A stretch of DNA of 64,000 nucleotides from Nocardia crassostreae (GTDB taxonomy: Bacteria > Actinomycetota > Actinomycetes > Mycobacteriales > Mycobacteriaceae), in NCBI RefSeq assembly GCF_001613405.1, contig NZ_BDCH01000014.1, positions 434,001-498,000 of the forward strand, in the 5' to 3' direction. The position numbers and the translations under genes were made by a program. Below the pieces are notes generated by a model. That model was not told the origin of the DNA and did no database searches. It saw only the letters and a program-made list of their open reading frames with translations. Shown one piece after another: positions 1 to 64,000 of this stretch (the stretch's first letter is position 1; each line of letters starts with the position of its first letter).

Positions 1-2
1 TT

Positions 3-44
3 CTGCGCTTCGCCTCGAACCTGGCCCAGGAGGCCCATACCTGA
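3..44 (+). CDS. C-terminal tail of an upstream gene (partial)
   Basis: A forward frame is open from the window edge and ends in TGA seven bases before the end of the convergent response-regulator gene. Only 13 codons are visible, ending in NLAQEAHT. The position fits the last codons of a real gene, but nothing about function can be read. Confidence 0.3.
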   Translation: MRFASNLAQEAHT

Positions 45-50
45 CGTTCG

Positions 51-737
51 TCAGCCGCCGGACCCGGAGGGCGGGCGCGCGGATTCGGCTCGCACGCGTC
101 TGGTGTCGTATGCCCACATCGCGATCTCGACGCGGTTGCGGGCGCCGAGCTTGGCCATCAACGATGCGACGTGGGTCTTGACCGTGCTCAGGCCGACGAA
201 GAGTTCGGTGGCGATCTCGGTGTTGGTCCGGCCCCGTGCCACCAGCGCGAGCACCTCCTCCTCGCGGTCGGTGAGCGGGTCGATGGGCTGGACCGGTACC
301 ACCGGCGCCTGGTCGGCGAAGGTCGCCAGCAGTCGGCGGGTGACGTTGGGGGCGATCAGCGCGTCCCCGTTGGCCGCCGCGTGGATGGCCTGCACGAGGA
401 GCTCCGGCCCGGCGTCTTTGAGCAGGAAGCCGCGGGCGCCCGCGCGCAGCGCGCCGAGGACGTACTCATCGAGGTCGAAGGTGGTGATCACGACGACCGC
501 CATCGGGTCCGCTACTCCTGGCCCGGCCAGGCGCCGCGTCACCTCGACGCCGTCGAGCCCGGGCATCCGGATATCGACGAGGAGGACATCGGGACGCAGC
601 CGGGTCGCCAGGTCGAGCGTCGCGAGCCCGTCCGCTGCCTCCCCCACGACCTCGAGGCCGGGTTGCGCGCCGAGGATCATCACCAGCCCGGTCCGGATCA
701 AGTCCTGGTCGTCGGCTACGACGACACGGATGCTCAT
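51..737 (-). CDS. NarL/FixJ-family response regulator, LuxR-type output
   Basis: The product has 228 residues. It has an N-terminal receiver domain with the acidic pair DD at 9-10, the phospho-acceptor Asp at about 55 in VLLVDIRMPG, and a conserved Lys in FLLKDAG. A C-terminal LuxR/GerE helix-turn-helix begins at LTDREEEVLALVARG and contains the STVKTHV recognition helix. The ATG at 737 was chosen because it overlaps the kinase stop by 4 bases (ATGA), although the frame stays open further upstream. It should act as the DNA-binding partner of the adjacent kinase. Its targets are unknown. If the kinase is truly truncated, this regulator may be orphaned. Confidence 0.93.
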   Translation of the reverse strand: MSIRVVVADDQDLIRTGLVMILGAQPGLEVVGEAADGLATLDLATRLRPDVLLVDIRMPGLDGVEVTRRLAGPGVADPMAVVVITTFDLDEYVLGALRAGARGFLLKDAGPELLVQAIHAAANGDALIAPNVTRRLLATFADQAPVVPVQPIDPLTDREEEVLALVARGRTNTEIATELFVGLSTVKTHVASLMAKLGARNRVEIAMWAYDTRRVRAESARPPSGSGG

Positions 738-1873
738 GCCAGCACCTCCACCGGCAGCACCGCCTCCACCACCCAGCCACCCTCGGGACCCGGCCCCGCA
801 GAGAGCGATCCGCCGAGGAGCTGGGCGCGTTCGGCCATGCCCAGCAGGCCGAACCCAGGCTCCGGGACCGGCCCGGGCTCGGTCCGTCCATCGTCGCTGA
901 CACGCAGCCGGACGGCGTCGCCCTCCCGGCGTACGTCGATCCGGACGCGGGTCGCGCTCCGGGCGTGCCGTACGGCATTGGTCAGCGACTCCTGCGCGAG
1001 CCGGTAGAGCGCGGCGTCCACCGGTCGTGCCAGCCGGGTCAACGAACCGTTCAGCGAGACCTCGACGGTGGGCGTCGCGTCGGCGCACGCCAGAGCACGC
1101 AGGTCCGCGACACCCTGCTGCGGTGAGTAGGCGACGGCTTCCTCCGCACGCAGCACCCGCACCATGGATCTCATCTCCGCCAGGGTTCGCGACGCTTCGG
1201 ACTCTATCGCCGCCAGGACCTCGGCAGCCTTCTCCGGCTGGATACCGGCGACCACGCCACCGGCCTGCGCCTACACCGCGATGGCCGAAACGTGGTGGGC
1301 CACAGTGTCGTGCAGCTCGCGCGCCAGCGCCACCCGCTCCTGATTGCGGATCTCACGCTGCTGGCGATGCCAGAGGTCGGCGCGGTAGCGGAACACCGCT
1401 GCGAGAGCGACGAGCAACAACAAGAGGACGCTTCCGCCGAACACGTCGGCCCAGCCCGCGGAAGAGGCGTACATCCCCAGCGCGACAACGACTGTCACGA
1501 ACGCCGTCCCCCAGACCATCTCCCGTCCCGAGCCCCACCACACCAGCGAGTAGAGCAGGATCAGGTCGGCCAACATGGAGTAGAGGCCGAGATCCTCGGC
1601 GTGTGTGGTCAGCTGGAGGACCGAGAGCAGCCCGGCGACGCTCCACCCGACCAGGGCGGCCATCAGCGGGCGGCCGCGCCGCCAGAGCAGGGCGGGTATC
1701 AGCGCCAGGGCGAGCACCACCACCAGGGGTCGCCAGGCCAAACCTGGCCGAACGATGCCCTCGACCAGGACGGCGGCCGCGAACACGCCTGCCAGCAGCC
1801 AATCGAGACGACCGATGGGTGGGGTGTCGGCAGGCCGCGGCTCATGCCAGAGGGAGCGCCGGACAGTGACCAC
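734..1873 (-). pseudogene. Sensor histidine kinase of the NarL partner type, interrupted by an in-frame TAG
   Basis: The gene encodes about 379 residues with one internal amber codon at 1271-1273. Residues 1-165 carry five or six membrane segments. A HisKA_3 dimerisation box follows with the phospho-accepting His at about 188 (ARELHDTVAHH). The second part has HATPase features: NAVRHA, the Asp-Asp-Gly region, and GFGLLGMAERA. The frame is identical on both sides of the stop, and homologous kinases normally read Gln in the HHVSAIAVQAQAG segment, so a single CAG-to-TAG change explains it. The stop separates the H-box from the ATP-binding domain, so a truncated product could not autophosphorylate. 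The downstream response regulator is coupled by a 4-base overlap. Confidence 0.85.
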
Positions 1874-2030
1874 GGCTTCATCCTAGGGACCGGCGCGCCT
1901 CGGCGTACCAGCCGAAAGTACGAGAGCGGGATCATGCCATCGGCCGGGCGAACTCCGGCCTGCGGGCCAATGTGCCCGCCGCCGGGCTAAGCGATCGTTG
2001 GACCCACCGATCCGCACCACAACGGAGCCC

Positions 2031-2516
2031 ATGATGAGAACACGTCAACCCGCCACCACACTGGAAGACCAGCCGATCCCGGTGCGAGCCAAGCTCGCCG
2101 CAGCGTGGACGAGCTTCATGTTCCTGTACGCCTACGTGGACATTCTCAACTTCTTCACGCCCGGCGTCGTCAAGGACATCCTGGACGGCCGAGTCTTCGA
2201 ATTCGCTCTCTCCCAGACCTTTTCAACCACGGCGCTGACCCTCATGGCCGTCCCGATCTTCATGCTCATACTGTCGATGACGCTGCCCGCCAGGATGACC
2301 CGCATCGCGAACCTCATCGTGGCGTCGCTCTATGTCCCCGTCACGGCATTCAACATCGTGGGTGCGTCCTGGCTGTACTTCTACGGCCTGGGCATCGTGC
2401 TGGAATTGATCCTTCTCGCCCTCATCCTGCGGTACGCCTGGACCTGGCCCCGCACCGCACCTTCGGCGACCATCGCGACCGGCCCGGACCGTCAAACCGT
2501 TCGCGCCCGGCAGTAA
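2031..2516 (+). CDS. Small four-helix membrane protein, DUF6326-like
   Basis: The product has about 161 residues with four predicted membrane helices, including YAYVDILNFF, LTLMAVPIFMLILSM and LYFYGLGIVLELILLALIL, and a short basic/polar tail. The composition and the FTPGVVKDILDGRV motif match what I recall of the DUF6326 family. Two adjacent ATG codons (2031 and 2034) follow a GGAG sequence, and the second has the better spacing. A TTG at 1998 is in frame but has no ribosome-binding site. The gene is transcribed divergently from the two-component pair, which is a common arrangement for a target of such a system. The function is unknown. Confidence 0.75.
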   Translation: MMRTRQPATTLEDQPIPVRAKLAAAWTSFMFLYAYVDILNFFTPGVVKDILDGRVFEFALSQTFSTTALTLMAVPIFMLILSMTLPARMTRIANLIVASLYVPVTAFNIVGASWLYFYGLGIVLELILLALILRYAWTWPRTAPSATIATGPDRQTVRARQ

Positions 2517-2881
2517 GCACGATCCCAAGCACGGCGCACCGATCTCAGCCGGACCAGGAGAGGCGCTCGGTGAGCAGGTCCTGTTGCGCCGAATTGGACG
2601 CTTTTGATGGTGGGTGACCTTCGCGGCGTTCCCGGCGAACCAGCGGTACACGGCTTGGTCCAGCCGGGAGTGATGGCGGACCGGAACGGTTCGGTGTCGA
2701 GCATGAGGTGCGGTCCGCCGGGCAGGTCGGCCCCCGCGTGCTCGGGGAATGTCGAGTCGTGGTTCGTGCCCGAGCCGCATAACCCGAGCTTCACCTGCGA
2801 GACGAACGACAACATTCGACACACACGCGAAAAACGGCGGGGACGGCGGGATCGGGCCCGGCGCGGGTGCGGAGGTCGCTG
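2517..2881. other. 365-bp gap without a convincing gene
   Basis: Several short overlapping frames exist on both strands, but none has a ribosome-binding site or family resemblance. On the minus strand, two neighbouring frames each give a short protein-like stretch (LDTEPFRSAITPG and LDQAVYRWFAGN), which could be a decayed gene. This is too weak to call. Confidence 0.4.
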
Positions 2882-3556
2882 CTAGGCCGGGGTCGCGGCG
2901 TCGACGGGCAGGTCGGCCAGTCGCCATTCGAGCATGCCGTCGTGCAGGCGGATCGCGCGGCGGTCGTGGTCGCGTAGCAGCCGCACCGCGTCGTAGGCCA
3001 GCACGCAGTATTCGCCCCGGCAGTACACCACGATCTCGGTGTCGCGCGGCAGCTCGGCGATCCGCTCGGCCAACTGCTCGACCGGGATGCTCACCGCGCC
3101 GGGAATGTGCCCGGCCCGATACTCCGCGACCGGCCCCACATCCAACACCAGCACATCTCCGGCCGCGGCGCGGGTCAGCAGCTCCTCCCGGGCCATTTCC
3201 GGGCCTTCGTGGGGGCCGAGATAGCTCGTGCGGGCAGGGTGCACGCGGGCCTGATGGGCCTCGGCTACCTTACGCAGGAGCGCGAACAGCTGGGCGACAT
3301 CGTCACCGGCCAGTCGGTAATAGATCCGGACGCCGTCGCGGCGCGTGGTGACGAGTCCGGACTGTTTGAGCGTCTGCAGATGTGCCGACGCGGTCGTCAA
3401 GTTCAGTCCGGCCGCCGACGCCAGCGCTTCCACCGTCCGCTCGCCCTGCGCCAGCAGATCCAACAGCTCCAACCGTTTCTCGCTGGCCAGGGCTTTCCCG
3501 CTGGCCGCGAACGCCTCGTACAACGCCGCTTTCGCGGTGTGCCTATCGCCACCCAT
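2882..3556 (-). CDS. ArsR-family regulator fused to a rhodanese domain
   Basis: The product has 224 residues. The N-terminal half is a winged helix of the ArsR type (SEKRLELLDLLAQGERTVEALA, then TTASAHLQTLKQSGLV). The C-terminal half is a rhodanese domain with the active-site loop CRGEYC, whose first Cys would carry the persulfide. The usual ArsR metal-binding CxC is absent, so sulfur or redox sensing through the rhodanese Cys is more likely than metal sensing. The ATG at 3556 has a strong ribosome-binding site (GGAGGA). Proteins of this layout usually sit next to an MFS transporter; a truncated one lies divergently here. Confidence 0.92.
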   Translation of the reverse strand: MGGDRHTAKAALYEAFAASGKALASEKRLELLDLLAQGERTVEALASAAGLNLTTASAHLQTLKQSGLVTTRRDGVRIYYRLAGDDVAQLFALLRKVAEAHQARVHPARTSYLGPHEGPEMAREELLTRAAAGDVLVLDVGPVAEYRAGHIPGAVSIPVEQLAERIAELPRDTEIVVYCRGEYCVLAYDAVRLLRDHDRRAIRLHDGMLEWRLADLPVDAATPA

Positions 3557-3572
3557 CCTTCCTCCAATCATC

Positions 3573-3649
3573 CGTGGAATAGCGTAACGCGGCACTGACG
3601 CAACCCGCGCCCGCGAACCGGAGTCGCGCCCCGCCACTTGTATTCCACG
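3573..3649. repeat. 9-bp inverted repeat between arsR-rhodanese and the MFS remnant
   Basis: CGTGGAATA at 3573-3581 is repeated as its exact complement TATTCCACG at 3641-3649, with 59 bp between. The left arm lies just upstream of the ArsR-rhodanese start. The right arm sits exactly where the MFS coding remnant begins. It could be two half-operators brought apart by rearrangement or the edges of a deletion. Confidence 0.5.
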
Positions 3650-4026
3650 AAACCTCCGCATCGGCCACCCAAGCCGCGGCTCTCGCAGTGATCGCGGCCT
3701 CGCACGGATTCACCGGTTGGGCAGCGGGCGCGGTCCTGCTCGGTGCGGGCACCGCCATGGTCTATCCCACCCTGCTCGCGGTAATCGGCGATGTAGCCCA
3801 CCCGATCTGGCGCGGCCGCGCGGTCGGTGTCTACCGCGTCTGGCGAGACCTGGGCTACGCCGTCGGCGCGATCCTCGGCGGCATCGTCGCCGACCTGCTG
3901 AACCTGCAGGCCGCCGTATGGGCCGCCGCCACCATCAGCGCCGCAACAGCGCTCGCTGTCGCCATGCGAATGTACGAAACGCATCGGGCGATGGCGGACA
4001 CCGGATCGACTAGTCGGTGCTGTTGA
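3640..4026 (+). pseudogene. C-terminal remnant of an MFS transporter
   Basis: The open frame encodes about 128 residues matching only the last third of a 12-helix MFS transporter. It contains AVLLGAGTAMVYPTLLAVIGDV, the WRGRAVGVYRVWRDLGYAVGA motif and the terminal MRMYETHR. Full-length relatives are about 400 residues and carry this as helices 9-12. Nothing in the 80 bp upstream encodes the missing part. A GTG at 3688 could start a 112-residue product, but no transport activity would be expected. The remnant runs into the convergent SRPBCC gene with a 17-bp tail-to-tail overlap. Confidence 0.75.
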
Positions 4027-4381
4027 GCAGCATCCGATGGCTGAGCCCCTTATCGAAGGTGCCGATCACCGCGCACCACAGCGGCGCGATCGCGCGGGGA
4101 ATCACCCCGATCAGCGGGCCGGTGAGGTGTTCGCGGTTGACGAGCCGGACGCGGCCGCCCCACGCCAATTCCCGGCCCGGGTCGACCACCAGGATGCGGC
4201 CGAACGGGATCGGGAAGAGCGGGCCGAACCACAGCCGCGCGCCGGGGGTCAGGGTGGAGCGGAAGCGAAACGGGTAGATGTTCCATCGATGCCACCGCTT
4301 CATATCCGCCATGATCTCCCAGACCTGTTCCGCGGGTGCGTCGATCACGGTCTCGGTGGTGAAGGTGCGGGTGGGCGTCAT
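4010..4381 (-). CDS. SRPBCC-family protein (polyketide cyclase/START-like)
   Basis: The product has 123 residues. It starts FTTETVIDAPAEQVWEIMADMKRWHRWN, the typical first strand and helices of the SRPBCC (Bet v1-like) fold, followed by the hydrophobic-ligand cavity strands. The ATG at 4381 overlaps the TGA of the upstream CMD-like gene (ATGA) and has its own AGGAGA site, so it is the last gene of the operon that starts at 7858. Proteins of this fold bind or transform small hydrophobic molecules. A second SRPBCC gene is paired with another CMD-like gene at 18981-19939, so the pairing is repeated in this locus. Substrate unknown. Confidence 0.85.
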   Translation of the reverse strand: MTPTRTFTTETVIDAPAEQVWEIMADMKRWHRWNIYPFRFRSTLTPGARLWFGPLFPIPFGRILVVDPGRELAWGGRVRLVNREHLTGPLIGVIPRAIAPLWCAVIGTFDKGLSHRMLLNSTD

Positions 4382-5475
4382 CGGTGTCTCCTGATCGGTT
4401 CGGGGTGTGGTCGGGCCGTGCGCGCGGCGGCGCGTCGGGCGCCGCGGTGAGCGAGGGCCGACCACAGCGGCGCGGCCGCACCGCCCTGCCAGGCATGGGG
4501 TTCGAATCTGATACCGAAACTGTTGAGGGCCATGCAGAGCATTTCGTAATTGCCGGTGAACAGGCATATTTCGGCGATCCGACGAGTGCCGAACGCGGCG
4601 GTGAGAGATTTCCAGGTCATATCCGAAAGGCTGCGCCGCTCGTGGAGTTCGTCGACGGCGGTGAGCGCCAGGACTTCGGCGTCGGACCAACCGGCCGCGG
4701 ACGGCCCGTCGGGAATGCGTGCAATGTCGGACTCGCTGAGCCCGATGAAACGCGCGGCGCGACCGTGGTGACCGCAGTGGCACTCGGAACCGACATTCCA
4801 GGTGGCGCGCAGGGTGATCAGCTCGCCGAGTTCCCGCCCGAGGCGCAGCGGACCGAGACTGACCAGGAAGGGAACCACACTCCAGAACAACTCCGGACTG
4901 CGCGAGAACACATCCACGCCGTCCACGGCGCCCCCGCCGTTCAGCAGTCCGACGCCCTTGGAGAAAAGCCAGGTGCGAACGCCGATATCGGAGCGGCTGG
5001 GCGGCGGCAGCCTGGGCGCGTCGGGCAGCAGCCAGCCCGGTGCGTCGAGGCTGCGCCCGGTCCGCAGTGGGGTGACGGTCGCGGTGTCGTCCAGTGTGCG
5101 ATCGAAGCTGTTGCACAGCATGGCGATCAGATCTATGTGCCCGACCAGGACACAGAGTTCGACGCGCTGTGCCGCGTCGAGGTCCAGCGCCGCCCACCGG
5201 GCATCGCCGAGATACCGGTCCCGGTGCAATTCCTCGACGGACTCGAGCAGCACACGGCGGCGTCCGCTCCGCGTGGGCTGCTCCGGATACCTATCCTCCC
5301 AGTGCCCGCGCAGCGCAACGCATCCCGCCAGCCGAGCGGTGTGGTGTGCCACGGCGCGGCAATCCTCGGGTGTGAGAGCGGAGTAGCGGAACCGGCGCAG
5401 CAGCGCGCCGGTGCCTCGCCCGAACGGGCCGGTGTCGCCGAGGACATCACCTGTGCGCCAGGAGTTCCCGGTCAC
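4378..5475 (-). CDS. Two-domain carboxymuconolactone-decarboxylase (AhpD)-like protein
   Basis: The product has 365 residues with two copies of an AhpD/CMD-like half. The second copy is clearest: LGELITLRATWNVGSECHCGHHG carries the family's Glu and His plus an unusual Cys-X-Cys, then DAEVLALTAVDELH and the LCMALNSFG tail. The first copy keeps the ALDLDAAQRVELCVLVGHIDLIAMLCNSF tail, but its active-site segment is degenerate. The GTG at 5475 overlaps the end of the monooxygenase gene by 29 bases. CMD-like proteins act as thiol-dependent peroxidases or ring decarboxylases. Here the neighbours suggest a role in small-molecule catabolism, but the reaction is not known. Confidence 0.75.
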   Translation of the reverse strand: MTGNSWRTGDVLGDTGPFGRGTGALLRRFRYSALTPEDCRAVAHHTARLAGCVALRGHWEDRYPEQPTRSGRRRVLLESVEELHRDRYLGDARWAALDLDAAQRVELCVLVGHIDLIAMLCNSFDRTLDDTATVTPLRTGRSLDAPGWLLPDAPRLPPPSRSDIGVRTWLFSKGVGLLNGGGAVDGVDVFSRSPELFWSVVPFLVSLGPLRLGRELGELITLRATWNVGSECHCGHHGRAARFIGLSESDIARIPDGPSAAGWSDAEVLALTAVDELHERRSLSDMTWKSLTAAFGTRRIAEICLFTGNYEMLCMALNSFGIRFEPHAWQGGAAAPLWSALAHRGARRAAARTARPHPEPIRRHR

Positions 5476-7004
5476 CGCTCACCCCTTTCGTTCTGCCCGG
5501 AGCCTTGCTGTAGGAGTAGTCGTTCAAGTCGAATCTGCGGGCATCCCACCAGGCCTCCACCGCCAGCCCGAGCCGCAGGAACGGCGCGTCGCCGTGGCGG
5601 TCGAAGAAATAGCTGTTGGCATTGCCGCAGTCGTGGTTGAAGAACACGGTCCCGCGCTGACGCCGCTGCACCTGGTCGAAGTAGCGGCGATGGGCCTCGG
5701 GCCGGACTTCGACGCGGGAACTGCCGCGGCGCTGGGCCTCCCGGAGGACGCGCACGGCATGGCGGGCCTGGTTCTCCACCATCTGGAACCAGGAGCCGCC
5801 GGTCAGCGCGTACGGCCCGAGCATGAGGAAGACATTGGGGAAGCCCGGCACCGAGGCGCCGAGATATGCCTGGTATCGGTGTTCGTCCCAGTACCGGCCC
5901 ATCCACGCCGTCGCGCCCGTGGATGGGGAACGGTGGCGTATTGCCGATCTCGAAGACTTTGAAACCGGTCGCGAGAATCAGCACGTCGATCTTGTGCAGC
6001 CGACCATCCGCGGTGCGAATGCCCGTGCGGGTGACTCTCGCGATCGGATCGGTCACCAGGTCCACATTGTCCCGGGTGAACGTGCGCCAGTAGTCGTTGG
6101 AGTAGGTGGGCCGCTTGCACCAGAAGCCATAGCGCGGCGTCAGCCGCTCGCGCAGTGCGGGATCGGGTACCTGCCGTTTCAGATGCGCGAGGCAGATCCG
6201 TTCCACGGCGTGATTGGCCCAGGGAATCCGCTTGTAGTACAGACGGATTCCCACCATGACGGTTTCGGTGACCTAGGCCTGTAGATAGCGCATGGCTCGC
6301 TGCGCGGCCGGTAGGCGCCGGTAGACCGTCTGCTCCGTGCCGGAGATGGCGCGGTCGGGTTTGGGGACGCACCAGATGGGCGTGCGCTGGAAGACGCTCA
6401 ACCGCCGCACCTCCGGTGCGATGGCCGGGACGACCTGGACCGCCGTGGCCCCGGTGCCGATCACCGCCACCCGCTTACCGGTCAGATTCACCGAGTGATC
6501 CCACCGGGCGGTGTGCATGGTGACGCCGCCGAATCCGGCGAGTCCCGCGATATCGGGGGCCTTGGGTTGGGTGAGCCCACCGGTCGCGCCGATGAGAAAA
6601 CGGGCGGTCGTCTCGGCGCGCTCTCCGGTATCGGTGCGTTCGATGGTGAGCCGCCACAGATCGCCCGCCTCGTCGAAGCGGGCCTCGTGCACCCTGGTGC
6701 GCGGTCGGATATGCGGCAGCACTGCGTATTTCGCGGCACAGTGTTCGGCATACGCCTGCAATTCCGCGCCGGGCGCATAGGTGCGGGACCAGTTCGGATT
6801 CAGTTCGAAGGAAAACGAGTACACCGAGGACGCGATGTCGACCGCGACCCCCGGGTAGGTGTTGTCGCGCCATGTTCCGCCCAGATCGTCCGCCTGCTCG
6901 AGGATGACGAAGTCATGGATCCCGTTGCGCTTCAACTCGATTCCCGCGCCTATGCCACTGAATCCGGCCCCCACCACCACGACGTCGCGCTCGGGTGCGA
7001 TCAC
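5447..7004 (-). pseudogene. Baeyer-Villiger-type flavin monooxygenase, with a stop and a frameshift
   Basis: Residues 1-243 are intact: GAGFSGIG binds FAD, then GGTWRDNTYPGVAVD, the fingerprint FGGVTMHTARWDHS (FxGxxxHxxxW[D/P]) and GTGATAVQ for NADPH. A TAG at 6273-6275 interrupts the same frame before VTETVMVGIRLYYKRIPW. Near 5905 the frame shifts (within GTGGATGGGCC on the coding strand), after which the family C-terminus continues from MGRYWDEHRYQAYLG to 5447. The GTG start at 7004 overlaps the hydrolase stop (GTGA). The paralogue at 11873-13417 aligns along the entire length and shows where both lesions fall. With two lesions this copy is unlikely to be active. Confidence 0.85.
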
Positions 7005-7858
7005 GCCGTCACCGCCTGCGCGGCATCCGGGGCGCTTGCGGCGGCGTGGCAGGAGCGTACGAAGGTCGCGCTCTCCGGCGCGAGACGGCGCGGAGCCGAA
7101 CGCAATTCGAGCCACGTGCGCGCCCGGACGAGCCGGGCATCGGGGGCCTCCGCCGCCAGTGCACGCGCGTCGGCGGGCCGGTGGATGGGATCGAAGTATC
7201 GGTAGCCGATCACCAGCACGGGCGGCCGCAGTCGCTCCCGAATATCCTTGGGCTGCTTGAATCCCGTATAGATCATCCCCTGCACGACGGCCGCGGAGGC
7301 CCGTGGATCCTGCGCCAGCCAGTCGAGAGTCAGATCGGTCACCAGCCCGAAACCGCGCGGGAGCCGCCCCGCGCCCCGGGCGATCAGCCGGGCCAGCGGT
7401 CGGCCGTAGGTGAGGCCCGCCAGGACCGCTCCCGCGCAGGCGGTCGCGCACAGGATGGAGCGATCCAGCACCGGACCCTCGACGACGATGCCGTGCAACC
7501 GATCCGGTGCGTGCGCGGCCAGTGCCAGTGCCAGCGCCATCGCCGATCCCGCGGAGGTGCCGTGGACGACGACGCGGTCGACCGCCAACTCGTCCAGCAG
7601 CGCGACGATCTGCTCGGCGAAACCGCGCATCGAATAGCTGGAATTGCCGGTGGGACGGTCGGATTCACCGGTGCCCAGGGGGTCGAGGATGGCTACCCGC
7701 AGTCCGGCGGCGGCCAGTTCGTCCGCCGGCGGCCCCTGCATCCGGCGGCTCATCAACAGCCCCGGGATCAGGACCACCGTGTCGGGGCCGGCGCCCCGCA
7801 CGTCGTAGGCCAAGCGGTGGCCGCCGGTGTCGAACCACCGTGTGCGCGGAGGCGTCAT
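7001..7858 (-). CDS. Alpha/beta hydrolase
   Basis: The product has 285 residues of the classic alpha/beta-hydrolase fold. It has an oxyanion HG-like turn in LIPGLLMSRRMQ, DPLGTGESDRP, and the nucleophile elbow GTSAGSAMAL with Ser as probable nucleophile. A late DPIHRP may place the catalytic acid or His. The ATG at 7858 has a GAGGAG site. It heads the minus-strand operon with the monooxygenase, the CMD-like gene and the SRPBCC gene. A likely role is hydrolysis of the ester or lactone made by the monooxygenase. It is paralogous to the product of 9394-10251. An ACACTG-type operator lies 52 bp upstream. Confidence 0.9.
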   Translation of the reverse strand: MTPPRTRWFDTGGHRLAYDVRGAGPDTVVLIPGLLMSRRMQGPPADELAAAGLRVAILDPLGTGESDRPTGNSSYSMRGFAEQIVALLDELAVDRVVVHGTSAGSAMALALALAAHAPDRLHGIVVEGPVLDRSILCATACAGAVLAGLTYGRPLARLIARGAGRLPRGFGLVTDLTLDWLAQDPRASAAVVQGMIYTGFKQPKDIRERLRPPVLVIGYRYFDPIHRPADARALAAEAPDARLVRARTWLELRSAPRRLAPESATFVRSCHAAASAPDAAQAVTA

Positions 7859-7909
7859 GGTTGCTCCTCGTCGAGCGAATCCGGCCCGTCGGCGGGCAGG
7901 ATATGAAGT

Positions 7910-7922
7910 TGACACTGTTGTA
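7910..7922 (-). promoter_or_regulatory. Candidate operator 1 of the catabolic regulon
   Basis: The plus strand reads TGACACTGTTGTA and extends into TCC. The 13-mer ACACTGTTGTATC is identical, in inverted orientation, to the site at 9350-9366 before the other hydrolase operon. It lies in the divergent region between the hydrolase (7858) and the small gene at 8145. A TetR-family regulator is the likely ligand. Confidence 0.6.
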
Positions 7923-8144
7923 TCCAGAGTCTGGCGGGCCGCCGCGGGGACTGTCAACGCCGACCGGACGCTGGCGCTCAACGTCAATCATGTGGCGGCC
8001 GATGCCCTGTCCGGTCGTCCCGCCCGATCCCTAGCGTCACCGATGACGGACCGGACGACGCCCCCGGCCACAGGGGGTACTACCGGGCGCACAGCGCGAT
8101 TCACCGACACCGGTAACCGCGATCGGCGTTCCAGGGAGGACACC

Positions 8145-8243
8145 ATGCAGCTCGAACCCGACGTCGCCACGCACACCGACGATCGACCGGCCCGGCCGTC
8201 GAGCCGCCTTGTCGATATCCTCGCGGCGGAGGCCGACGCATGA
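8145..8243 (+). CDS. 32-residue leader protein translationally coupled to a CMD-like gene
   Basis: ATG at 8145 follows a strong AGGGAGG site at good spacing. The peptide is acidic and ends RLVDILAAEADA, and its TGA overlaps the next ATG (ATGA at 8240). The good ribosome-binding site here and the lack of one at the downstream start suggest that translation of the CMD-like gene depends on this short gene. No family is recognised. Confidence 0.6.
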   Translation: MQLEPDVATHTDDRPARPSSRLVDILAAEADA

Positions 8244-9310
8244 GGCCCGAACCGGCCGGGCTGGGCTGGGCCCGCCCGCACCGCCGCGTCCGGCCGCACC
8301 TGTCCTGGCGCTGGTTTCCGCCCAATACCGAGATCGCCGTTCCCGCGGCGCATCACCCCGGCCTGTTCCTGCCGTGGGGCAGCCTCATCGCGGGCGCCCA
8401 CGCCACCGGGCTGACGCGTCTTCCGCTGCGCGACTGGGAATTGGTCGCGCTGCGCACCAGTTTCACCAGCGGCGGCTGGTCGGAATGGCAGAACCATGTC
8501 CTGTTCGCCAGAATGCTCCGCCGCGGCGACGCCTACCTTTCCGGCATCATCGAGGGCCCGGGCGCGGCCCACTGGGACGAGCGGTCCGCGGCCGTGCTGG
8601 CGGCGGTGGACGAATTGCACGACTCCGAAGCGCTTTCCGACGTCACGCGGGCTCGATTGGGACGGCACCTGACCGAGCGCCAGTGCGACGAATTACGCCT
8701 GGTCACCGGCATCTACGAACTCATCGCCCTGGTGTTCGGCACGTTCGCACCACCGGGCGAATTGATCAACTTCGAGCCGCGCGCGATACGAGCGCTCGCC
8801 ACCGCCCATGGTGCACGCCGTCCGCGTCCCGACAAACCGCTCGCCCCGCCGGTGCCGCGCATCGAAGCGGCGGTACCGTCCTCGGGCCCGATATGGCTGC
8901 CCCGCGATCCCGCCGTCCTCGCCGCGCTGACGCGTACGCATCGGTGGTTCGCGAGGCTGCTCGCGGCACGCGCGGGCCATGGACTACGTTTTCGCCTGTC
9001 CGACAACGACATCGCGCTCATCGTGGCACGCGCGGTATGGCGGTGCGGCCCGATCGGTGAATGGCACGCGCGATGCGCGAGCGACGCCGAAGCCGCCGTA
9101 ATCGCCGCCGACGGCCCGGGCGCACCGGGCCTGGAGCCGAGGCGAGCGGCCCTGCTGCGGGCGGTCGACGAACTCGATACCGAGTTCTACCTCGGCGACG
9201 ACACCTGGGCCGCGCTCACCGGCGAACACGGTTACGACATCCCGCAACTGCTCGAAATGTGCCTGCTGGTAGGCCATTACCGCGCGTTCGGGATGCTGCT
9301 CGCGCCCTGA
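8240..9310 (+). CDS. Two-domain carboxymuconolactone-decarboxylase (AhpD)-like protein
   Basis: The product has 356 residues with two CMD-like halves. The first half has ELVALRTSFTSGGWSEWQNHV, with the Glu-x-Trp-x-x-His arrangement of the family, followed by ERSAAVLAAVDELH and LRLVTGIYELIALVFGTF. The second has IVARAVWRCGPIGEWHARCA, then ALLRAVDELDTEFYLGDDTWAAL and LLEMCLLVGHYRAFGMLLAP. It is a divergent paralogue of the product of 4378-5475 and retains motif residues the other lost, and vice versa. The reaction is unknown. Its position between two hydrolase operons ties it to the same catabolic locus. Confidence 0.75.
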   Translation: MRPEPAGLGWARPHRRVRPHLSWRWFPPNTEIAVPAAHHPGLFLPWGSLIAGAHATGLTRLPLRDWELVALRTSFTSGGWSEWQNHVLFARMLRRGDAYLSGIIEGPGAAHWDERSAAVLAAVDELHDSEALSDVTRARLGRHLTERQCDELRLVTGIYELIALVFGTFAPPGELINFEPRAIRALATAHGARRPRPDKPLAPPVPRIEAAVPSSGPIWLPRDPAVLAALTRTHRWFARLLAARAGHGLRFRLSDNDIALIVARAVWRCGPIGEWHARCASDAEAAVIAADGPGAPGLEPRRAALLRAVDELDTEFYLGDDTWAALTGEHGYDIPQLLEMCLLVGHYRAFGMLLAP

Positions 9311-9349
9311 GCCCCTGCCGAAGCGGCGAAAGTACCGCTTCTCATTCAG

Positions 9350-9366
9350 ATACAACAGTGTAATAT
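9350..9366 (+). promoter_or_regulatory. Candidate operator 2 of the catabolic regulon
   Basis: ATACAACAGTGTAATAT contains the perfect inverted repeat TACA-ACAG-TGTA. Its complement carries the 13-mer ACACTGTTGTATC shared with operator 1. It ends 27 bp before the start of the hydrolase gene at 9394, a position compatible with repression of that operon. Confidence 0.65.
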
Positions 9367-9393
9367 TCTTCTATTGCTCAATGAGGAGTACCG

Positions 9394-10251
9394 ATGGAAC
9401 CTCCCACTCGGACCTTGCGCGTCGGCGCGGGCCGCATCACCTATGACGAACGCGGACAAGGGGATCGCAGCGTCGTCCTGCTGCCCGGACTGTTCATGCC
9501 GCGCCGGATGCACGACCGACTCGCGATCGCGCTGGCGGCCAATGGATTACATGTCGTGTCGATGGAACCGCTCGGCTTCGGCGAGGCCGACCGGCCCGCG
9601 GGGTACTGGCACTACACCATGGCGTCCTACGCCCGCCAGGTGATCGCGCTGCTCGATGCGCTGGGGCTGGAGAACACCGTACTGCTGGGCACTTCCGCGG
9701 GGGCGAATATCGCGCTGGCGACCGCCGTGCACGCCCCGGCGCGGGTGCGCGGACTGGTCGTCGAATCGCCGGTGCTCGAACACGCCATGCCCACCTGCGC
9801 CGCGCTGGCTGTGCCAGGCTTGCTGCTGGGCACCTACGGTGCGCCCATTGTGCGCGGCTCCGCGGCGCTGGCGAGCCGGATTCCACGCACGCGCGGCAGC
9901 ATTCCCGATCTCCTGCTGACCTGGGTGGCCCAGGATCCGCGGCGATCGGCGGAAGCCTTGCAGGGCATCATTTCCGGTGGCGCGCTGGTGCCGCGCGACG
10001 AGCGTCGCACGATCGAGGCCCGCACGCTCGTCATCGGGCACCGGTTCGATCCGGTCCATCCGATCGCGGACGACCGGGCGCTGGCCGCCGATGTCCGCCG
10101 CGGACGCTTCCTCGCCTCCCGGTCGATCCTCGAACTACGCCGCGCGCCGGACCGTCTGGTACCGGCCATCACCCGCTTCATCACCGACTGCTGGAACATC
10201 CCCGCCGCCACACGCCCGGCCGCGGCCCCCGCGGTACCCGTTTCCCGGTGA
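9394..10251 (+). CDS. Alpha/beta hydrolase
   Basis: The product has 285 residues. Motifs are LLPGLFMPRRMH, EPLGFGEADRP, the nucleophile elbow GTSAGANIALA, and the late segment IGHRFDPVHPIADD. It starts at ATG 9394 with an AGGAG site, directly after the palindromic operator. It begins the plus-strand operon that continues through two monooxygenases, an acyl-CoA dehydrogenase, a kinase and further genes to 17644. It is the paralogue of the hydrolase at 7001-7858, so each divergent operon begins with the same hydrolase type followed by a flavin monooxygenase. It probably hydrolyses a monooxygenase-derived ester or lactone. Confidence 0.9.
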   Translation: MEPPTRTLRVGAGRITYDERGQGDRSVVLLPGLFMPRRMHDRLAIALAANGLHVVSMEPLGFGEADRPAGYWHYTMASYARQVIALLDALGLENTVLLGTSAGANIALATAVHAPARVRGLVVESPVLEHAMPTCAALAVPGLLLGTYGAPIVRGSAALASRIPRTRGSIPDLLLTWVAQDPRRSAEALQGIISGGALVPRDERRTIEARTLVIGHRFDPVHPIADDRALAADVRRGRFLASRSILELRRAPDRLVPAITRFITDCWNIPAATRPAAAPAVPVSR

Positions 10252-10289
10252 CGGGTCTCCGTCACCGCCATCGAAGGTCGAGTGCATCA

Positions 10290-11876
10290 ATGACCGCTGC
10301 AACCACCCGCCGCACCGCCGTCCCGCCGCTCGCCGTCCCCGATCACGAGGTGCTCGTGATCGGGGCCGGATTCGGCGGCATCGGCGCCGCGATCAAGCTG
10401 AAGCAAGCCGGAATCCGCGATTTCCTCGTCGTGGAGCAGGCCGGTGACATCGGCGGCACCTGGCGCGACAACACCTATCCCGGGGTCGCGGTCGATGTCA
10501 GTTCGTTCACCTACTCCTTCTCGTTCGAGATGAATCCGGAGTGGTCCCGGGCGTACGCGCCGGGCACCGAACTCAAGGCGTACGCCGACCATTGCGTGGA
10601 CAAATACGGTCTGCGCCCGCACATCCGGCTCAATACCCGAATGGTGTCGGGTGAGTTCGACCCGGTGAACCATCTGTGGCGCGGCACCACCGCGGACGGC
10701 GAGATGATCACCTCCCGCTATGTGGTGGGTGCGCCGGGCATGCTCACTCAGCCCAAACCTCCCGACATTCCGGGCGTGGCCGACTTCGCAGGCCCCACGC
10801 TGCACACCGCGCGCTGGGATCACGGCATCGCACTCGACGGCAAGCGGGTGGCGGTCATCGGGACCGGCGCGACCTCGGTCCAACTGGTCCCGGCCATCGC
10901 CGATCGCGTGAGCAGTCTCGCGGTGTACCAGCGCACCCCGATCTGGGTGGCGCCCAAGCCCGACCTCGAAATCCCGGCGCCGATGCGGGTGCTGTTCCGT
11001 ACGGTGCCCGGGGCGCAGAAGTCCCTGCGCGCGGCCACCACCGCGCTCACCGAGACGTTCATGACCCTGGGCATCGTCCACAATCGGCAGTTGCCGCTGC
11101 TGGTGAAGGGCATCGAAGCGCTGTGCACGGCCCATCTGCGCAGGCAGGTGCCCGATCCGGAACTGCGCGCCAAACTCACCCCGCGGTACGGATTCGGTTG
11201 CAAGCGGCCGTCATTCTCCAACGAGTACTTCCGCACCTTCACCCGCCCGCACGTGTAACTGGTGACCGACGGCATCGAGCGCGTCACCGCGACCGGCGTC
11301 GTCACCCGCGACGCCCGCCACCGCGAGATCGACGTGCTCATCCTCGCAACGGGATTCAAGGTTTTCGAGAAGGGCAATACCCCCGCCTATCCCCTCTATG
11401 GACTGTCCGGCCGCGAGCTCGGCCAGTGGTGGGACGAGAACCGCTACCAGGCCTACCAGGGCACCACGGTGCCCGGCTTCCCCAACCTGTTCCTCATCTC
11501 CGGCCCCTACGGGTTCACCGGCGGGTCCTACTTCCAGCTCATCGAGAACCAGACCCGGCACTTCCTTCGCTGTCTCGAGAACGCGAGGCGCACCGGAGCC
11601 ACCTGGATCGAGGTGAAAGCCGAAGCGCACCAGCGCTATTTCGACTACGTCCAGCGCCGCAAGCCCGGCACTGTCTTCTACAGCAACAACTGCGCGGCCT
11701 CCAACAGCTACTACTTCGACAAACACGGCGACTCCCCGATCCTGCGACCCTCCTCCGCCATGGAGGCATGGTGGGACAGCCGCACGTTCGCCCTGAGCGA
11801 CTACGAGTTCAAACGATCCGGCGTCGGCGTGCGCCGCGCGCGTACCAGGCGACTGACGGAAGGGGTCGGCGCATGA
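10290..11876 (+). pseudogene. Baeyer-Villiger-type flavin monooxygenase with an in-frame TAA
   Basis: The frame is continuous from 10290 to 11876 (about 528 residues) apart from a TAA at 11256-11258. Before it lie GAGFGGIG, GGTWRDNTYPGVAVD, the fingerprint FAGPTLHTARWDHG, and GTGATSVQ. After it the protein resumes LVTDGIERVTATGVV and runs to the normal C-terminus with TGTVFYSNNC-like features. The paralogues read VDL at the site, so GAA-to-TAA is the simplest explanation. The truncated product would lack about 40 percent of the enzyme. The gene ends overlapping the next monooxygenase start by 4 bases, so polarity could also reduce the downstream genes. Confidence 0.87.
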
Positions 11877-13417
11877 CGCGGGATCTGCATACGCACATCG
11901 GCATTGTCGGGGCCGGGTTCTCCGGTCTGGGCGTCGCGGTCAAGCTGAAGGAGGCCGGATACCACGACTTCCTGATCGCGGAGCAGACCGGCGATGTGGG
12001 CGGAACCTGGCGGGACAATACCTATCCCGTTGTGGCGGTGGACATTACGTCGTTCAACTACTCCTTCTCGTGGGAGCAGAATCCGAACTGGTCGCGGGTC
12101 TACGCGCCGGGCCGGGAGTTGAAGGCCTACGCCGATCATCTCGTCGAGAAGTACGGCCTGCGAGAGCATCTCGTCTTCGACACCGAGATCACCGAGGCCC
12201 GTTTCGACGAGGACGACCATCTGTGGCGGTTCGCCACCGCCGACGGACGCGAGGGCTCGGCCAGATTCGTCGTCTCCGCCGTGGGCGGGCTCACCCAGCC
12301 GAAACCACCGCGAATCGCGGGACTCGACGACTTCACCGGCAAGACGATGCACACCGCCCGCTGGGACCACGACTACGACCTCACCGGCAAACGCGTCGCG
12401 GTCATCGGCACGGGGGCGACCTCGGTGCAGCTGGTGCCCGCCATCGCCGACCGGGTCGAGCACCTGGCGGTGTTCCAGCGCACGCCGATCTGGGTGGTAC
12501 CCAAACTCGACGCACCCATTCCCGCGCCGGTGCGCCGGGTCTTCGACCGCGTTCCCGGCACACAGGCGTCGGTGCGCCTGGCCACCGGGGCGCTGACCGA
12601 GGCCGTGATGGTGCTCGGCTCCACCTATGAACCGCAATTCCCGCTGCTGCGCAAGGGAATCGAGCAGCTGTGCCGCGCGCATCTGCGCCGCCAGGTGGCC
12701 GATCCGGTATTGCGGGACAAGCTCACCCCGCGCTACGACTTCCTGTGCAAGCGCCCGACGTTCTCCAATGCCTATCTGCGCTCCTTCACCCGGCCGGATG
12801 TGGATCTGATCACCGAGCCGATCGAGCGCATCACCGCGACCGGCATCCGGACCGCCGACGGACGCACGCACGAGATCGACGCGCTCATCCTGGCCACCGG
12901 ATTCAAGGTCTTCGAACTGGGCAACACCCCGCCGTTCCCGGTCCACGGCACCGACGGCGTGGAACTCGGAAAGTTCTGGCACGACAACAGGTATCAGGCC
13001 TACGAGGGCGTCACCGTGCCCCGGTTCCCGAATATGTTCGCGATTCTCGCGCCGTACTCGCTGACCGGGCCCTCGTACTTCTCCATGATCGAGGCGTCCA
13101 CCACGCACACCCTGCGCCTGCTCGCCGAGGCCGACCGGCGCGGCGCGACCTATGTGGAGATCCGCGAACAGCCGCACCGGGAATACTTCGCCGATATCCT
13201 GCGCCGCCAGCGCAATACCGTCTTCCAGGCCGCCAACTGCACCGGCTCCAACAGCTACTACTCCGATCATCATGGCGACACACCCATGATGCGTCCTGCC
13301 ACCGGTCCGGAAATGTTCTGGCGGGCCCGGCATTTCCCCCTGGACCACTATCGCTTCGACAGCCTCGGCCGCCCGGATGCCGGTGCGCCGCGGCACGGTG
13401 GAAGGAGGACCGCGTGA
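11873..13417 (+). CDS. Baeyer-Villiger-type flavin monooxygenase (intact copy)
   Basis: The product has 514 residues and is the only uninterrupted copy of three. GAGFSG at 13-18 binds the FAD ADP moiety. The BVMO fingerprint runs from Phe154 to Trp164 (FTGKTMHTARW, then Asp), and the NADPH motif GTGATS is at 179-184. A later ATGFKVF segment closes the flavin site. The family converts ketones to esters or lactones using NADPH and O2. The start overlaps the stop of the preceding monooxygenase (ATGA). Together with the adjacent hydrolases it suggests ketone cleavage. One unusual feature is YPVVAVD where the two paralogues have YPGVAVD. Substrate unknown. Confidence 0.92.
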   Translation: MTRDLHTHIGIVGAGFSGLGVAVKLKEAGYHDFLIAEQTGDVGGTWRDNTYPVVAVDITSFNYSFSWEQNPNWSRVYAPGRELKAYADHLVEKYGLREHLVFDTEITEARFDEDDHLWRFATADGREGSARFVVSAVGGLTQPKPPRIAGLDDFTGKTMHTARWDHDYDLTGKRVAVIGTGATSVQLVPAIADRVEHLAVFQRTPIWVVPKLDAPIPAPVRRVFDRVPGTQASVRLATGALTEAVMVLGSTYEPQFPLLRKGIEQLCRAHLRRQVADPVLRDKLTPRYDFLCKRPTFSNAYLRSFTRPDVDLITEPIERITATGIRTADGRTHEIDALILATGFKVFELGNTPPFPVHGTDGVELGKFWHDNRYQAYEGVTVPRFPNMFAILAPYSLTGPSYFSMIEASTTHTLRLLAEADRRGATYVEIREQPHREYFADILRRQRNTVFQAANCTGSNSYYSDHHGDTPMMRPATGPEMFWRARHFPLDHYRFDSLGRPDAGAPRHGGRRTA

Positions 13418-14631
13418 CCGCGGACCTGTCCCTGTCCCCGCGCGGGATCGAGATCCGCGCGAGTCTGGCGGCCTTCCTCGAGGAGGTGTTCTATCCGGTC
13501 GAGGCCGAACTGGACGCGGAGATGGACGCACTCGACGGCCCGGAACCCTTCGGGCCGCTGATGATCGCGCTCCACAAACAGGCCCGCGAGGCCGGGCTGT
13601 GGAATCTGTTCCTGGCCGACGAGTCCCTCGGCCACGGCCTGAGCAATGTCGACTACGGGCAGGTGTGCGAGCTGCTCGGGCGCAGCATGTGGGCTCCGAT
13701 GGTGACCAACTGCCACTTCCCCGACACCGGGAACATGGAGATCATGCACCAGTACGCCACGCCCGAACAGCGCGAACGCTGGCTGCGCCCGCTGTTCGAC
13801 GGCGAGATCCGCTCCTGTTTCGCGCTCACCGAGCCCGACGTGGCGAGCTCCGATCCCACCGGGATCACCACCACGGCGGTGCGTTCCGGTGACGAGTGGA
13901 TCATCAACGGCCGCAAATGGTTCATCAGCAATGCCGTGGGCGCTCAGCTGTGCATCCTCATGGCGTGCACCGATCCCGGGGCCGAACCGCACCTGCGCGG
14001 CACCATGTTCCTGCTGCCCATGGACACCCCGGGGCTCGACATCGTGCGCCGGGTACCGATTTTCGGTCACGCGGGCGGGCCGGGCCACGCGGAGCTGCGC
14101 CTCGAGAACGTGCGGGTCGGAGCGGACGCGGTCCTCGCGCACCCCGGCTCGGGCTTCCTGCTCGCCCAGGAACGCTTGGGCCCCGGCCGAATTCACCACT
14201 GCATGCGATCCATCGGCTGGGCCGAACGCGCCCAGGAATACGCCGTCGACCGCGCGGCCATCCGCCCGCATCGCGACGGGATGCTCGCACAGTCACAGCT
14301 GGTGCGAGAGATGCTGGCGCGCAATCGCATCGACATCGACGCCGCCCGGCTGCTGGTCCTGCGCGCGGCGCACGCCATCGACACCATCGGCAAGCATCGC
14401 GCCTACCGCGAGATCTCCACCGCCAAGGCCCATGCCGCCCGGGTCACCCAGGAGGTGGTGGACCGCGCCATTCAGATCCACGGTGCACTGGGTCTCTCCG
14501 ATGATGTGCCGCTGACCCGCTTCTGGGCCATGAGCCGCGCACTGCGCATCGGCGACGGAGCCGACGAGGTGCATCTGATGACCATCGCCAAACACGAGCT
14601 GCGGCGACGGGGGCACGATCGTGACCGCTGA
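13414..14631 (+). CDS. Acyl-CoA dehydrogenase of the ACAD11/LvaC type
   Basis: The product has 405 residues with the full acyl-CoA dehydrogenase fold: CFALTEPDVASSDPTGI for FAD binding, the KWFISNAVGAQ segment, and the C-terminal IHGALGLSDDVPLTRFW and RIGDGADEVHLMTIA. The last motif is typical of ACAD10/11-like enzymes. The GTG at 13414 has a strong AAGGAGG site and overlaps the monooxygenase stop. In levulinate catabolism LvaC, an enzyme of this family, acts on a phosphorylated 4-hydroxyacyl-CoA made by the kinase LvaA with LvaB. The next two genes here are a kinase and a small protein of that type, so a hydroxyl-removal role is inferred rather than simple beta-oxidation. Confidence 0.92.
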   Translation: MTADLSLSPRGIEIRASLAAFLEEVFYPVEAELDAEMDALDGPEPFGPLMIALHKQAREAGLWNLFLADESLGHGLSNVDYGQVCELLGRSMWAPMVTNCHFPDTGNMEIMHQYATPEQRERWLRPLFDGEIRSCFALTEPDVASSDPTGITTTAVRSGDEWIINGRKWFISNAVGAQLCILMACTDPGAEPHLRGTMFLLPMDTPGLDIVRRVPIFGHAGGPGHAELRLENVRVGADAVLAHPGSGFLLAQERLGPGRIHHCMRSIGWAERAQEYAVDRAAIRPHRDGMLAQSQLVREMLARNRIDIDAARLLVLRAAHAIDTIGKHRAYREISTAKAHAARVTQEVVDRAIQIHGALGLSDDVPLTRFWAMSRALRIGDGADEVHLMTIAKHELRRRGHDRDR

Positions 14632-15607
14632 TGCCGCGCCCGACGCCGACCTGGTGGCCGCCGCGCTCGCCGACGCGGGGGAACGCTGCACCGGCCGCCC
14701 TGCACTCGAACCCCTGCCGGGCGGGGCCTCCCGCGACTCCTGGCTGATCGGCACCGACCGGCAACGCTATGTGCTCAAACGCGATCCGCTCCACGAGCGC
14801 ACACCCCTGACCTCACGCCACGCCGAATACCTGGCCGCGATGGCGGCTGCTGCGGCGGGTGTCCCGGTGCCGCGCCCGGTGTGCTTCGAGCCCGCGGGCG
14901 GCCGCTTCGGCAGTGCGGGCATGATCAGCGAATTCGTGACCGGAATATCGAGTCCCAACCGGATCCAGGCGCTGGATCCGGCCGGACGCGGCGGCGACGA
15001 CCTGGTCCGGGACATCGGGCGCGCCGCGGGCCGACTGGCGCGCGCCACACTGCCCGGAGACGCCGCGAACCGCGCGGGCGAACCCCTCGACGCGGTGCTG
15101 GCCGAACTCGCGGGCGGGCTGGATTTCCTCGCCCCCGATCGCCCCGTGCTCGCGGCCGCGTACCGCTGGCTCGAACTGCACCGGCCCGTCGTGTCGCGAA
15201 CCGTGCTGGTACACAGCGATTTCCGGCTCGGGAACTTCCTCATCGGCGAGACCGGACTGTCCGGCGTGATCGACTGGGAGTTCGCCGCGCCCGGCTGCCC
15301 CCGCCAGGATCTCGGCTTCTTCTGCCTGCGGCCCTGGCGTTTCGAACGCGACACGCTGCGGGCGGGGGGCCTGGGCGGGCTCACCGCACTGCTCGACGGC
15401 TACGCCGAGACCGCGCCCGAAGCACTCGCCGCCGCCACCGTCGCGTACTGGGAGATCGTGGGCCAGCTGCGCTGGGGCCTGTACTGCCTGCTGCAGGAAT
15501 CGACCTACCGCCTCGGCGGGCACCGGCATCTGGAACGCTTCGCCATCGGCCGCCGGATCGCCGAGGTCGAATGGGACCTGCTGGACCTGCTCGAGGAAAC
15601 ACGATGA
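14621..15607 (+). CDS. APH-family phosphotransferase, LvaA-like
   Basis: The product has 328 residues of the aminoglycoside-phosphotransferase/choline-kinase-like fold. It has LPGGASRDSWLI with the nucleotide-binding loop, an ATP Lys in YVLKRD, and the catalytic loop HSDFRLGNFL (HxDxxxxN) followed by VIDWEFAAPG for metal binding. It overlaps the dehydrogenase gene by 11 bases and begins with GTG. Despite the family name, resistance is unlikely: in ACAD10/11 proteins and in the Lva pathway such kinases phosphorylate the hydroxyl of 4-hydroxyacyl-CoA. The adjacency to an ACAD11-type dehydrogenase and a small DUF6285-like gene supports this reading. Confidence 0.88.
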   Translation: MTADAAPDADLVAAALADAGERCTGRPALEPLPGGASRDSWLIGTDRQRYVLKRDPLHERTPLTSRHAEYLAAMAAAAAGVPVPRPVCFEPAGGRFGSAGMISEFVTGISSPNRIQALDPAGRGGDDLVRDIGRAAGRLARATLPGDAANRAGEPLDAVLAELAGGLDFLAPDRPVLAAAYRWLELHRPVVSRTVLVHSDFRLGNFLIGETGLSGVIDWEFAAPGCPRQDLGFFCLRPWRFERDTLRAGGLGGLTALLDGYAETAPEALAAATVAYWEIVGQLRWGLYCLLQESTYRLGGHRHLERFAIGRRIAEVEWDLLDLLEETR

Positions 15608-15936
15608 GCGATGCGACCAACCACGACCAGGACCGAGACACCGCACCGACCCGGGAGATCGTGGCCGCCGCCGCGAGCGAGGTCCGGGTCCTCGCCGAGC
15701 GCGCCGAAGGCTCCCTCCGCAAACGGCTGCTGGTGGTCGCCCACGTCCTTGAGCTGGCCGGACGGGAACTGTCCGCGGTGTCCGCGCCCCTCCCGGACAC
15801 GGCCGTATTCGCGCGTGAAATCCGTTCCGGCGCACACGATCAGAGCCTGATCGCCGATGCCCTGCGGCTGCGCGAAAAGGTCCGCCGCGCGGTGTCCGTG
15901 GTTCATCCCGGCTACGACCGGACGGCGCGCCGATGA
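15604..15936 (+). CDS. Small DUF6285-like protein, possible LvaB counterpart
   Basis: The product has 110 residues, helical and charged, with KRLLVVAHVLELAGRELSA in the middle and a basic end. Length, helical pattern and gene order (dehydrogenase, APH kinase, this gene) match the small DUF6285 proteins that accompany APH-type kinases, including what I recall of LvaB, which is required for LvaA activity. The ATG at 15604 overlaps the kinase stop by 4 bases. The family assignment is by pattern and context rather than a clear signature. Confidence 0.6.
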   Translation: MSDATNHDQDRDTAPTREIVAAAASEVRVLAERAEGSLRKRLLVVAHVLELAGRELSAVSAPLPDTAVFAREIRSGAHDQSLIADALRLREKVRRAVSVVHPGYDRTARR

Positions 15937-16070
15937 ACGGGCGCACCGGCTCCGCGCAGACGCTGGGCCACCGCTTCGAGTACACGTACCTCGATTTCCT
16001 CGACGCGTGCTGGGCCTACCCGCCGCAGCTCGCTCCGGAGAACACGACCACGATCGGGAGAACACGGTGA
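15933..16070 (+). CDS. 45-residue microprotein coupled on both sides
   Basis: The frame starts at an ATG overlapping the previous TGA and ends in a TGA overlapping the next GTG, so it is locked in the operon by two 4-base overlaps. The sequence is aromatic-rich in the centre (HRFEYTYLDFLDACWAYPP) with a polar tail and no signal peptide. No family is recognised. The double coupling argues that it is translated. Confidence 0.55.
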   Translation: MNGRTGSAQTLGHRFEYTYLDFLDACWAYPPQLAPENTTTIGRTR

Positions 16071-17644
16071 ACAGCCGCCACGAAACCGTCATCGCCGTCG
16101 AGGACGGCATCGACATCCGGCACGTCCGGCTGTCCTCGCCGTTGCCCGGCACGTTCCCGGACCTGCCTGCCGGGCTGAACGAGCTGCACTATCTGCGCTA
16201 CCGGGCGGTCGACGGCCCGGTCGAATCCGCCGACGCCGACGCCATCGTCGTGATGCACCCTGGGACCTGGGCGGGTGCGCAATCGCTGGATGCGCTGGCG
16301 CGCACCGTGGTTCGTGCGGCAGCGGAACGCGGGTCGCTGATCGAGTGGTGGTCGCTGGCGCGGCGCAGTGAGGGGTCGACCGATCTGGCCGGTGTGCACG
16401 CCGCCTACGCCGCCGCTGACCCGGGGCTGGCGATTGATTACTACTTCCACGGAAAACCGGTCGGCGACAAGGTGTTCGAAGGGTTCCGCGGCCCGGGTCG
16501 GCAGCGGTTCCTCACCGAACTGAGGCTGCGCGGGGTGGTCGAGGATCAGCACGAGGTGCTCGTGCGGGAAATGCCGGATCCCGATGTCCGGCGCGCCAAG
16601 GTGTTCCTGGGCGGTCATTCGCTGGGCGGGCTGCTGGCGGGTGCGTACGCCGCCTGGGATTTCGACGGCGTGCCCGGACACGAGCTGTGCACGGGCCTCA
16701 TCGCCATCGACACCCTGGTCGGCACGGATCCGCTGGGGCTGCATCATCGTCCCCAGGCGCGGCGGATGGCCGATGCTGTGCACAGGGCCGCCGTCGCGGG
16801 GCTGCGACGTGGACTGATTCCCGCGGCCACGCCGGCCGGGGGCACCGCGCTCGCCAAGATGTGGACGCTCATCCACATCCTCGGCGTGGCCGCCGCCTGC
16901 GAGAGCGAGGTGGAATCCGATGTGCTGCGCCGTCTGCCACGAACCGCGGGATGAGAGACGCTGTTGCGGGTGCTCGGCGCCCGCCGCTACCGCGACCTGC
17001 TGCGACCCGAGACGAGCGTGCGCGGACTGCGTCTCACCGGTGCCGCGGCCTTCGGACTCGCCACCGGCACACCGCATCTGCCGATCGATGCGCTGACCTC
17101 GAGTATGGGCAGGCTCGACGGCCCCACCGCGCCGCGCACCACGTTTCCGACACCCCGGATCGCCCATCGCATCCCCGGGCTCCGCGCGGCCGTGCGCGCC
17201 ACCTTCGGTGCGCCCACGCGGGTTCCGGCCGATCACGCGGCGCTCTACCGCTGGCGTGCGGGCGGGTCCGCCGACCTGGACCGGCTCGCGCGCACGCTCG
17301 CCGCCGGACCGCTGGCCACCTTCGAAAGCTACTTCCCCATGCGCGTGCACTACGACCTGTGGACCGCGCTGGCCGGTGCGCGCGCCGACGATCTGGCCGG
17401 GCATCGGCACGCGGCGGGCGCGGCGCGGCTGCCCAGCCTGCATGTGCTCGGCGACCGCGCGAGTCTCGTGCCCTTCCTGCTGCGCGCCACCCGCCTCACA
17501 CCGCCGGACTGCACCTACGCCACCGGATACCGCCACCTCGACATGGTCACCGGAACGGATCTGCCCGGGGAGCCGGTCAGCACCGCCATCGCGGATTTCC
17601 TCGTGGCCCACGCCCTTCCGGTCGCCGCTCCCGAATCAGCCTGA
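16067..17644 (+). pseudogene. Large alpha/beta-hydrolase-like protein with an in-frame TGA
   Basis: The frame runs about 525 residues with one TGA at 16952-16954. The first part has HYLRYRAVDGPVESADADAIVVMHPGTW, DYYFHGKPV and the nucleophile elbow GGHSLGGLLAG. The second part resumes ETLLRVLGARRYRDLL and ends with HLDMVTGTDLPGEPV. The exported relatives at 22330-24054 and 25781-27628 align through the stop; one reads WETLGRV at the site, so TGG-to-TGA explains it. Unlike its relatives it has no signal peptide, so it would act in the cytoplasm at the end of the monooxygenase operon. Confidence 0.8.
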
Positions 17645-17670
17645 CGGACACCATGATCGTGGCCGAGTGC

Positions 17671-17697
17671 GCCGCCGGGACGGGAACTCCCGGCGGC
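17671..17697. terminator. Hairpin between two convergent genes
   Basis: GCCGCCGGG at 17671-17679 pairs with CCCGGCGGC at 17689-17697 around a 9-nt loop. It lies exactly between the end of the hydrolase operon and the end of the convergent tetR gene, with a short T-rich stretch on the plus side. It probably terminates transcription from both sides. Confidence 0.6.
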
Positions 17698-18333
17698 TCA
17701 GCTATTTTCGGCCAGCAGGTAATCGAGCGGGGAGACGACGCGCGGGATGTCGAACCGTTGCGGCTCGTTCAGGATCAGGCGCGCGCCGGTCTGGATGAGG
17801 CCCTGGACGATACGCACCAGGACCTCCAGATCCACCCGGTCCGCGTCGGCGGGATGGCCGTCCAGCCAGGCGCCGAGGCCCCGGCGCAGCGGTGCGCGAA
17901 GTTCGTCGCGCGCCGCCGCGACCCGATCCCGAAGCGCCGGGGGCACGCCGTCGATGGGGAAATAGACCAACCGTCAGGTGTCCGGCATGGCGCGCACGTC
18001 GGACAGGAAGCTCACCAGACCGGCTCGCAATGCGGCGGCGGGTTCGGCGGATGGGTCGTCGAGTCCGGCCGTGGCACGCTCGACCGCCTCGGCCATCCGC
18101 GCGGTCTCCCGGCGGATGAGCGCGTCGAGCAGTTCCGCGCTGCTGCCGAAGGAGTCGTAGACGACCGGCCGCGACACTCCCCCGCGCTCGGCGACGGATG
18201 CGATGCTCACGTCGCCGAAACCGGCGTCCGCCACGATCCGCAGCGGGGCGTCGAGCAATTGCTCCCGGCGCTCGGCGGGTGCGAGGCGCTTGGGATAGCG
18301 GCGTTTGGTCGTTCCGGTGCTGCCCTGCGGCAT
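17698..18333 (-). pseudogene. TetR-family regulator with an in-frame TGA
   Basis: The frame runs 211 residues with a TGA at 17974-17976. The N-terminal helix-turn-helix is intact (AERREQLLDAPLRIVADAGFGDVSIASVAERGGVSRPVVYDSFGS). The ligand-binding domain is cut after VRAMPDT and resumes RLVYFPIDGVPPALRDRV. Family members often have Trp here, so TGG-to-TGA is likely. A truncated protein would keep the DNA-binding domain but lose most of the dimer interface. The gene starts 5 bp after the second tetR gene and is probably co-transcribed with it. Confidence 0.8.
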
Positions 18334-18338
18334 GGGCG

Positions 18339-18932
18339 CTATTCCTGCCTGCCGGAGACGGAAGTGACGGCGCGCTCTGCCAGCCAGCGCAGCGTGTTCG
18401 ACACCGCCGCACGGCTGTCGGCGCGATCGGAGTCCAGGACCAGCAGGGCGGCGGTCTCGCTGACCGAGAATGCCGCGTGGCTCAGCAGTTCGGTGTCCAC
18501 GGCACGGTCCCCGAGGGCCGCGGCCATCGAGATCAGCGCCCTACTGCGTTCGCGCACTTCGGCTTTCCCGCGCTCGACGCGCTCGGAGGTGCCCGGCGGC
18601 GCGCCCTCGGCGGGCATCAGGACGAAACGGCAGCTCTGCGGAATGTCCAGCACCATGTCCAGGTAGGCGTCGGCCATCTCGGCCGCGAATCGGACCGGGT
18701 CGGCGTCCACGGGCAGTTCGGGCATGGACGCCATGGCCATATCCATCACCACCCGCTCCTCACGGTCGATCAGCGCCGCGAAAAGCTCTTCCCGATCGCC
18801 GAACTCGGCATAGACGGCGGGGCGGGTGAGACCCGTGGCCCGCGCGATGGCGTGCATGCTCACCGCGGAGAAGCCGTCGCGCACGATGAGATCGCGTGCG
18901 GCGTCGAGGATCTGCTCGCGACGCGCCGTCAC
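18339..18932 (-). CDS. TetR-family regulator (intact)
   Basis: The product has 197 residues. The helix-turn-helix is MTARREQILDAARDLIV followed by MHAIARATGLTRPAVYAEFGDREEL, and the C-terminal domain is intact. The GTG at 18932 has a GGAGG site. It is the better candidate for the regulator of the four related operators in this locus, because its neighbour is interrupted. Effector unknown; in this context a CoA ester or hydrophobic substrate is plausible. It is downstream of the CMD-like and SRPBCC genes on the same strand. Confidence 0.9.
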   Translation of the reverse strand: MTARREQILDAARDLIVRDGFSAVSMHAIARATGLTRPAVYAEFGDREELFAALIDREERVVMDMAMASMPELPVDADPVRFAAEMADAYLDMVLDIPQSCRFVLMPAEGAPPGTSERVERGKAEVRERSRALISMAAALGDRAVDTELLSHAAFSVSETAALLVLDSDRADSRAAVSNTLRWLAERAVTSVSGRQE

Positions 18933-18980
18933 CCGTACCTCCGTTCCCGCTGCGGCCGGGGCCCGCCCGGTGGCGTCAGT

Positions 18981-19451
18981 CTACGCATCCGTCTGCGCCC
19001 GGCCCTGCCGCCGCCGGATGACCCGGCACGATTCGCGCGCGACACCGCGCACCAGAAAGCCGATCACGAACCGGCTCCCCGCCCGCACCAGGACTTCCGG
19101 CAGCGGGAAGGGCGGAACCACTTCGTGCCGGTACTCCATGCGGGTGCCCTCGGGCACGACAGTGAGCGTCACTTCGCCGTGGATGTCACCGGGCAGTCCC
19201 GACACGATGCGGTACGCGAACCGCTCCGGCGCGTCGTACTCGGTCACCTGTTCGCGCACCACGGGGAAGCGGCGGCCCAGGACGTAGATGATCCGGATCG
19301 CGCCGACGCCATTGGGCTCGGTCCGGCCGTCGCACTCCATCTCCACCGCGCGCAGCGGTGTGATGTCCGCGTAGCGGCGATGGTCGGTCAGCACCTTGAA
19401 GACGACATCGATCGGGGCTGGGATGATCTCGGTGAGGCGGGCGACGGCCAT
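18981..19451 (-). CDS. SRPBCC-family protein
   Basis: The product has 156 residues with the START/polyketide-cyclase pattern: VARLTEIIPAPIDVVFKVLTDHRRYADITPL at the N-terminus, a central FPVVREQVTEYDAPERFAYRI and a final amphipathic helix. The ATG at 19451 has an AAGGA site. It follows the CMD-like gene by 29 bp and precedes the two tetR genes. The same CMD-SRPBCC pair occurs at 4010-5475, so the two proteins probably act together. Ligand unknown. Confidence 0.85.
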   Translation of the reverse strand: MAVARLTEIIPAPIDVVFKVLTDHRRYADITPLRAVEMECDGRTEPNGVGAIRIIYVLGRRFPVVREQVTEYDAPERFAYRIVSGLPGDIHGEVTLTVVPEGTRMEYRHEVVPPFPLPEVLVRAGSRFVIGFLVRGVARESCRVIRRRQGRAQTDA

Positions 19452-19480
19452 GGGATTCCTTCTCGAGGTGTGAGGTGTGG

Positions 19481-19939
19481 CTAGGCGGTGTCGCACGCCG
19501 TGTCCGGCCTCATCCGGTCCAGCACTGCGGCGGTGGCATCCCCCCGGCGCAGCCACCGCACGGCCCGCGACTGCCGGCCGCCGTCCTCCACCGCCGCGCC
19601 GACACTGTTGAGCAGCATGGCCAGCATGGCGTAATTGCCGGTCAGCAGACAGAGATCGTCCATCCGCCGGTCGTCGTAGAACTCGCGCAGCGCGGCCCAG
19701 GTGTCGTCGGAGACGCATCGATGGGCCACTAGTTCGTCGACTGCGGTGAGCAGGGCGCGCTGCCGCTCGTCCCAGCCGTCCGCGTCCGGCCCCGCCGCCA
19801 CGCGCGCCACATCACGCACGGTCAACCCGGCGATCCGCGACGCTGTCCACGCCACCGGGCCGATGGTGGCGAGTCGTCCCGGTTCCGTTCTGGGCGAATC
19901 GATCTGCCGCCACTGCCGGGAAGTACCGATATCGGTCAC
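19481..19939 (-). CDS. Shortened carboxymuconolactone-decarboxylase-like protein
   Basis: The product has 152 residues and keeps one CMD-like half: AGLTVRDVARVAAGP, ALLTAAVDEL-like ALLTAVDELVAHRCVSDDTWAAL, and the tail LCLLTGNYAMLAMLLNSVGA. The usual Glu/His active-site segment before AGLT is replaced by RLATIGPVAWTASRI, so catalytic residues appear to be missing. The GTG at 19939 has a GAGGAGG site. The frame is open further upstream, but without a plausible start. It may be a structural or regulatory relative of the two larger CMD-like proteins. A copy of the operator lies 42 bp upstream. Confidence 0.7.
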   Translation of the reverse strand: MTDIGTSRQWRQIDSPRTEPGRLATIGPVAWTASRIAGLTVRDVARVAAGPDADGWDERQRALLTAVDELVAHRCVSDDTWAALREFYDDRRMDDLCLLTGNYAMLAMLLNSVGAAVEDGGRQSRAVRWLRRGDATAAVLDRMRPDTACDTA

Positions 19940-19980
19940 GCCCTGCCTCCTCGCATGCGCCGCGGTTGTCCGCGGATCGA

Positions 19981-19995
19981 ATATTACAGTGATGT
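19981..19995 (-). promoter_or_regulatory. Candidate operator 3 of the catabolic regulon
   Basis: The complement reads ACATCACTGTAATAT, matching 13 of 15 positions of ACAACAGTGTAATAT at operator 2. It lies 42 bp before the GTG of the CMD-like gene at 19939, which heads the CMD-SRPBCC-TetR operon. This would make the tetR genes part of their own regulon. Confidence 0.55.
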
Positions 19996-20064
19996 TTTCT
20001 AATTCGTACAGGCCGGACTCGCGGCCGACCGGAGCTGTCCAATCGGCGCGGGCACGGCGGTACG

Positions 20065-22323
20065 TCATCGGAACGTGAGGGTGTGGTCGACACCGGCGCG
20101 CAGATCGACGGTCACGGCAATACCGTTGTCTTCCTGGGTGATCGGGATCGGAACGCCGTCGAGCTCCGCGTGCGGGGTGTCCGGCCGGAAACCGCTGAAT
20201 CGGATGGTGGTGGGGCCGTCACCGCGACAGGTGGCGGTCATCGGCGCGTCGGACGACAGGCCCATGCGGGCGGCGTCCAGGCGCACCGAGCCGATATTCG
20301 TCAGCGTCATCGCGAAGCCGTTCGCGGGCTCGATCGGCGCGCCGTCGATGCGCCGCGCACCGTTGACGAACCCCGGTGCACCCGGATCACTGAGGTCGAA
20401 GGTCGGCTGTTCCGGGGCCGTCGCGGGCAGGTGACCGCCGAGCGCGAAGGTGGTGGCATCGATCGAACCGTGGGCGGGCTCGCCCGCGGAGGTGTCGCGG
20501 ACCTCGAGGTCGGACACCCAGTAGGCGCGGTCGAAGCGGATATCGGTGCCGCGACCCGGGTCATGGACCGGATAGCGCACATAGAGGACGCGGACCGGCG
20601 TTGTCGTCCTGGGGGTTTCGGTGAGCCAGGCGGCCGAGTGCGCTCAGTCGTCGTGGTAGAAGACGTCGAAGGGTTCGATGAGGGTGGGATTGTCGTAGAA
20701 GCGATAGGGGTTGCCCGCCTGCTGATAGATGGATTCCAGGGCGCGGGCCCCGACGAGGGGAACCAGCGGGGCGGTCGAGGAGTAATTGAGTTCGTAGGGC
20801 AGGTTGAACTCATTCTCGGCCAGCAGGCTGGTGTCGCCAAGGACCTCCAGGCCGGGGCGCGCGATCGCCGGGAGGCCGGGGCCCAGGTAGATTGGGTCCT
20901 TGATCGGTCCCAGATGCACTGCGGCCCTGGCGAATCGATCCGGCATGAGCAGGCCGAGGCGATAGGCTTGCAGGCCGCCTTCCGCCATGCCGGTGACGGC
21001 GGTGCGGTCCGGATCGACGGCATAGTGTGCGGTGAGATCGTCCCAGGCTTCCAGGACGTCCAGGATGCCGATATCGGGAATGGCCGACGGGTTGGTGGAC
21101 CGTCCCAGCGGCGTGAACACGAGCGCACCGTTACCATCGCCGGACTGCCGCAGTCGATTCGGTGTCAGCGCGGCGTACTGGTTCATATTGTTCATGAACG
21201 AGTGCAGGTCCAGAATCACCGGCGCGGGACGCGCCGGGTCGTAGCCTTCCGGGATGTACAGCGCATAGGGCTGGTACCCGGATTTGAACATCGGTTCGGT
21301 CTGGCGGGTCAGGGTGGGGGCGCCGTTGCCGCCGACGGTGCCCTCACCGTAGTCGTACCGCGACCGGAAGTTGCGGTTGTAGAAGCCCGGGGTCAGGACG
21401 AAGGGTTCCGACCGCCGCTGCCGGAGCGCGGTCGCATTCAACGAATGCATGAACGCGGACAGGTCGCCGACGCCCAGCGCGGCCGACTGCCGCCGATCAC
21501 TCCACAGATCGAGCGCGGTCAGCGAAGTATCCGCGCCGGTCGGCGGTTCGATCTTGCCGTACTCTTCGGCGCCCTGGAACCCGGCATCGAAAACAGCTGT
21601 CGCACCGGGCTGCTGCTGTTGGAATCGATCGCCGTCGGCGAGTCCGGTGACGATGCCGAGCCGGGCTCCGTCGGCCACCCGGCCCAGCGTCTCCCACGGT
21701 ATGTCCGCCTCGAAGACGTTCTCCGCCAACTCGATTCCGTGCGGCACGGCCGTGACGCGGCCGTCCGCCGTGGTCACCCGGGCTCCGCTCCCCCAGATCG
21801 TGACGAACACATCGCAGCCCGGCGTCCGCAGATGGGCCCCGTCGGGCCATTGCGCCGCACCCGTGGCTGTATCGCCGTCGGTGTCGATTCCGACCATCGC
21901 GATCGAAGTGCCGGGCGTCTTCAGGGTTTGGAAGAAGACCGCCAGGTGCAGGGCGTCGTCATCGGCGGCCACCCGGAACTGCCGCAGATCCGCCGCGTTG
22001 TACCCGTAGTCGTCCGCGGCCGGATACCGGTAGTCGCCATTGGTGGTCGACAGCAGCGACTGGAACGGCGTCGGATTCGGCAGCCGGTCCAGTTTGGGCC
22101 CGTAGTCGTCGTACAGGTAGTCGTCGTAGATCAGTTCACCGCGGTCCATGGTGGTCCGCCCCGCCAGCATGGTGGCCGTGCCGGACCAGTCGCCGATCGA
22201 GCCGTCGGCGCGATGCTCGCTCGCCGTCGCCGGTTCCGCTCTTGCCGTCCGCATACCGGGGCAGACGCACAGGGCAATCGCGAGACCCACCGAAACCCAT
22301 TGCCGCACTGTGTCTCTACGCAA
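20065..22323 (-). pseudogene. Exported esterase-like protein with N-terminal DOMON/CBM-like domain, interrupted by TGA
   Basis: The frame runs about 752 residues with a TGA at 20644-20646. After a signal peptide (VSVGLAIALCVCPG) comes a beta-rich domain with ADGSIGDWSG and DTDGDTATG, like the carbohydrate-binding DOMON/CBM9 group. A PHB-depolymerase-like hydrolase core follows (PYALYIPEGYDPARPAPVILDLHS). The expected GxSxGG elbow reads TGMAEGGLQ, with Ala in place of Ser. The frame resumes after the stop at AHSAAWLTETPRTT and ends in a beta domain. It is the last gene of the hydrolase operon. The start is TTG 22323 or GTG 22308. Confidence 0.72.
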
Positions 22324-22329
22324 TCCCGG

Positions 22330-24054
22330 TCAGTGGTTTCCCAGCACGCCGAGGATGAAATCCGCCGCCGTGCTGCTCACCGGTTCGGGTCGGCCGCTGT
22401 TCTGCCGCTCGGCGCCCGCGACCATGTCCAAGTGGCTGAAGTTGTGCGCGTACACCGCCGCGGCGGGCTGGCCGAATTCCAGCCACGGCAACCCCAGGTT
22501 CGGGCCGAGTTGCTGGTACGGCCGCCAGATGTCGACGATGACGGTGACGTTCGGGACGCGGTCGAGGTAGTCGGCGTGGCGCAGTCCGGCGAGGTCGCCG
22601 CCGCGGTAGCCGGTGCCCGCGAACGCCATGTCCAGCAGTTGCCGGTTGGAGTCGAAGGCCGTGGTGTAGCCGAGGTCGCCCGCGCCCACATCGGCGGCCA
22701 CATCGGCGAGCGCCGCCACCTGCTCCTCGGGCGTTGTGAACGGCGCACCGCCGTCCTGCGCCCGGTCGAGGTCGTCGTAGTCTGGCCAGCCGTTGAGCCG
22801 GCCGACCGGATCCGCCGGTCGCACCAGGTGATTGGACGACACCACCTTCAGCATCCCACCCACCACGGGGAGCTGGGTCAGCTCGGGCGGAATGACGACC
22901 CGCTTCTCCACGACCAGTCCCTCGAATGTGCCGAACCCGGCCTGCACTCCGACCGAGGGCATGGAGACCTTGCCGATCAGCGCGCCGAGGACGGCGGCAT
23001 TGGTCAACCGCCACTCCCGGAAGTCCGGGCCGCCGGGAAACAGCGTGCCGAGCACGATATCCCAGAAGGGCGTACGCGGGATCGCCTGCGGGATCAGGCT
23101 TTCCGCCTCCGGATCGAAGCGGGCCGCGATACCGGCGATATTAATGAGGTTGAACAAGTCGCCGGTATTCGCGATGCCGAATTGCGTGGACTGCGGTGCG
23201 ATCCCGGCGTCGAGGACGGCCTGCGCCACCGCCATGCCGATCATGGCGTACACATCCGCCACCGGCTGCAACCCGAACTGCTTGACCAGGAACGGGTCCG
23301 AGCGGATCGGCCCGTCCACGCCCATGACGCCGACGATCTGGGCGTACCCGGGTCCGTCGGCGAATTCCCATTGGCCGTAGTCGCTGGTCAACGGGCCGCC
23401 GAGGGAATGTCCGGTGAGGAACAGCCGGGCTTTGCGGTCCGCGGCCGAGCGTATTTCACTGCGGTTGACGACATACCAGTCCTCGATGGTCTGTTTCAGC
23501 CCGTAGTCGGCCAGCCATTGCTGCTGCACATTGTCCGCCCACGCGGTCCAGGTCCGCCCGTTCACCGGCTGCCCGCGGAAGTAGTAGTCGAGCGCAAGCC
23601 GATAGTCCCGCGCCCGCACGGCGGCGCTCATGCCGGTGCGGTCTTCCAGGCACACCGGCCGGCGCGCCATCACCCAGTATTCGGCGGTGGTGCCCGCCGC
23701 CCGCAGCTTGTGCAGGGTCGAAACCGCGAGGGTGCCCAGCGAACTCGGTCCGCCGATATTGCCCGCCTGCGCGCTGACGATCGCGTCGACGTCCTGCGCG
23801 TCGGATGGACCGTCGGCGAATCGGTAGCGCAGGAAGGACAAGGTGTCGCAGGACTCCGGGTGCGGTGCCGAGCCCTCGGGCAGGGGCGCATCCCAGGTGA
23901 CCCGCGTGACCTCGATATCACCGCGCCGGTCGACGGGAACCTCGGTGCGCCCCGGCGTTTCCGCGTGAGCGCTCGGCAAGGCGGCCACCGGCAAGACGAA
24001 CAGGGCGGCGGTCGCCGCCGCCAGCGGCCAGCGAACTGCGCGGGCGAATCTCAT
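22330..24054 (-). CDS. Exported alpha/beta hydrolase (lipase/esterase-like)
   Basis: The product has 574 residues. A Sec signal peptide is clear (ARAVRWPLAAATAALFVLPVAALPSAHA). The mature part has TLSFLRYRFADGPSDAQDVDAIVSAQAG, a DYYFRGQPVNG segment, and the nucleophile elbow TGHSLGGPLTS. A late NFSHLDMVAG probably carries the catalytic His. ATG 24054 has a GGAGG site. It is the intact member of a three-copy family in this window (also 16067-17644 and 25781-27628). It acts outside the cytoplasm, probably on esters. The substrate is unknown. Confidence 0.8.
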   Translation of the reverse strand: MRFARAVRWPLAAATAALFVLPVAALPSAHAETPGRTEVPVDRRGDIEVTRVTWDAPLPEGSAPHPESCDTLSFLRYRFADGPSDAQDVDAIVSAQAGNIGGPSSLGTLAVSTLHKLRAAGTTAEYWVMARRPVCLEDRTGMSAAVRARDYRLALDYYFRGQPVNGRTWTAWADNVQQQWLADYGLKQTIEDWYVVNRSEIRSAADRKARLFLTGHSLGGPLTSDYGQWEFADGPGYAQIVGVMGVDGPIRSDPFLVKQFGLQPVADVYAMIGMAVAQAVLDAGIAPQSTQFGIANTGDLFNLINIAGIAARFDPEAESLIPQAIPRTPFWDIVLGTLFPGGPDFREWRLTNAAVLGALIGKVSMPSVGVQAGFGTFEGLVVEKRVVIPPELTQLPVVGGMLKVVSSNHLVRPADPVGRLNGWPDYDDLDRAQDGGAPFTTPEEQVAALADVAADVGAGDLGYTTAFDSNRQLLDMAFAGTGYRGGDLAGLRHADYLDRVPNVTVIVDIWRPYQQLGPNLGLPWLEFGQPAAAVYAHNFSHLDMVAGAERQNSGRPEPVSSTAADFILGVLGNH

Positions 24055-24083
24055 GGAACCTCCGGGTGTCGCGGATGCGGCGG

Positions 24084-25784
24084 TCAACGGGGTGTGCAGT
24101 CGTAGCGGGCGGGGCCGGTCTGGTTCTGCTGGAACCAGTCCGGGCGCAGGACGGCCTGGATCAGGGTGGCCCGGTCCGGAATGGTCACGCAGTAGCTGAG
24201 ACCGGCCGGGCCCTGCGGCGAGTACTCGGTGGCGAAGGCGCGCGAGAGGCCCGGCAGCGGTTCGGCCAGCGCGGCACAGGCCGAGTCGTCCGCGTCGGCG
24301 CGGCCGTAGCACTGGAACCAGTTGACCGCGTAGGTGGTCGACAGGTGCGGCGACAGCACATTGCGCGGCACGCCCGGCCAGTTGATCGAATCGCCGTGGC
24401 TGCCGCCCTCATAGGTGATGAATTGCAGTGGCGCGGTGCGGGTCTTGTCCTGCCGCAGGATGTCGTAGCGTTCCTTGGTGCCGATGGGCCCGTCGGTGGC
24501 GTCCACGAAACCATTGGGCGTGGAGGTGATTCCGTACGCGCCGAGCGCCGGGATGTCGAAATCGGCGGTCTGGTACTGGATCGGAATCGCCGCGGGCGCG
24601 TCCGAGAAGCCGGACAGCGCGACGATACTGGCGACCCTGGGCAGCGGTTGACCGTCGATGCCGACGCCCTTGTCCTGCCAGTAGGGGTAGGCGCTGACGC
24701 CGACCGAACCGTAGGACTGGCCCCAGAGGTTGATGTGGTCGAGATCCATCAGATCGATCCACGGATTGACGAGATTGTCACCCGCCGGGGCGTAGGCCGG
24801 ATTCTGCCGCACCAGCCGCGGCATGAGACCGGCCAGCGCATTGCCGATCTCGTTGCCCGGGTCGGCGATCGGGGTGATGGGCGCGGCATTGAGCCAGCGC
24901 ACGACGTCCTGCACATCCCGGCAGGCGCCCGGCGTCTGGCATCGCGGCACGCCGAGCAAAGGCAGGAACATATCGCCCACATTGCCTGCGCCGGTGGCGT
25001 TTCCGGCCTCCTCGAAGGTGATGCCGATGAAGCCCTTGCGCACCGCCGACTGCGTGTACATGGCGACGTCGATCTGCTTCTCGGTCGCGCCCGGCGCCAT
25101 GACGGTGACCGGATAGCGCGCACCGGAGCTCTGCGCCCCTTCGGGCAGCCAGATTTTCGCGATGAGCGGGATCCAGCGATTGTTGACAATGGTGAACTTG
25201 GTGACGGTGCCGAGCTTGAATCCGGTCGCGGTGCTCCCCGGAACGCAAGCGCCGTCGGTGTTTTCGTAGAAGACGCTGCCGTCGGTGTTGATACAGGGGT
25301 AGCGGAATAGCGCTTCCCGCACGCCCGGATCGGCATAGTCGTCGTCGAGTACCGCGTCGGTCACGTCGTTGAAGAAGTTGCCGTCGTGATTCCAGTCGGG
25401 CAGGTAGTCCGGATGCGGCGGCAGCCCGGCGCCGAAGGGAAGATTGTGCGCGAGCGCGTCGAAGATCTGCTGTGCCGCGGTCAGCTGCCGCTGCTGGGCG
25501 TCGGGTCCGGTCCAGGTCAGCGGATCCGTCAGCCCCGCGAACGGTCGCGCGAGATTGGCGGCGTTGACCGCGATTCCAGCGCGCAGCAGGTACTCGGCCA
25601 TGCCCGGCGCGGTGAGGTCCCGGATGGTCCCGGTCAGCAGCTGGCCGATCTGGGTGAACGGATAGACCGGGTCCGGGGGCTGCGGGGACGGCTGGGCATG
25701 CGCGGGCGCTGCCGCCACGGTGGTGCAGGCGATCGCGAGGGCGGCCAGACCGTGGCGGGTCGTACGGAAGAATCGGCGAATCAC
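24084..25784 (-). CDS. Exported alpha/beta hydrolase, second family
   Basis: The product has 566 residues with a signal peptide (HGLAALAIACTTVAAAPAHA). It differs from its neighbours: the core begins WIPLIAKIWLPEGAQSSGARYPVTVMAPG, and the nucleophile elbow is GQSYGSVGVSAYPYW. The late GGSHGDSINWPG can supply the His. Six or more Cys suggest disulfides. The GTG at 25784 overlaps the preceding stop (GTGA). The gene lies inside the hydrolase operon and its product is probably a secreted esterase. Confidence 0.8.
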   Translation of the reverse strand: MIRRFFRTTRHGLAALAIACTTVAAAPAHAQPSPQPPDPVYPFTQIGQLLTGTIRDLTAPGMAEYLLRAGIAVNAANLARPFAGLTDPLTWTGPDAQQRQLTAAQQIFDALAHNLPFGAGLPPHPDYLPDWNHDGNFFNDVTDAVLDDDYADPGVREALFRYPCINTDGSVFYENTDGACVPGSTATGFKLGTVTKFTIVNNRWIPLIAKIWLPEGAQSSGARYPVTVMAPGATEKQIDVAMYTQSAVRKGFIGITFEEAGNATGAGNVGDMFLPLLGVPRCQTPGACRDVQDVVRWLNAAPITPIADPGNEIGNALAGLMPRLVRQNPAYAPAGDNLVNPWIDLMDLDHINLWGQSYGSVGVSAYPYWQDKGVGIDGQPLPRVASIVALSGFSDAPAAIPIQYQTADFDIPALGAYGITSTPNGFVDATDGPIGTKERYDILRQDKTRTAPLQFITYEGGSHGDSINWPGVPRNVLSPHLSTTYAVNWFQCYGRADADDSACAALAEPLPGLSRAFATEYSPQGPAGLSYCVTIPDRATLIQAVLRPDWFQQNQTGPARYDCTPR

Positions 25785-27628
25785 AGGATCTCCAGAGTGC
25801 GCTGGACGAAATCGGCGGTGTGCCACATGACCGGATCGGGTGTGCCGTCGTTCTGCACGGCGGCGGCATTGATCATGTCCTGGTGGCTGTAGTCGGCGAC
25901 CAGAACGGCATCCGGCTCCACGAAACCGGGGATCCAGCGGAACTTGCCCCACAACTGGGCACTGACCAGCTGAATACCCGGGACCCGGCCGCGGAAGTCC
26001 TCGAACCGCAGGAACCGGAAGTCCCCGCTGCGGTTTCCGCTCAGCATGAACAGCTCGTCGGTGTACTGGCGGGTTGAGACGTAGGGCTCCAGGAAGCCGA
26101 GGCGGGCCGCGCCCACCGCGGCGGCGATCTGGCGGGCATCGCAATGCTGGTGCGCCGGTGTGGAGAACGGGCCGCCGTTCGCGGCCCGCTGCGGGAAGTC
26201 GTACGGTTCGCCGACCCGGTCGTAGTTGCGCCAGGTATAGAGCCGTCCGGGTTCGGCCATGGCCATGCGCGGCACCCACGTGGCGAAGCTGGTGCCCCAG
26301 CCCAGCAGGGGGATGGCGTTGAATTCGGTGCCGAAGGGCACCTTGCGTTCCACCACCGGCCCGCCGTCGTAGGTGCCGAAGGCGGTGGCGAAGAAGCTGC
26401 CCACGCCGTGACTGCTGTAGGTCGCACCCAGCACGGCCGCGTTGGTCATGCGGAAATCGCGGAAATTCGGTTGATTGGAGATCATTTCGGGGATTCCGCC
26501 GCCGAAGATGACACGCCCCAACGTCTCCCACAACCACAACTGCGGAAGTTCGTGCGGCAGTAGCGATTCCGCCTCGGGCTCGAAGCGAGCGGCAATGCCG
26601 ATGACGTTCAGCATCGTCGCGATGTCGGGGAAGGGATTCGGCAGCACCTCGGGCGGAATGTCGGTGGTGAACGCGTCGAGCACATTGGGCAGCGCCACGG
26701 TGCGCGGCAGGACGCCCAACCGCAGCCCCTGATTCACCACCTCCACCGGCATGGCGCCGAGGGGGCTGTCCCAGAACATCCGGATCGCCTGGGAGAACAC
26801 CGGAATGTGGCCCGGGGCGATCCGCGTGTGCATCGGTCCGTCCACGCTGACATATCCCGCGATCTGATTGCTCCCCGCGTCCGTGTCATCGCCGCGATCG
26901 CCGAAATCCCAGGAGGCGTAGAGCGCGATCATCTGCCCGCCGTAGGAATGCCCGCCGATGAACAGCTTCCGCCGACGCAGCGACGGATCCGGCAGTTCAC
27001 GGGTGTGGATGAAGTGCCAGTCCTCGATCAACTGGCGCAGGCCGTAATCGGCGAGCAGATTGGCGCGCTCGCCCCGCACGGTGAACCCGTCGAAGCGCCG
27101 ACCGCCCGCTTCCCCGCCCCGGTAGTAGTAGTCCAGCGCGATCCGGTAGTCACCCGCCTCGACCGCGGCGGCCAGGCCGGTGGCGTCCTTGACCCGGTTG
27201 TCACGCCGGTCCATCACCCAGAATTCCGCCCGGATCCCGTGTCTGCGCAACTCGCGCACGGTGTTCCGGGCGAGCGGATCCAGGGAGGCGGGCCCCTCCG
27301 ACGCACCCGCCTGGGTGGAGATGACCGCATCGGCCGCGGCCGGATCGTCCGGGCCGTCCTCGGATCGGACCCGCAGGTATCCGACGTAGTCCAGATCGGG
27401 TGGATGCGGCAGCGATCCGGGCGGCATCGGCGCGTATCACATCACCTCGCTGACGATCACCCCGTCGCCGTGCTCCAGAATCGTCTCGGTCCGCCCGGAA
27501 TCGGGCGGATCGGCTGCGGCTCGACCGCTTCCGAGCAATGCCCCCGCAACAGCGCCAGCAGCGACCAGAACAGTGCGCCGGTCGATGCGCCGGGGTGTGG
27601 ATTTTGCGTCGGATACATCCCCCTGCAA
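25781..27628 (-). pseudogene. Tat-exported alpha/beta hydrolase with an early in-frame TGA
   Basis: The frame encodes about 615 residues. The N-terminus has a twin-arginine signal (RRTVLVAAGAVAGALLG). A TGA at 27437-27439 interrupts VSEVM-YAPMPPGS, where the relative at 22330 continues VTRVTWDAPLPEGS, so CGA-to-TGA is likely. After it come YVGYLRVRSEDGPDD, DYYYRGGEAGG, the elbow GGHSYGGQMIAL and ADYSHQDMINA. An ATG at 27427 could restart translation, but would give a protein without a signal peptide. The upstream start is TTG 27628 or GTG 27640, both poorly placed. The operator lies at the promoter. Confidence 0.8.
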
Positions 27629-27633
27629 CGAAT

Positions 27634-27648
27634 TTGACACTGCTGTAG
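27634..27648 (-). promoter_or_regulatory. Candidate operator 4 of the catabolic regulon
   Basis: TTGACACTGCTGTAG matches the operator-1 sequence TTGACACTGTTGTAT at 13 of 15 positions. It lies at the start of the hydrolase operon, in the divergent region before the lipoprotein gene at 27792. Confidence 0.6.
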
Positions 27649-27791
27649 CGTACGGTGCGCCGCGATCGTGAACGATTGATCCGAGCCGCCAACCAATTGG
27701 CGGCCGCGGCCATCGACAGCTCCTCTCTCCTGCGACAGTCTCCTGATCAGCCAAGACAGCGCACCAGGCGCATACCGGGGTAGGGGAATCG

Positions 27792-29132
27792 ATGCGGAAC
27801 ACGGTCGTAGCGTTGATCATCGGGGTGCTGGCGCTGTCCGCCTGCACCGCCCTGCCGCCCCGCGCCGCTACCGACCCGGCCGAGCGGACACACACCGGCG
27901 TCGCCGATGGACTGCCCTACACAGTTCTGTTGCCAATCGATTACTGGAAGTCGGACCGGCGTTATCCGGTGCTGTATCTGATCCAGGCCGGAAACGGGAT
28001 CACCGGCCGCGCCGCCGACCCGCACTCCGAATGGCTGGAGCGCACCGACCTGGCCGCGTTCACCGAGAATCAGGACGTGATCGTGGTGTTGCCCACCCAG
28101 GCGGCGCTGTCGTTCTACCTCGATGCCCGCGACGGATCCTGCCGCGGGGAATCACAGTTCATGGCCGGGCTTATTCCCCGGATCGACGCGTCCTATCGCA
28201 CCCTGGCCGACGGCCGCAAACGCGCCGTCGCGGGCGTCGCGCCTGGCGGGTTGTCCGCCATGTTCCTGGCCGCCCGCCATCCCGGCATGTTCACCGCCGC
28301 GGCCAGTTTCAGCGGCGAACCGGATGTGCTGCTGGGCGCGGACCGCGCGGGCGGGGTGATCTACACCGCCATCGAGCGCGCCGCCGTCCTGTCCTGTCGC
28401 GGCGACCTGCGCGGACCAGGGCTGTTCGGCCCGCTGCCGGTCGACGAGATCTGGTGGCGCAACTCGAATCCGCCGGATCTGGCGGGCAATCTGCGCGGAC
28501 TGGCGCTCTACGCGAAGACCGGCAACGGAGTGCCGTGCGACCAAGAGGACCTCGCGAATCTGTCGGTACCCCAAGAAGGTCCGTTCACCCAGCCGTTTCA
28601 GCTGACCGAACCGGTGGTGGCGCAGGGCACCCTGGGACTGCTGCGGGCACTGGATCAGGCCGGAATCCCCTATCGCGGCGACGTCGACGGCTGCGGCATG
28701 CACACCTGGCGGTACTGGCAGCGGCAACTGCACGAATTCTGGCCGCAACTGCTCGCCGCCTTCGGCACGCCGGAACCGGAGACCTTCGACTATCGCCGGG
28801 CCGACGCCGAATTCTCGGTCCGGGGCTGGACATTCACCGCCGATCCGGATCGCGCGGCGGAGTTTCTCGACATTCGCTCGGCCTCCCGAACCGGCCTTAC
28901 GCTCACCGGCTCCGGACTCCAGTCCGTCACCACACCCGGCAACTACCGTCCCGGCGTACCGCTGCGTGTCGATGACGGCGCGTCGGTCCGCGAGGTGGTG
29001 GCCGATGCGCAGGGCCGACTGACCTTCACCGTCGACCTCGGCCCCGCGCACCGGCTACAGCAGTTCGTCTGGGGCAGCGATCCCCAGAACGCGCCGAACT
29101 ACTTCGTCACCAAGACGATCCGAATCGGCTGA
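27792..29132 (+). CDS. Esterase-D/antigen-85-like lipoprotein lacking the Ser nucleophile
   Basis: The product has 446 residues. A lipobox LSAC at 15-18 follows a short signal sequence. The hydrolase core has LPYTVLLPIDYWKSDRRYPVLYLIQ and an ESQFMAGLIPRIDASYR segment, typical of PF00756 esterases. The expected GxSxGG elbow reads AGVAPGGLSAMF, with Ala (GCG) where Ser (TCG) is normal. The His-like segment GCGMHTWRYWQRQLHEFWP is kept. A beta-rich C-terminal domain follows. It may have lost catalysis or act as a binding protein. It starts at ATG 27792 after AGGGGA and is divergent from the hydrolase operon. Confidence 0.8.
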   Translation: MRNTVVALIIGVLALSACTALPPRAATDPAERTHTGVADGLPYTVLLPIDYWKSDRRYPVLYLIQAGNGITGRAADPHSEWLERTDLAAFTENQDVIVVLPTQAALSFYLDARDGSCRGESQFMAGLIPRIDASYRTLADGRKRAVAGVAPGGLSAMFLAARHPGMFTAAASFSGEPDVLLGADRAGGVIYTAIERAAVLSCRGDLRGPGLFGPLPVDEIWWRNSNPPDLAGNLRGLALYAKTGNGVPCDQEDLANLSVPQEGPFTQPFQLTEPVVAQGTLGLLRALDQAGIPYRGDVDGCGMHTWRYWQRQLHEFWPQLLAAFGTPEPETFDYRRADAEFSVRGWTFTADPDRAAEFLDIRSASRTGLTLTGSGLQSVTTPGNYRPGVPLRVDDGASVREVVADAQGRLTFTVDLGPAHRLQQFVWGSDPQNAPNYFVTKTIRIG

Positions 29133-29166
29133 CCCATGACCGGAACTCGGCGTGCGCGCTGCCCGC

Positions 29167-29274
29167 TCAGGCAGAGCGCCATCCGTTGGGCGCCGAGCCC
29201 GTGGCAAGGATAAGGCCGGGCAGGCTCGACAGCTGGGCGATCTGGTACTGGAACCAGCCGATGAGATCCGTCAT
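29167..29274 (-). CDS. Possible 35-residue small protein
   Basis: An ATG at 29274 is preceded by a strong AGGAGGAG site at good spacing. The peptide has a single hydrophobic stretch (LSSLPGLILATGSA) between polar ends, beginning MTDLIGWFQYQIAQ. It lies alone in a 336-bp gap between two plus-strand genes. No family is recognised. The support is the ribosome-binding site and composition only. Confidence 0.4.
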   Translation of the reverse strand: MTDLIGWFQYQIAQLSSLPGLILATGSAPNGWRSA

Positions 29275-29468
29275 CTCGAACTCCTCCTGGTACGCGATTC
29301 GACAGGGCTGCAATCTAAGCCGCTGCCCCGGGCCGCCGATTGACCTTCGTGGACATCATCCTGGCGGGCGAATCCCTCGACAGCTCACTGGTTTTCGGGG
29401 TTCGATCGCCGGAAGAGGGCTGCCGTCCGTGCGCGCGGAGGCCGACCGTCCCGATTTCAGGAGTGGCA

Positions 29469-30425
29469 ATGGCGCTCGGACTTCTCCGGCGATCCGCGGC
29501 GATCGTCACGCTGACCCTCGTGCTCGGCGGCACCGCGACGGCCGCCCCTCCTCAGGCAGCGGATCCCGCGGCCGCGGTGACTCAGATTCAGGTCGGGTTC
29601 GCCTCCTTCGCGGAACGCTTCACCGCCGGGCCCGACGGCGGTCTCTGGTTCACCCTGCCGCCCGCCGATATCGGTCGCCTCGACACGACAACCCTTCAGC
29701 TGGAGCGCATTCCGGCGGGCGGCCTGCTGCCCGGGACCACCGGCATCACCACCGGCCCAGACGGAGCCGTCTGGTTCAGCACCCTGCTCGGCGGCTACCT
29801 CGGTCGCATCGATCCGTCCACCCGCGAGATCACCCGCTATCCACTGCCCCACCCGCTCGCAGGCGGCCACGAACTGGTGGTCGGCGCCGACGGCGCGCTC
29901 TGGTATCCGGAATTCGTCACCAACCGCGTCGGCAGGTTCGAACCGGCCACCGGCGAATCCACCGAATACGCACTGCCCCACACCTTTCCGTCCCAGAACC
30001 CGATCATGGCCGCGGGCCCCGACGGCGCGCTCTGGGTGACCGCACCCGCACCGCCGTCACGCATTGTCAAGATCACCACCGACGGCCGCGTCACCGAAAT
30101 GAACGTGCCCGTACAGAGCATCCCATTCGGCCTGGCCACCGGACCCGACGGCAGAATGTGGGCCACCCTCGGCGCGGGCCAGTACGGCCGCGGCCAGCTC
30201 ATCGCCATCGACCCCGCCACCATGACCATCGCGCGACGCTTCGAAGTAGGCCTGGCCAGCGGCGCCCTCCCGTTCTCCGTCGGCTCCTTCCCCGCCTACA
30301 TCAACACCGGCCCCGACGGAAACCTGTGGATCACCTCCCACCTGTTCGGCTGGATCGCCCGCATCACCCCACCCGACGGCGCGATCCCAGGCCGCACCTG
30401 CGCCACGGTGCGGTCCCCGAGATGA
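29469..30425 (+). CDS. Secreted virginiamycin-B-lyase-like beta-propeller protein
   Basis: The product has 318 residues with a signal peptide (SAAIVTLTLVLGGTATA). Six repeats of a GPDGxLW type motif are seen (AGPDGGLWFT, TGPDGAVWFS, GADGALWYP, AGPDGALWVT, TGPDGRMWAT, TGPDGNLWIT), defining the blades of a Vgb/SMP-30-like propeller. True Vgb enzymes linearise streptogramins by elimination, but the family is broad and export argues against a resistance function here. ATG 29469 has an AGGAG site. It is next to the hydrolase lipoprotein but separated by 336 bp. Confidence 0.82.
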   Translation: MALGLLRRSAAIVTLTLVLGGTATAAPPQAADPAAAVTQIQVGFASFAERFTAGPDGGLWFTLPPADIGRLDTTTLQLERIPAGGLLPGTTGITTGPDGAVWFSTLLGGYLGRIDPSTREITRYPLPHPLAGGHELVVGADGALWYPEFVTNRVGRFEPATGESTEYALPHTFPSQNPIMAAGPDGALWVTAPAPPSRIVKITTDGRVTEMNVPVQSIPFGLATGPDGRMWATLGAGQYGRGQLIAIDPATMTIARRFEVGLASGALPFSVGSFPAYINTGPDGNLWITSHLFGWIARITPPDGAIPGRTCATVRSPR

Positions 30426-30663
30426 CCGCGGAACCGGCCTGACCGGAGGTGGAGATCGCCGAGCCGCCGCCGTCTTGCGTGATTCCGACAGCCCACTCGA
30501 ATAGGTCAATTCGGTGCGGCGGCGAAGACACGGTCGATGAAATCGTTCATGGCGGTGTTCATCAGTTCACTGGTGATTCCGGAATCACACACCTCGTCGA
30601 CCACCGGGTGAGCGAGAAGCATCCCTTGCTCGCGGGTGGATTGTTAGCGTGCAAGGCGTGGAC

Positions 30664-31173
30664 ATGCGTTGCCCTCGCTGCGGGATGCAGGATCAGGCGG
30701 TAAGCGTCCCGGCGGTCGTGGAGCAGGGGACCACCCGGGGCTACCTCAGCAGGCCGGGCCGCTACGGCGCGACCAGTCAGTTCCAGGTCGAGCAGACGGA
30801 CCTGGCGAGAGCCCTGGATTTCACCGAGGGTCGGCCGAAGGCGAAGACCGGCATCGGTATCGCCCTGCTGGTACTCGCCGGGCTCACGCACTACGCCTAC
30901 TTCCAGAGCCAGATCGCGGCGGGGCTGTCCCCCACCACGCTGGCCACTGCCCTCGCGGTACCGCTGATCATCACCTGGCTGCCGTGGAGCCTCGGCCTGC
31001 TGACACTGCGCTCGGGGCGACGTGCGCAGGCGCGATACGACCGGACCGCGGCCTACTGGGCAGCGCTGTACTATTGCGCCCGCGATCATGTCGTGTACTT
31101 TCCCGGCGAACCACTTGCCCACGATCCCGGTCAGGCTGCGGCCATCGCGAGAGCACGGGCGGAGCAGCAATAA
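30664..31173 (+). CDS. Small zinc-ribbon membrane protein
   Basis: The product has 169 residues. It begins MRCPRCGMQD, a CxxC as in zinc ribbons, although a second clear CxxC is not seen. Two membrane helices follow (TGIGIALLVLAGLTHYAYF and TLATALAVPLIITWLPWSLGLL). The C-terminal part has YYCARDHVVYFPGEPL and an acidic-basic tail. A GTG at 30658 is an alternative start. Stand-alone gene of unknown function. Confidence 0.7.
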   Translation: MRCPRCGMQDQAVSVPAVVEQGTTRGYLSRPGRYGATSQFQVEQTDLARALDFTEGRPKAKTGIGIALLVLAGLTHYAYFQSQIAAGLSPTTLATALAVPLIITWLPWSLGLLTLRSGRRAQARYDRTAAYWAALYYCARDHVVYFPGEPLAHDPGQAAAIARARAEQQ

Positions 31174-31362
31174 CGAACTCGGCAAGTTCGCGCGGCGGGT
31201 CGGAGTGATCCGACCGGCAGAAACTACTCGCCGTGGTGTGATCGCGACCTGTACACACGAGACCCAGCTGGCACACCGGGCCAGCGCGCCGGAATCGGCA
31301 CGGCGTGATGCCAAGGCCGCCATGTACGGACGTTTATGCCATGAATCCAGGGTCTTGATCGT

Positions 31363-32796
31363 TCACTGCCGATGTTGCTGTTCGGAGAGTCCGAAAAGTG
31401 AACGTGTTGCGGATGCTGTCTGCCGGCCGCGGGTGGTGAAGGCCCGCCCGTCGGGGGTGGTCAGGGGTTGGTGGCTGATCAGGCGGGCGAGCGCGGCTCC
31501 GGGCGCGAGGACCGTTGCTGGACGGGGCAGGTGGACCAGCACGATTTCGTCTGTGCCGCATTCCAGTAGACCGTATCCTTCGCCACGCCAGACGAGGCCG
31601 GAATCGATGAGGGCGTACCGGCCGCTGCGGGGCACCTCCGTCAGTCGCGCGGCAGGTCCGTCGTACCGCAACGTAACCTGTACCGCCCCTGGCGCTTTGG
31701 GCAGGAGCTCACCCGCGGTGTCGTACCCGTGCTGTTCGAGGATGTGCCGGAGCTTGGTGGGCAGGACACCGGCGCCCAGTTCGAGCTCGCCCAGCAACCA
31801 CGTGGAGCTTTGCATCCGGCAGTTGAGTTCCAGCACGACCACCGTCCCACCGGCTACGACCAGATCGACACCGAAGATGCCCCGGTACCCCAGCGCCGCC
31901 AAGGCGTCACCGATCCGCTGCACCGCTCGGCGGGCCTGCTGCTGCGTGGCGGCCGGAAGCTCATGGAGGGCACCGAAGTCGCAGCCGGAATAGGTCCCGA
32001 AGGGGGCGCCGCCCTCGGCCAGGTCGGTCAGTTGGACAGATCCGGGAGCTACGCTGATGCCGCTTCCCGTGGCAAGACCGTGGTAGTTGATCGGCACACC
32101 GGGGATGAATTGGCTGGCCAGCCACGGCCCACCCGAGGGGATGCCGTCCAAGCCCTGCTCGTCGCGCACGAGGAAGGTGCCGTGCCCGCCGGTGCCCCGC
32201 GGCTGCTGGACCACATAGGGACACCCGAAACGACGATGCAGCAACCGGTGATCGAGCCTGGCTGTCACGGTGTCGGCCGGAGTCTGTACACCGATGGACC
32301 GCAGCCACGGCCGCATACGGGTCTTGTCGACGAGCAACTCCGGAAGCGTCCCCGTCGGTGGCGGATGAACATCCACGCCGGATCCGGCGAGGGCGGCCCG
32401 CCACTCCGGCCACCACTGCCCGTAGGAAGCCAACGCCAATCGGCGGCCGCGCCACCGGGAAAGGAGTTCACCGGCGTGGGGCAACAGGTGCCTCAGACCG
32501 CTTCGACCTCCGGCCTCGTCGCGTGTCCGGGTGAGGTCCTCGGCCGAGACGCACTCGATCCCGAATCGGTCGGCCCACCCCGAATCCGCTCGCTGACCGC
32601 TGATCAGCACCGACAGACAACCTGTCCGTAGCAGCGGCAGAAGAAGGAACGGCCGGGGTGTGAAGCCCAGCCAACCTACACTGCCGAAGGCGTCGAGCGC
32701 ATCACCCAGCGATCTGATCACCTCAGCGATGTTCGCACCTCCTGAACGTTTGTCGATCCGCGCGGCCATGGTGGGGACCCTGCGGACGCCTTTCAT
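31363..32796 (-). CDS. ATP-grasp ligase-like protein
   Basis: The product has 477 residues. Central ATP-grasp features are visible: VDKTRMRPWLRSIGV at the first lobe, YVVQQPRGTGGHGTFLV as the glycine-rich loop, and GYRGIFGVDLVVAGGTVVVLELNCRMQSS carrying the metal-binding Asp/Glu/Asn triad. The N-terminal 130 residues form a nucleotide-like domain with a GWLGFTPRPFLLLPLLRTG segment. ATP-grasp enzymes join a carboxylate to an amine through an acyl phosphate. No partner gene for a peptide or cofactor pathway is adjacent, so the product is unknown. ATG 32796 follows GAGGGG; ATG 32769 is an alternative. Confidence 0.85.
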   Translation of the reverse strand: MKGVRRVPTMAARIDKRSGGANIAEVIRSLGDALDAFGSVGWLGFTPRPFLLLPLLRTGCLSVLISGQRADSGWADRFGIECVSAEDLTRTRDEAGGRSGLRHLLPHAGELLSRWRGRRLALASYGQWWPEWRAALAGSGVDVHPPPTGTLPELLVDKTRMRPWLRSIGVQTPADTVTARLDHRLLHRRFGCPYVVQQPRGTGGHGTFLVRDEQGLDGIPSGGPWLASQFIPGVPINYHGLATGSGISVAPGSVQLTDLAEGGAPFGTYSGCDFGALHELPAATQQQARRAVQRIGDALAALGYRGIFGVDLVVAGGTVVVLELNCRMQSSTWLLGELELGAGVLPTKLRHILEQHGYDTAGELLPKAPGAVQVTLRYDGPAARLTEVPRSGRYALIDSGLVWRGEGYGLLECGTDEIVLVHLPRPATVLAPGAALARLISHQPLTTPDGRAFTTRGRQTASATRSLFGLSEQQHRQ

Positions 32797-32879
32797 GTAG
32801 CCGTCCCCTCGCTGTCGGCGCCGACTCCCCCGGCCTCCACCAATTCGAATCCGGGTGAGCAGCCGCGATCCGAGTCGGG

Positions 32880-33623
32880 TCAGTCGAGTAGCTCGTCGAG
32901 GTATTTCGCGGGGTTGTCGAGGAAGGTGCGGGTGATGCGGTAGTGCTCGGTGTCCTCGTACTCGACGAGTTCGTAACCGTCCGAGCCGATTTGGTAGATC
33001 CAGGCGTCTGGGTAGGACATCAGGATCGGTGAATGGGTGGCGATCAGGAATTGGGATCGAGCCTGCACGAGTTCGTGGATGCGGGCGATCATCGCCAGTT
33101 GCCGGCTCGGTGACAGCGCGGCTTCGGGCTCGTCGAGTACGTAGAAGCCGTGCCCGCCGAATCGGTGCATCAGCAGTGCGAAGAACGACTCTCCATGTGA
33201 CTGCTCGTGTAGCGAGACGCCGCCGTAGGAGTCGATCACGCGCGGTGTCGACATGGGTTCGCGGTCCAGTTCCTCGATATTGGTGGCGACGTTGAAGAAG
33301 CTCTCCGCGCGCAGAAAGAACCCGTCACGCGGCCGGTGCGTCGACTTCACCAGCCGCAGATACTCGTTGAGTCCCGAGTGCGAGCTGCGGGTCGAGAAGC
33401 TGAAGTTCCTGGTCCCACCTTCGGGGTTGAAGCCCCAGGTCGTGGCGATGGCTTCCAACAGCGTCGACTTGCCGCTACCGTTCTCGCCCACGATGAACGT
33501 CACCCGTGGATGCAACTCCAATTCGGACAGCCCGCGCACCACCGGCAACGAGAACGGATAGTCATCGAAGGACGGCACGGCGGGGCGGTCGAGAATCGCT
33601 CGCCGGACGTAGTGAGCGCTCAT
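32880..33623 (-). CDS. AAA-family ATPase of the ABC-like (SMC/OLD) type
   Basis: The product has 247 residues. Walker A is VGENGSGKST, the signature-like loop is HEQSHGESFFAL, Walker B is GFYVLDEPEAALSP, and an H-loop is ATHSPILMSYP. The compact size and the order match stand-alone ATPases of the AAA_21/AAA_15 group, relatives of OLD and RecF heads, with no nuclease or toxin partner in sight. It follows the ATP-grasp gene's promoter side by 83 bp. Function unknown; a phage-defence partner was looked for and not found. Confidence 0.85.
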   Translation of the reverse strand: MSAHYVRRAILDRPAVPSFDDYPFSLPVVRGLSELELHPRVTFIVGENGSGKSTLLEAIATTWGFNPEGGTRNFSFSTRSSHSGLNEYLRLVKSTHRPRDGFFLRAESFFNVATNIEELDREPMSTPRVIDSYGGVSLHEQSHGESFFALLMHRFGGHGFYVLDEPEAALSPSRQLAMIARIHELVQARSQFLIATHSPILMSYPDAWIYQIGSDGYELVEYEDTEHYRITRTFLDNPAKYLDELLD

Positions 33624-33934
33624 CACTGGGCGTTCTGGACATTCATGCTCGGGATTCTCCTGACTCGATGGCTATTGAGTGTCAATTGTTCTGTGGGGCG
33701 GGCGCCGGTTCGGGTCCTGTCGCGGCCCATCCGAGGAACAGACCCACCGACGCGCCGAGCAGCGCGCCCGGAGGCGACCAAGATCCGGAACGCGCCGCCG
33801 ACCACGTCGGCAGCCCGGCGGAGCAGGCAGTGGCCGCGTGCAGTCAAGGACAGATCATGTTGTCCCGTCCTGGCGCATTGCCCCCTTCCGCGCGGCGAAT
33901 GTCGGACTATGGCGGATGTCGGCGGCCCGACGGG

Positions 33935-34098
33935 GTGCGCCGGATCGCCGAATTCTCCCCGCTGACCCAGCTCGTCACCTGGTTGCAGGATCTCTGGCTG
34001 GGACAACCAAACCCGACAGCTGGGCGTCTCCCCTGGTCCTGGCGGGGATTCTGAGCGCCGCGACGCTTCTCGCGGCACGCCGCTTCCGCTGGGAGTAG
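33935..34098 (+). pseudogene. Remnant of an ABC-2 type permease C-terminus
   Basis: One frame gives VRRIAEFSPLTQLVTWLQDLWLG, and the next frame continues with ASPLVLAGILSAATLLAARRFRWE and a stop. Together they read like the last 50 residues of an ABC-2 exporter permease, which commonly ends in ARRFRWE. The frame changes near 34010, and nothing upstream encodes the rest. The 300 bp before it (33627-33934) hold no convincing gene. Confidence 0.45.
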
Positions 34099-34178
34099 CG
34101 CTTCCTGAGCGGCCTGCCCGCAATCCAGCCGAGTACGTCGGGCACGTCAGCGACCAGGTGCGTTATTGTCGTCTCAGC

Positions 34179-35117
34179 ATGTCTCTATCTCGTACCAATA
34201 GTCGGGCAACTCTTGCGCACACGACAGCGGGTAGCTCGGCGCTCGCCACGTCGCCGCTGGCGCGCGCCCGCCGGTGCGTGATCGCCGTGGCGGCACTGCT
34301 CGGGCTGACAGCCTGCGGAACCGACAATCGCCTGCCCGCACAGGTCACCACGGTCGCTCATCCAACGCCGAGCGTGGCCGCGGAATACACATTCCCGGTG
34401 GAGTGGGCCGGGGATTACACCTTCCGCTGGACCGCAGCGGACAACATCGACCTCGAGACACCGGAAGCGGCCGTCGTGCGGGCCTTCGCGGAGAGCACAC
34501 AGCTCGCCATGTCGGTCGGTGCCAGGCTGGCGTATCCCGGGTACGCCGATGCCATCCCCGACGGTGAGGGCCTGCGCATCCCGGACGGCGGGGCGTATCC
34601 GCCCGGAGCCGCCGAAGGAAACTGGAAGCTGCGCTGGGCAGGCACCTTCCTCGCCCGCATCATGCGGATCAAACCGAATCCCGCCGGATTCACCGCCATG
34701 TACTGCGTCGACCACACCAATGTCGCCGAGTCCTACGACGTCGGCGCGACATACATCTGGAGACAGGACCAGCCGTACGCACCGCCCAAGGGCGTGCCGA
34801 TGTGGCTGACCATGCACTCCACCATCGACCGTGCCGACGAATGGGCCCAGCGCGGACTCCTGTCGATGGACCCGGAGCCCTATCGCGCCCCGAACTACAA
34901 CGTGTTCGAGGGCTGGACGGTCGACGACGTCGACTGGAGCCCGTCGGCGCGTACCGACGATGTCGTCGAACCGGCCGAACAGTGCACGGCATGGACGCAG
35001 GCCAACTCGCACGTCAACCCGGCTTACCTGCTCGAGACACCGAGCCGGATGCCCGCCGACCCGCCGCCGGAACCCTCCCCGCCACTCCCCGGGTGGGGTT
35101 CGCGAATCACCGGGTGA
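34179..35117 (+). CDS. Putative lipoprotein of unknown function
   Basis: The product has about 312 residues. A lipobox LTAC follows the hydrophobic stretch RRCVIAVAALLGLTACG, but the preceding N-terminus is long for a signal peptide, so the true start may be further downstream. The mature part has EYTFPVEWAGDYTFRWTAADNIDLETPEAAVVRAF, a Trp/Tyr-rich middle and a Pro-rich end. I recognise no family. The adjacent downstream gene encodes a membrane PAP2 phosphatase, but 60 bp separate them. Confidence 0.6.
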   Translation: MSLSRTNSRATLAHTTAGSSALATSPLARARRCVIAVAALLGLTACGTDNRLPAQVTTVAHPTPSVAAEYTFPVEWAGDYTFRWTAADNIDLETPEAAVVRAFAESTQLAMSVGARLAYPGYADAIPDGEGLRIPDGGAYPPGAAEGNWKLRWAGTFLARIMRIKPNPAGFTAMYCVDHTNVAESYDVGATYIWRQDQPYAPPKGVPMWLTMHSTIDRADEWAQRGLLSMDPEPYRAPNYNVFEGWTVDDVDWSPSARTDDVVEPAEQCTAWTQANSHVNPAYLLETPSRMPADPPPEPSPPLPGWGSRITG

Positions 35118-35177
35118 GTTGAACCGGCGCTGCCACCGCCACATGGGCTCCGGCGACGACGGGCGGACAATGACACG

Positions 35178-36103
35178 ATGGGCGAAACGTCCAGGTCGGC
35201 GCTGACCACCCTCGCGGCGGACCCGCGGCGGACCCGCGGCGACTGCTTCGCGGGCTGATCCGGTTCGGCTACCTGGCCGCACTGATCATTACTGCCCTTA
35301 CCCTGGGTATCCCGACCGATCGTGTCTACCAGGCGGCGTGGATTCTCCTCGGCATCGTCGCCTGGAAGTTCGATCGGCCGCTGCGGGAACAGGCACGCAT
35401 CGCCACCGATTGGCTGCCGTTGCTGGCCGCACTGGTGATCTACGACCAGACGCGCGGCATTGCCGACACCCTCGGCATGCCGGTCCGAGTATCCGAACTC
35501 GTGGCCGTCGAACGCTGGCTGTGCGGCGGTACGATCCCCACCGTATGGCTCCAACAGCGGCTGCCAGCCGACAGCGCGTGGTGGACGCCGCTCACCGGTG
35601 CCGTCTACACCACCCACTTCATCGCACCGTGGCTGCTGGCCGCCGTGTTCTACGTCCGCTCACGCGTGCTGTGGAGCGGCTTCATGCGGCGCGTACTTCT
35701 GCTGTCCTACCTCGGTCTGGCCACCTTCATCGTGCTGCCGGCCGCCCCGCCCTGGTACGCATCCCGTGAAGGCTTCATCGAACCGGGAGTCGATCGCATC
35801 GCCGGCTTCGGTTTCGGATTCGTCCCCATCGATACGAGCACGCGCTGGCTGGAGAGCCAGAGCAATCCCGTAGCCGCGCTGCCCTCCCTGCACGCCGCCT
35901 TCGCGCTCCTACTGGTTGTCACCCTCTGGCCGCTGTGGACGCGATGGTGGATACGCTTGGCACTGGCGACTTTTCCGCTCGCCATGGCGTTCACACTGAT
36001 CTGGGGCGGCGAGCACTACCTCACGGACATCCTGCTCGCTTGGATCTATGCGGGTGTGGTCGCAGGACTGGTGCGCGGCCAGCAACACTCGAACTGCACG
36101 TAG
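35178..36103 (+). pseudogene. PAP2-family membrane phosphatase disrupted by an 11-bp duplication
   Basis: From LLRGLIRFGYLAAL onward the frame is open to 36103 and encodes a six-helix PAP2 protein. The signature motifs PSLHAAFALL and GGEHYLTDILLAW supply the two catalytic His. The only sensible start, ATG 35178, is in a different frame and hits a TGA at about 35258. Removing one copy of the 11-bp repeat at 35215-35236 joins the ATG frame to the PAP2 frame without a break. The nearest in-frame start otherwise is TTG 35420, which would delete the first helices. Such proteins act on lipid phosphates or in inositol-lipid transfer. Confidence 0.75.
35215..35236 (+). repeat. 11-bp tandem duplication
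   Basis: CGGCGGACCCG occurs twice in direct tandem at 35215-35225 and 35226-35236, followed by CGGCG as the start of a third unit. The extra 11 bases shift the PAP2 reading frame. The pattern is typical of replication slippage. Confidence 0.85.
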
Positions 36104-36133
36104 CCAGCTGCTACGGATCGCGCAGGCTCCTAC

Positions 36134-36523
36134 TCATGGGTCGAGCAGATACACCGTCAGCGCCAACGTCAGCCAGTCACGGTATTTCGCTGCGGGCCAT
36201 CCTCTTTCACGACGCAGCACCCGAAACAGCCGGGGTGATGCACGCGCGGACAAAGTGGCCGCCGTCGTCACGACATCGATATCGGTTCGCAGGACACCGC
36301 GCTCGACGAGCCTGTTCACGAAGTCTTCCCAGAATGCATGGGTAGACGGATATCCCACTCCCTCAACCGATTTCGCGATCTGATCGGCCGATCCAATGTC
36401 CATGCCGACCACGACGAGGTCAGCCGTGTGCTCGAAATACCCAGCCGTATAGTCCGCGATCGCGGCGATGGCGGACTCGGCGGACGCGACAGCGCGGTAC
36501 GGCCGCTCGAGAGGTTGCCCCAC
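36134..36523 (-). pseudogene. C-terminal remnant of a TetR-family regulator
   Basis: The frame encodes 129 residues matching a TetR ligand-binding domain (AIADYTAGYFEHTADLVVVGMD, FWEDFVNRLVERGVLRTDID, and a final WLTLALTVYLLDP). No helix-turn-helix is encoded upstream; the next 190 bp hold the sulP leader. A GTG at 36523 could start it, but without a DNA-binding domain it cannot be a normal regulator. Probably a truncated gene. Confidence 0.6.
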
Positions 36524-36612
36524 AGGCAGGACTGTACATCCACCGCAACACCACTGCGATCCTGGAGCAATCGACGCGGCAAAGCACAGGTGGTATTGCG
36601 CTTGGGTGCTTC

Positions 36613-36628
36613 TTTACAGCATCTTTAC
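36613..36628 (+). promoter_or_regulatory. Direct repeat before sulP (TTTAC, 11-bp period)
   Basis: TTTAC occurs at 36613-36617 and again at 36624-36628, giving TTTACAGCATCTTTAC. A similar arrangement, TTTACGGCATTCTTAC, lies at 40268-40283 before the yqiJ-like gene. An 11-bp period is what OmpR/PhoB-family regulators usually bind. The regulator is not known. Confidence 0.45.
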
Positions 36629-36638
36629 GGGCAGGAGT

Positions 36639-36657
36639 GCCGGGAAGTCTGGTCGGC
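36639..36657 (+). promoter_or_regulatory. Conserved leader hairpin motif, copy 1 (sulP)
   Basis: GCCGGGAAGTCTGGTCGGC. The ends GCCG and CGGC can pair around an 11-nt loop. The same 19-mer occurs before nhaA and, with one change, before the yqiJ-like gene. It ends 56 bp before the sulP start. A structured RNA is more likely than a protein site, because it is always in sense orientation in the leader. Confidence 0.6.
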
Positions 36658-36713
36658 AATCCGGCCCGGCGCGGGTCGGGTTCGGGTGCGTCGCGAGGTC
36701 AGGGGCTCCGACT

Positions 36714-38171
36714 GTGGTGCAGCGAATTGCCAGGGAAGCGTTGTCCGGATTGACGGTGGCGATCGTGGCCTTACCGCTGGCCATCTCGTTCGGCATTACC
36801 GCCACCGGGTCGCCGGAAGGTGCGCTGGTCGGGCTGTACGGCGCGATCTTCGCCGGGTTCTTCGCCGCGGTTTTCGGCGGGACGCCAGGGCAGGTGACCG
36901 GGCCGACCGGTCCGATCACCGTCGTCGCCACGGGGGTGATCGCCGCGCACGGGCTCGAATCGGCCTTCATCGCCTTCGTCTTGGCGGGTGCGCTTCAAAT
37001 CCTGTTCGGATTGTGCAGGCTCGGGTCCTACATTCGATTCATTCCGCATCCGGTGGTGTCGGGGTTCATGGGCGGGATCGCGCTCATCATCATTCTGGGT
37101 GAGCTGGATCAGGTACAGCGGAGTTTTCTGCTCGTGACGGTCACGATCGTCCTCACGGCCGTCATCGGCAGGCTGATCAGATCGATTCCGGCCAGCCTGA
37201 TCGTGCTGGTGATCGCCACCGCGACACTGCCGCTGATCAGGTCCGCGCTGCAGGACTTCAGTATCGGTGGACTACCGCTCAACCGGGCGATCGACTACAT
37301 CGGCGAGATTCCCGAAGCCCTTCCGACACTTCATATTCCGGAAATCGGCGGATCACAGCTCACATCGCTGCTGCTGCCCGCGCTCAGTATCGCGCTGCTC
37401 GGATCGATCGACTCGCTACTGACCTCGGTGGTCATGGACAACATCACCCACACCCGGCATCGCAGCAATCGCGAACTCGTCGGCCAGGGGCTCGGCAATA
37501 TCGCCTCCGGTCTCTTCGGCTGACTGGCCGGGGCCGGGGCGACCGTGCGCTCGGTGGTGAATGTCAGAAGCGATGGGCGCACGGCATTCTCAGCCGCGAC
37601 GCACAGCGTCGTCCTCCTTGTCCTCGTCGCCGGACTGGGTGGCCTCGTGCAGTACATTCCGTTGGCTGTGCTGTCCGGCATTCTGATCATCACGGCCTTC
37701 GGCATGTTCGACTGGGAGGCGCTGCGAAAGACGCATATCGTGCCGAAAGGCGATGCGCTCGTGATGTTCTCGACCATGGTGATCACCGTGCTCGTCGATC
37801 TGACGGTGGCGGTCGCGGTGGGCGTGGTCGTCGCGCTCGCGGTGCACGCCATGCGGTCACGCCGACGCACCGCGCGCGTGGTCCTCGATGACGGCGTGCA
37901 CCACATTCACGGTCCGCTGTCGTTCCTCTCCGCCGATGGCGTCTTCACCTCTCTGCCGGCCGAGCAACCCACCGTCGCGGTATCGCTGCGGCATGTCTCC
38001 TACATGGACGTCACCGGCGCGAAAGCGTTGCTGGCCTTCATCGATCGCGCGCACATCGCCGGGATCGAACTCCGGATCGAGGACCTACCGACGCATGTCG
38101 AACAGCTCCTCGCCGCGGTCGCCGACCACGAGCAGCACGGCAGACTCACGGCCGCCGTGCAGACGCCGTGA
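36714..38171 (+). pseudogene. SulP-family anion transporter with an in-frame TGA
   Basis: The frame runs about 485 residues with a TGA at 37521-37523. The first part has LSGLTVAIVALPLAISFGI, TGPTGPITVVATG and HPVVSGFMGGIALII, all SulP signatures, and ends GQGLGNIASGLFG. Homologues then read G-LPGAGATVR; here TGA replaces the Gly codon (GGA) and the frame resumes LAGAGATVRSVVNVRSDG. The C-terminus is a STAS domain (VSLRHVSYMDVTGAKALLAFID). The truncated form loses the last helices and the STAS domain. Start GTG 36714 or 36717, downstream of the conserved leader motif. SulP proteins carry sulfate, bicarbonate or other anions. Confidence 0.85.
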
Positions 38172-38188
38172 CGCGAGCACGGAACGGG

Positions 38189-39505
38189 TCAGCCGCGCCC
38201 CGGACCGTTGGTTTCGGGAGTATCGCGTTGATACACATCGGGTATGCCGTCACCGTCGTCGTCACGGTCCTCGGCCTCGCACAGCTGCCGGTAGATTCCG
38301 TTGCGGCGCTTGACCAGTAGCGCGGCCAGGACGGCGGCCACGAGCGATCCGATGAGCACGGCGGCCTTGATCTGCTCGGCTCCGGCGGGGAAGGCCAGAT
38401 CGCCGATGAGAAGTGCGACGGTGAATCCGATGCCCGCCAGCGCCGCCAGCGCGAACACGTCCTCCCATCGCAGATCCGAATTGAGCTGCGCGCGGGTGAA
38501 GCGAACCGCCGCGTAGGTCCCGCCGAAGATTCCGACGGTCTTGCCGACGACCAATCCGAGCACCACACCGAGGGATTCGGGGTGGGTGAACACCTCCCCC
38601 ACCGCCGAAACAGACATCGTCACCCCGGCAGCGAACAGCGCGAACAGCGGGGCCGCGAGGCCCGCTGAGACAAGTCGCAGCACATGGCCGGTGCGCTCAC
38701 CCGGCGAGGCGACCTCCCCTGTTTCCTCATCCCGCGTCACGCGCAGGAGCAGGCCCATGCACACGCCCGCGACGGTGGCGTGCACACCTCCCAAGTAGGT
38801 CAGCGCCCAGATAGCCAGCCCGAGGGGCACATACCACCACCAACCCCGGCCCCGGTAGCGCTGCAAGAGATAGAACACGACCAGACCGGCGACCGCTCCC
38901 CCGAGCGCTACGGGGTTCAGATCGTCGGTGAAGAAGAACGCGATGATGGCGATGGCGCCGAGGTCGTCGACGACGGCCAGGGTGAGCAGGAACGCGCGCA
39001 GAGCGGCGGGCAGGTGGGTGTTGAGCACGGCGAGGACCGCCAGCGCGAAGGCGATATCGGTCGCCATCGGTACGGCCCAGCCCGCCGGGCTGCCGCCTCC
39101 GATCGCGACGACCAGGAGATACACCGTGGCGGGCAGTGCCATGCCGGACAGCGCCGCCACCACCGGTAGCGCGGCGGTTGCGGGAGTGCGCAGCTCGCCG
39201 ACGACCAGTTCCCGCTTCAGCTCGATTCCCGCCACGAGGAAGAAGATCGTCAACAGCCCGTCGGCGGTCCAATGCTGCACCGACAGGTCCAGCCCGAGCG
39301 CGGCGAGGCCGATGTGGAAGTCGCTGATCCGCTGATACCAGTCGCTCCATGGTGAGTTGGCCCAGACCAGCGCGAGCACGGCCGCGCCGAGCAGCAGCAA
39401 CCCGCCGACCGTTTCCGTCCGCAGCGCTCGCGCCAATGCCGAACGCTCCGACCAGGACAACAGGCCGAGAAAGATCGGGCGCTGGCGCGGGGTGGCGGCA
39501 GCCAT
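38189..39505 (-). CDS. nhaA: Na+/H+ antiporter NhaA
   Basis: The product has 438 residues and is intact. NhaA signatures are LLTIFFLVAGIELKRELVVGEL, MATDIAFALAVLAVL with the ion-binding Asp pair, TLAVVDDLGAIAIIAFFF, and LAALAGIGFTVALLIGDLAF. It ends in an acidic tail (EDRDDDGDGIPD) resembling a calcium-binding repeat. ATG 39505 has a GGAGG site. It exchanges sodium or lithium for protons at the membrane. The leader carries the 19-nt motif shared with sulP and the yqiJ-like gene. It converges with sulP, leaving only 17 bp between them. Confidence 0.95.
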   Translation of the reverse strand: MAAATPRQRPIFLGLLSWSERSALARALRTETVGGLLLLGAAVLALVWANSPWSDWYQRISDFHIGLAALGLDLSVQHWTADGLLTIFFLVAGIELKRELVVGELRTPATAALPVVAALSGMALPATVYLLVVAIGGGSPAGWAVPMATDIAFALAVLAVLNTHLPAALRAFLLTLAVVDDLGAIAIIAFFFTDDLNPVALGGAVAGLVVFYLLQRYRGRGWWWYVPLGLAIWALTYLGGVHATVAGVCMGLLLRVTRDEETGEVASPGERTGHVLRLVSAGLAAPLFALFAAGVTMSVSAVGEVFTHPESLGVVLGLVVGKTVGIFGGTYAAVRFTRAQLNSDLRWEDVFALAALAGIGFTVALLIGDLAFPAGAEQIKAAVLIGSLVAAVLAALLVKRRNGIYRQLCEAEDRDDDGDGIPDVYQRDTPETNGPGRG

Positions 39506-39551
39506 GAACAAACCTCCGGGGCGTCGACGTGTGGGCACGTGGCCCTGGCTC

Positions 39552-39570
39552 GCCGACCAGACTTCCCGGC
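39552..39570 (-). promoter_or_regulatory. Conserved leader hairpin motif, copy 2 (nhaA)
   Basis: The complement reads GCCGGGAAGTCTGGTCGGC, identical to the sulP copy. It lies 46 bp before the nhaA start, in sense orientation. Lithium-sensing nhaA riboswitches are known in other phyla, but I cannot assign this element to one. Confidence 0.6.
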
Positions 39571-39721
39571 ACACCCCGCGTCGCATTGACGCGTTCTTTA
39601 CACCCTAACGGCCTTGGTCCGATATGTCGTAATCCGAGATCGTCCCGAGAGCAACCGGCCATTGTGCGCGACGGCCACCGCGCACGGCACCCGAACGCGG
39701 TCGCCGAAATGTTGCGGAAAA

Positions 39722-40159
39722 TCAGATCCCCACCGCGACGCCGAGGAGTCGCGAGCACGTGACGACGCCGATCAACGACCCGTCGGCGACCACCGCGACG
39801 AGCGGGCTCCGAGTCCGCGCCATCACTTCCGCGACCACCGCCAAGGTGTCGTCACCGTGCACCACCGGCGGGTCCGGCAGCGCGGCGACGACATCACGAA
39901 TCTTCTTGCCGCGCAGCCGGTCCGCTGCTCGATCCCACATGTGCTCGTCGAGAACTCCGGCCAGCAGCGGCATCTCGCGCACGTACGCGGGGACGAGCGC
40001 GCGGACCATCTGCCAGGCCGCGACAACGGTGGGCGAGCCAGGGGAATCGAGGACCACGACCCCGGGCAGCCGACCTTCCGCCAGTAGCCGGGCGACCTCG
40101 AGCGCATCGGCATCCGGCGCGACCGTAGGCCACTGTTCCGCAAACTGCCCGGCGCGCAT
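39722..40159 (-). CDS. CBS-domain-pair protein
   Basis: The product has 145 residues forming one Bateman module of two CBS motifs: the first in APDADALEVARLLAEGRLPGVVVLD, the second in VHGDDTLAVVAEVMARTRSPLVAVVADGSLIGVVTCSRLL. It probably binds an adenine nucleotide and acts on a partner, perhaps a nearby transporter. The ATG at 40159 was chosen as the first with family similarity. It is on the same strand as nhaA but 216 bp upstream of its start, and divergent from the stress operon. Confidence 0.85.
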   Translation of the reverse strand: MRAGQFAEQWPTVAPDADALEVARLLAEGRLPGVVVLDSPGSPTVVAAWQMVRALVPAYVREMPLLAGVLDEHMWDRAADRLRGKKIRDVVAALPDPPVVHGDDTLAVVAEVMARTRSPLVAVVADGSLIGVVTCSRLLGVAVGI

Positions 40160-40267
40160 ATCCGCAGGATACGGCCGTCGCGACGACCGTGAAACGTTTC
40201 GCAGACAACCGCGGCGGCCGCCGATGCTAAACGCGTTCACCCGAATTCGACTTGCCGTCCATGAACC

Positions 40268-40283
40268 TTTACGGCATTCTTAC
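40268..40283 (+). promoter_or_regulatory. Direct repeat before the yqiJ-like operon
   Basis: TTTACGGCATTCTTAC holds two TTTAC-like units 11 bp apart, like the sulP copy at 36613. Both copies lie about 10-12 bp before the conserved hairpin motif, so the two elements travel together. Confidence 0.45.
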
Positions 40284-40295
40284 ACCCGTAGGGGA

Positions 40296-40314
40296 GCCGG
40301 GAAGCCTGGTCGGC
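40296..40314 (+). promoter_or_regulatory. Conserved leader hairpin motif, copy 3 (stress operon)
   Basis: GCCGGGAAGCCTGGTCGGC differs from the other two copies at one loop base. It lies 38 bp before a 24-residue leader gene and 105 bp before the yqiJ-like start. Confidence 0.6.
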
Positions 40315-40352
40315 ACGCAGTCCACATCGATGGACCGCGGAGGAAACGATCC

Positions 40353-40427
40353 ATGGAGCTTCTCGTGTTGATACGACATTCCATTCTGCGTACCCTTTTC
40401 GGCCCGGCACCTGCCGGGCATGCGTGA
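40353..40427 (+). CDS. 24-residue leader peptide overlapping the yqiJ-like gene
   Basis: ATG 40353 has a strong GGAGGAAA site. The peptide begins MELLVLIRHSILRTLF and ends in AGHA. Its TGA lies just inside the next gene (8-base overlap), which has no clear ribosome-binding site of its own apart from the GGGC-rich region. Translation of this leader probably feeds translation of the stress operon. Confidence 0.55.
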   Translation: MELLVLIRHSILRTLFGPAPAGHA

Positions 40428-41040
40428 GTTCTTCGCGGCGACACTGAGTTTTCCCACCGTTCTCTTCAGCTTCGCGCTGATCGTCGTCGTCGCGTTCTGG
40501 CTCGCCGTCCTGATCGGCGGCGCCGAGGCCGAGCTCTTCGAATCCGGCCCCGATGCCGAGGTCCCCGCCGTTCACGAGCGGTGGGGTCTCGGTGGGGTGC
40601 CCGCCACGCTCACGCTGTCGGTGCTCATCGCACTGGCATGGTTTCTGTGCCTGGCCGGATCGGCCCTGACCGCAATGCTGCATCTCGGTGGCGTCATCGG
40701 AGTACTGAGCGGTGTCGGCGTGCTGATCGGCGCCGTCGTCGCGGCTGTCGCCGCGACGCGTGCGGTGGTGATCCCGCTGCGCCGCGTGTTCGCACCCGCC
40801 GACCCGATCACACGGGACTCGCTCGTCGGCCGTGTGTGCGTGATCCGCACCGGCCGCGTCGGACCGGATTTCGGTCAGGCCGAACTCGTTTCGGCCGACG
40901 GCTCGTCGGCGATCGTCCAAGTCCGGCAGACCGTTCAACAAGCCATGGAAACGCCACTCACACACGACGTTTCCGCCATCGTCTACGACTACGACCCGGC
41001 CACCGAGACCTTCTGGGTGGCCGCTGTGGAGGGGATTTGA
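40420..41040 (+). CDS. YqiJ/NfeD-like membrane protein with OB-fold domain
   Basis: The product has 206 residues. Two or three membrane helices (TVLFSFALIVVVAFWLAVLIGG, ATLTLSVLIALAWFLCLAG and LGGVIGVLSGVGVLIGAVVAAVAA) are followed by a beta-rich OB-fold (SLVGRVCVIRTGRVGPDFGQAELVSADGSSAIVQVR). This is the pattern of YqiJ and of NfeD proteins, which are encoded beside flotillins and anchor them at the membrane. The ATG at 40420 lies within the end of the leader gene. Its stop overlaps the flotillin start (TGATG). First structural gene of the stress operon. Confidence 0.85.
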   Translation: MREFFAATLSFPTVLFSFALIVVVAFWLAVLIGGAEAELFESGPDAEVPAVHERWGLGGVPATLTLSVLIALAWFLCLAGSALTAMLHLGGVIGVLSGVGVLIGAVVAAVAATRAVVIPLRRVFAPADPITRDSLVGRVCVIRTGRVGPDFGQAELVSADGSSAIVQVRQTVQQAMETPLTHDVSAIVYDYDPATETFWVAAVEGI

Positions 41041-42888
41041 TGTCTACCATCGCCATTGGACTCGGTGTCCTGCTCGGCCTCGCGCTGCTCCTCGCGATCG
41101 CCACGCTGTTCGTCGTGAGCAGTCTGTTCAAGAAGGTGGAACAGGGCCGCGCGCTGATCATTTCGAAGATGCGCCGGGTGGATGTCACCTTCACCGGCGC
41201 GGTCGTGCTGCCGGTGCTGCACAAGGCCGAGTACATGGACATCTCGGTGAAGACCATCGAGATCGCCCGTGTCGGCCGTGACGGCCTGATCTGCCGGGAC
41301 AATATTCGCGCCGATATCCGCATCACCTTCTTCGTGCGGGTCAACAAGACCGTCGACGATGTCATCAAGGTGGCCCAGGCCATCGGCACCCCCCCGCGCC
41401 AGCGATCAGGCGACCTTGCAGGAACTGTTCGCCGCCAAGTTCTCCGAGGCGCTCAAGACCGTCGGCAAGCACCTGGACTTCGTCGATCTCTACACCCAGC
41501 GCAATGAATTCCGCGACCGCATCATCGCGGTGATCGGCACCGACCTCAATGGCTACAGCCTCGAGGACGCGGCCATCGACTATCTCGAGCAGACCCCGCT
41601 GATGCAGCTCGACGCCCAGAACATCCTGGACGCACAGGGCATTCGCAAGATCACCGAGCTGACCGCCGTGGAACATGTGCGCACCAACGAGTTCCGGCGT
41701 CAGGAGGAGAAGGAGATCACCCGCCAGAACGTGCAGGCCCGCGAGGCGGTGCTGGAGCTGGAACGCCAGCACGCCGACGCCGAGATCCGGCAGAAGCGCG
41801 AGGTGGAGACCATGCGCGCCCGCGAGGAGGCCGAGATCGCCCGCGTGCAGGCTGAAGAGCGGCTGCGCTCGCACGGCGCGCACCTGCGCACCGAGGAAGC
41901 GCTCGGAATCCAGCAGGAGAATATGGGCCGGGAGATCGCCGTCGCGGAGAAGAACCGCGAACGAGTGATCGCCATCGAGTCCGAGCGCATCGAGAAGGAC
42001 CGGCTGCTCGAAGTGACCGCCCGCGATCGTGATGTGGCGCTGGCCAAGATCGCCGCCGATCGGGAGTTGGAAACCGAGAAGCGCACCGTCGCCGAGGTCG
42101 TCCGGGAACGCGGCGCGGTGGACAAGACCGTCGCCGAGCAGGAGGAGCAGATCAACCGGCTGCGCGCGGTCGAGGCCGCGGAGCGGGATCGGCAGGCCGT
42201 CATCATCCGCGCCGAGGCCGAGGCGCAGGAGCATCTGGTCAAGGACATCAAGGCCGCGGAGGCCGCCGAGGCGGCGGCCAAATTCAAGGCCAAGGAGGCG
42301 CTGGCCCTGGCAGAGGCCGAGCAGCAGGCCGCGGATCTGCAGGCGCAGGCCAAGATTCGGCTCGCCGAGGCTTCCCAGGCCGAATCTGCGGCCTACGGGC
42401 TCGGTCAGGCGCAGGTCAAGGAGCGCGAGGCCGACGCGGTCGAGAAGATGGGCCGCGCCGAAGCGGTCGCGCTGCGCGAGAAAGGCCTGGTCGAGGCCGA
42501 GACGCTGCGCGAGAAGCTCAAGGGCGAAGCGGAAGGCTTGGAGGACAAGGCGAAGGCGATGGCAGCCCTCGACGACGCCACCCGCGAGCACGAGGAGTAC
42601 CGCCTGCGACTGGAACTGGAGAAGGAGGTGGAACTGGCCAAACTCGACGCCCACCGCGAGGTCGCCGCGGCGCAAGCGACGGTGCTGTCCACCGGTCTGC
42701 AGCAGGCGAATATCGACATTGTCGGCGGCGATTCGGTATTCCTGGACCGAATCGTCGGCGCCATCGGCCTGGGCAAGGGGCTCGATCAGTTGATCGGCAA
42801 CTCCGAGGTCGGCAAGACCGCCGCGTCCGCGCTGCTTGGCAAACTGGCCGGGCGCAACGGCGACGGCGAACGCGCAGCAGTCAAGTGA
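41040..42888 (+). pseudogene. Flotillin/band-7 protein (YqiK-like), frameshifted at a C7 run
   Basis: The family protein is about 615 residues. The first 117 codons are in one frame: a membrane helix (VLLGLALLLAIATLFVVSSLF), then the band-7 domain (KTIEIARVGRDGLICRDNIRADIRITFFV). At 41389-41395 seven C residues follow GGCA, and the reading continues one base out of frame as RASDQATLQELFAAKFSEALK through long coiled-coil repeats to 42888. Deleting one C restores the whole protein. The coiled coil is rich in Glu-Ala-Glu repeats and ends in a Gly-Leu segment like other YqiK proteins. The lesion is either a homopolymer base-call error or a true slip. Confidence 0.85.
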
Positions 42889-45800
42889 GCACCGCGGCCC
42901 AGGCCGGTCCTGATCGCCGGTTCGGAGGGGAATCCGGCGATCAGGGTCCGGCCGAGACGGCACTGGACAGAGGCATCTACGAGATCCTGCGCGCACGGCT
43001 CGGCGCACACGCCACCGAATTGGCGCGACAGGCCGAGCAGCTCAACGACCGCCGGATCGAAGCGTTCGGCGGCACCGAACCGACTCTGCTCGTCACCGTG
43101 CGTGTCCGCACGGCGAACAACTGTGTCCCGCGCGACGTGGTCGCGCTGCCCGACGGGCGAATGGTGTTCGGCTACAACGTGTTCGTCGGAATGCGCGCCG
43201 AGACCACCGTCGCGGACGTCTTCGCGGTCCACCGGTTCGCACCCGCCCCCGCCGATCGGTCCGGCCCCACAGGTCAACGCGGCAGCGCGATGCAATACGA
43301 CGCCGCGAAGCGGCGCGGCCCCTCGGGTCACCACGGCAATGCAGGTCAGCAGGGTGGCGCGGGTCGGCACGGCAATGCGGGTCAGCACAGCGGCACCGGT
43401 CAGTACGGGGACGGCCGTCAGCACGGGGACGCGGGTGCGGGCGGCGCGGCGGAAGGTCCGCCACTTGGCATCGAATCCGCATACGCCGCTGGACTTTTCG
43501 ACGATCCGCGATTCCACCGCGACTTCGCCGAGCTGTATCGGTACTACAGCCAGACCCGGTTGCTGCAGTTGCGGCGCGTCGAGGGCCGCCTGCTGGCGGT
43601 GTTCCAGACCGGCCAGAGGACCGACGACATCCGGGTGCTGCGCTGGCAACTGGACGCCGACGGATCGATCCGGTATCTGGACAACCGGGGCGAGCGCGAT
43701 CACGTGTTCCCGCCGTCGCACGACTTCGACTGGATCGAGACCACCCGCGACGACCAGGTACTCGGCCGCCACCCGCATCTGTCGATCCTCGGCGAGGTCT
43801 TCGTCGAGACGCTCGGCGGCACCCTGACTATCAAGGTGGAGAACAACACCGAATCCGGCGCGGGCGTCTACAGCGAGCCCGTCGAGGAGCCGTTGCAGAG
43901 TCTGGCCGACGCCGACGTGCACTATGCACGGCTCGGTCCGCTCATTCTGTTGCGCATCCGGCCGTACAACGAAACCGGTTGGCGGCAACTGGTTTTCAAT
44001 ACCCGAACCAAGGAGGCGGTTCGCCTGGACGGCCTCGGGCGGTCCTGTCGGCGGCTGCCCGAGGATCAGGGCGTCATCTTCCCGGGCGGCTACTATCTGG
44101 TCACCGGCGCGCACAAGCGATTCGACATCGACGTCGCGGATCTCGAATACGAGCGCACCATTCGGGCGGGCAACGGCGAGGATGTGCTGTACGCCTATCA
44201 CGCCCGCGCCGCCGGACGCACGCTGTTGCTGCCTTACAATATCGTTCGCACCGATGTCGCCAATCCTGTTGCCTGCCAGGGGTATTCGCTGTTCGACGAC
44301 GGCACGATGGCGGTGCTGCGCGCGCTGTCGGAGGAGCCCGCCCGGGTACACCCGATGCAGGTGTGGCGTACGCCCTTCGCCTCCGATCTGCACGCCGCGC
44401 CGCCGGAGGGCACCGGCCCGCTGCATCGGATCGGTAATGCCGAGTTGGTGCGCGGCATCGCCGAATGCCTCGGCGTGGCCCGCACCGTCGACGAGATGCG
44501 GCCCTCCGCACGCGTTTTCGAAGCCGTCATCGCGGCGTGCACCCGGGTCGCCGATCAGTACCCATGGCTGGGCGCGGAGGATCTCGGCGATCCGGGCGCC
44601 GCCCTGGCCGCGCTGTGCGCTACCGCCGAACAGGTGCTCGACGAGTTCGCGAAGGTCACCGTACTGACGGCGCGGGCCGCCGCCGCGGTGGACGAGCGCA
44701 TCGCGACGCTCGTCCGCCACGCGCGTGCGGCTGCCCACCGCACCGCCGGTGACTGGGTACGGCTGCTGGCCGACCTGCGCCGGGCCCAGGGACATCTGGT
44801 GACGCTGCGGGACCTGCGCTACGCGGACTCCGATCGCCTCGACGCGCTGGCGGCCACACTGGTGGAGTCGCTCGCCGACACGGGTCGTCGCGCGGTCGAA
44901 TTCCTGGGTGCGGCGGACTCGTTCGCGAGTTACCACGTCGAGCTCGACGACTTGCTGGAGCGGGCCGAGACGTTCGCTTCCGCCGCCGAGGCCGAACCGG
45001 TGCGACAGCGCCTGGCCGAGCAGACCGAGTCCCTGCGGGCAGTCACCGAGATCCTCGACGGCCTCGACATCGCCGACGCGACGGTGCGCACCGGCATTCT
45101 GGCTCACATCGGCGAGGTGCTCGCCGGGGTCAACCGGGTGCGCGCCAGCGCCGAGGCACGGCGCGTGGAACTGGTGTCGGCGGAGGGCCGCGCCGGGTTC
45201 GCCGCCGAATTCGCACTCCTGGGGCAGGCGGTCTCCGGAGCGCTGGCGGAATGTCGCTCCCCCACCGCGTGCGACGACCAGCTGGCGAGACTGCTGGCAA
45301 CCGTCGAGAATCTGGAGGCCCGCTTCGGCGAGATCGACGATTTCGCCGACCGGCTCGCCGCCAAGCGCGACGACGTCTACGAGGCGTTCACCGCGCGCAA
45401 GCAAACGCTGCTGGACGAGCGTTCCCGGCGTGCGCAACGCCTTGCCGACTCTGCGCAGCGCATGCTCGACAGCATCGGCCGCCGCGCGGCGGCGCTCGGC
45501 TCACTGGACGAGGTGAACACCTATTTCGCCGCCGACGCGATGGTGGCCCGGCTGCACCAGGCGGTCGCGGACCTACGGGCCCTCGGTGATCAGGTCCGAG
45601 CCGAGGAGTTCGACGGACGGCTGCGCTCCGCCCGCCAGGAGGCCGGGCGCGCGCTGCGCGATCGCGCCGACCTCTACGACGACGGCGGCGAGACCATCCG
45701 GCTGGGGCGGCACCGATTCGCGGTCGACACCCGGCCGGTGGAGCTGACCATGATCCCGCACGACGGACGCATGTGCTACGCCATCACCGGCACCGACTAT

Positions 45801-48257
45801 CGAGCGCCGTTGCGCGACAACGACTTCGACGCCACGCGGCGGTACTGGTCGCAGCTGCTGGTCTCGGAGACGACCGAGGTGTATCGATCCGAGTATCTGG
45901 CGGTGTCGATCCTCATGCAGGCCGAACGGGACGGCAGCCTCGACGGCCTGCACGCGGCGGTCGCCGACGGCGGGCTGTCCGAACTCGTGCGCAAGGCCGC
46001 GGCCGGGCGCTACGACGAGGGCTATGAACGCGGCGTGCACGATCAGGACGCGACCGCCATCCTGGCGGCCGTGCTGCGCCTGCACGCGAGCGCCGGGCTG
46101 CTGCGGTTCCCCGCCACGGAACGCGCCGCCGCACAGTTGTGGTGGCGCTTCGGTTTCGATGGCCAGGACGGCGCACGCGCGTGGTGGCGGACCCGCGCCG
46201 GATCGCTCTCCCGCGTCCGCGCCATCTTCGGCCGGACACCCGCCGTGGCTCAGATGTGCGCCGAATTGGCTGCGGACATCGCGCAATTCACCGCCCGGAT
46301 CGGTTTCCCGGCCGTCGATACCGAACTGGCCGGGGAGTACCTGTTCGAGGAATTGTGCGCGCCGACACCGAAATTCGTCACCTCGGCCGGAGCCAGGCTG
46401 TTGCTGGACCGATTCCACCGCGCCCTGGGCACGGCCTCGGCGACCGCACGCGCCGAGTTCGAGTCCGACCTCGGCACGCTCGCACAAGCCGGGGCGACTA
46501 TCCCCGCACCGACCGGAATCGCCATGCCCGAACCGGCCGGAGCCACCGCGCCCAAGCCGGTCAACGCCACCGCGCCCGAATCGGTCCGGGCGACGGCACC
46601 CCACAGGGCCGGGGCGAGCGTGGCGCTCGCCGCCCGTTTGCAGCTGGCACAGGCCTGGCTGACGGCCTATCTGGAACAGGCCGACGATGCCGCTGAACTG
46701 GCGGATGATTTGCCCGAGGCGGTCGCGATCGCGCTGTGCGGGCCCGATCTCCCCCGCACCGAGCCCGCCGCCGTCCGGACCGCGTCGGTCCCCGGTCTGC
46801 TGGGCAATCACCCCCGTATCACCCAGCGGGAGTTGACTTTCCGCCTGGACGAGCTGCTGGCGCGCCTGCGCCGCTTCCACTGCGACCGGGTGCCCGGCTT
46901 CCGCGCCTACCTGCGTCGGCGCACCGCGTTGGTGACCGCCGAGCGGGATCGGCTGCGGTTGCCGGAGTACCGGCCCCGGGCATTGAGCGGGTTCGTCCGC
47001 AACCGGCTCCTCGACGAGGTGTATCTGCCGCTCATCGGCGACAATCTGGCCAAACAGCTCGGCACCGTGGGCGATTCGGACCGCACCGACCGTTCCGGAC
47101 TGCTGCTGTTGATCTCGCCACCTGGCTACGGCAAGACCACGCTGATGGAATACGTTGCCGCACGGCTCGGCCTGGTGTTGGTCAAGGTGAACGGCCCCGC
47201 GCTCGGGCATGACGTCACGTCGGTCGATCCGGCGCGGGCCCCCAGCGCCACCGCCCGCCGGGAACTCGAAAAGATCAATTTCGCACTGGAACTCGGCAAC
47301 AACGTGCTGCTCTACCTCGACGACATTCAGCACACCTCACCGGAGCTGCTGCAGAAGTTCATCGCCCTGTGCGACGGGCAACGCCGCATGGAGGGCGTGT
47401 GGGACGGCCGCGCCCGCACCTACGACCTACGCGGCAAACGGTTCGCGGTGTGCATGGCGGGCAATCCCTATACCGAGCAGGGCAAGCGATTCCGCATTCC
47501 GGATATGCTCGCCAACCGCGCCGATGTCTGGAACCTCGGCGATGTGCTCTCCGGCCGTGACGAACTGTTCGCGCTCAGCTACATCGAGAACGCGCTCACC
47601 GCGAATCCCGTGCTCGCACCGCTGTCCTCGCGCGAGCGCGCCGATGTGGAACTGCTGGTGCGCATGGCCCGCGGGGACGAGCGAGCCACCGCCGACCGGC
47701 TCGCCCACCCCTACTCGTCGACCGAACTGTCCGAGATCACCGCCGTCCTGCGCATGCTGCTGCGGGTGCAGCAGGTGGTCCTGTCGGTCAATCGCGCCTA
47801 TATCGCCTCGGCCGCGACGGCCGACGCCGCCCGCACCGAACCGCCGTTCCGGCTCCAGGGCTCCTACCGCAATATGAGCGCCCTGGCCGAACGGATCGTG
47901 CCGGTCATGAACGACGACGAGCTCGAAGCCCTCATCGACGACCACTACCTCGGTGAGGCCCAGACCCTCGCCGCCGACGCCGAATCCAATCTGCTCAAAC
48001 TCGCCGAACTGCGCGGCCGTCTGACCGAGCGACAGGCCCGGCGCTGGACCGACGTCACAGCCGCCTACCTCCGCGAGCGGGCCCTCGGCGGCGCCGAGGA
48101 CGACCCCTTGGTCCGCGCCATCGGCGCGCTCGACCTGCTCGGCGACCGCATCGCCGGAATCGAATCCGCGCTGCGCGCATTCGAATCGGCGGATCCCACC
48201 GGCAAACACGGCCGGGCCTTGCCCGCGCCGGGAAGGAACGGAGACAACAATGAGTGA
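42885..48257 (+). CDS. Giant AAA ATPase with DUF3686 domain (DNA-repair-ATPase family)
   Basis: The product has 1790 residues. The N-terminal half contains the DUF3686 region (YEILRARLGAHATELARQAEQLN, then FGYNVFVGM), interrupted at residues 126-190 by a Gly/His/Gln-rich insert. Long helical regions fill the centre. The AAA core is C-terminal: Walker A SPPGYGKTTLMEY at about 1411, Walker B LLYLDDIQHT at about 1475, and a sensor-like AVCMAGNPYTEQGKRFRIPDMLANRADV. GTG 42885 overlaps the flotillin stop. The family is annotated as involved in DNA repair, but the usual genetic partner is a YqiK flotillin, as here. It probably remodels a flotillin-linked membrane complex. Confidence 0.88.
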   Translation: MSTAAQAGPDRRFGGESGDQGPAETALDRGIYEILRARLGAHATELARQAEQLNDRRIEAFGGTEPTLLVTVRVRTANNCVPRDVVALPDGRMVFGYNVFVGMRAETTVADVFAVHRFAPAPADRSGPTGQRGSAMQYDAAKRRGPSGHHGNAGQQGGAGRHGNAGQHSGTGQYGDGRQHGDAGAGGAAEGPPLGIESAYAAGLFDDPRFHRDFAELYRYYSQTRLLQLRRVEGRLLAVFQTGQRTDDIRVLRWQLDADGSIRYLDNRGERDHVFPPSHDFDWIETTRDDQVLGRHPHLSILGEVFVETLGGTLTIKVENNTESGAGVYSEPVEEPLQSLADADVHYARLGPLILLRIRPYNETGWRQLVFNTRTKEAVRLDGLGRSCRRLPEDQGVIFPGGYYLVTGAHKRFDIDVADLEYERTIRAGNGEDVLYAYHARAAGRTLLLPYNIVRTDVANPVACQGYSLFDDGTMAVLRALSEEPARVHPMQVWRTPFASDLHAAPPEGTGPLHRIGNAELVRGIAECLGVARTVDEMRPSARVFEAVIAACTRVADQYPWLGAEDLGDPGAALAALCATAEQVLDEFAKVTVLTARAAAAVDERIATLVRHARAAAHRTAGDWVRLLADLRRAQGHLVTLRDLRYADSDRLDALAATLVESLADTGRRAVEFLGAADSFASYHVELDDLLERAETFASAAEAEPVRQRLAEQTESLRAVTEILDGLDIADATVRTGILAHIGEVLAGVNRVRASAEARRVELVSAEGRAGFAAEFALLGQAVSGALAECRSPTACDDQLARLLATVENLEARFGEIDDFADRLAAKRDDVYEAFTARKQTLLDERSRRAQRLADSAQRMLDSIGRRAAALGSLDEVNTYFAADAMVARLHQAVADLRALGDQVRAEEFDGRLRSARQEAGRALRDRADLYDDGGETIRLGRHRFAVDTRPVELTMIPHDGRMCYAITGTDYRAPLRDNDFDATRRYWSQLLVSETTEVYRSEYLAVSILMQAERDGSLDGLHAAVADGGLSELVRKAAAGRYDEGYERGVHDQDATAILAAVLRLHASAGLLRFPATERAAAQLWWRFGFDGQDGARAWWRTRAGSLSRVRAIFGRTPAVAQMCAELAADIAQFTARIGFPAVDTELAGEYLFEELCAPTPKFVTSAGARLLLDRFHRALGTASATARAEFESDLGTLAQAGATIPAPTGIAMPEPAGATAPKPVNATAPESVRATAPHRAGASVALAARLQLAQAWLTAYLEQADDAAELADDLPEAVAIALCGPDLPRTEPAAVRTASVPGLLGNHPRITQRELTFRLDELLARLRRFHCDRVPGFRAYLRRRTALVTAERDRLRLPEYRPRALSGFVRNRLLDEVYLPLIGDNLAKQLGTVGDSDRTDRSGLLLLISPPGYGKTTLMEYVAARLGLVLVKVNGPALGHDVTSVDPARAPSATARRELEKINFALELGNNVLLYLDDIQHTSPELLQKFIALCDGQRRMEGVWDGRARTYDLRGKRFAVCMAGNPYTEQGKRFRIPDMLANRADVWNLGDVLSGRDELFALSYIENALTANPVLAPLSSRERADVELLVRMARGDERATADRLAHPYSSTELSEITAVLRMLLRVQQVVLSVNRAYIASAATADAARTEPPFRLQGSYRNMSALAERIVPVMNDDELEALIDDHYLGEAQTLAADAESNLLKLAELRGRLTERQARRWTDVTAAYLRERALGGAEDDPLVRAIGALDLLGDRIAGIESALRAFESADPTGKHGRALPAPGRNGDNNE
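43263..43458 (+). repeat. Gly/His/Gln-rich repeat insert in the giant ATPase
   Basis: About 65 codons encode imperfect repeats of the form GxxGQxG or HGNAGQ. The insert splits the DUF3686 region between VHRFAPAP and PPLGIESAYAAGLF. The sequence looks like a recent expansion and is probably disordered. An Ala/Pro repeat of the type ATAPxP also occurs in the same gene at about 46490-46620. Confidence 0.75.
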
Positions 48258-48933
48258 GTCGCGGTTTTCCAATGTCGAGCGCCCGCCGGTGTTTCCGGTG
48301 TGCCTCGTGGTCGATGTATCGGGCTCGATGACAGGTGCGCCGATCGAGGCGGTGAACCATGCACTGCCGGAGCTGCGGGACGCGATTCTGGATGATCCCT
48401 CGACGGGCGAGATCGCCCGCATCGCGCTGGTGACGTTCTCGACCGAGGCGAGCATTGTGCTGCCGTTGTCGAACCTGCGCGAAACTCCCATTCCGATCCT
48501 CCGGGCGGAGGCGCTGACCAATATCGAGGCCGGACTGCGGACGGCACGCTCGGCTGTCGAAACGGGGATCCGGAGTCTGGGCCGAGGTACCCGGTTCTAT
48601 CGGCCGGTGGTGTTCTTCCTCAGTGACGGGGTGAACACCGGCGGCGACTGGTCCGCGGCGTGGCGGGAGCTGACCGACCGGGAGGACAAGTTCGGGGCCG
48701 AAGTGGTGAGCTTCGGCATGGGCGCGGCCGATGAGGCTACGATCAGCCGGATCTCCACCGGGCATGCGTATTTCGCCGCGGAATCCGATCCGGCCACCGC
48801 GGTGCGCGCCATTCTGCGCAGCATTGTCGGCAGCATCAAGTCGACGTCGAGTTCGTTCGGCATGCCCAGCGGCGGTGCGCTGATCATCCCGCCCGCCGAC
48901 GGCCTGACCCGGCTGCCCGAGAATGTCGTCTGA
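48250..48933 (+). CDS. TerY-like von Willebrand A protein
   Basis: The product has 227 residues, a single vWA domain. The MIDAS motif DVSGSM is at about 22-27, the Thr and Asp of the site are in ALTNIEAG and FFLSDGVNTGG, and the end is Gly/Ser-rich. It overlaps the ATPase stop by 8 bases and is followed by a PP2C phosphatase and a kinase. That trio is the TerY-P triad described in Ter-linked stress systems, in which the vWA protein is thought to nucleate a phosphorylation-controlled complex. Confidence 0.9.
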   Translation: MSESRFSNVERPPVFPVCLVVDVSGSMTGAPIEAVNHALPELRDAILDDPSTGEIARIALVTFSTEASIVLPLSNLRETPIPILRAEALTNIEAGLRTARSAVETGIRSLGRGTRFYRPVVFFLSDGVNTGGDWSAAWRELTDREDKFGAEVVSFGMGAADEATISRISTGHAYFAAESDPATAVRAILRSIVGSIKSTSSSFGMPSGGALIIPPADGLTRLPENVV

Positions 48934-49856
48934 TGACCGCTGGCGATCAGCTGCGTGAATCGTCCGGTGCCACAGCGGAGTTGACGGAGTTGCCATCGGA
49001 GGCGCCGCAGGTCGGGCGGCTCGTGACCGAATCCGGGCCGCCACGGCTGCCGGGCACACCGATCGCACTCGCAGGTACCCGCGTCGACGCCGGTGTGCTC
49101 GCGGACCACCGGCTGGCCGCTGCCAGCCTCGTCGGCCGGGCTCACCTCGCCCAGGGCACGTCGGCGCAGGATGCCTACTGTTTCGCATTGGCGCAGGACG
49201 AATCGGCACTGGTGCTCGCCGTGTGCGACGGCGTCGGCAGCAGCCCGCACACCGCTCAGATCGGCGCGGAGTTGCTCGTTCGGCTCTGCTGCGACCGCGC
49301 GGCCGCGATCACCGACGTCGAGGCACGCGCGGACGCTGCGGCAGCACTCGGTGCGGCCGTCGCCGACGCGTGCCGTACCTTGTCGGACTGGCGTGCGCTG
49401 CTGGCGCCGGAGTTGACCGATCGCGAACTGCATTGCGCCGCACTGGTGTGCCGGTTGCCGCGCGACGGCGGAGCGGCCGTTTTCGTCCGCGCGGGCGACT
49501 GCGAGGCCTTCCTGCTGAGCGATGGGGAGTTCGACGCGGTGTTCCCCGAATGCGATACCGGACCGGCCAATGTGGTCCGCGGGGTCCTGCCGTGTCCGGA
49601 TCCGTCGTCCGTGCTCGAATTCGCGCGATGCGAACTAGGCAATGCCGAGGCACTGGTGCTGGCGACCGACGGCCTGGCGGGCGATCTCTTCGACTCGCCG
49701 ACGGTGCGTGACTGGCTGGCCGAGCGCTGGGCCGCACCGTGCGGGACGGCCTGGATGCTGGATTCCCTGCGCTATCGCGCACAGGGGTCACACGACGACC
49801 GCACGGCCCTGGTGACCTGGCTGCCTCCCCGGCCAGAACGGATGCGAGAGCCGTAA
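48933..49856 (+). CDS. PP2C-family Ser/Thr phosphatase
   Basis: The product has 307 residues. The PP2C core has GRAHLAQGTSAQDAYCF, VLAVCDGVGSSPHTAQIGAE with the metal-binding Asp, AAVFVRAGDCEAFLL, LVLATDGLAGDLFDSP and GSHDDRTALVTW with the last metal Asp. The N-terminal 60 residues are polar and variable. The ATG overlaps the vWA stop (TGATG). It should reverse phosphorylation by the adjacent kinase. Confidence 0.92.
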   Translation: MTAGDQLRESSGATAELTELPSEAPQVGRLVTESGPPRLPGTPIALAGTRVDAGVLADHRLAAASLVGRAHLAQGTSAQDAYCFALAQDESALVLAVCDGVGSSPHTAQIGAELLVRLCCDRAAAITDVEARADAAAALGAAVADACRTLSDWRALLAPELTDRELHCAALVCRLPRDGGAAVFVRAGDCEAFLLSDGEFDAVFPECDTGPANVVRGVLPCPDPSSVLEFARCELGNAEALVLATDGLAGDLFDSPTVRDWLAERWAAPCGTAWMLDSLRYRAQGSHDDRTALVTWLPPRPERMREP

Positions 49857-49858
49857 CC

Positions 49859-51480
49859 ATGCCCACTCTGTACGGGAGATCCGGTGCGGCGTACCGCGTC
49901 GAGGACGAGCCGTTCAATACCTCGGGCGGTCAGTCGGAGCTGTTCCGCTGCCGCGACCGGAGAGATCGGGTGCGGGTCTACAAGCGATATCGATCCCCCG
50001 TCACCGATCCCGATCCGATCGACTGGCTGCGCGCGGTCACCGATCGCGGCCGGGCGATCGTCGCCGCCGCCGAGCGCAAGCGCCGCGAGAACGAAACGGC
50101 CGAGAGTTCCATCAACTGGCCGATCGACATCGTCTTCGACAAGGGCGCGGTGGCCGGGGTCGTCCTGCCGTTGATTCCCTCGTCGTTCCTGCGAATCGGC
50201 GGCAAGGCACAGACATTCGACTACCTGTGTCTCGCGTCGGCCGCTCCGCCGCCCGCGGCGGTGCGCGTCGGAGTCCTCATCCGGATCTGCGATATCTTCG
50301 CCGCTCTCGAACGGGCGGGGCTGATTCACGGGGACATCTCGCAGAAGAACATCGTGTGGCGGCAGCATCGCACGCACGCCTATCTCATCGACTGCGACGG
50401 CATCCGACCCCGGAACTCGACCGCCCGGCGCGGCGTCGGCACCGAGGGATGGAAGGACCCGCGCTGGGTCGCGGGGAAGATTCCGGCGCACGATCAGTAC
50501 AGCGACCGCTTCGGGCTGGCGGTGCTCATGTATCGCGGTCTGCTGCTCAACCCGGGCGCACCGGCCCTGGTCGCCGGGCAGTGGCATCGCCCCTCCGGGC
50601 TACCCGCCGACCTCGACCCGCGACTGCGCGCACTGTTCGAGCGCGCCTTCGACGAGCCGTACCAGACCGACCAGCGACCGACCGCCCAGGAATGGCGGGC
50701 GGGGTTGATCGCTGTCTTCCTGACGCCGGACCGCACCGGCTTCCAACGGACACCATTGCGAGTCCTTGCCCGACATGCCGATCAGTTCCGTCCTGCTCCG
50801 GTCACGCCGCAGCGCACCGCGTCGATCGATTCCCGAGCGGGGCGAACGCCTCACACGCCGGGCCCGCCGCTCGTCACCGGAACCGCCAACCCGAGCCGCC
50901 GCCGGGGAGTGACGCTCGCCGCCGTCGCGGGTGTCGTGGTCGGATTGCTCGCTGTGTCCGCGATAGTCGACAGCGCCGACGACGCGAAGACCCGAAGCCC
51001 GAAGCCGACCGCGATCACCGTGGGCCCCTATGACCCGCTGCCCCCGGGCTCTCACCCGAAATGCTCGAGCAGATTCCACGCACCGCGACATCGCTTCCGG
51101 CCCCGCCGGTTCCGGTGGGCACCTGCATCGTGGTCACCGCAACCGGAACCGTCGCCGCCAGCGGCGACTGCGAATCGGCAGGTTTCCCCTATGTGGTCAC
51201 CGCCGGACTGCCCAATACCGCCGCCTGCTCGACCCGTCAGCACACCGTCGCGTACACCGGCACCCGGAATCGCATCTGCATACAACCGAATCTGCTGCCG
51301 CACCAGTGCTACAGCTATCCATCCAATGGGTGGATCACACCCGCCGCCTGTGATCAACCAACCACCGCCCGTCTGACCCTCGCCCTGCCGGGTGGAACCC
51401 CGTGCGCCGAACCGTTCGGCGCCGAATTGACGGCCCCCTCCGGCAATCCACCTCGGACGCTGTGTGTCGCCGCAGCCTGA
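49859..51480 (+). pseudogene. Membrane-anchored protein kinase-like protein with a frameshift after the TM helix
   Basis: The N-terminal kinase-like domain has GGQSELFRC and the Lys in RVYKRY, the catalytic loop HGDISQKNIVWR at about 157, and LIDCDGIRP as the metal loop. It lacks a typical APE segment and resembles TerY-P kinases. A membrane helix follows near 350-370 (TLAAVAGVVVGLLAVSAIV). Near 51040-51060 the frame breaks: the kinase frame becomes random, while the alternative frame gives a Cys-rich outside domain (VGTCIVVTATGTVAASGDCESAG) ending at 51480. Adding one C to the CCCCC run at 51042-51046 joins them. Confidence 0.78.
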
Positions 51481-51515
51481 CTTCGATAGCCATTGCCACA
51501 CGGCATGGGTTGGAC

Positions 51516-51686
51516 ATGACGAAAAGGACAGCCGTACATCGTCTTCGCCGTCTCCCGATACTCGTCGCGGCCGCAGCCCTCACTGCGGCCGGATGAACCG
51601 GCGCTGCGGCGACCAGGCGACGAACCCGGACGAGGCTGGCCCCGCCGATGCCGACCGCGTACCCGATCGGCATCGACAAGACGTGA
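51516..51686 (+). pseudogene. Possible small lipoprotein cut by TGA at its lipobox
   Basis: ATG 51516 starts a typical signal sequence (KRTAVHRLRRLPILVAAAALTAAG), and then TGA at 51594-51596 stands where a lipobox Cys (TGC) would be expected. The frame continues TGAAATRRRTRTRLAPP to a stop at 51686. The gene would be 56 residues. The evidence is the signal-like composition only. Confidence 0.3.
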
Positions 51687-51758
51687 CATCACCGCAACGC
51701 CAGGACTTTTGGACGTAGTCCGCGACGGTGCCGACGATCGGGGCAGCAGACCATGGCG

Positions 51759-52340
51759 CTACTGCATGGCGAAGTGCAGCAGCGCCTGCATATCACCCTG
51801 CTTGATCTTGCCCTTGCGGTCCAGCACCTCCAGCTGCCAGTCCGCGCCGTTACGGAAGGCGCGGCAGATCGCGTTGGCGTTATCGGCACCCAGCAGGGAC
51901 GGCCAGATGTCCGCGACCTGCTGGCTACTGCCACCGCTGGCGTCGTAGACCTTGAACGAGATGTTGTTGGCCTTCTCGAAGGAACTGCCCTTCTTGAACG
52001 CGGCGGCCACGAACACGATCGCGGTGATCGCGCTCGGCACGTTCGCGAAGGTCACGTGCACGGTTTCATCATCACCGGCAGCCGCGCCGGTCTGCTCGTC
52101 ACCGGTGTGGGCCACCGAGCCGTTGCCGAGCGGGTCGAGCGAATCCAGCCCCGCGAACCGCGCCGGATCAGCGCCCTGCATGAGGATCGCGATCAGGTCG
52201 AGGTCGACGCCCTTCTTACGGCGCGCAATACCGAGCAGCCCGCCGCTGGCTCCCGCGGAGGGATCCCAGCTGACCCCGACACTCAACTTGGTGATGCCGA
52301 CGAGATCGGCGGCACCGTCTTCTTTCCTGAGCGTAATCAC
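51759..52340 (-). CDS. TerD-family stress protein 1
   Basis: The product has 193 residues of the TerD domain. It has TKLSVGVSWDPSAG, GVDLDLIAILMQGA, the acidic Ca-binding region GDEQTGAAAGDDETVHVTFANVP, and FKVYDASGG. The N-terminus MITLRKEDGAADLVGI resembles TerZ rather than TerD. Proteins of the family bind calcium and assemble with TerC or phosphorylation modules. It lies tail-to-tail with the kinase operon and starts 58 bp from the next terD stop. Start codon taken from family length. Confidence 0.9.
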   Translation of the reverse strand: MITLRKEDGAADLVGITKLSVGVSWDPSAGASGGLLGIARRKKGVDLDLIAILMQGADPARFAGLDSLDPLGNGSVAHTGDEQTGAAAGDDETVHVTFANVPSAITAIVFVAAAFKKGSSFEKANNISFKVYDASGGSSQQVADIWPSLLGADNANAICRAFRNGADWQLEVLDRKGKIKQGDMQALLHFAMQ

Positions 52341-52397
52341 AGCTCACAACCTACCTAGCGTTCGTATCACGTTGCAGCATTGGTAATTCGGTGTGGG

Positions 52398-52892
52398 TCA
52401 GATGGTGACCCCGAAGTCGCGGGCGATCCCGGTCAGCCCGGACGCGTACCCCTGACCGGTGGCACGGAACTTCCACTCCGCACCATTGCGGTACAGCTCA
52501 CCGAACACCATGGCGGTCTCGGTGGAGGCGTCCTCGGACAGGTCGTAGCGGGCCAGCTCGGTGCCGTTGGCGCGGTCGACCACGCGGATGTAGGCGTTAC
52601 GGACCTGCCCGAAACTCTGCCCACGCGAATCGGCTTCGTAGATCGACACCGGGAACACGATGGCGTCGATGGTGGGCGGGGTGTTGGCCAGGTCGACGTT
52701 GATCACCTCGTCGTCGCCCTCGCCCTCACCGGTGCGGTTGTCGCCGGCGTGCTCGATGGCGCTGGCGTCGAGGTCGAAGTCGGTGCCCGTCGTGGTGCGC
52801 AGATCCCAGCCCAAGCCGACGGCCACCGCCGTCAGGTTCGGAGCCTGCTTGGTCAGCGACACATTGCCGCCCTTGGACAGACTGACGCCCAT
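52398..52892 (-). CDS. TerD-family stress protein 2, with a 27-residue internal deletion
   Basis: The product has 164 residues against 191 for its paralogue at 57107-57682. The two are nearly identical in [32 protein letters not shown] and the C-terminus [15 protein letters not shown]. The segment between DASAI and HTGDN, including KVVSDQHFVFYNN, is missing without a frame change. That segment contributes to the calcium site and a beta hairpin in TerD. Strong site before ATG 52892. The dyad motif lies about 275 bp upstream. Confidence 0.88.
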
Positions 52893-53210
52893 ACCGATTT
52901 CTCCTATCGATCATCACGGCGGCCGAGCTCCGGCCAGCCGAAAACGCCCGGCTTACACAGGGACAACGCGAGCAGGGCCCAGTCGGAACGGGGGTCGAGG
53001 AAGCTGTGTGCGATCGCATGCTGACCAACCCGGTATCGCCCCTCGAGCCTCATCGGACCGCTTGTCGCCACCTCGCGAACGTACGACCGCCGCAATGGCG
53101 TTCGACATGGAGCGGCCCAAAGTCCCACTGGGACTGTCCATATCGTCCGTGCCGGGCATGAGAAAACACTAGCACGTACCACTGTATGGATTGCCGTGCG
53201 TAGCGAGACC
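52893..53210. other. 318-bp leader region before terD 2
   Basis: No gene is supported here. The region contains a copy of the Ter-locus dyad motif at 53166-53189 and otherwise random short frames. If transcription of terD 2 starts near that motif, the mRNA has an untranslated leader of about 270 nt, as also seems true for the terD copy at 57107-57682. Confidence 0.5.
53166..53189. promoter_or_regulatory. Ter-locus dyad motif, copy A
   Basis: ACACT at 53166-53170, AGCACGTACC spacer, ACTGT at 53181-53185, then ATGG. It matches copies B and C at AGCACG, the last spacer C and ACTGTATGG. One mismatch in the left half-site against a perfect ACAGT/ACTGT inverted repeat. Confidence 0.6.
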
Positions 53211-53654
53211 TCAGATCGGGTTCTCATCTCCGTCGTAGAGGTCGGCGTAGCGTCGCCAGCCGTACAGTGTGAACGCCATACTGGCAGCTACCCCGAGGAT
53301 GGTCGGAACCTTCCGGCGGTGCCAGGCCGCTAGAATGGCTTCGGCGAGAGCGAGAAAGCCTACGGCGTTGACTGCGCTCATAGTTCGGTCCAGCTCGGGA
53401 TGAGCCACCCACCGCTCCTCACCGAGGATGGCCCGGGTAGCAAAGGAATTCCGATCGGCAGGCTCTGGGGTCACGATCGGATTGATCGCGAACCAGATCA
53501 GAACTCCAGCGCCCACGTCCGCCTGTCGAGTCCAGAACGGTGCGACAGCCAGCGGCGTTGTCAGTAGCCGGGTCCAGGCACTGACAGGATGGGCGTGTCG
53601 GGCGAACATCCAGCGACGGAGATACCGTAAACGTTCCACAATCATTCCTACCAC
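53211..53654 (-). CDS. Small membrane protein, DUF6653-like
   Basis: The product has 147 residues. It has WMFARHAHPVSAWTRLLTTPLAVAPFWTR, a hydrophobic helix LIWFAINPIVTPEPADRNSFATRAILGEERW, and two C-terminal helices. The order and the RHA-P-SAWTR motif match what I recall of DUF6653. The start is GTG 53654 or ATG 53645. It sits between the two terD clusters and may not belong to either operon. Function unknown. Confidence 0.7.
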   Translation of the reverse strand: MVGMIVERLRYLRRWMFARHAHPVSAWTRLLTTPLAVAPFWTRQADVGAGVLIWFAINPIVTPEPADRNSFATRAILGEERWVAHPELDRTMSAVNAVGFLALAEAILAAWHRRKVPTILGVAASMAFTLYGWRRYADLYDGDENPI

Positions 53655-53727
53655 CAGCCGGGCTCGGCGAGGTCAGACTCATCTCCCACACATGGTTCGC
53701 CGATTCGGGGAGCCAGCGCATTGCGAT

Positions 53728-53764
53728 TCCTGATCGCTGAAGCTGTCGGCCTCAGCGATCAGGA
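53728..53764 (-). terminator. Perfect 13-bp hairpin after the CNNM operon
   Basis: TCCTGATCGCTGA at 53728-53740 pairs perfectly with TCAGCGATCAGGA at 53752-53764 around an 11-nt loop. It begins 9 bp after the stop of the second CNNM gene (minus strand). There is no T-run, but the stability and position fit a terminator. Confidence 0.65.
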
Positions 53765-53772
53765 GCTGGGCG

Positions 53773-54795
53773 TTACCGCGTGTTGGCCGCAACGGTGGGT
53801 AGCAGTCGTTGCAGCACATCGGTGATGGTGATCAGCCCGACCAGCTGGCCGGTGCCGGGGGTGGTGACGACGGCCAGGTGATTGCGAGCTTCCCGCATGG
53901 TGTGCAGGGCTTCGTAAACCGGAACGGTGGTGGTCATGGTCAGCACCGGCCGCATCAAATCGCTCGCGCTGGTGTGCGGGGCGGCGGTGAGGCTGTCGCG
54001 CACGTGGACGACGCCGTGGATCGCGTTCGCGTCGCGGACCAGCAGCCGGAGGTGACCGGTGGTGCGGGAGGCCGCTTTGATCGCGTCCAGGTCGGCGTCG
54101 GGGGTGACGGCGCTGGGTGCGGGGTTGGGTCGCACGATGTCGGCGAGGGTGAGGCTCTCCAGTTCCAGTGCGCTGGTGAGGTTCCCGTGGTAGCGCTCGT
54201 CGAGAGTGCCCACGGTGGCGGAGTGCTCGACGAGATGCCGCAGCGCGGCGGGGTCCTGCCCGGCGTCGACCTCGTCGACCGGGGTGACGCCGACCTTGCG
54301 CAGACACCAGTTGGCCATGCGGTTCAATGCGGTCAGCAGCGGCCGGGTCAACCCCATGAACGCGCGCATCGGGATCGCCAGCACAGTGGCCGACTTCTCC
54401 GGGTGCGCGATCGCCCAGGACTTGGGCGCCATTTCCCCGACCACCAGGTGCAGGAAGGTCACGATCACCAGCGCCAGCACGAACCCGGCGACGTCGGCGA
54501 ACCACAGCGGGGCGCCGATGTTTTCGAACAGCGGTGTCAGCCAGTGGTGCACAGCGGGTTTGGTGATCGCGCCCAGAGCAAGGGTGCACACGGTTATTCC
54601 GAGCTGGGAGCCGGCCAGCAGCACCGACAGCTCCGAGGAGCTGCGCAGCGCGGCGCGGGCGGCGCGGCTGGCGGGGGCGGCGTCTTCGAGTCGATGCCGT
54701 CGCGCGGCGATGAGCGCGAACTCCACCGCGACGAAGAACGCACTGGCCGCGATCAATACGACGGTAATCGCGGCGATCGTCCAGGGATTACTCAT
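53773..54795 (-). CDS. CNNM/CorC-family membrane protein 2 (DUF21 plus CBS pair)
   Basis: The product has 340 residues. An N-terminal DUF21 membrane domain (AAITVVLIAASAFFVAVEFALIAARRHRLEDAA and the VVGEMAPKSWAI motif) is followed by a CBS pair (RPVLTMTTTVPVYEALHTMREARNHLAVV). The CorC/HlyC C-terminal domain is absent, so it is shorter than its partner. It overlaps the first CNNM gene by 8 bases. Such pairs move Mg2+ or Co2+ or protect from metal stress. Its place among Ter genes suggests divalent cation export under stress. Confidence 0.9.
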   Translation of the reverse strand: MSNPWTIAAITVVLIAASAFFVAVEFALIAARRHRLEDAAPASRAARAALRSSSELSVLLAGSQLGITVCTLALGAITKPAVHHWLTPLFENIGAPLWFADVAGFVLALVIVTFLHLVVGEMAPKSWAIAHPEKSATVLAIPMRAFMGLTRPLLTALNRMANWCLRKVGVTPVDEVDAGQDPAALRHLVEHSATVGTLDERYHGNLTSALELESLTLADIVRPNPAPSAVTPDADLDAIKAASRTTGHLRLLVRDANAIHGVVHVRDSLTAAPHTSASDLMRPVLTMTTTVPVYEALHTMREARNHLAVVTTPGTGQLVGLITITDVLQRLLPTVAANTR

Positions 54796-56152
54796 CCGAA
54801 CTCGCCTCCGGCTCGGCACGAACGAGCATGAACACCGAGGAGGGCACGCGCTTATCCACTGCTCGCACCTGTGCGACCAGCGTGCGCGAGACCGGCCTGT
54901 GCCCGGTGGCGTAGTCGGAGCCGTTGGGCGGCAAAGCGATCTCGACGTGGTCGCCGACCTCGGGCAGGCCGCCGAAACTCGCGATGACCAATCCGGCGAG
55001 GGTTTCGTAGTCGCCGGTGGGCAGGTGCAGATCCAGCAGGCGCTCGATCTCGTCCAGGTGCAGATCACCCGCCACCAGCCAACCGTCACCTTCGACGACG
55101 ATGTCGGACTCGGTGCCGGTGTCGTGTTCGTCGGCGATCTCACCGACGAGTTCCTCGGCGATGTCCTCGACGGTGACGACACCGGCGAAGCCGCCGTATT
55201 CGTCCACGACCAATGCCATCTCCTCCTTGGCCGCACTCAGTCGGGCGACAACCTCGGGCAGCGGCAAGGATTCGGGCACCATGACCGCGGGCCGCAGCCT
55301 GTCCCCGGCGGTCCCGGCGAGCGGGCCGTCGAGCAGATCGTGCAGATGAATGACACCGCGCAGATCGTCGTTGGTGACGCCCACGACGGGGTAGCGGGTA
55401 TGACCCGAACCCATCCGTGCAAGGACCGCGGTCACCGGATCATCGACGTGCACGGTGTCCACCCGCGCGCGGGGAATCATGGCGTGCTCGGCGGTGCCGG
55501 TCGGGAAGTCCAGGATCCGGTCGAGCAGGGTGGACAGCTCGCGCGGCAGTTCCCCGGCATCCCGCGAGGCGGCGACGATGTGCTCGAGGTCGCGCGGGGT
55601 GGCCGAGTGCTCGACATCGTGCACCGGTTCGATACGCAACGCGCGCAGCAACACATTGGACGACTGGTCGAACAACCAGATCAGCCAGCCGAACACCTTC
55701 AGATACACCGTGGTCGACATCGCCAGCCAGTGCGCCACCGGCTCGGGGCGGGCGATGGCGAGGTTCTTCGGGAACAACTCACCGAAGACCATCTGCACGA
55801 TGGTGGAGAACGCGATCGCGACCACGGTACCGACCGCGACGCCGACCGCGGTCGGCACGCCCACACCGCCCAACAGTTCGCCAAGTCCTCGCCCGATCAG
55901 GGGTTCGGCGACAAAACCCACCAGCAATCCGGTGACGGTGATACCGAGCTGAGCGCCCGAGAGCATGAACGAGGTGCGGCGCGTGACGGCCAAAGCGTGA
56001 CCGGCGGCACTGTCGCCGGCTTCGGCGCGGGCCTTGAGCCGGGACCGGTCCACGGCCATGAACGCGAATTCCTGGGCCACGAAATACCCGGTCAACGCAG
56101 TGATCAGCAGGACAACGAGAATGCCGAGGAGGATGCTCAACACAGTCAGCAC
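54788..56152 (-). CDS. CNNM/CorC-family membrane protein 1 (DUF21, CBS pair, CorC_HlyC)
   Basis: The product has 454 residues. Domain order is DUF21 with four helices (LSILLGILVVLLITALTGYFVAQEFAFMAVD and QMVFGELFPKNLAI), a CBS pair (IPRARVDTVHVDDPVTAV, ALVVDEYGGFAGVVTVEDI), and a CorC_HlyC domain (GWLVAGDLHLDEIERLLDL). GTG 56152 follows GAGGTGGGG. It forms an operon with the gene downstream. The family is linked to Mg/Co efflux. Confidence 0.92.
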   Translation of the reverse strand: MLTVLSILLGILVVLLITALTGYFVAQEFAFMAVDRSRLKARAEAGDSAAGHALAVTRRTSFMLSGAQLGITVTGLLVGFVAEPLIGRGLGELLGGVGVPTAVGVAVGTVVAIAFSTIVQMVFGELFPKNLAIARPEPVAHWLAMSTTVYLKVFGWLIWLFDQSSNVLLRALRIEPVHDVEHSATPRDLEHIVAASRDAGELPRELSTLLDRILDFPTGTAEHAMIPRARVDTVHVDDPVTAVLARMGSGHTRYPVVGVTNDDLRGVIHLHDLLDGPLAGTAGDRLRPAVMVPESLPLPEVVARLSAAKEEMALVVDEYGGFAGVVTVEDIAEELVGEIADEHDTGTESDIVVEGDGWLVAGDLHLDEIERLLDLHLPTGDYETLAGLVIASFGGLPEVGDHVEIALPPNGSDYATGHRPVSRTLVAQVRAVDKRVPSSVFMLVRAEPEASSDE

Positions 56153-56411
56153 GACCCCACCTCGGCACTACATTGCGGAGGGTCCGCAGGAGGCGAGCAG
56201 GGTATTCGAGGTTTGCGCTTCGCGCGTTTCATGGCCTCTCTCATTCGAGAAAACGGATGTGGGACCGAGAATAGATCAAGCTACAGCGCCGACGCCGCGA
56301 CGGACTCGAGACCGCGACGCCCAGGCCCTCGTTCGAGGACCCGGGCTCGCTGTGCAGGTCCGTCTGCGGCGCAGCGCTATTCGCTGGCGGCCAGGGGTTC
56401 GACGGCCGAGA
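56153..56411. other. 259-bp gap
   Basis: It lies between the CNNM operon start and the end of the TerA-like gene (both minus strand), so it must contain the CNNM promoter. No gene, dyad motif or repeat was recognised in it. Confidence 0.4.
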
Positions 56412-57080
56412 TCATTTGCTGCCCGCCGCCCACTTCAACCCCCAGCCGTAAGCGCGGTCGAGATCGGCCTGATTGCCGCGGATGTAGTTGACCTCGCGCT
56501 GCACGGTCACTCCTTGGCCGGTATTGGTCAGCAACGCGATCGCGCAGATCCGCGCGCCCGCAACCGCAGAATCCAAGCGGACCTCGACCTGCGGGCCCGC
56601 GGTCGGGAACATGGTGACCACCCCGTCGACCGCGGCCCAGTTCGGCGCGCCCTCGTAAATCATCGCGAAGATCAGAATCCGCCGGAACGCCTCCGGCCGT
56701 TCGAGATTGATGTTCAGGTTCTCGCCACCGGCGACAGCGCCGGTGCGATCGTCGGCGTCCAGCGCCACAAACGGTCGGGCGTGCAACGCGCCGAAGCTGT
56801 TGCCCAGCGCCTGAATAACCCCCTTGGAGCCGTCGGCGAGTTCGTAGAGACAACCCAGATCCAGATCGACACCGCCACCGAGTCCGGCGAGCTTCGCCAG
56901 GAACCCGGTCTTGCGCGGCGCCCCGCTTGTCCAGTTCAGATTCACCCGCATCACGCCCTGGCGCTCACCGGCTTTGGTGAGATCGACGCTGCGTTCAGTC
57001 TTAGTGAGCGTGACCTTGCTCAGGCTCACCCCCGGCGCCCCGGCCGCGGTGTCGGGCTTCTTGGTGTAATCGATTGCCAC
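56412..57080 (-). CDS. TerA/TerD-family stress protein
   Basis: The product has 222 residues. It starts VAIDYTKKPDTAAGAPGVSLSKVTLTKTERSVDLTK, a TerA-like N-terminus, and carries VDLDLGCLYELADGSKGVIQALG, FVALDADDRTG and the C-terminal GWGLKWAAGSK. GTG 57080 is the family start. It follows the terD copy at 57107 by 26 bp on the same strand, so the two are one transcript. A role in the Ter stress complex is likely. Confidence 0.88.
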   Translation of the reverse strand: MAIDYTKKPDTAAGAPGVSLSKVTLTKTERSVDLTKAGERQGVMRVNLNWTSGAPRKTGFLAKLAGLGGGVDLDLGCLYELADGSKGVIQALGNSFGALHARPFVALDADDRTGAVAGGENLNINLERPEAFRRILIFAMIYEGAPNWAAVDGVVTMFPTAGPQVEVRLDSAVAGARICAIALLTNTGQGVTVQREVNYIRGNQADLDRAYGWGLKWAAGSK

Positions 57081-57106
57081 GTGGCCCCTTCGGTCGATTC
57101 GCCGGC

Positions 57107-57682
57107 TCAGATATTGACGCCGTAGTCGCGGGCGATCCCCGCCAAGCCCGAGGCGTAGCCCTGCCCGATGGCCCGGAACTTCCACTCCGCGCCATTGCGG
57201 TACAGCTCGCCGAACACCATCGCGGTCTCGGTCGAGGCGTCCTCGGTCAGGTCGTAGCGGGCCAGCTCCGCGCCGTTGGCGCGGTCCACCACGCGGATGA
57301 ACGCGTTGCGCACCTGCCCGAACGACTGCTGCCGCGCCGACGCGTCATGAATCGACACCGGGAAGAAGATGCTGGTGATCGTCGGCGGCGTATTCGCCAG
57401 ATCGACGTTGATCACCTCGTCGTCACCCTCCCCCTCACCGGTCAGGTTGTCGCCGGTGTGCTCGATCGTGCCCTCCGGGGAGCGCAGGTTGTTGTAGAAC
57501 ACGAAGTGCTGATCCGAGACCACCTTGTGGTTCTGCCCGGTCGCGATCGCGCTGGCATCGAGGTCGAACTCGGTCCCGGTGGTCGATCGGACATCCCAGC
57601 CCAGGCCCACCGACACCGCGGTCAGATTCGGAGCCTGCTTCGACAACGACACATTGCCGCCCTTGGCCAAACTCACGCCCAT
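57107..57682 (-). CDS. terD: TerD-family stress protein 3 (full length)
   Basis: The product has 191 residues, the standard TerD length. Motifs are [65 protein letters not shown] and GYASGLAGIARDYGV. The acidic clusters form the calcium sites. ATG 57682 has a GAGGAG site. It heads a two-gene transcript with the TerA-like gene. A long leader with a hairpin and dyad motif B lies upstream. Confidence 0.93.
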   Translation of the reverse strand: MGVSLAKGGNVSLSKQAPNLTAVSVGLGWDVRSTTGTEFDLDASAIATGQNHKVVSDQHFVFYNNLRSPEGTIEHTGDNLTGEGEGDDEVINVDLANTPPTITSIFFPVSIHDASARQQSFGQVRNAFIRVVDRANGAELARYDLTEDASTETAMVFGELYRNGAEWKFRAIGQGYASGLAGIARDYGVNI

Positions 57683-57740
57683 TACCCATTCACTCCTCTA
57701 TATATCGGGGTTGACGGCCGACCGCGCACGGTCCGCCAGA

Positions 57741-57766
57741 TCCTCCGGGGCATCGATCCCGGAGGA
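57741..57766 (-). promoter_or_regulatory. Hairpin in the terD leader
   Basis: TCCTCCGGG at 57741-57749 pairs with CCCGGAGGA at 57758-57766 around an 8-nt loop. It is about 60 bp before the terD start, inside the presumed leader. Attenuator or mRNA-stabilising structure are both possible. Confidence 0.45.
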
Positions 57767-57981
57767 AAACGAAGGTGCGCCTGCGGATTACAGGCAGTGG
57801 CGAATCCCCCGTTATCTCAGCCATTCCAGCGATCAGCAACACACGGCGCGATCACGGCGCGCGGCGTCGATGCTCACGGCATCGCGCATCGAATCGCTCG
57901 CTAGGTTGATGACAGATGCCGTTCCGGCCGCACTGCGGTCCGGCCAACGCTGTCTATCGCCACCATCATCAGGCATGACTC

Positions 57982-58005
57982 ACAGTAGCACGCGGCACTG
58001 TATGG
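57982..58005. promoter_or_regulatory. Ter-locus dyad motif, copy B
   Basis: ACAGT (57982-57986), AGCACGCGGC spacer, ACTGT (57997-58001), then ATGG. The half-sites form a perfect inverted repeat. On the complement a TAnnnT element suitable as a -10 box (TACTGT) lies inside it. Confidence 0.65.
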
Positions 58006-58226
58006 TTCAGCCTTGTCCGAGGGGGTGTCGTCACCTGCCGAGACGTGCGTGCCGACACGAAAAAACTTGCTACGCATACGGGTTCCGATCAGCGGCTCGA
58101 GGCGCTACCGCCAACTCGCGACGCAGCAATCACGTACCATCACGGTGACTTCCGGCCGACCCCGATCCCCCAGCAGTCAACTCCGGTGCGAAAGTAGTGC
58201 GCGCTGAGCGCGGCTCGGAATTCCTC

Positions 58227-58250
58227 ACGGTAGCACGGGCCACTGTATGG
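58227..58250. promoter_or_regulatory. Ter-locus dyad motif, copy C (merR promoter)
   Basis: ACGGT (58227-58231), AGCACGGGCC spacer, ACTGT (58242-58246), then ATGG and TTG. TATGGT may be the -10 box of merR, whose ATG is 30 bp downstream. A dyad overlapping the promoter is typical of MerR autoregulation. Confidence 0.65.
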
Positions 58251-58280
58251 TTGAGACCCTATTGCGGAAGGAGGGTGCTG

Positions 58281-58679
58281 ATGACGGAGGCTCTGGTCAA
58301 GATCGGCGAACTCGCCGCCCGCGCCGAGGTCAGCGCCCGCACCATCGACTACTACACCGGTTTGGGTCTGCTCGCTCCCGCGCAACGCACCGCGGGCAAC
58401 TACCGTCTGTACGATCCCGCCGACGTCGACCGCATCCACCTCATCCGCCGCCTCGAGGCACAAGGCATCCCCTTGGAAGAGATCGCCACGGCGCTCAAAT
58501 CCCAGCCCGCCAACATCGGCGAACTCCTGGCACGGATCGACGACGACCTCAAGACCCTGCAGACCGCCGCCGCGGCCGCGCCCACCGAGGTTCACGGGTT
58601 GCTCAATATCATTGCCGCTCGCGTGCACTCACTGATCACTCTCGCCCTGCAGATCCCGCCCGATCTCCCCATCCTCTGA
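58281..58679 (+). CDS. MerR-family regulator
   Basis: The product has 132 residues. The winged helix-turn-helix is VKIGELAARAEVSARTIDYYTGLGLLAP and NYRLYDPADVDRIHLIRRLEAQGIPLEEI. A dimer coiled coil follows. The C-terminal tail has no Cys, so a metal-thiol sensor like MerR itself is unlikely; it may sense a small molecule or DNA topology. ATG 58281 has GGAGGG. It lies between terD genes and next to dyad motif C, and is the obvious candidate regulator of the locus. Confidence 0.92.
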   Translation: MTEALVKIGELAARAEVSARTIDYYTGLGLLAPAQRTAGNYRLYDPADVDRIHLIRRLEAQGIPLEEIATALKSQPANIGELLARIDDDLKTLQTAAAAAPTEVHGLLNIIAARVHSLITLALQIPPDLPIL

Positions 58680-58748
58680 CCGCGCGCCAACCTAGGCCGG
58701 CATCGCAGTCGCTTCCAGATGGCGGCTACCGCGACAGCAATTGGGCGC

Positions 58749-59045
58749 TCAGTCCTCGGTGAAACCGTTCGGGAACTCGATCATCGTGTCGGTTTCGAGA
58801 ATGATCGACGACTGCGCGGTCATCAGCAGGTGCACATACCCGTCCGGCCGGGCCAGACTGACAATCTGCGGGTGACCTTGCCTGGCTTGCGCGATCGCCT
58901 GCACGACCGTGTGGATGTAATCGCCCGGGACGTCGTACCACAAGCCGTGCAGTGGGTGGAAGCGATTGCCGGTCCGCGGGTTCGGCTGCCCGGCCCGGCG
59001 TCGCCCGATCGGTCGTGCCGGCCCAGCAGGGTGGGAGGCCGTCAC
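58749..59045 (-). CDS. Small protein of unknown function coupled to a TerD-like gene
   Basis: The product has 98 residues. GTG 59045 overlaps the TerD-like stop (GTGA), which supports translation. It has a basic, Pro-rich start and an ordered core (GLWYDVPGDYIHTVVQAIAQARQGHPQIVSLARPDGYVHLLM) ending in IEFPNGFTED. No signal peptide or membrane helix. I recognise no family. Confidence 0.65.
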   Translation of the reverse strand: MTASHPAGPARPIGRRRAGQPNPRTGNRFHPLHGLWYDVPGDYIHTVVQAIAQARQGHPQIVSLARPDGYVHLLMTAQSSIILETDTMIEFPNGFTED

Positions 59046-59707
59046 AGGTATCGCGTGACCTGCTGCGCCGCCTCCACCGGATGCCCCGCGTTAATGGGGT
59101 GACCCAGCGCCTGAATCTGCCACATTCCGTCCTCGCGATGCAGCTTTGCGACGACCATGCCGGTGTGCGGACCACCCGCGGACAGGTCGGCGCGCGTCAG
59201 CTCGGCGCCGGTGGTGCCGTCGATCAGCCGCCAGAACGCATTGCGGACGCTGTCGAATGTGTGCCCAGCGTAGGAGGTGATGGTGAAGACGATGGCGGTC
59301 ACCTGCGTCGCGAGCCGGGTCAGATCAACGGCGATCACCTCGTCATCGCCCTTGCCCTCACCGGTGAGATTGTCACCGGAATGCCGAACCGCCCCATCGC
59401 TGGTGACCAACTGCCCGAAATAGGCGGCATCGACAAGAGCATGACCGGCGAACACCAATGCCGCCGCGTCCAGGTCGATCTCGACCGGCCGCATCCCCCA
59501 CCGGCCGCGCACGGTGATCGGATCCCAACCCAACGCCATCTTCACGAACGACAGATCCGCGCCCTGCTTGCGCAACGGCACGGCCTGCCCCGGGCGTAGC
59601 ACAGGAGCGATCGCCACCCCGTTGCCGGACGCCGCGTTGGAAGAGACCAGCGAAGCCACCGATTGTATCGACTTGATCCTCGGCACCGACTTCACCGGTA
59701 TCCTCAC
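59042..59707 (-). CDS. Divergent TerD-family protein
   Basis: The product has about 221 residues. TerD features are GADLSFVKMALGWDPI, VEIDLDAAALVFA, HSGDNLTGEGKGDDEVIAVDL and NAFWRLIDGTTGAEL. The N-terminal 35 residues before GQAVPLRKQG are not typical, and a neighbouring frame is also open there, so the start (GTG 59707 or 59710) is uncertain. It is the first of a two-gene minus-strand unit. Confidence 0.82.
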   Translation of the reverse strand: MRIPVKSVPRIKSIQSVASLVSSNAASGNGVAIAPVLRPGQAVPLRKQGADLSFVKMALGWDPITVRGRWGMRPVEIDLDAAALVFAGHALVDAAYFGQLVTSDGAVRHSGDNLTGEGKGDDEVIAVDLTRLATQVTAIVFTITSYAGHTFDSVRNAFWRLIDGTTGAELTRADLSAGGPHTGMVVAKLHREDGMWQIQALGHPINAGHPVEAAQQVTRYL

Positions 59708-59846
59708 CACTCGGCACCGACACGATCGCAACGACGCTGCCGTCCGATCTCATCATCACCAACGCCGCTGATGAAACCTGCGCATGACAGACAGCCATAG
59801 AACAGGGTGCACGGCAGCAAACTTGTTGCGCGCGAACAACGGCGGC

Positions 59847-60383
59847 TCACGCCTGAGTTGGCCAGTCAGGCCGCCGATCCGCACTGCGGCTGCCCCACGG
59901 GGTGCGGGTGCCGAGGAAGGCGACCACCAACACCAGGGTCAGCACGGCCGCGCCGCCGTCTGTCACCACCGTCGGCAGTATCCCGGCGATACCGAATTCC
60001 TCACGCGCGGCGGTGAACATCTCCGGCGGCACCAGCACCAGGCCCGCCGCCTGTGTCGCGTTCACCACCACGACGATCCAGAACAGCCAGGGCCACGGAT
60101 GACGCAGCAGCGCCAGAATTCCCACGGCATTGCCCAGGATGTAGAGCGAGCCGACCAGTCGGAAAACGATAAGGAACCACGGCATGGCGTCGGCCGCACC
60201 GGGATCGGCCAACTCCATCATGCGATCCAGGGTGCGCAGGTCCACGATCACGAAACACTGCACCGCTGTCCCGACGGTGAACACCGCGGACGCGACACCG
60301 GTGGTCACCAGCAACGCGCCGGTCCACCGGTGCGCCCAGCCGGTCATACCTCCGACGACCACACCGGTAACTGGAGTGGACAC
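59847..60383 (-). CDS. Four-helix membrane protein of unknown function
   Basis: The product has 178 residues. Membrane segments include WTGALLVTTGVASAVFTVGTAV, LIVFRLVGSLYILGNAVGILAL, PWLFWIVVVVNATQAAGLVLV and GGAAVLTLVLVVAFLG. The GTG at 60383 is preceded by GGGAG at good spacing, better than the GTG at 60413. No family is recognised. It lies between Ter genes and an RDD protein. Confidence 0.75.
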   Translation of the reverse strand: MSTPVTGVVVGGMTGWAHRWTGALLVTTGVASAVFTVGTAVQCFVIVDLRTLDRMMELADPGAADAMPWFLIVFRLVGSLYILGNAVGILALLRHPWPWLFWIVVVVNATQAAGLVLVPPEMFTAAREEFGIAGILPTVVTDGGAAVLTLVLVVAFLGTRTPWGSRSADRRPDWPTQA

Positions 60384-60485
60384 GGGAACTCCCAGTGCTC
60401 GAACAGCTTTCACCCATCATGCCCGCTGCGAAATCGACACCGCATCCGGGAGATCCCCGAAACCCGACCCTGAAAACGGGCGCTC

Positions 60486-61046
60486 CTACCGTGGGTGTCG
60501 CAGCAACGCCCGATTCTCCGCGTGCGGGAGCGTTGTCACGTGGACCGATGTCGGCCGCCGGGCGGGAGTTCGGTCAGCCTTGACCACCTGGGTACCGCCC
60601 GCGAAGTTGTCGTGCCAGCCCTGTTTGGTCGAGCTCGAACTCACCGTGACGGCGATCGCGATGGCCGCGATGAACCAGAGCAGTCCGCCGATCCACGGAA
60701 TCACGTTGAGCAGCATGTACGCATTGCGCTTGGCCGACGCCGCGACGCTGGGTTTGTCCGTTCCGCCGGACCCGTTGACGTGCAGGCCGAGGACCTTCTT
60801 GCCCGGCGTCGACCCGGTCGCCACCTCGAACAGCACGAAATACACGAACCCGAATCCGGCGCCGGGCAGGATCGACACCCAGTTCGGCAGATCCGATGCC
60901 TTGTCCAACACCCAGAACAGAATTCCGCCGACGATACCGGCGATGATCCAGTCGATGAACCGGGCCAAGGCACGGCCGCCGATCCCCGCCGGAGTCACAC
61001 CGATCGGTGCCTGCCCCGGAATTTGCCCATACCCACCCGCGGTCAT
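60486..61046 (-). CDS. RDD-family membrane protein
   Basis: The product has about 186 residues. The RDD domain is IGGRALARFIDWIIAGIVGGILFWVL with the Arg and Asp residues, then VLFEVATGSTPGKKVLGLHV, and a last helix GLLWFIAAIAIAVTV. The tail is basic. ATG 61046 was chosen because the GAGGAGG site is too close to the ATG at 61049. RDD proteins are small transporters or chaperone-like; the role in a Ter locus is unknown. Confidence 0.88.
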   Translation of the reverse strand: MTAGGYGQIPGQAPIGVTPAGIGGRALARFIDWIIAGIVGGILFWVLDKASDLPNWVSILPGAGFGFVYFVLFEVATGSTPGKKVLGLHVNGSGGTDKPSVAASAKRNAYMLLNVIPWIGGLLWFIAAIAIAVTVSSSSTKQGWHDNFAGGTQVVKADRTPARRPTSVHVTTLPHAENRALLRHPR

Positions 61047-61316
61047 CATTCCTCCTCGATATCGACCACACGCCGATCCGACCAGGTCTCCATCACGCCC
61101 CGGCGCAGCGGCAGACCGAGCATCTCACAGATCGCAGCGCCCCGTAAGCCGCGACTGCGCAACGCCGTCGGCGCTCACGGCACCCCGGTCCCGTTGCAGC
61201 CCAGCGGTTTCCGAACCGAACTCTGCAGCAGGTCGAGGTCGGGAACCCCGACGCCCCGGCGAGCGTTGTCCGTGCAGCGCCCACCAGGGCCGTGAGTGCT
61301 ACACCGAGGCTGTGCA

Positions 61317-62609
61317 ATGACCGAGTTGATCCCCGGAGGCAATCTCCTTCTGCCCGACTGTGTTCTGACCGTGCGAGTCCCCGGCCCGTTCGACGTGTCC
61401 GCGCTCGTCACCGATGACATCACGGTCCGCGACGACGGCGACTTCGTGTTCTACAACCAGCCGCGCGCGCCCGGTGTCCGGTTGCGGACCGACACTCTGA
61501 TCATCGACCCGGCGGCGCTGCGTCCAGGAGCGGGCCGGGTCACGGTGGTCATCAGCGCGGCCGAACCAGGCACTCCGCTGAACCGGTTACCCACGCCCAC
61601 ACTGCACGTCACCGATCCACGAGGCCGCGTGCTGGCCTGGTTCACACCCCACCGCATCGGACCGGAGACCGTGCTGCTGCTCGCGGAGTTCTACCGGCGC
61701 GGCGCCGCGTGGAAGATGCGGGCGATCGGGCAAGGCTATGCCGACGGGCTGGCGGGGATCGCCCGGGACTTCGGCGTGGACATCGTCGACGACCCGCCAC
61801 CGGCGGGCACACCGGCGCACCGCTCCACACCCACGATGGATGGCTTCGCGGGCCTGATCAACTCGGCCCGCGCCGGTGTGGGATCCCCACCCATCACCAT
61901 CGACGCACGCCTGACCGCCGTAGCCCACGGCCATGCCACGGCGATGGCCGCGGCCGACAGTTTCGATGTCGACAGCCCAAACGGCACAACGGTGTATCAG
62001 CGGGTCGCCGCGACCGGATACCCCTGCCTGATCCTGGGCAAGCTGGTGGTCTCCGGACCGCGCACACCCACTGAGTTCCTCGAATTCTGCCTGGCCGACA
62101 AGGACTTCCGGCGCACCGTGCACGACCCGGCCTTCACACACGCCGGGCTGGCACACAACCGCGGCAGCGGCTCGGGCGACATCTACTGGGCCGCACTGCT
62201 GGCCACGCCCCTCACACCAGATCGCCTGGCGCGGACAGCGGCGTACGTCATCGAACTCACCAACCGTGAGCGCACCGGGGCGGGGCTGCCGCCGCTGGCC
62301 CCCGATCCCCTGCTCACGCGGGTCGCGCAGGCGCACAGCGCGGACATGGTGGCCCGTGACTTCTACTCACATACCTGCCCCGACGGCAGTCGGCCATGGG
62401 ACAGAGCCGTCGCGGCGGGCTGCGCCCGCCGCATGATCGGCGAGAACATCGCCAACGGCTATCCCGCGCCCGCCGAGGTCGTGACCGGGTGGATGAACAG
62501 TCCCGGACATCGCGCCAACATCCTCAAACCTGACTTCACCCACGTCGGAGTCGGCCTCGCCGGCGGCGGCCGCAACGGAACCTACTGGACCCAACTGTTC
62601 GGCGCCTGA
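61317..62609 (+). CDS. TerD domain fused to two CAP/SCP domains
   Basis: The product has 430 residues. Residues 1-165 are TerD-like ([56 protein letters not shown]). Residues about 180-290 resemble a degenerate CAP domain (INSARAGVGSPPITIDARLTAVAHGHA). Residues about 305-430 are a complete CAP domain (LTNRERTGAGLPPLAPDPLLTRVAQAHS, FYSHTCPDG, IGENIA, SPGHRANILKPDFTHVGVGLA). There is no signal peptide, although CAP domains are usually outside the cell. ATG 61317 has a GAGG site. Confidence 0.88.
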   Translation: MTELIPGGNLLLPDCVLTVRVPGPFDVSALVTDDITVRDDGDFVFYNQPRAPGVRLRTDTLIIDPAALRPGAGRVTVVISAAEPGTPLNRLPTPTLHVTDPRGRVLAWFTPHRIGPETVLLLAEFYRRGAAWKMRAIGQGYADGLAGIARDFGVDIVDDPPPAGTPAHRSTPTMDGFAGLINSARAGVGSPPITIDARLTAVAHGHATAMAAADSFDVDSPNGTTVYQRVAATGYPCLILGKLVVSGPRTPTEFLEFCLADKDFRRTVHDPAFTHAGLAHNRGSGSGDIYWAALLATPLTPDRLARTAAYVIELTNRERTGAGLPPLAPDPLLTRVAQAHSADMVARDFYSHTCPDGSRPWDRAVAAGCARRMIGENIANGYPAPAEVVTGWMNSPGHRANILKPDFTHVGVGLAGGGRNGTYWTQLFGA

Positions 62610-62671
62610 ACCGCTTTCACCGTCTCCAGGTAGGGCTCGCAATGCCTCCGTGGCCCGGTTACCGCTCCCCG

Positions 62672-63412
62672 TCAGCCTTGGGGCAGCCGCAGCAGCGGGT
62701 TGGCGCCGACCGAGTTGTGGATGCTGAAGGTAATCCGGTCGGGACGGTAACGGTCGTCGGAGTATTCGGCGGGGGTGCCGTCCGGGGTGGTGGTGACACG
62801 GCGCTGCCGCAGCAGCGGGCTGCCGCGGCGAACGTGCAGGAGGCGGGCGTCCTGGGAGCCGGCGGCGATCGCGTCGATCAGGTGCTCGCCATAGGCGAAG
62901 ATCGTGCCGATGTCCCGGCGCAGGCTCTCGGTCACCGAAACGCAGTCCGCGGGCAAACGCTCGATGTCGGCGGCGAGAAAGGGGGCATAGACCGTTCGCT
63001 CCAACAGCACCGGGGCGCCGTCGAGGAAACGCAGGCGGACGACGTGCAGGACCTCGGCATCCGCGGCGAGCTTCAGGTGCCGGCGGTCGATATCGGTGGC
63101 GGGGCTGCGCCACTGGGACTGCACCCGGCTGGCGATTTCGTAGCCGTGGAATTGTGCCCACTGCGCGAAACTGTGCAGCTCCTCGAAGGACTGGCGGCGT
63201 TCGCTGCGCAGCACGATGCGCCGGGCCCCCTGCCGCGACCCGATCAGTCCTTCGGCTTCCAGCAGTGCCACCGCCCGGCGCACGGTGCCGCGCGCGGCAT
63301 TGAACGTCGCCATCAACTCCGCTTCCGAGGCGAGTTGAGAACCGACGGGATACGCGCCGCCGACAATGCCCTCGCGGAGAGACTCCGCAATCTCCTCGTA
63401 GCGCCCGGGCAT
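62672..63412 (-). CDS. GntR/HutC-family regulator with UTRA domain
   Basis: The product has 246 residues. The winged helix is YEEIAESLREGIVGGAYPVGSQLASEAELMATFNAARGTVRRAVALLEAEGLI. The UTRA domain follows (SFEELHSFAQWAQFHGYEIASRV, VLLERTVYAPF, PAEYSDDRYRPDRITF). ATG 63412 has GAGGAG. It is divergent from the solute-binding protein gene and has a matching palindrome in the intergenic region. HutC-type regulators bind a metabolite, often a sugar, amino acid or phosphonate. Confidence 0.92.
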   Translation of the reverse strand: MPGRYEEIAESLREGIVGGAYPVGSQLASEAELMATFNAARGTVRRAVALLEAEGLIGSRQGARRIVLRSERRQSFEELHSFAQWAQFHGYEIASRVQSQWRSPATDIDRRHLKLAADAEVLHVVRLRFLDGAPVLLERTVYAPFLAADIERLPADCVSVTESLRRDIGTIFAYGEHLIDAIAAGSQDARLLHVRRGSPLLRQRRVTTTPDGTPAEYSDDRYRPDRITFSIHNSVGANPLLRLPQG

Positions 63413-63573
63413 GAGATCTCCTCTGATCCGAATTGTGCGCAGTTCAATCACAGTGCCGACTCCAGTGGCCATCCTATGGTGCGGAGAGAACCCAAGATCA
63501 AGCCGCGCAGAGTTTAAAAGTCCGTCATTCCACGTTCACCCGAGAGCACTGATTTCCTGGCAGGCTCCGCCGT

Positions 63574-63589
63574 ACTTGTTCATACAAGT
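63574..63589. promoter_or_regulatory. Candidate GntR/HutC operator
   Basis: ACTTGT-TCAT-ACAAGT is a perfect 6-bp inverted repeat with a 4-nt spacer. CTTGT/ACAAG half-sites are typical of HutC-subfamily operators. It is 35 bp before the solute-binding protein start. Confidence 0.6.
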
Positions 63590-63623
63590 TATGCCAGACC
63601 ACCACCCCCACCCGGGAGACAGC

Positions 63624-64000
63624 GTGAAAGCAACGCGAATTGCCGGCCTCACCGCCGGCCTCATTGTCGCGACGGCGGCCCTCGCCGGCTGCGGCGCGAA
63701 GAACGACGATGCCCGCACCACCGGCGGCGTCGATGCCGCGACCGCTACATCCGCCGCCGACTTCGGCGGCATGGACGGGCTGATCGAGGCCGCGAAGCAG
63801 GAGGGCACACTGCACGTCATCGCGTTGCCGCCCGACTGGGCCAACTACGCGGAGGTCATTTCGACCTTCGAGGCCAAGTACGGCATCAAGATCGAGAGTG
63901 AGAATCCGGACGCCTCCTCCTCCGAGGAGATCGACGCCGTCAAAACCCGCAAGGGTCAGGACCGCGCGCCGGACGTCCTCGACATCGGTGTCGCCTACGC
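63624..64000 (+). CDS. ABC transporter substrate-binding lipoprotein (partial at window end)
   Basis: Only the first 125 codons are present. A signal peptide with lipobox (GLIVATAALAGCG) is followed by an extracellular solute-binding domain (GGMDGLIEAAKQEGTLHVIALPPDWANYAEVISTFEAKYG). The start fits family-1/6 binding proteins for polyamines, iron or phosphonates. GTG 63624 has GGGAGA. The divergent HutC-type regulator and palindrome suggest substrate-induced expression. Confidence 0.85.
   Translation, partial: MKATRIAGLTAGLIVATAALAGCGAKNDDARTTGGVDAATATSAADFGGMDGLIEAAKQEGTLHVIALPPDWANYAEVISTFEAKYGIKIESENPDASSSEEIDAVKTRKGQDRAPDVLDIGVAY

Follow-up and report, generated by a model that had tools for sequence, protein, structure and literature searches.

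Does the run of six tightly packed genes at positions 40420 to 51480 of a 64,000-nucleotide stretch of Nocardia crassostreae DNA (hereafter the window) form a system in its own right, or have two known modules come to lie end to end? All six genes are on the + strand, in the order YqiJ, flotillin, DUF3686-AAA+ ATPase, vWA, PP2C and kinase. Their first four junctions are overlaps of 1, 4, 8 and 1 bases and the PP2C and kinase genes are separated by a gap of 2 bases, confirming the sequence-only reading, in which every junction overlapped or lay within 3 bp. At the ATPase/vWA junction the two reading frames overlap, the vWA gene beginning within the last bases of the ATPase gene, and GGAG precedes its start. 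G+C content is similar along the operon (0.66–0.71), and an RNA family search found nothing at the gathering score. Families were assigned by a Pfam scan of the six genes, and what we say of motifs rests on sequence.

The first gene (40420–41040) encodes a YqiJ-like membrane protein of 206 amino acids with hydrophobic stretches at residues 3–40 and 55–121. It has no Pfam match, and a search of solved structures returned two chance-level matches only (E about 0.4); the name is given because of its position, its relatives upstream of flotillin at 77 of 80 ATPase loci and a published operon. Flotillin relatives are present at 78 of these 80 loci, so that the three-gene unit is conserved. The flotillin gene itself (41040–42888) encodes a Band_7/SPFH part, for which the Pfam match was just under the cut-off (Band_7, E 2e-4), followed by a long, charged, helical-looking part. 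The ATPase (42885–48257; 1790 amino acids) matches DUF3686 (E 2e-195), DUF7902 and AAA, with both AAA and AAA_5 over the cut-off. It carries Walker A and Walker B motifs, which were found in 72 and 71, respectively, of the 73 ATPase relatives scanned. A structure model of this protein places a helix at residues 31–61, strands at 67–495 and helices after 512, and a fold comparison returned propeller chains, WD40 among them (Z up to 10.3, with rmsd 6.2 over 227 aligned residues), while Foldseek TM-scores were low; we predict N-terminal beta-propeller repeats with moderate confidence. No relative of solved structure was found at E 0.01 for the flotillin C-terminal part, the ATPase or the vWA protein.

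The last three genes encode a vWA protein (48250–48933; Pfam VWA, E 5e-12) with a MIDAS motif, a PP2C-type phosphatase (48933–49856; PP2C_2, E 4e-23) with DG, TDG and DD motifs, and a kinase (49859–51480) with HGD, N and DCD motifs in a domain at 49859–50758. These motifs are intact and, like the Walker motifs, we take them to carry their customary meaning. In Pfam the kinase matches Kdo just over the cut-off (E 2e-4) and RIO1 and Pkinase more weakly, and the best that its profile reaches against PknB and other kinases is E 0.0045, which is consistent with a divergent kinase. A membrane helix follows at residues 348–374, and beyond it lies a predicted Cys-rich ectodomain (51061–51480) with no Pfam, PADLOC or NCBIfam match. 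The kinase domains of relatives are 55–60% identical to that of the window, and the regions past the membrane helix differ. One locus from the genus (L116) encodes the kinase, its membrane helix and, still in the same frame, a related Cys-rich ectodomain (phmmer E 3e-15, two-sequence comparison). Such comparison shows a kinase whose predicted catalytic part is kept while its putative ectodomain changes.

Two of the six genes are broken in the assembly, so the proposed operon holds over its whole span only if flotillin and the kinase are read through. In flotillin the coding bias shifts frame at a C run near 41389–41395, the only run of at least 7 C or G in the window. In the kinase the frame changes near 51000–51100, ahead of the Cys-rich part; the membrane helix and Cys-rich ectodomain claimed for this protein are both encoded, the latter in another frame. 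Frame changes in both genes, one of them in that C run, could mean that the operon is decaying and that flotillin and the kinase are true pseudogenes. Coding bias nevertheless remains strong past the flotillin break, and at least two unrelated conserved genes of the window are also split (a histidine kinase, broken within HisKA_3, and a sulfate permease, present as two pieces). Because these unrelated genes are split too, sequencing error is the likeliest cause of both breaks, and we regard decay as decidedly unlikely. The stretch around the flotillin break reads through in one frame in 12 of 12 related flotillins compared, from 13 loci fetched. Were the breaks real, the platform and the receptor would both be damaged, which counts against the reading that we prefer below.

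Is the six-gene order found elsewhere? We surveyed a genus set of 148 genomes, one per species, of which 14 encode DUF3686 (the window genome included), a class sample of 59 genomes and 80 ATPase loci. In the class sample the order of ATPase and vWA was judged by coordinates, with the vWA search at E 1e-8 and 7 candidates scored per genome. At fetched loci the genes were called with a simple purpose-written gene caller; 6 ATPase loci without called genes were left out of gene clustering, leaving 74, and kept in other scans. The order was absent from the 13 other DUF3686 genomes of the genus, whose flanks were read, from all 59 genomes of the class sample (both parts occur in 19, on different contigs in 7 of these), and from all 72 ATPase loci having at least 3.5 kb of downstream DNA. 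A conserved six-gene system, which is what the sequence-only reading took the operon to be, was rejected on these three counts. Beyond YqiJ and flotillin, no gene cluster occurs in more than 21 of the 74 ATPase loci with called genes.

Each half occurs apart in relatives. The earlier view that two known modules had been joined is right, and comparison places the boundary between them. The triad lies without the platform at four loci in the genus (L115, L116, L117 and L118, the first being cut off within the kinase by the end of its contig), and of 20 class loci retrieved by their vWA matches, 16 have vWA, PP2C and kinase together and no ATPase. Two genomes (G092 and G099) have both modules apart, with the triad on another contig and the platform next to genes related to the NhaA and lipoprotein genes of the window. 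Two ATPase loci (L027 and L037) have a PP2C-like gene near the module, without vWA or kinase. These genes, and weak vWA matches (E 0.008–0.06) at four ATPase loci (L017, L019, L021 and L024), count against our reading. An ATPase relative is present in 12 plasmid records, four of which were examined: on two Streptomyces plasmids it has antiporter neighbours, one of them also having CBS and TerD genes; on pQBR103 a member of the same family adjoins PspA and SPFH genes; and the fourth record is without annotation. The vWA protein matches 1853 plasmid records; identity stays below 60% in all of them, and no match spans 80% of the query. The best one comes from a conjugative plasmid of Rhodococcus, where genes for a hypothetical protein and then a serine/threonine kinase come next. 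On this survey, platform and kinase triad are building blocks separate from each other.

Because no genome but this one showed the exact combination, we regard it as a one-off joining of known parts, not a new conserved system. Our preferred reading, to which we give a probability of roughly 0.6, is that two independently occurring modules were joined end to end in this lineage, so that a membrane ATPase platform and a phospho-switch of receptor type would be expressed together. The first module would be a membrane-microdomain platform with a cytoplasmic AAA+ ATPase, acting under envelope or ion stress, and the second the switch. A possible role for the kinase ectodomain could be to sense a condition outside the membrane; the kinase may then autophosphorylate, or phosphorylate the vWA protein or further partners, before the PP2C phosphatase resets it. 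Since the vWA gene starts where the ATPase gene is about to stop, switch and platform probably share a transcript and are coupled in translation; an effect of the kinase on the platform is our inference.

It is also quite possible, if somewhat short of an even chance, that chance placed the triad behind the ATPase, that its targets are unrelated and that the joining is neutral. The triads of relatives have other neighbours, and at 8 of 8 further loci, the window's own genome included, same-family kinases have neither PP2C nor vWA flagged alongside. However, the clean translational overlap and the similar G+C along the operon show no debris of random insertion. This explanation is compatible with the preferred reading. 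So is a narrower form of the preferred reading, a dedicated pathway in which an envelope signal switches the platform through phosphorylation of flotillin or the DUF3686 ATPase by the membrane kinase. The precise 8-base overlap at the module junction and the membrane link of both modules would fit such a pathway, as would co-occurrence: a close triad vWA (at least 60% identity) is present in 5 genomes of the genus, and 3 of these also encode DUF3686, whereas only 14 of all 148 do (hypergeometric 0.006, or 0.04 counting G092 and G099 once, with kinship ignored). That co-occurrence is confounded by kinship, because the co-occurring genomes are among those with the closest flotillins, the six-gene order did not turn up elsewhere, and the 13 other DUF3686 loci of the genus have no adjacent triad; we consider the dedicated pathway unlikely. 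A functional link between triad and platform may plausibly exist. That a useful joining should be kept by one lineage only counts against our preferred reading. A more speculative proposal, which we hold to be improbable, is a receptor-controlled flotillin machine in which a kinase with an exchangeable ectodomain, reset by PP2C, gates the membrane-anchored AAA+ ATPase, the flotillin C run adds slippage or phase control of the scaffold, and unlinked modules cooperate in trans in relatives.

The neighbouring genes bear on what the platform may do. Upstream on the - strand are an NhaA Na+/H+ antiporter (38189–39505) and a CBS-domain protein (39722–40159). Downstream is the convergent TerD cluster described in the sequence-only reading, which includes a TerD-family gene at 51759–52340 (- strand); two further genomes of the genus carry a close relative of this gene in the vicinity of their DUF3686 module (L132 and L140). 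The remaining cluster (52398–59581, - strand) includes Pfam TerD genes at 52398, 57107 and 59042 and two CNNM/CBS membrane proteins. Five convergent genes had been labelled TerD-like by eye, and four of them match Pfam TerD; the gene at 56412–57080 has no such match at E 1e-5. NhaA lies beside the three-gene module at 6 of 14 Nocardia loci, TerD genes likewise at 6 of 14, and NhaA also adjoins the platform on a Streptomyces plasmid. Since the recurrent neighbours of the platform in Nocardia are NhaA and TerD, and the triad is not among them, its context points to ion and membrane stress rather than phage defence.

An anti-phage system of TerY-P type is very improbable. TerY-P, for which Anantharaman 2012 and Gao 2020 are cited within PMC11090510, brings vWA, PP2C and Ser/Thr kinase genes together as the window does, and it protects Pseudomonas from phage according to PMC10889362. 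Its kinase is defined, in the sections of PMC11090510 dealing with it, by a C-terminal zinc ribbon, or an OB fold in the Gao variant, whereas the window kinase continues into a membrane helix and Cys-rich ectodomain, with neither of these domains. PADLOC's generic kinase models do match the window kinase, which would fit such a system, but over its catalytic part only (PD-T4-6, E 2.6e-7; PglW, E 1.8e-6), STK_OB reaches E 0.044 and PP2C E 0.003, AAA matches are weak and the vWA protein has none. Canonical TerY-P and other PADLOC defence systems were rejected. PADLOC made no TerY-P call, and the triad, assigned to TerY-P in the sequence-only reading, is not of the canonical form. A defence role of the operon is unsupported.

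Among the papers listed by literature searches none had the same six genes, but each half has been published (PMC11237479 and PMC7159879). Should the link be functional, the triad would name a regulator for the flotillin-AAA+ platform, none being described in the literature examined; even without such a link, the survey sets platform and triad apart as separate building blocks and shows that the catalytic part of the triad kinase stays while the ectodomain varies. In E. coli YqiJ-YqiK and B. subtilis YuaF-YuaG, as presented in part of PMC2636767, an NfeD-type membrane protein is likewise paired with an SPFH2 flotillin, but an ATPase partner is not described there, the word 'ATPase' occurring 0 times in the main text. 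Closer are the YqiJ/YuaF, band-7/flotillin and AAA+ beta-propeller ATPase operons of the PSP network (Ravi et al. 2024, PMC11237479), which in the passages describing them, including an abbreviated three-gene version, have the same three genes as window genes 1–3; the position of the ATPase family beside PspA on pQBR103 agrees with that account. Unlike the full version outlined there, the window has no PspA/CesT-Tir pair among the six genes and ten flanking proteins scanned with Pfam, and its platform is followed by the kinase triad; the main text of that paper contains neither 'vWA' nor 'TerY'. Genes 1–3 are a widespread, already described envelope-stress module. The triad resembles the actinobacterial kinase-PP2C-vWA theme of GAP1-N2 conflict systems (Kaur et al. 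2020, PMC7159879), whose kinase, in the part of the paper on this theme, is fused to a zinc ribbon, a beta-rich part or TM helices; the window too has a predicted active kinase with a TM helix clustered with PP2C and a stand-alone vWA. In contrast to that theme as set out there, the window has no GTPase among the 16 proteins scanned (the six genes and ten flanking), and its triad is attached to a flotillin platform. Genes 4–6 are an already described actinobacterial kinase-phosphatase-vWA triad.

On the plus strand, the genes for YqiJ, flotillin, a DUF3686-AAA+ ATPase, a vWA protein, a PP2C protein and a kinase follow one another in that order from position 40420, overlapping by 1, 4, 8 and 1 bases as far as PP2C and leaving 2 free bases ahead of the kinase. 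The tight run of six genes described in the sequence-only reading is therefore present, as are the Ter genes it placed beside the run: a minus-strand cluster at 51759-59581 comprises four genes that match Pfam TerD, a fifth judged TerD-like by eye, and genes for two CNNM/CBS proteins. In the TerD gene at 52398-52892 the Pfam domain is matched in two stretches, and its product has 164 amino acids, compared with 191 for the neighbour at 57107. In the interval between the kinase and the Ter cluster, a 26-codon frame at 51516-51596 resembles a truncated signal peptide by eye and is possibly a gene remnant. The start codon of the vWA gene lies inside the 3' end of the ATPase gene, with GGAG upstream, and this clean overlap between the first three genes (the platform) and the last three (the triad) argues against a misassembly at that junction. 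The source genome comprises 8.3 Mb in 57 contigs.

Two of the six genes contain frame changes, in flotillin within a run of C at about 41389-41395 and in the kinase at about 51000-51100, and coding bias changes frame at both places. Nowhere else in the window is C or G repeated seven or more times in a row, and the stretch matching the flotillin break is uninterrupted in 12 of 12 related flotillins (13 loci fetched; L130 not included). Unrelated genes in the window are also split: a histidine kinase at 734-1873 occupies adjacent frames with the cut inside HisKA_3, a sulfate permease at 36756-38171 is in two pieces in adjacent frames, and a flavin monooxygenase at 10290-11876 also appears split, its second piece being without a Pfam match. 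These split genes suggest indel errors in the assembly, making sequencing error the likeliest cause of the flotillin and kinase breaks, and decay or slippage a less likely one.

Within our surveys of the genus, a class sample and ATPase loci, the six-gene order is shown solely by the window. DUF3686 occurs in 14 of 148 genus genomes and 60 of 394 class-sample genomes; triad-type vWA proteins occur in 29/148 (E 1e-3; six of them with at least 50% identity, the window's genome counted) and 45/394 (E 1e-8, 7 candidates scored per genome), respectively. The triad does not adjoin DUF3686 at any of the 13 other loci fetched from the genus, L128 being a contig of only 13.6 kb. Twenty class-sample genomes have both DUF3686 and a triad-type vWA; of the 19 other than the window's own, 7 have the two on different contigs and 12 have them at least 211,689 bases apart. 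From a scan of genome contigs for ATPase relatives the best 80 of 291 loci were taken, and no triad was found downstream of the ATPase in the 72 of these with at least 3.5 kb of downstream sequence. Counting against this absence are L027 and L037, where a PP2C-like gene alone lies near the platform, and four Amycolatopsis loci with very weak vWA matches (E 0.008-0.06). The suggestion that the six genes form a conserved system was thus not borne out, and hitch-hiking of the triad behind the ATPase is a serious possibility, at somewhat less than even odds.

The platform itself recurs widely. Among the best 80 of 291 ATPase loci, 77 have a YqiJ relative and 78 a flotillin relative, and the loci missing one or the other (L012, L053 and L065) all start at a contig edge. 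When genes were clustered in the 74 of these 80 loci with called genes, 72 had the ATPase, 71 flotillin and 69 YqiJ, while the next-largest cluster, whose example resembles an ABC-type ATPase, reached 21 loci in mixed positions. Of 73 ATPase relatives scanned, 72 have Walker A and 71 have Walker B. Residues 1-659 of the ATPase, modelled with 21 relatives (mean pLDDT 77), are predicted to form a helix, strands over 67-495, and then helices; against WD40 propellers the model gave a best VIA-align Z of 10.3 (rmsd 6.2, 227 residues) with low Foldseek TM-scores. On pQBR103 an ATPase of the same family adjoins SPFH and PspA genes. Within the DUF3686 region, residues at about 126-190 (43260-43454) form an insert of low complexity, rich in G/H/Q, whose gene sequence includes an imperfect 18-base repeat at 43324-43388, and the six Nocardia relatives compared have a short loop at this position.

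The platform also has neighbours of its own. In 6 of 14 Nocardia loci (the window, L129, L130, L131, L133 and L134), and in two arrangements, NhaA adjoins it, as it does on a plasmid of Streptomyces globosus; TerD lies near it in 6/14 (the window, L129, L130, L131, L132 and L140). A second Streptomyces plasmid carries cation:proton antiporter, CBS and ArsB/NhaD genes upstream of the module and CBS and TerD genes downstream. Across L129-L134, L140, L170 and L172, antiporters (NhaA or other), CBS and TerD recur at the platform in several arrangements, both in Nocardia and on two plasmids of Streptomyces. Since at E 1e-40 an NhaA relative is present in 136 of 148 genus genomes, with one to three copies each among the matches listed, chance adjacency is unlikely, although common ancestry makes the count larger. 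Among the 74 loci with called genes from the best 80 of 291, L036, a Nocardia locus, was the only one to match the window's NhaA and TerD genes, so this link is largely confined to Nocardia.

The triad, too, is found elsewhere. MIDAS, metal and catalytic motifs were found in the vWA, PP2C and kinase proteins, respectively. Close triads occur in four other genus genomes (vWA identity 74, 75, 72 and 63%); a fifth, G072, has a 50% vWA, with PP2C and kinase matches absent from its 19-kb stretch. No ATPase matches were found in these genus triad and vWA stretches, that of G092 opening within the kinase, at the edge of its contig. At L119 10209-14837 a vWA relative with 50% identity, lacking PP2C and kinase matches nearby, is followed by a 1281-amino acid protein. 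In the class, 20 loci were fetched by their vWA matches, and 16 of these have all three genes together. In three relatives the kinase domain shares 55-60% identity with that of the window; after it comes a Cys-rich part akin to the window's in L116 (E 3e-15, two-sequence comparison), a short tail containing Cys in L117, and a long, putatively propeller-like extension in L118. By sequence comparison, then, the catalytic part appears to be kept while the following part differs. PP2C and vWA were not flagged beside further same-family kinases in any of the eight loci fetched, namely L161 (7874-9259, a second such kinase on another contig of the same genome) and L162-L168. On a conjugative Rhodococcus plasmid (L171 6902-10770), a vWA gene, a hypothetical gene and a serine/threonine kinase gene follow one another, possibly a triad on a mobile element.

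Of the five genus genomes that have a close triad vWA, three carry DUF3686 as well, namely those of the window, G092 and G099 (hypergeometric 0.006, or 0.04 with G092 and G099 counted as one), as do four of six if the lone vWA of G072 is added (0.0007); in the class sample DUF3686 is in 20 of 45 vWA genomes versus 60 of 394 overall (4e-7). These statistics take no account of kinship or genome size, and the flotillins of G092, G099 and G072 are among the closest to the window's, so that co-occurrence points only weakly to an association of the modules. A dedicated pathway in which the kinase acts on the platform is doubtful. Most likely, a membrane AAA+ platform that serves in envelope or ion stress was joined in this lineage with a receptor-type phospho-switch, and the overlap at their junction would couple their expression; both hitch-hiking and a dedicated pathway are compatible with this joining.

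Open-access literature listings showed no account of the six-gene combination, and both halves are already in print: known parts in a new combination, seen once. The triad was not upheld as canonical TerY-P, whose kinase bears a zinc ribbon or OB fold (PMC11090510); neither was found on the window's kinase. For actinobacterial GAP1-N2 systems, PMC7159879 describes triads like the window's, whose kinases may bear TM helices. For the platform, Ravi et al. (PMC11237479) describe an AAA+ ATPase with a coiled coil and beta-propeller adjoining flotillin and YqiJ, and sometimes PspA; the predicted propeller and gene context of the window's ATPase agree with that description.
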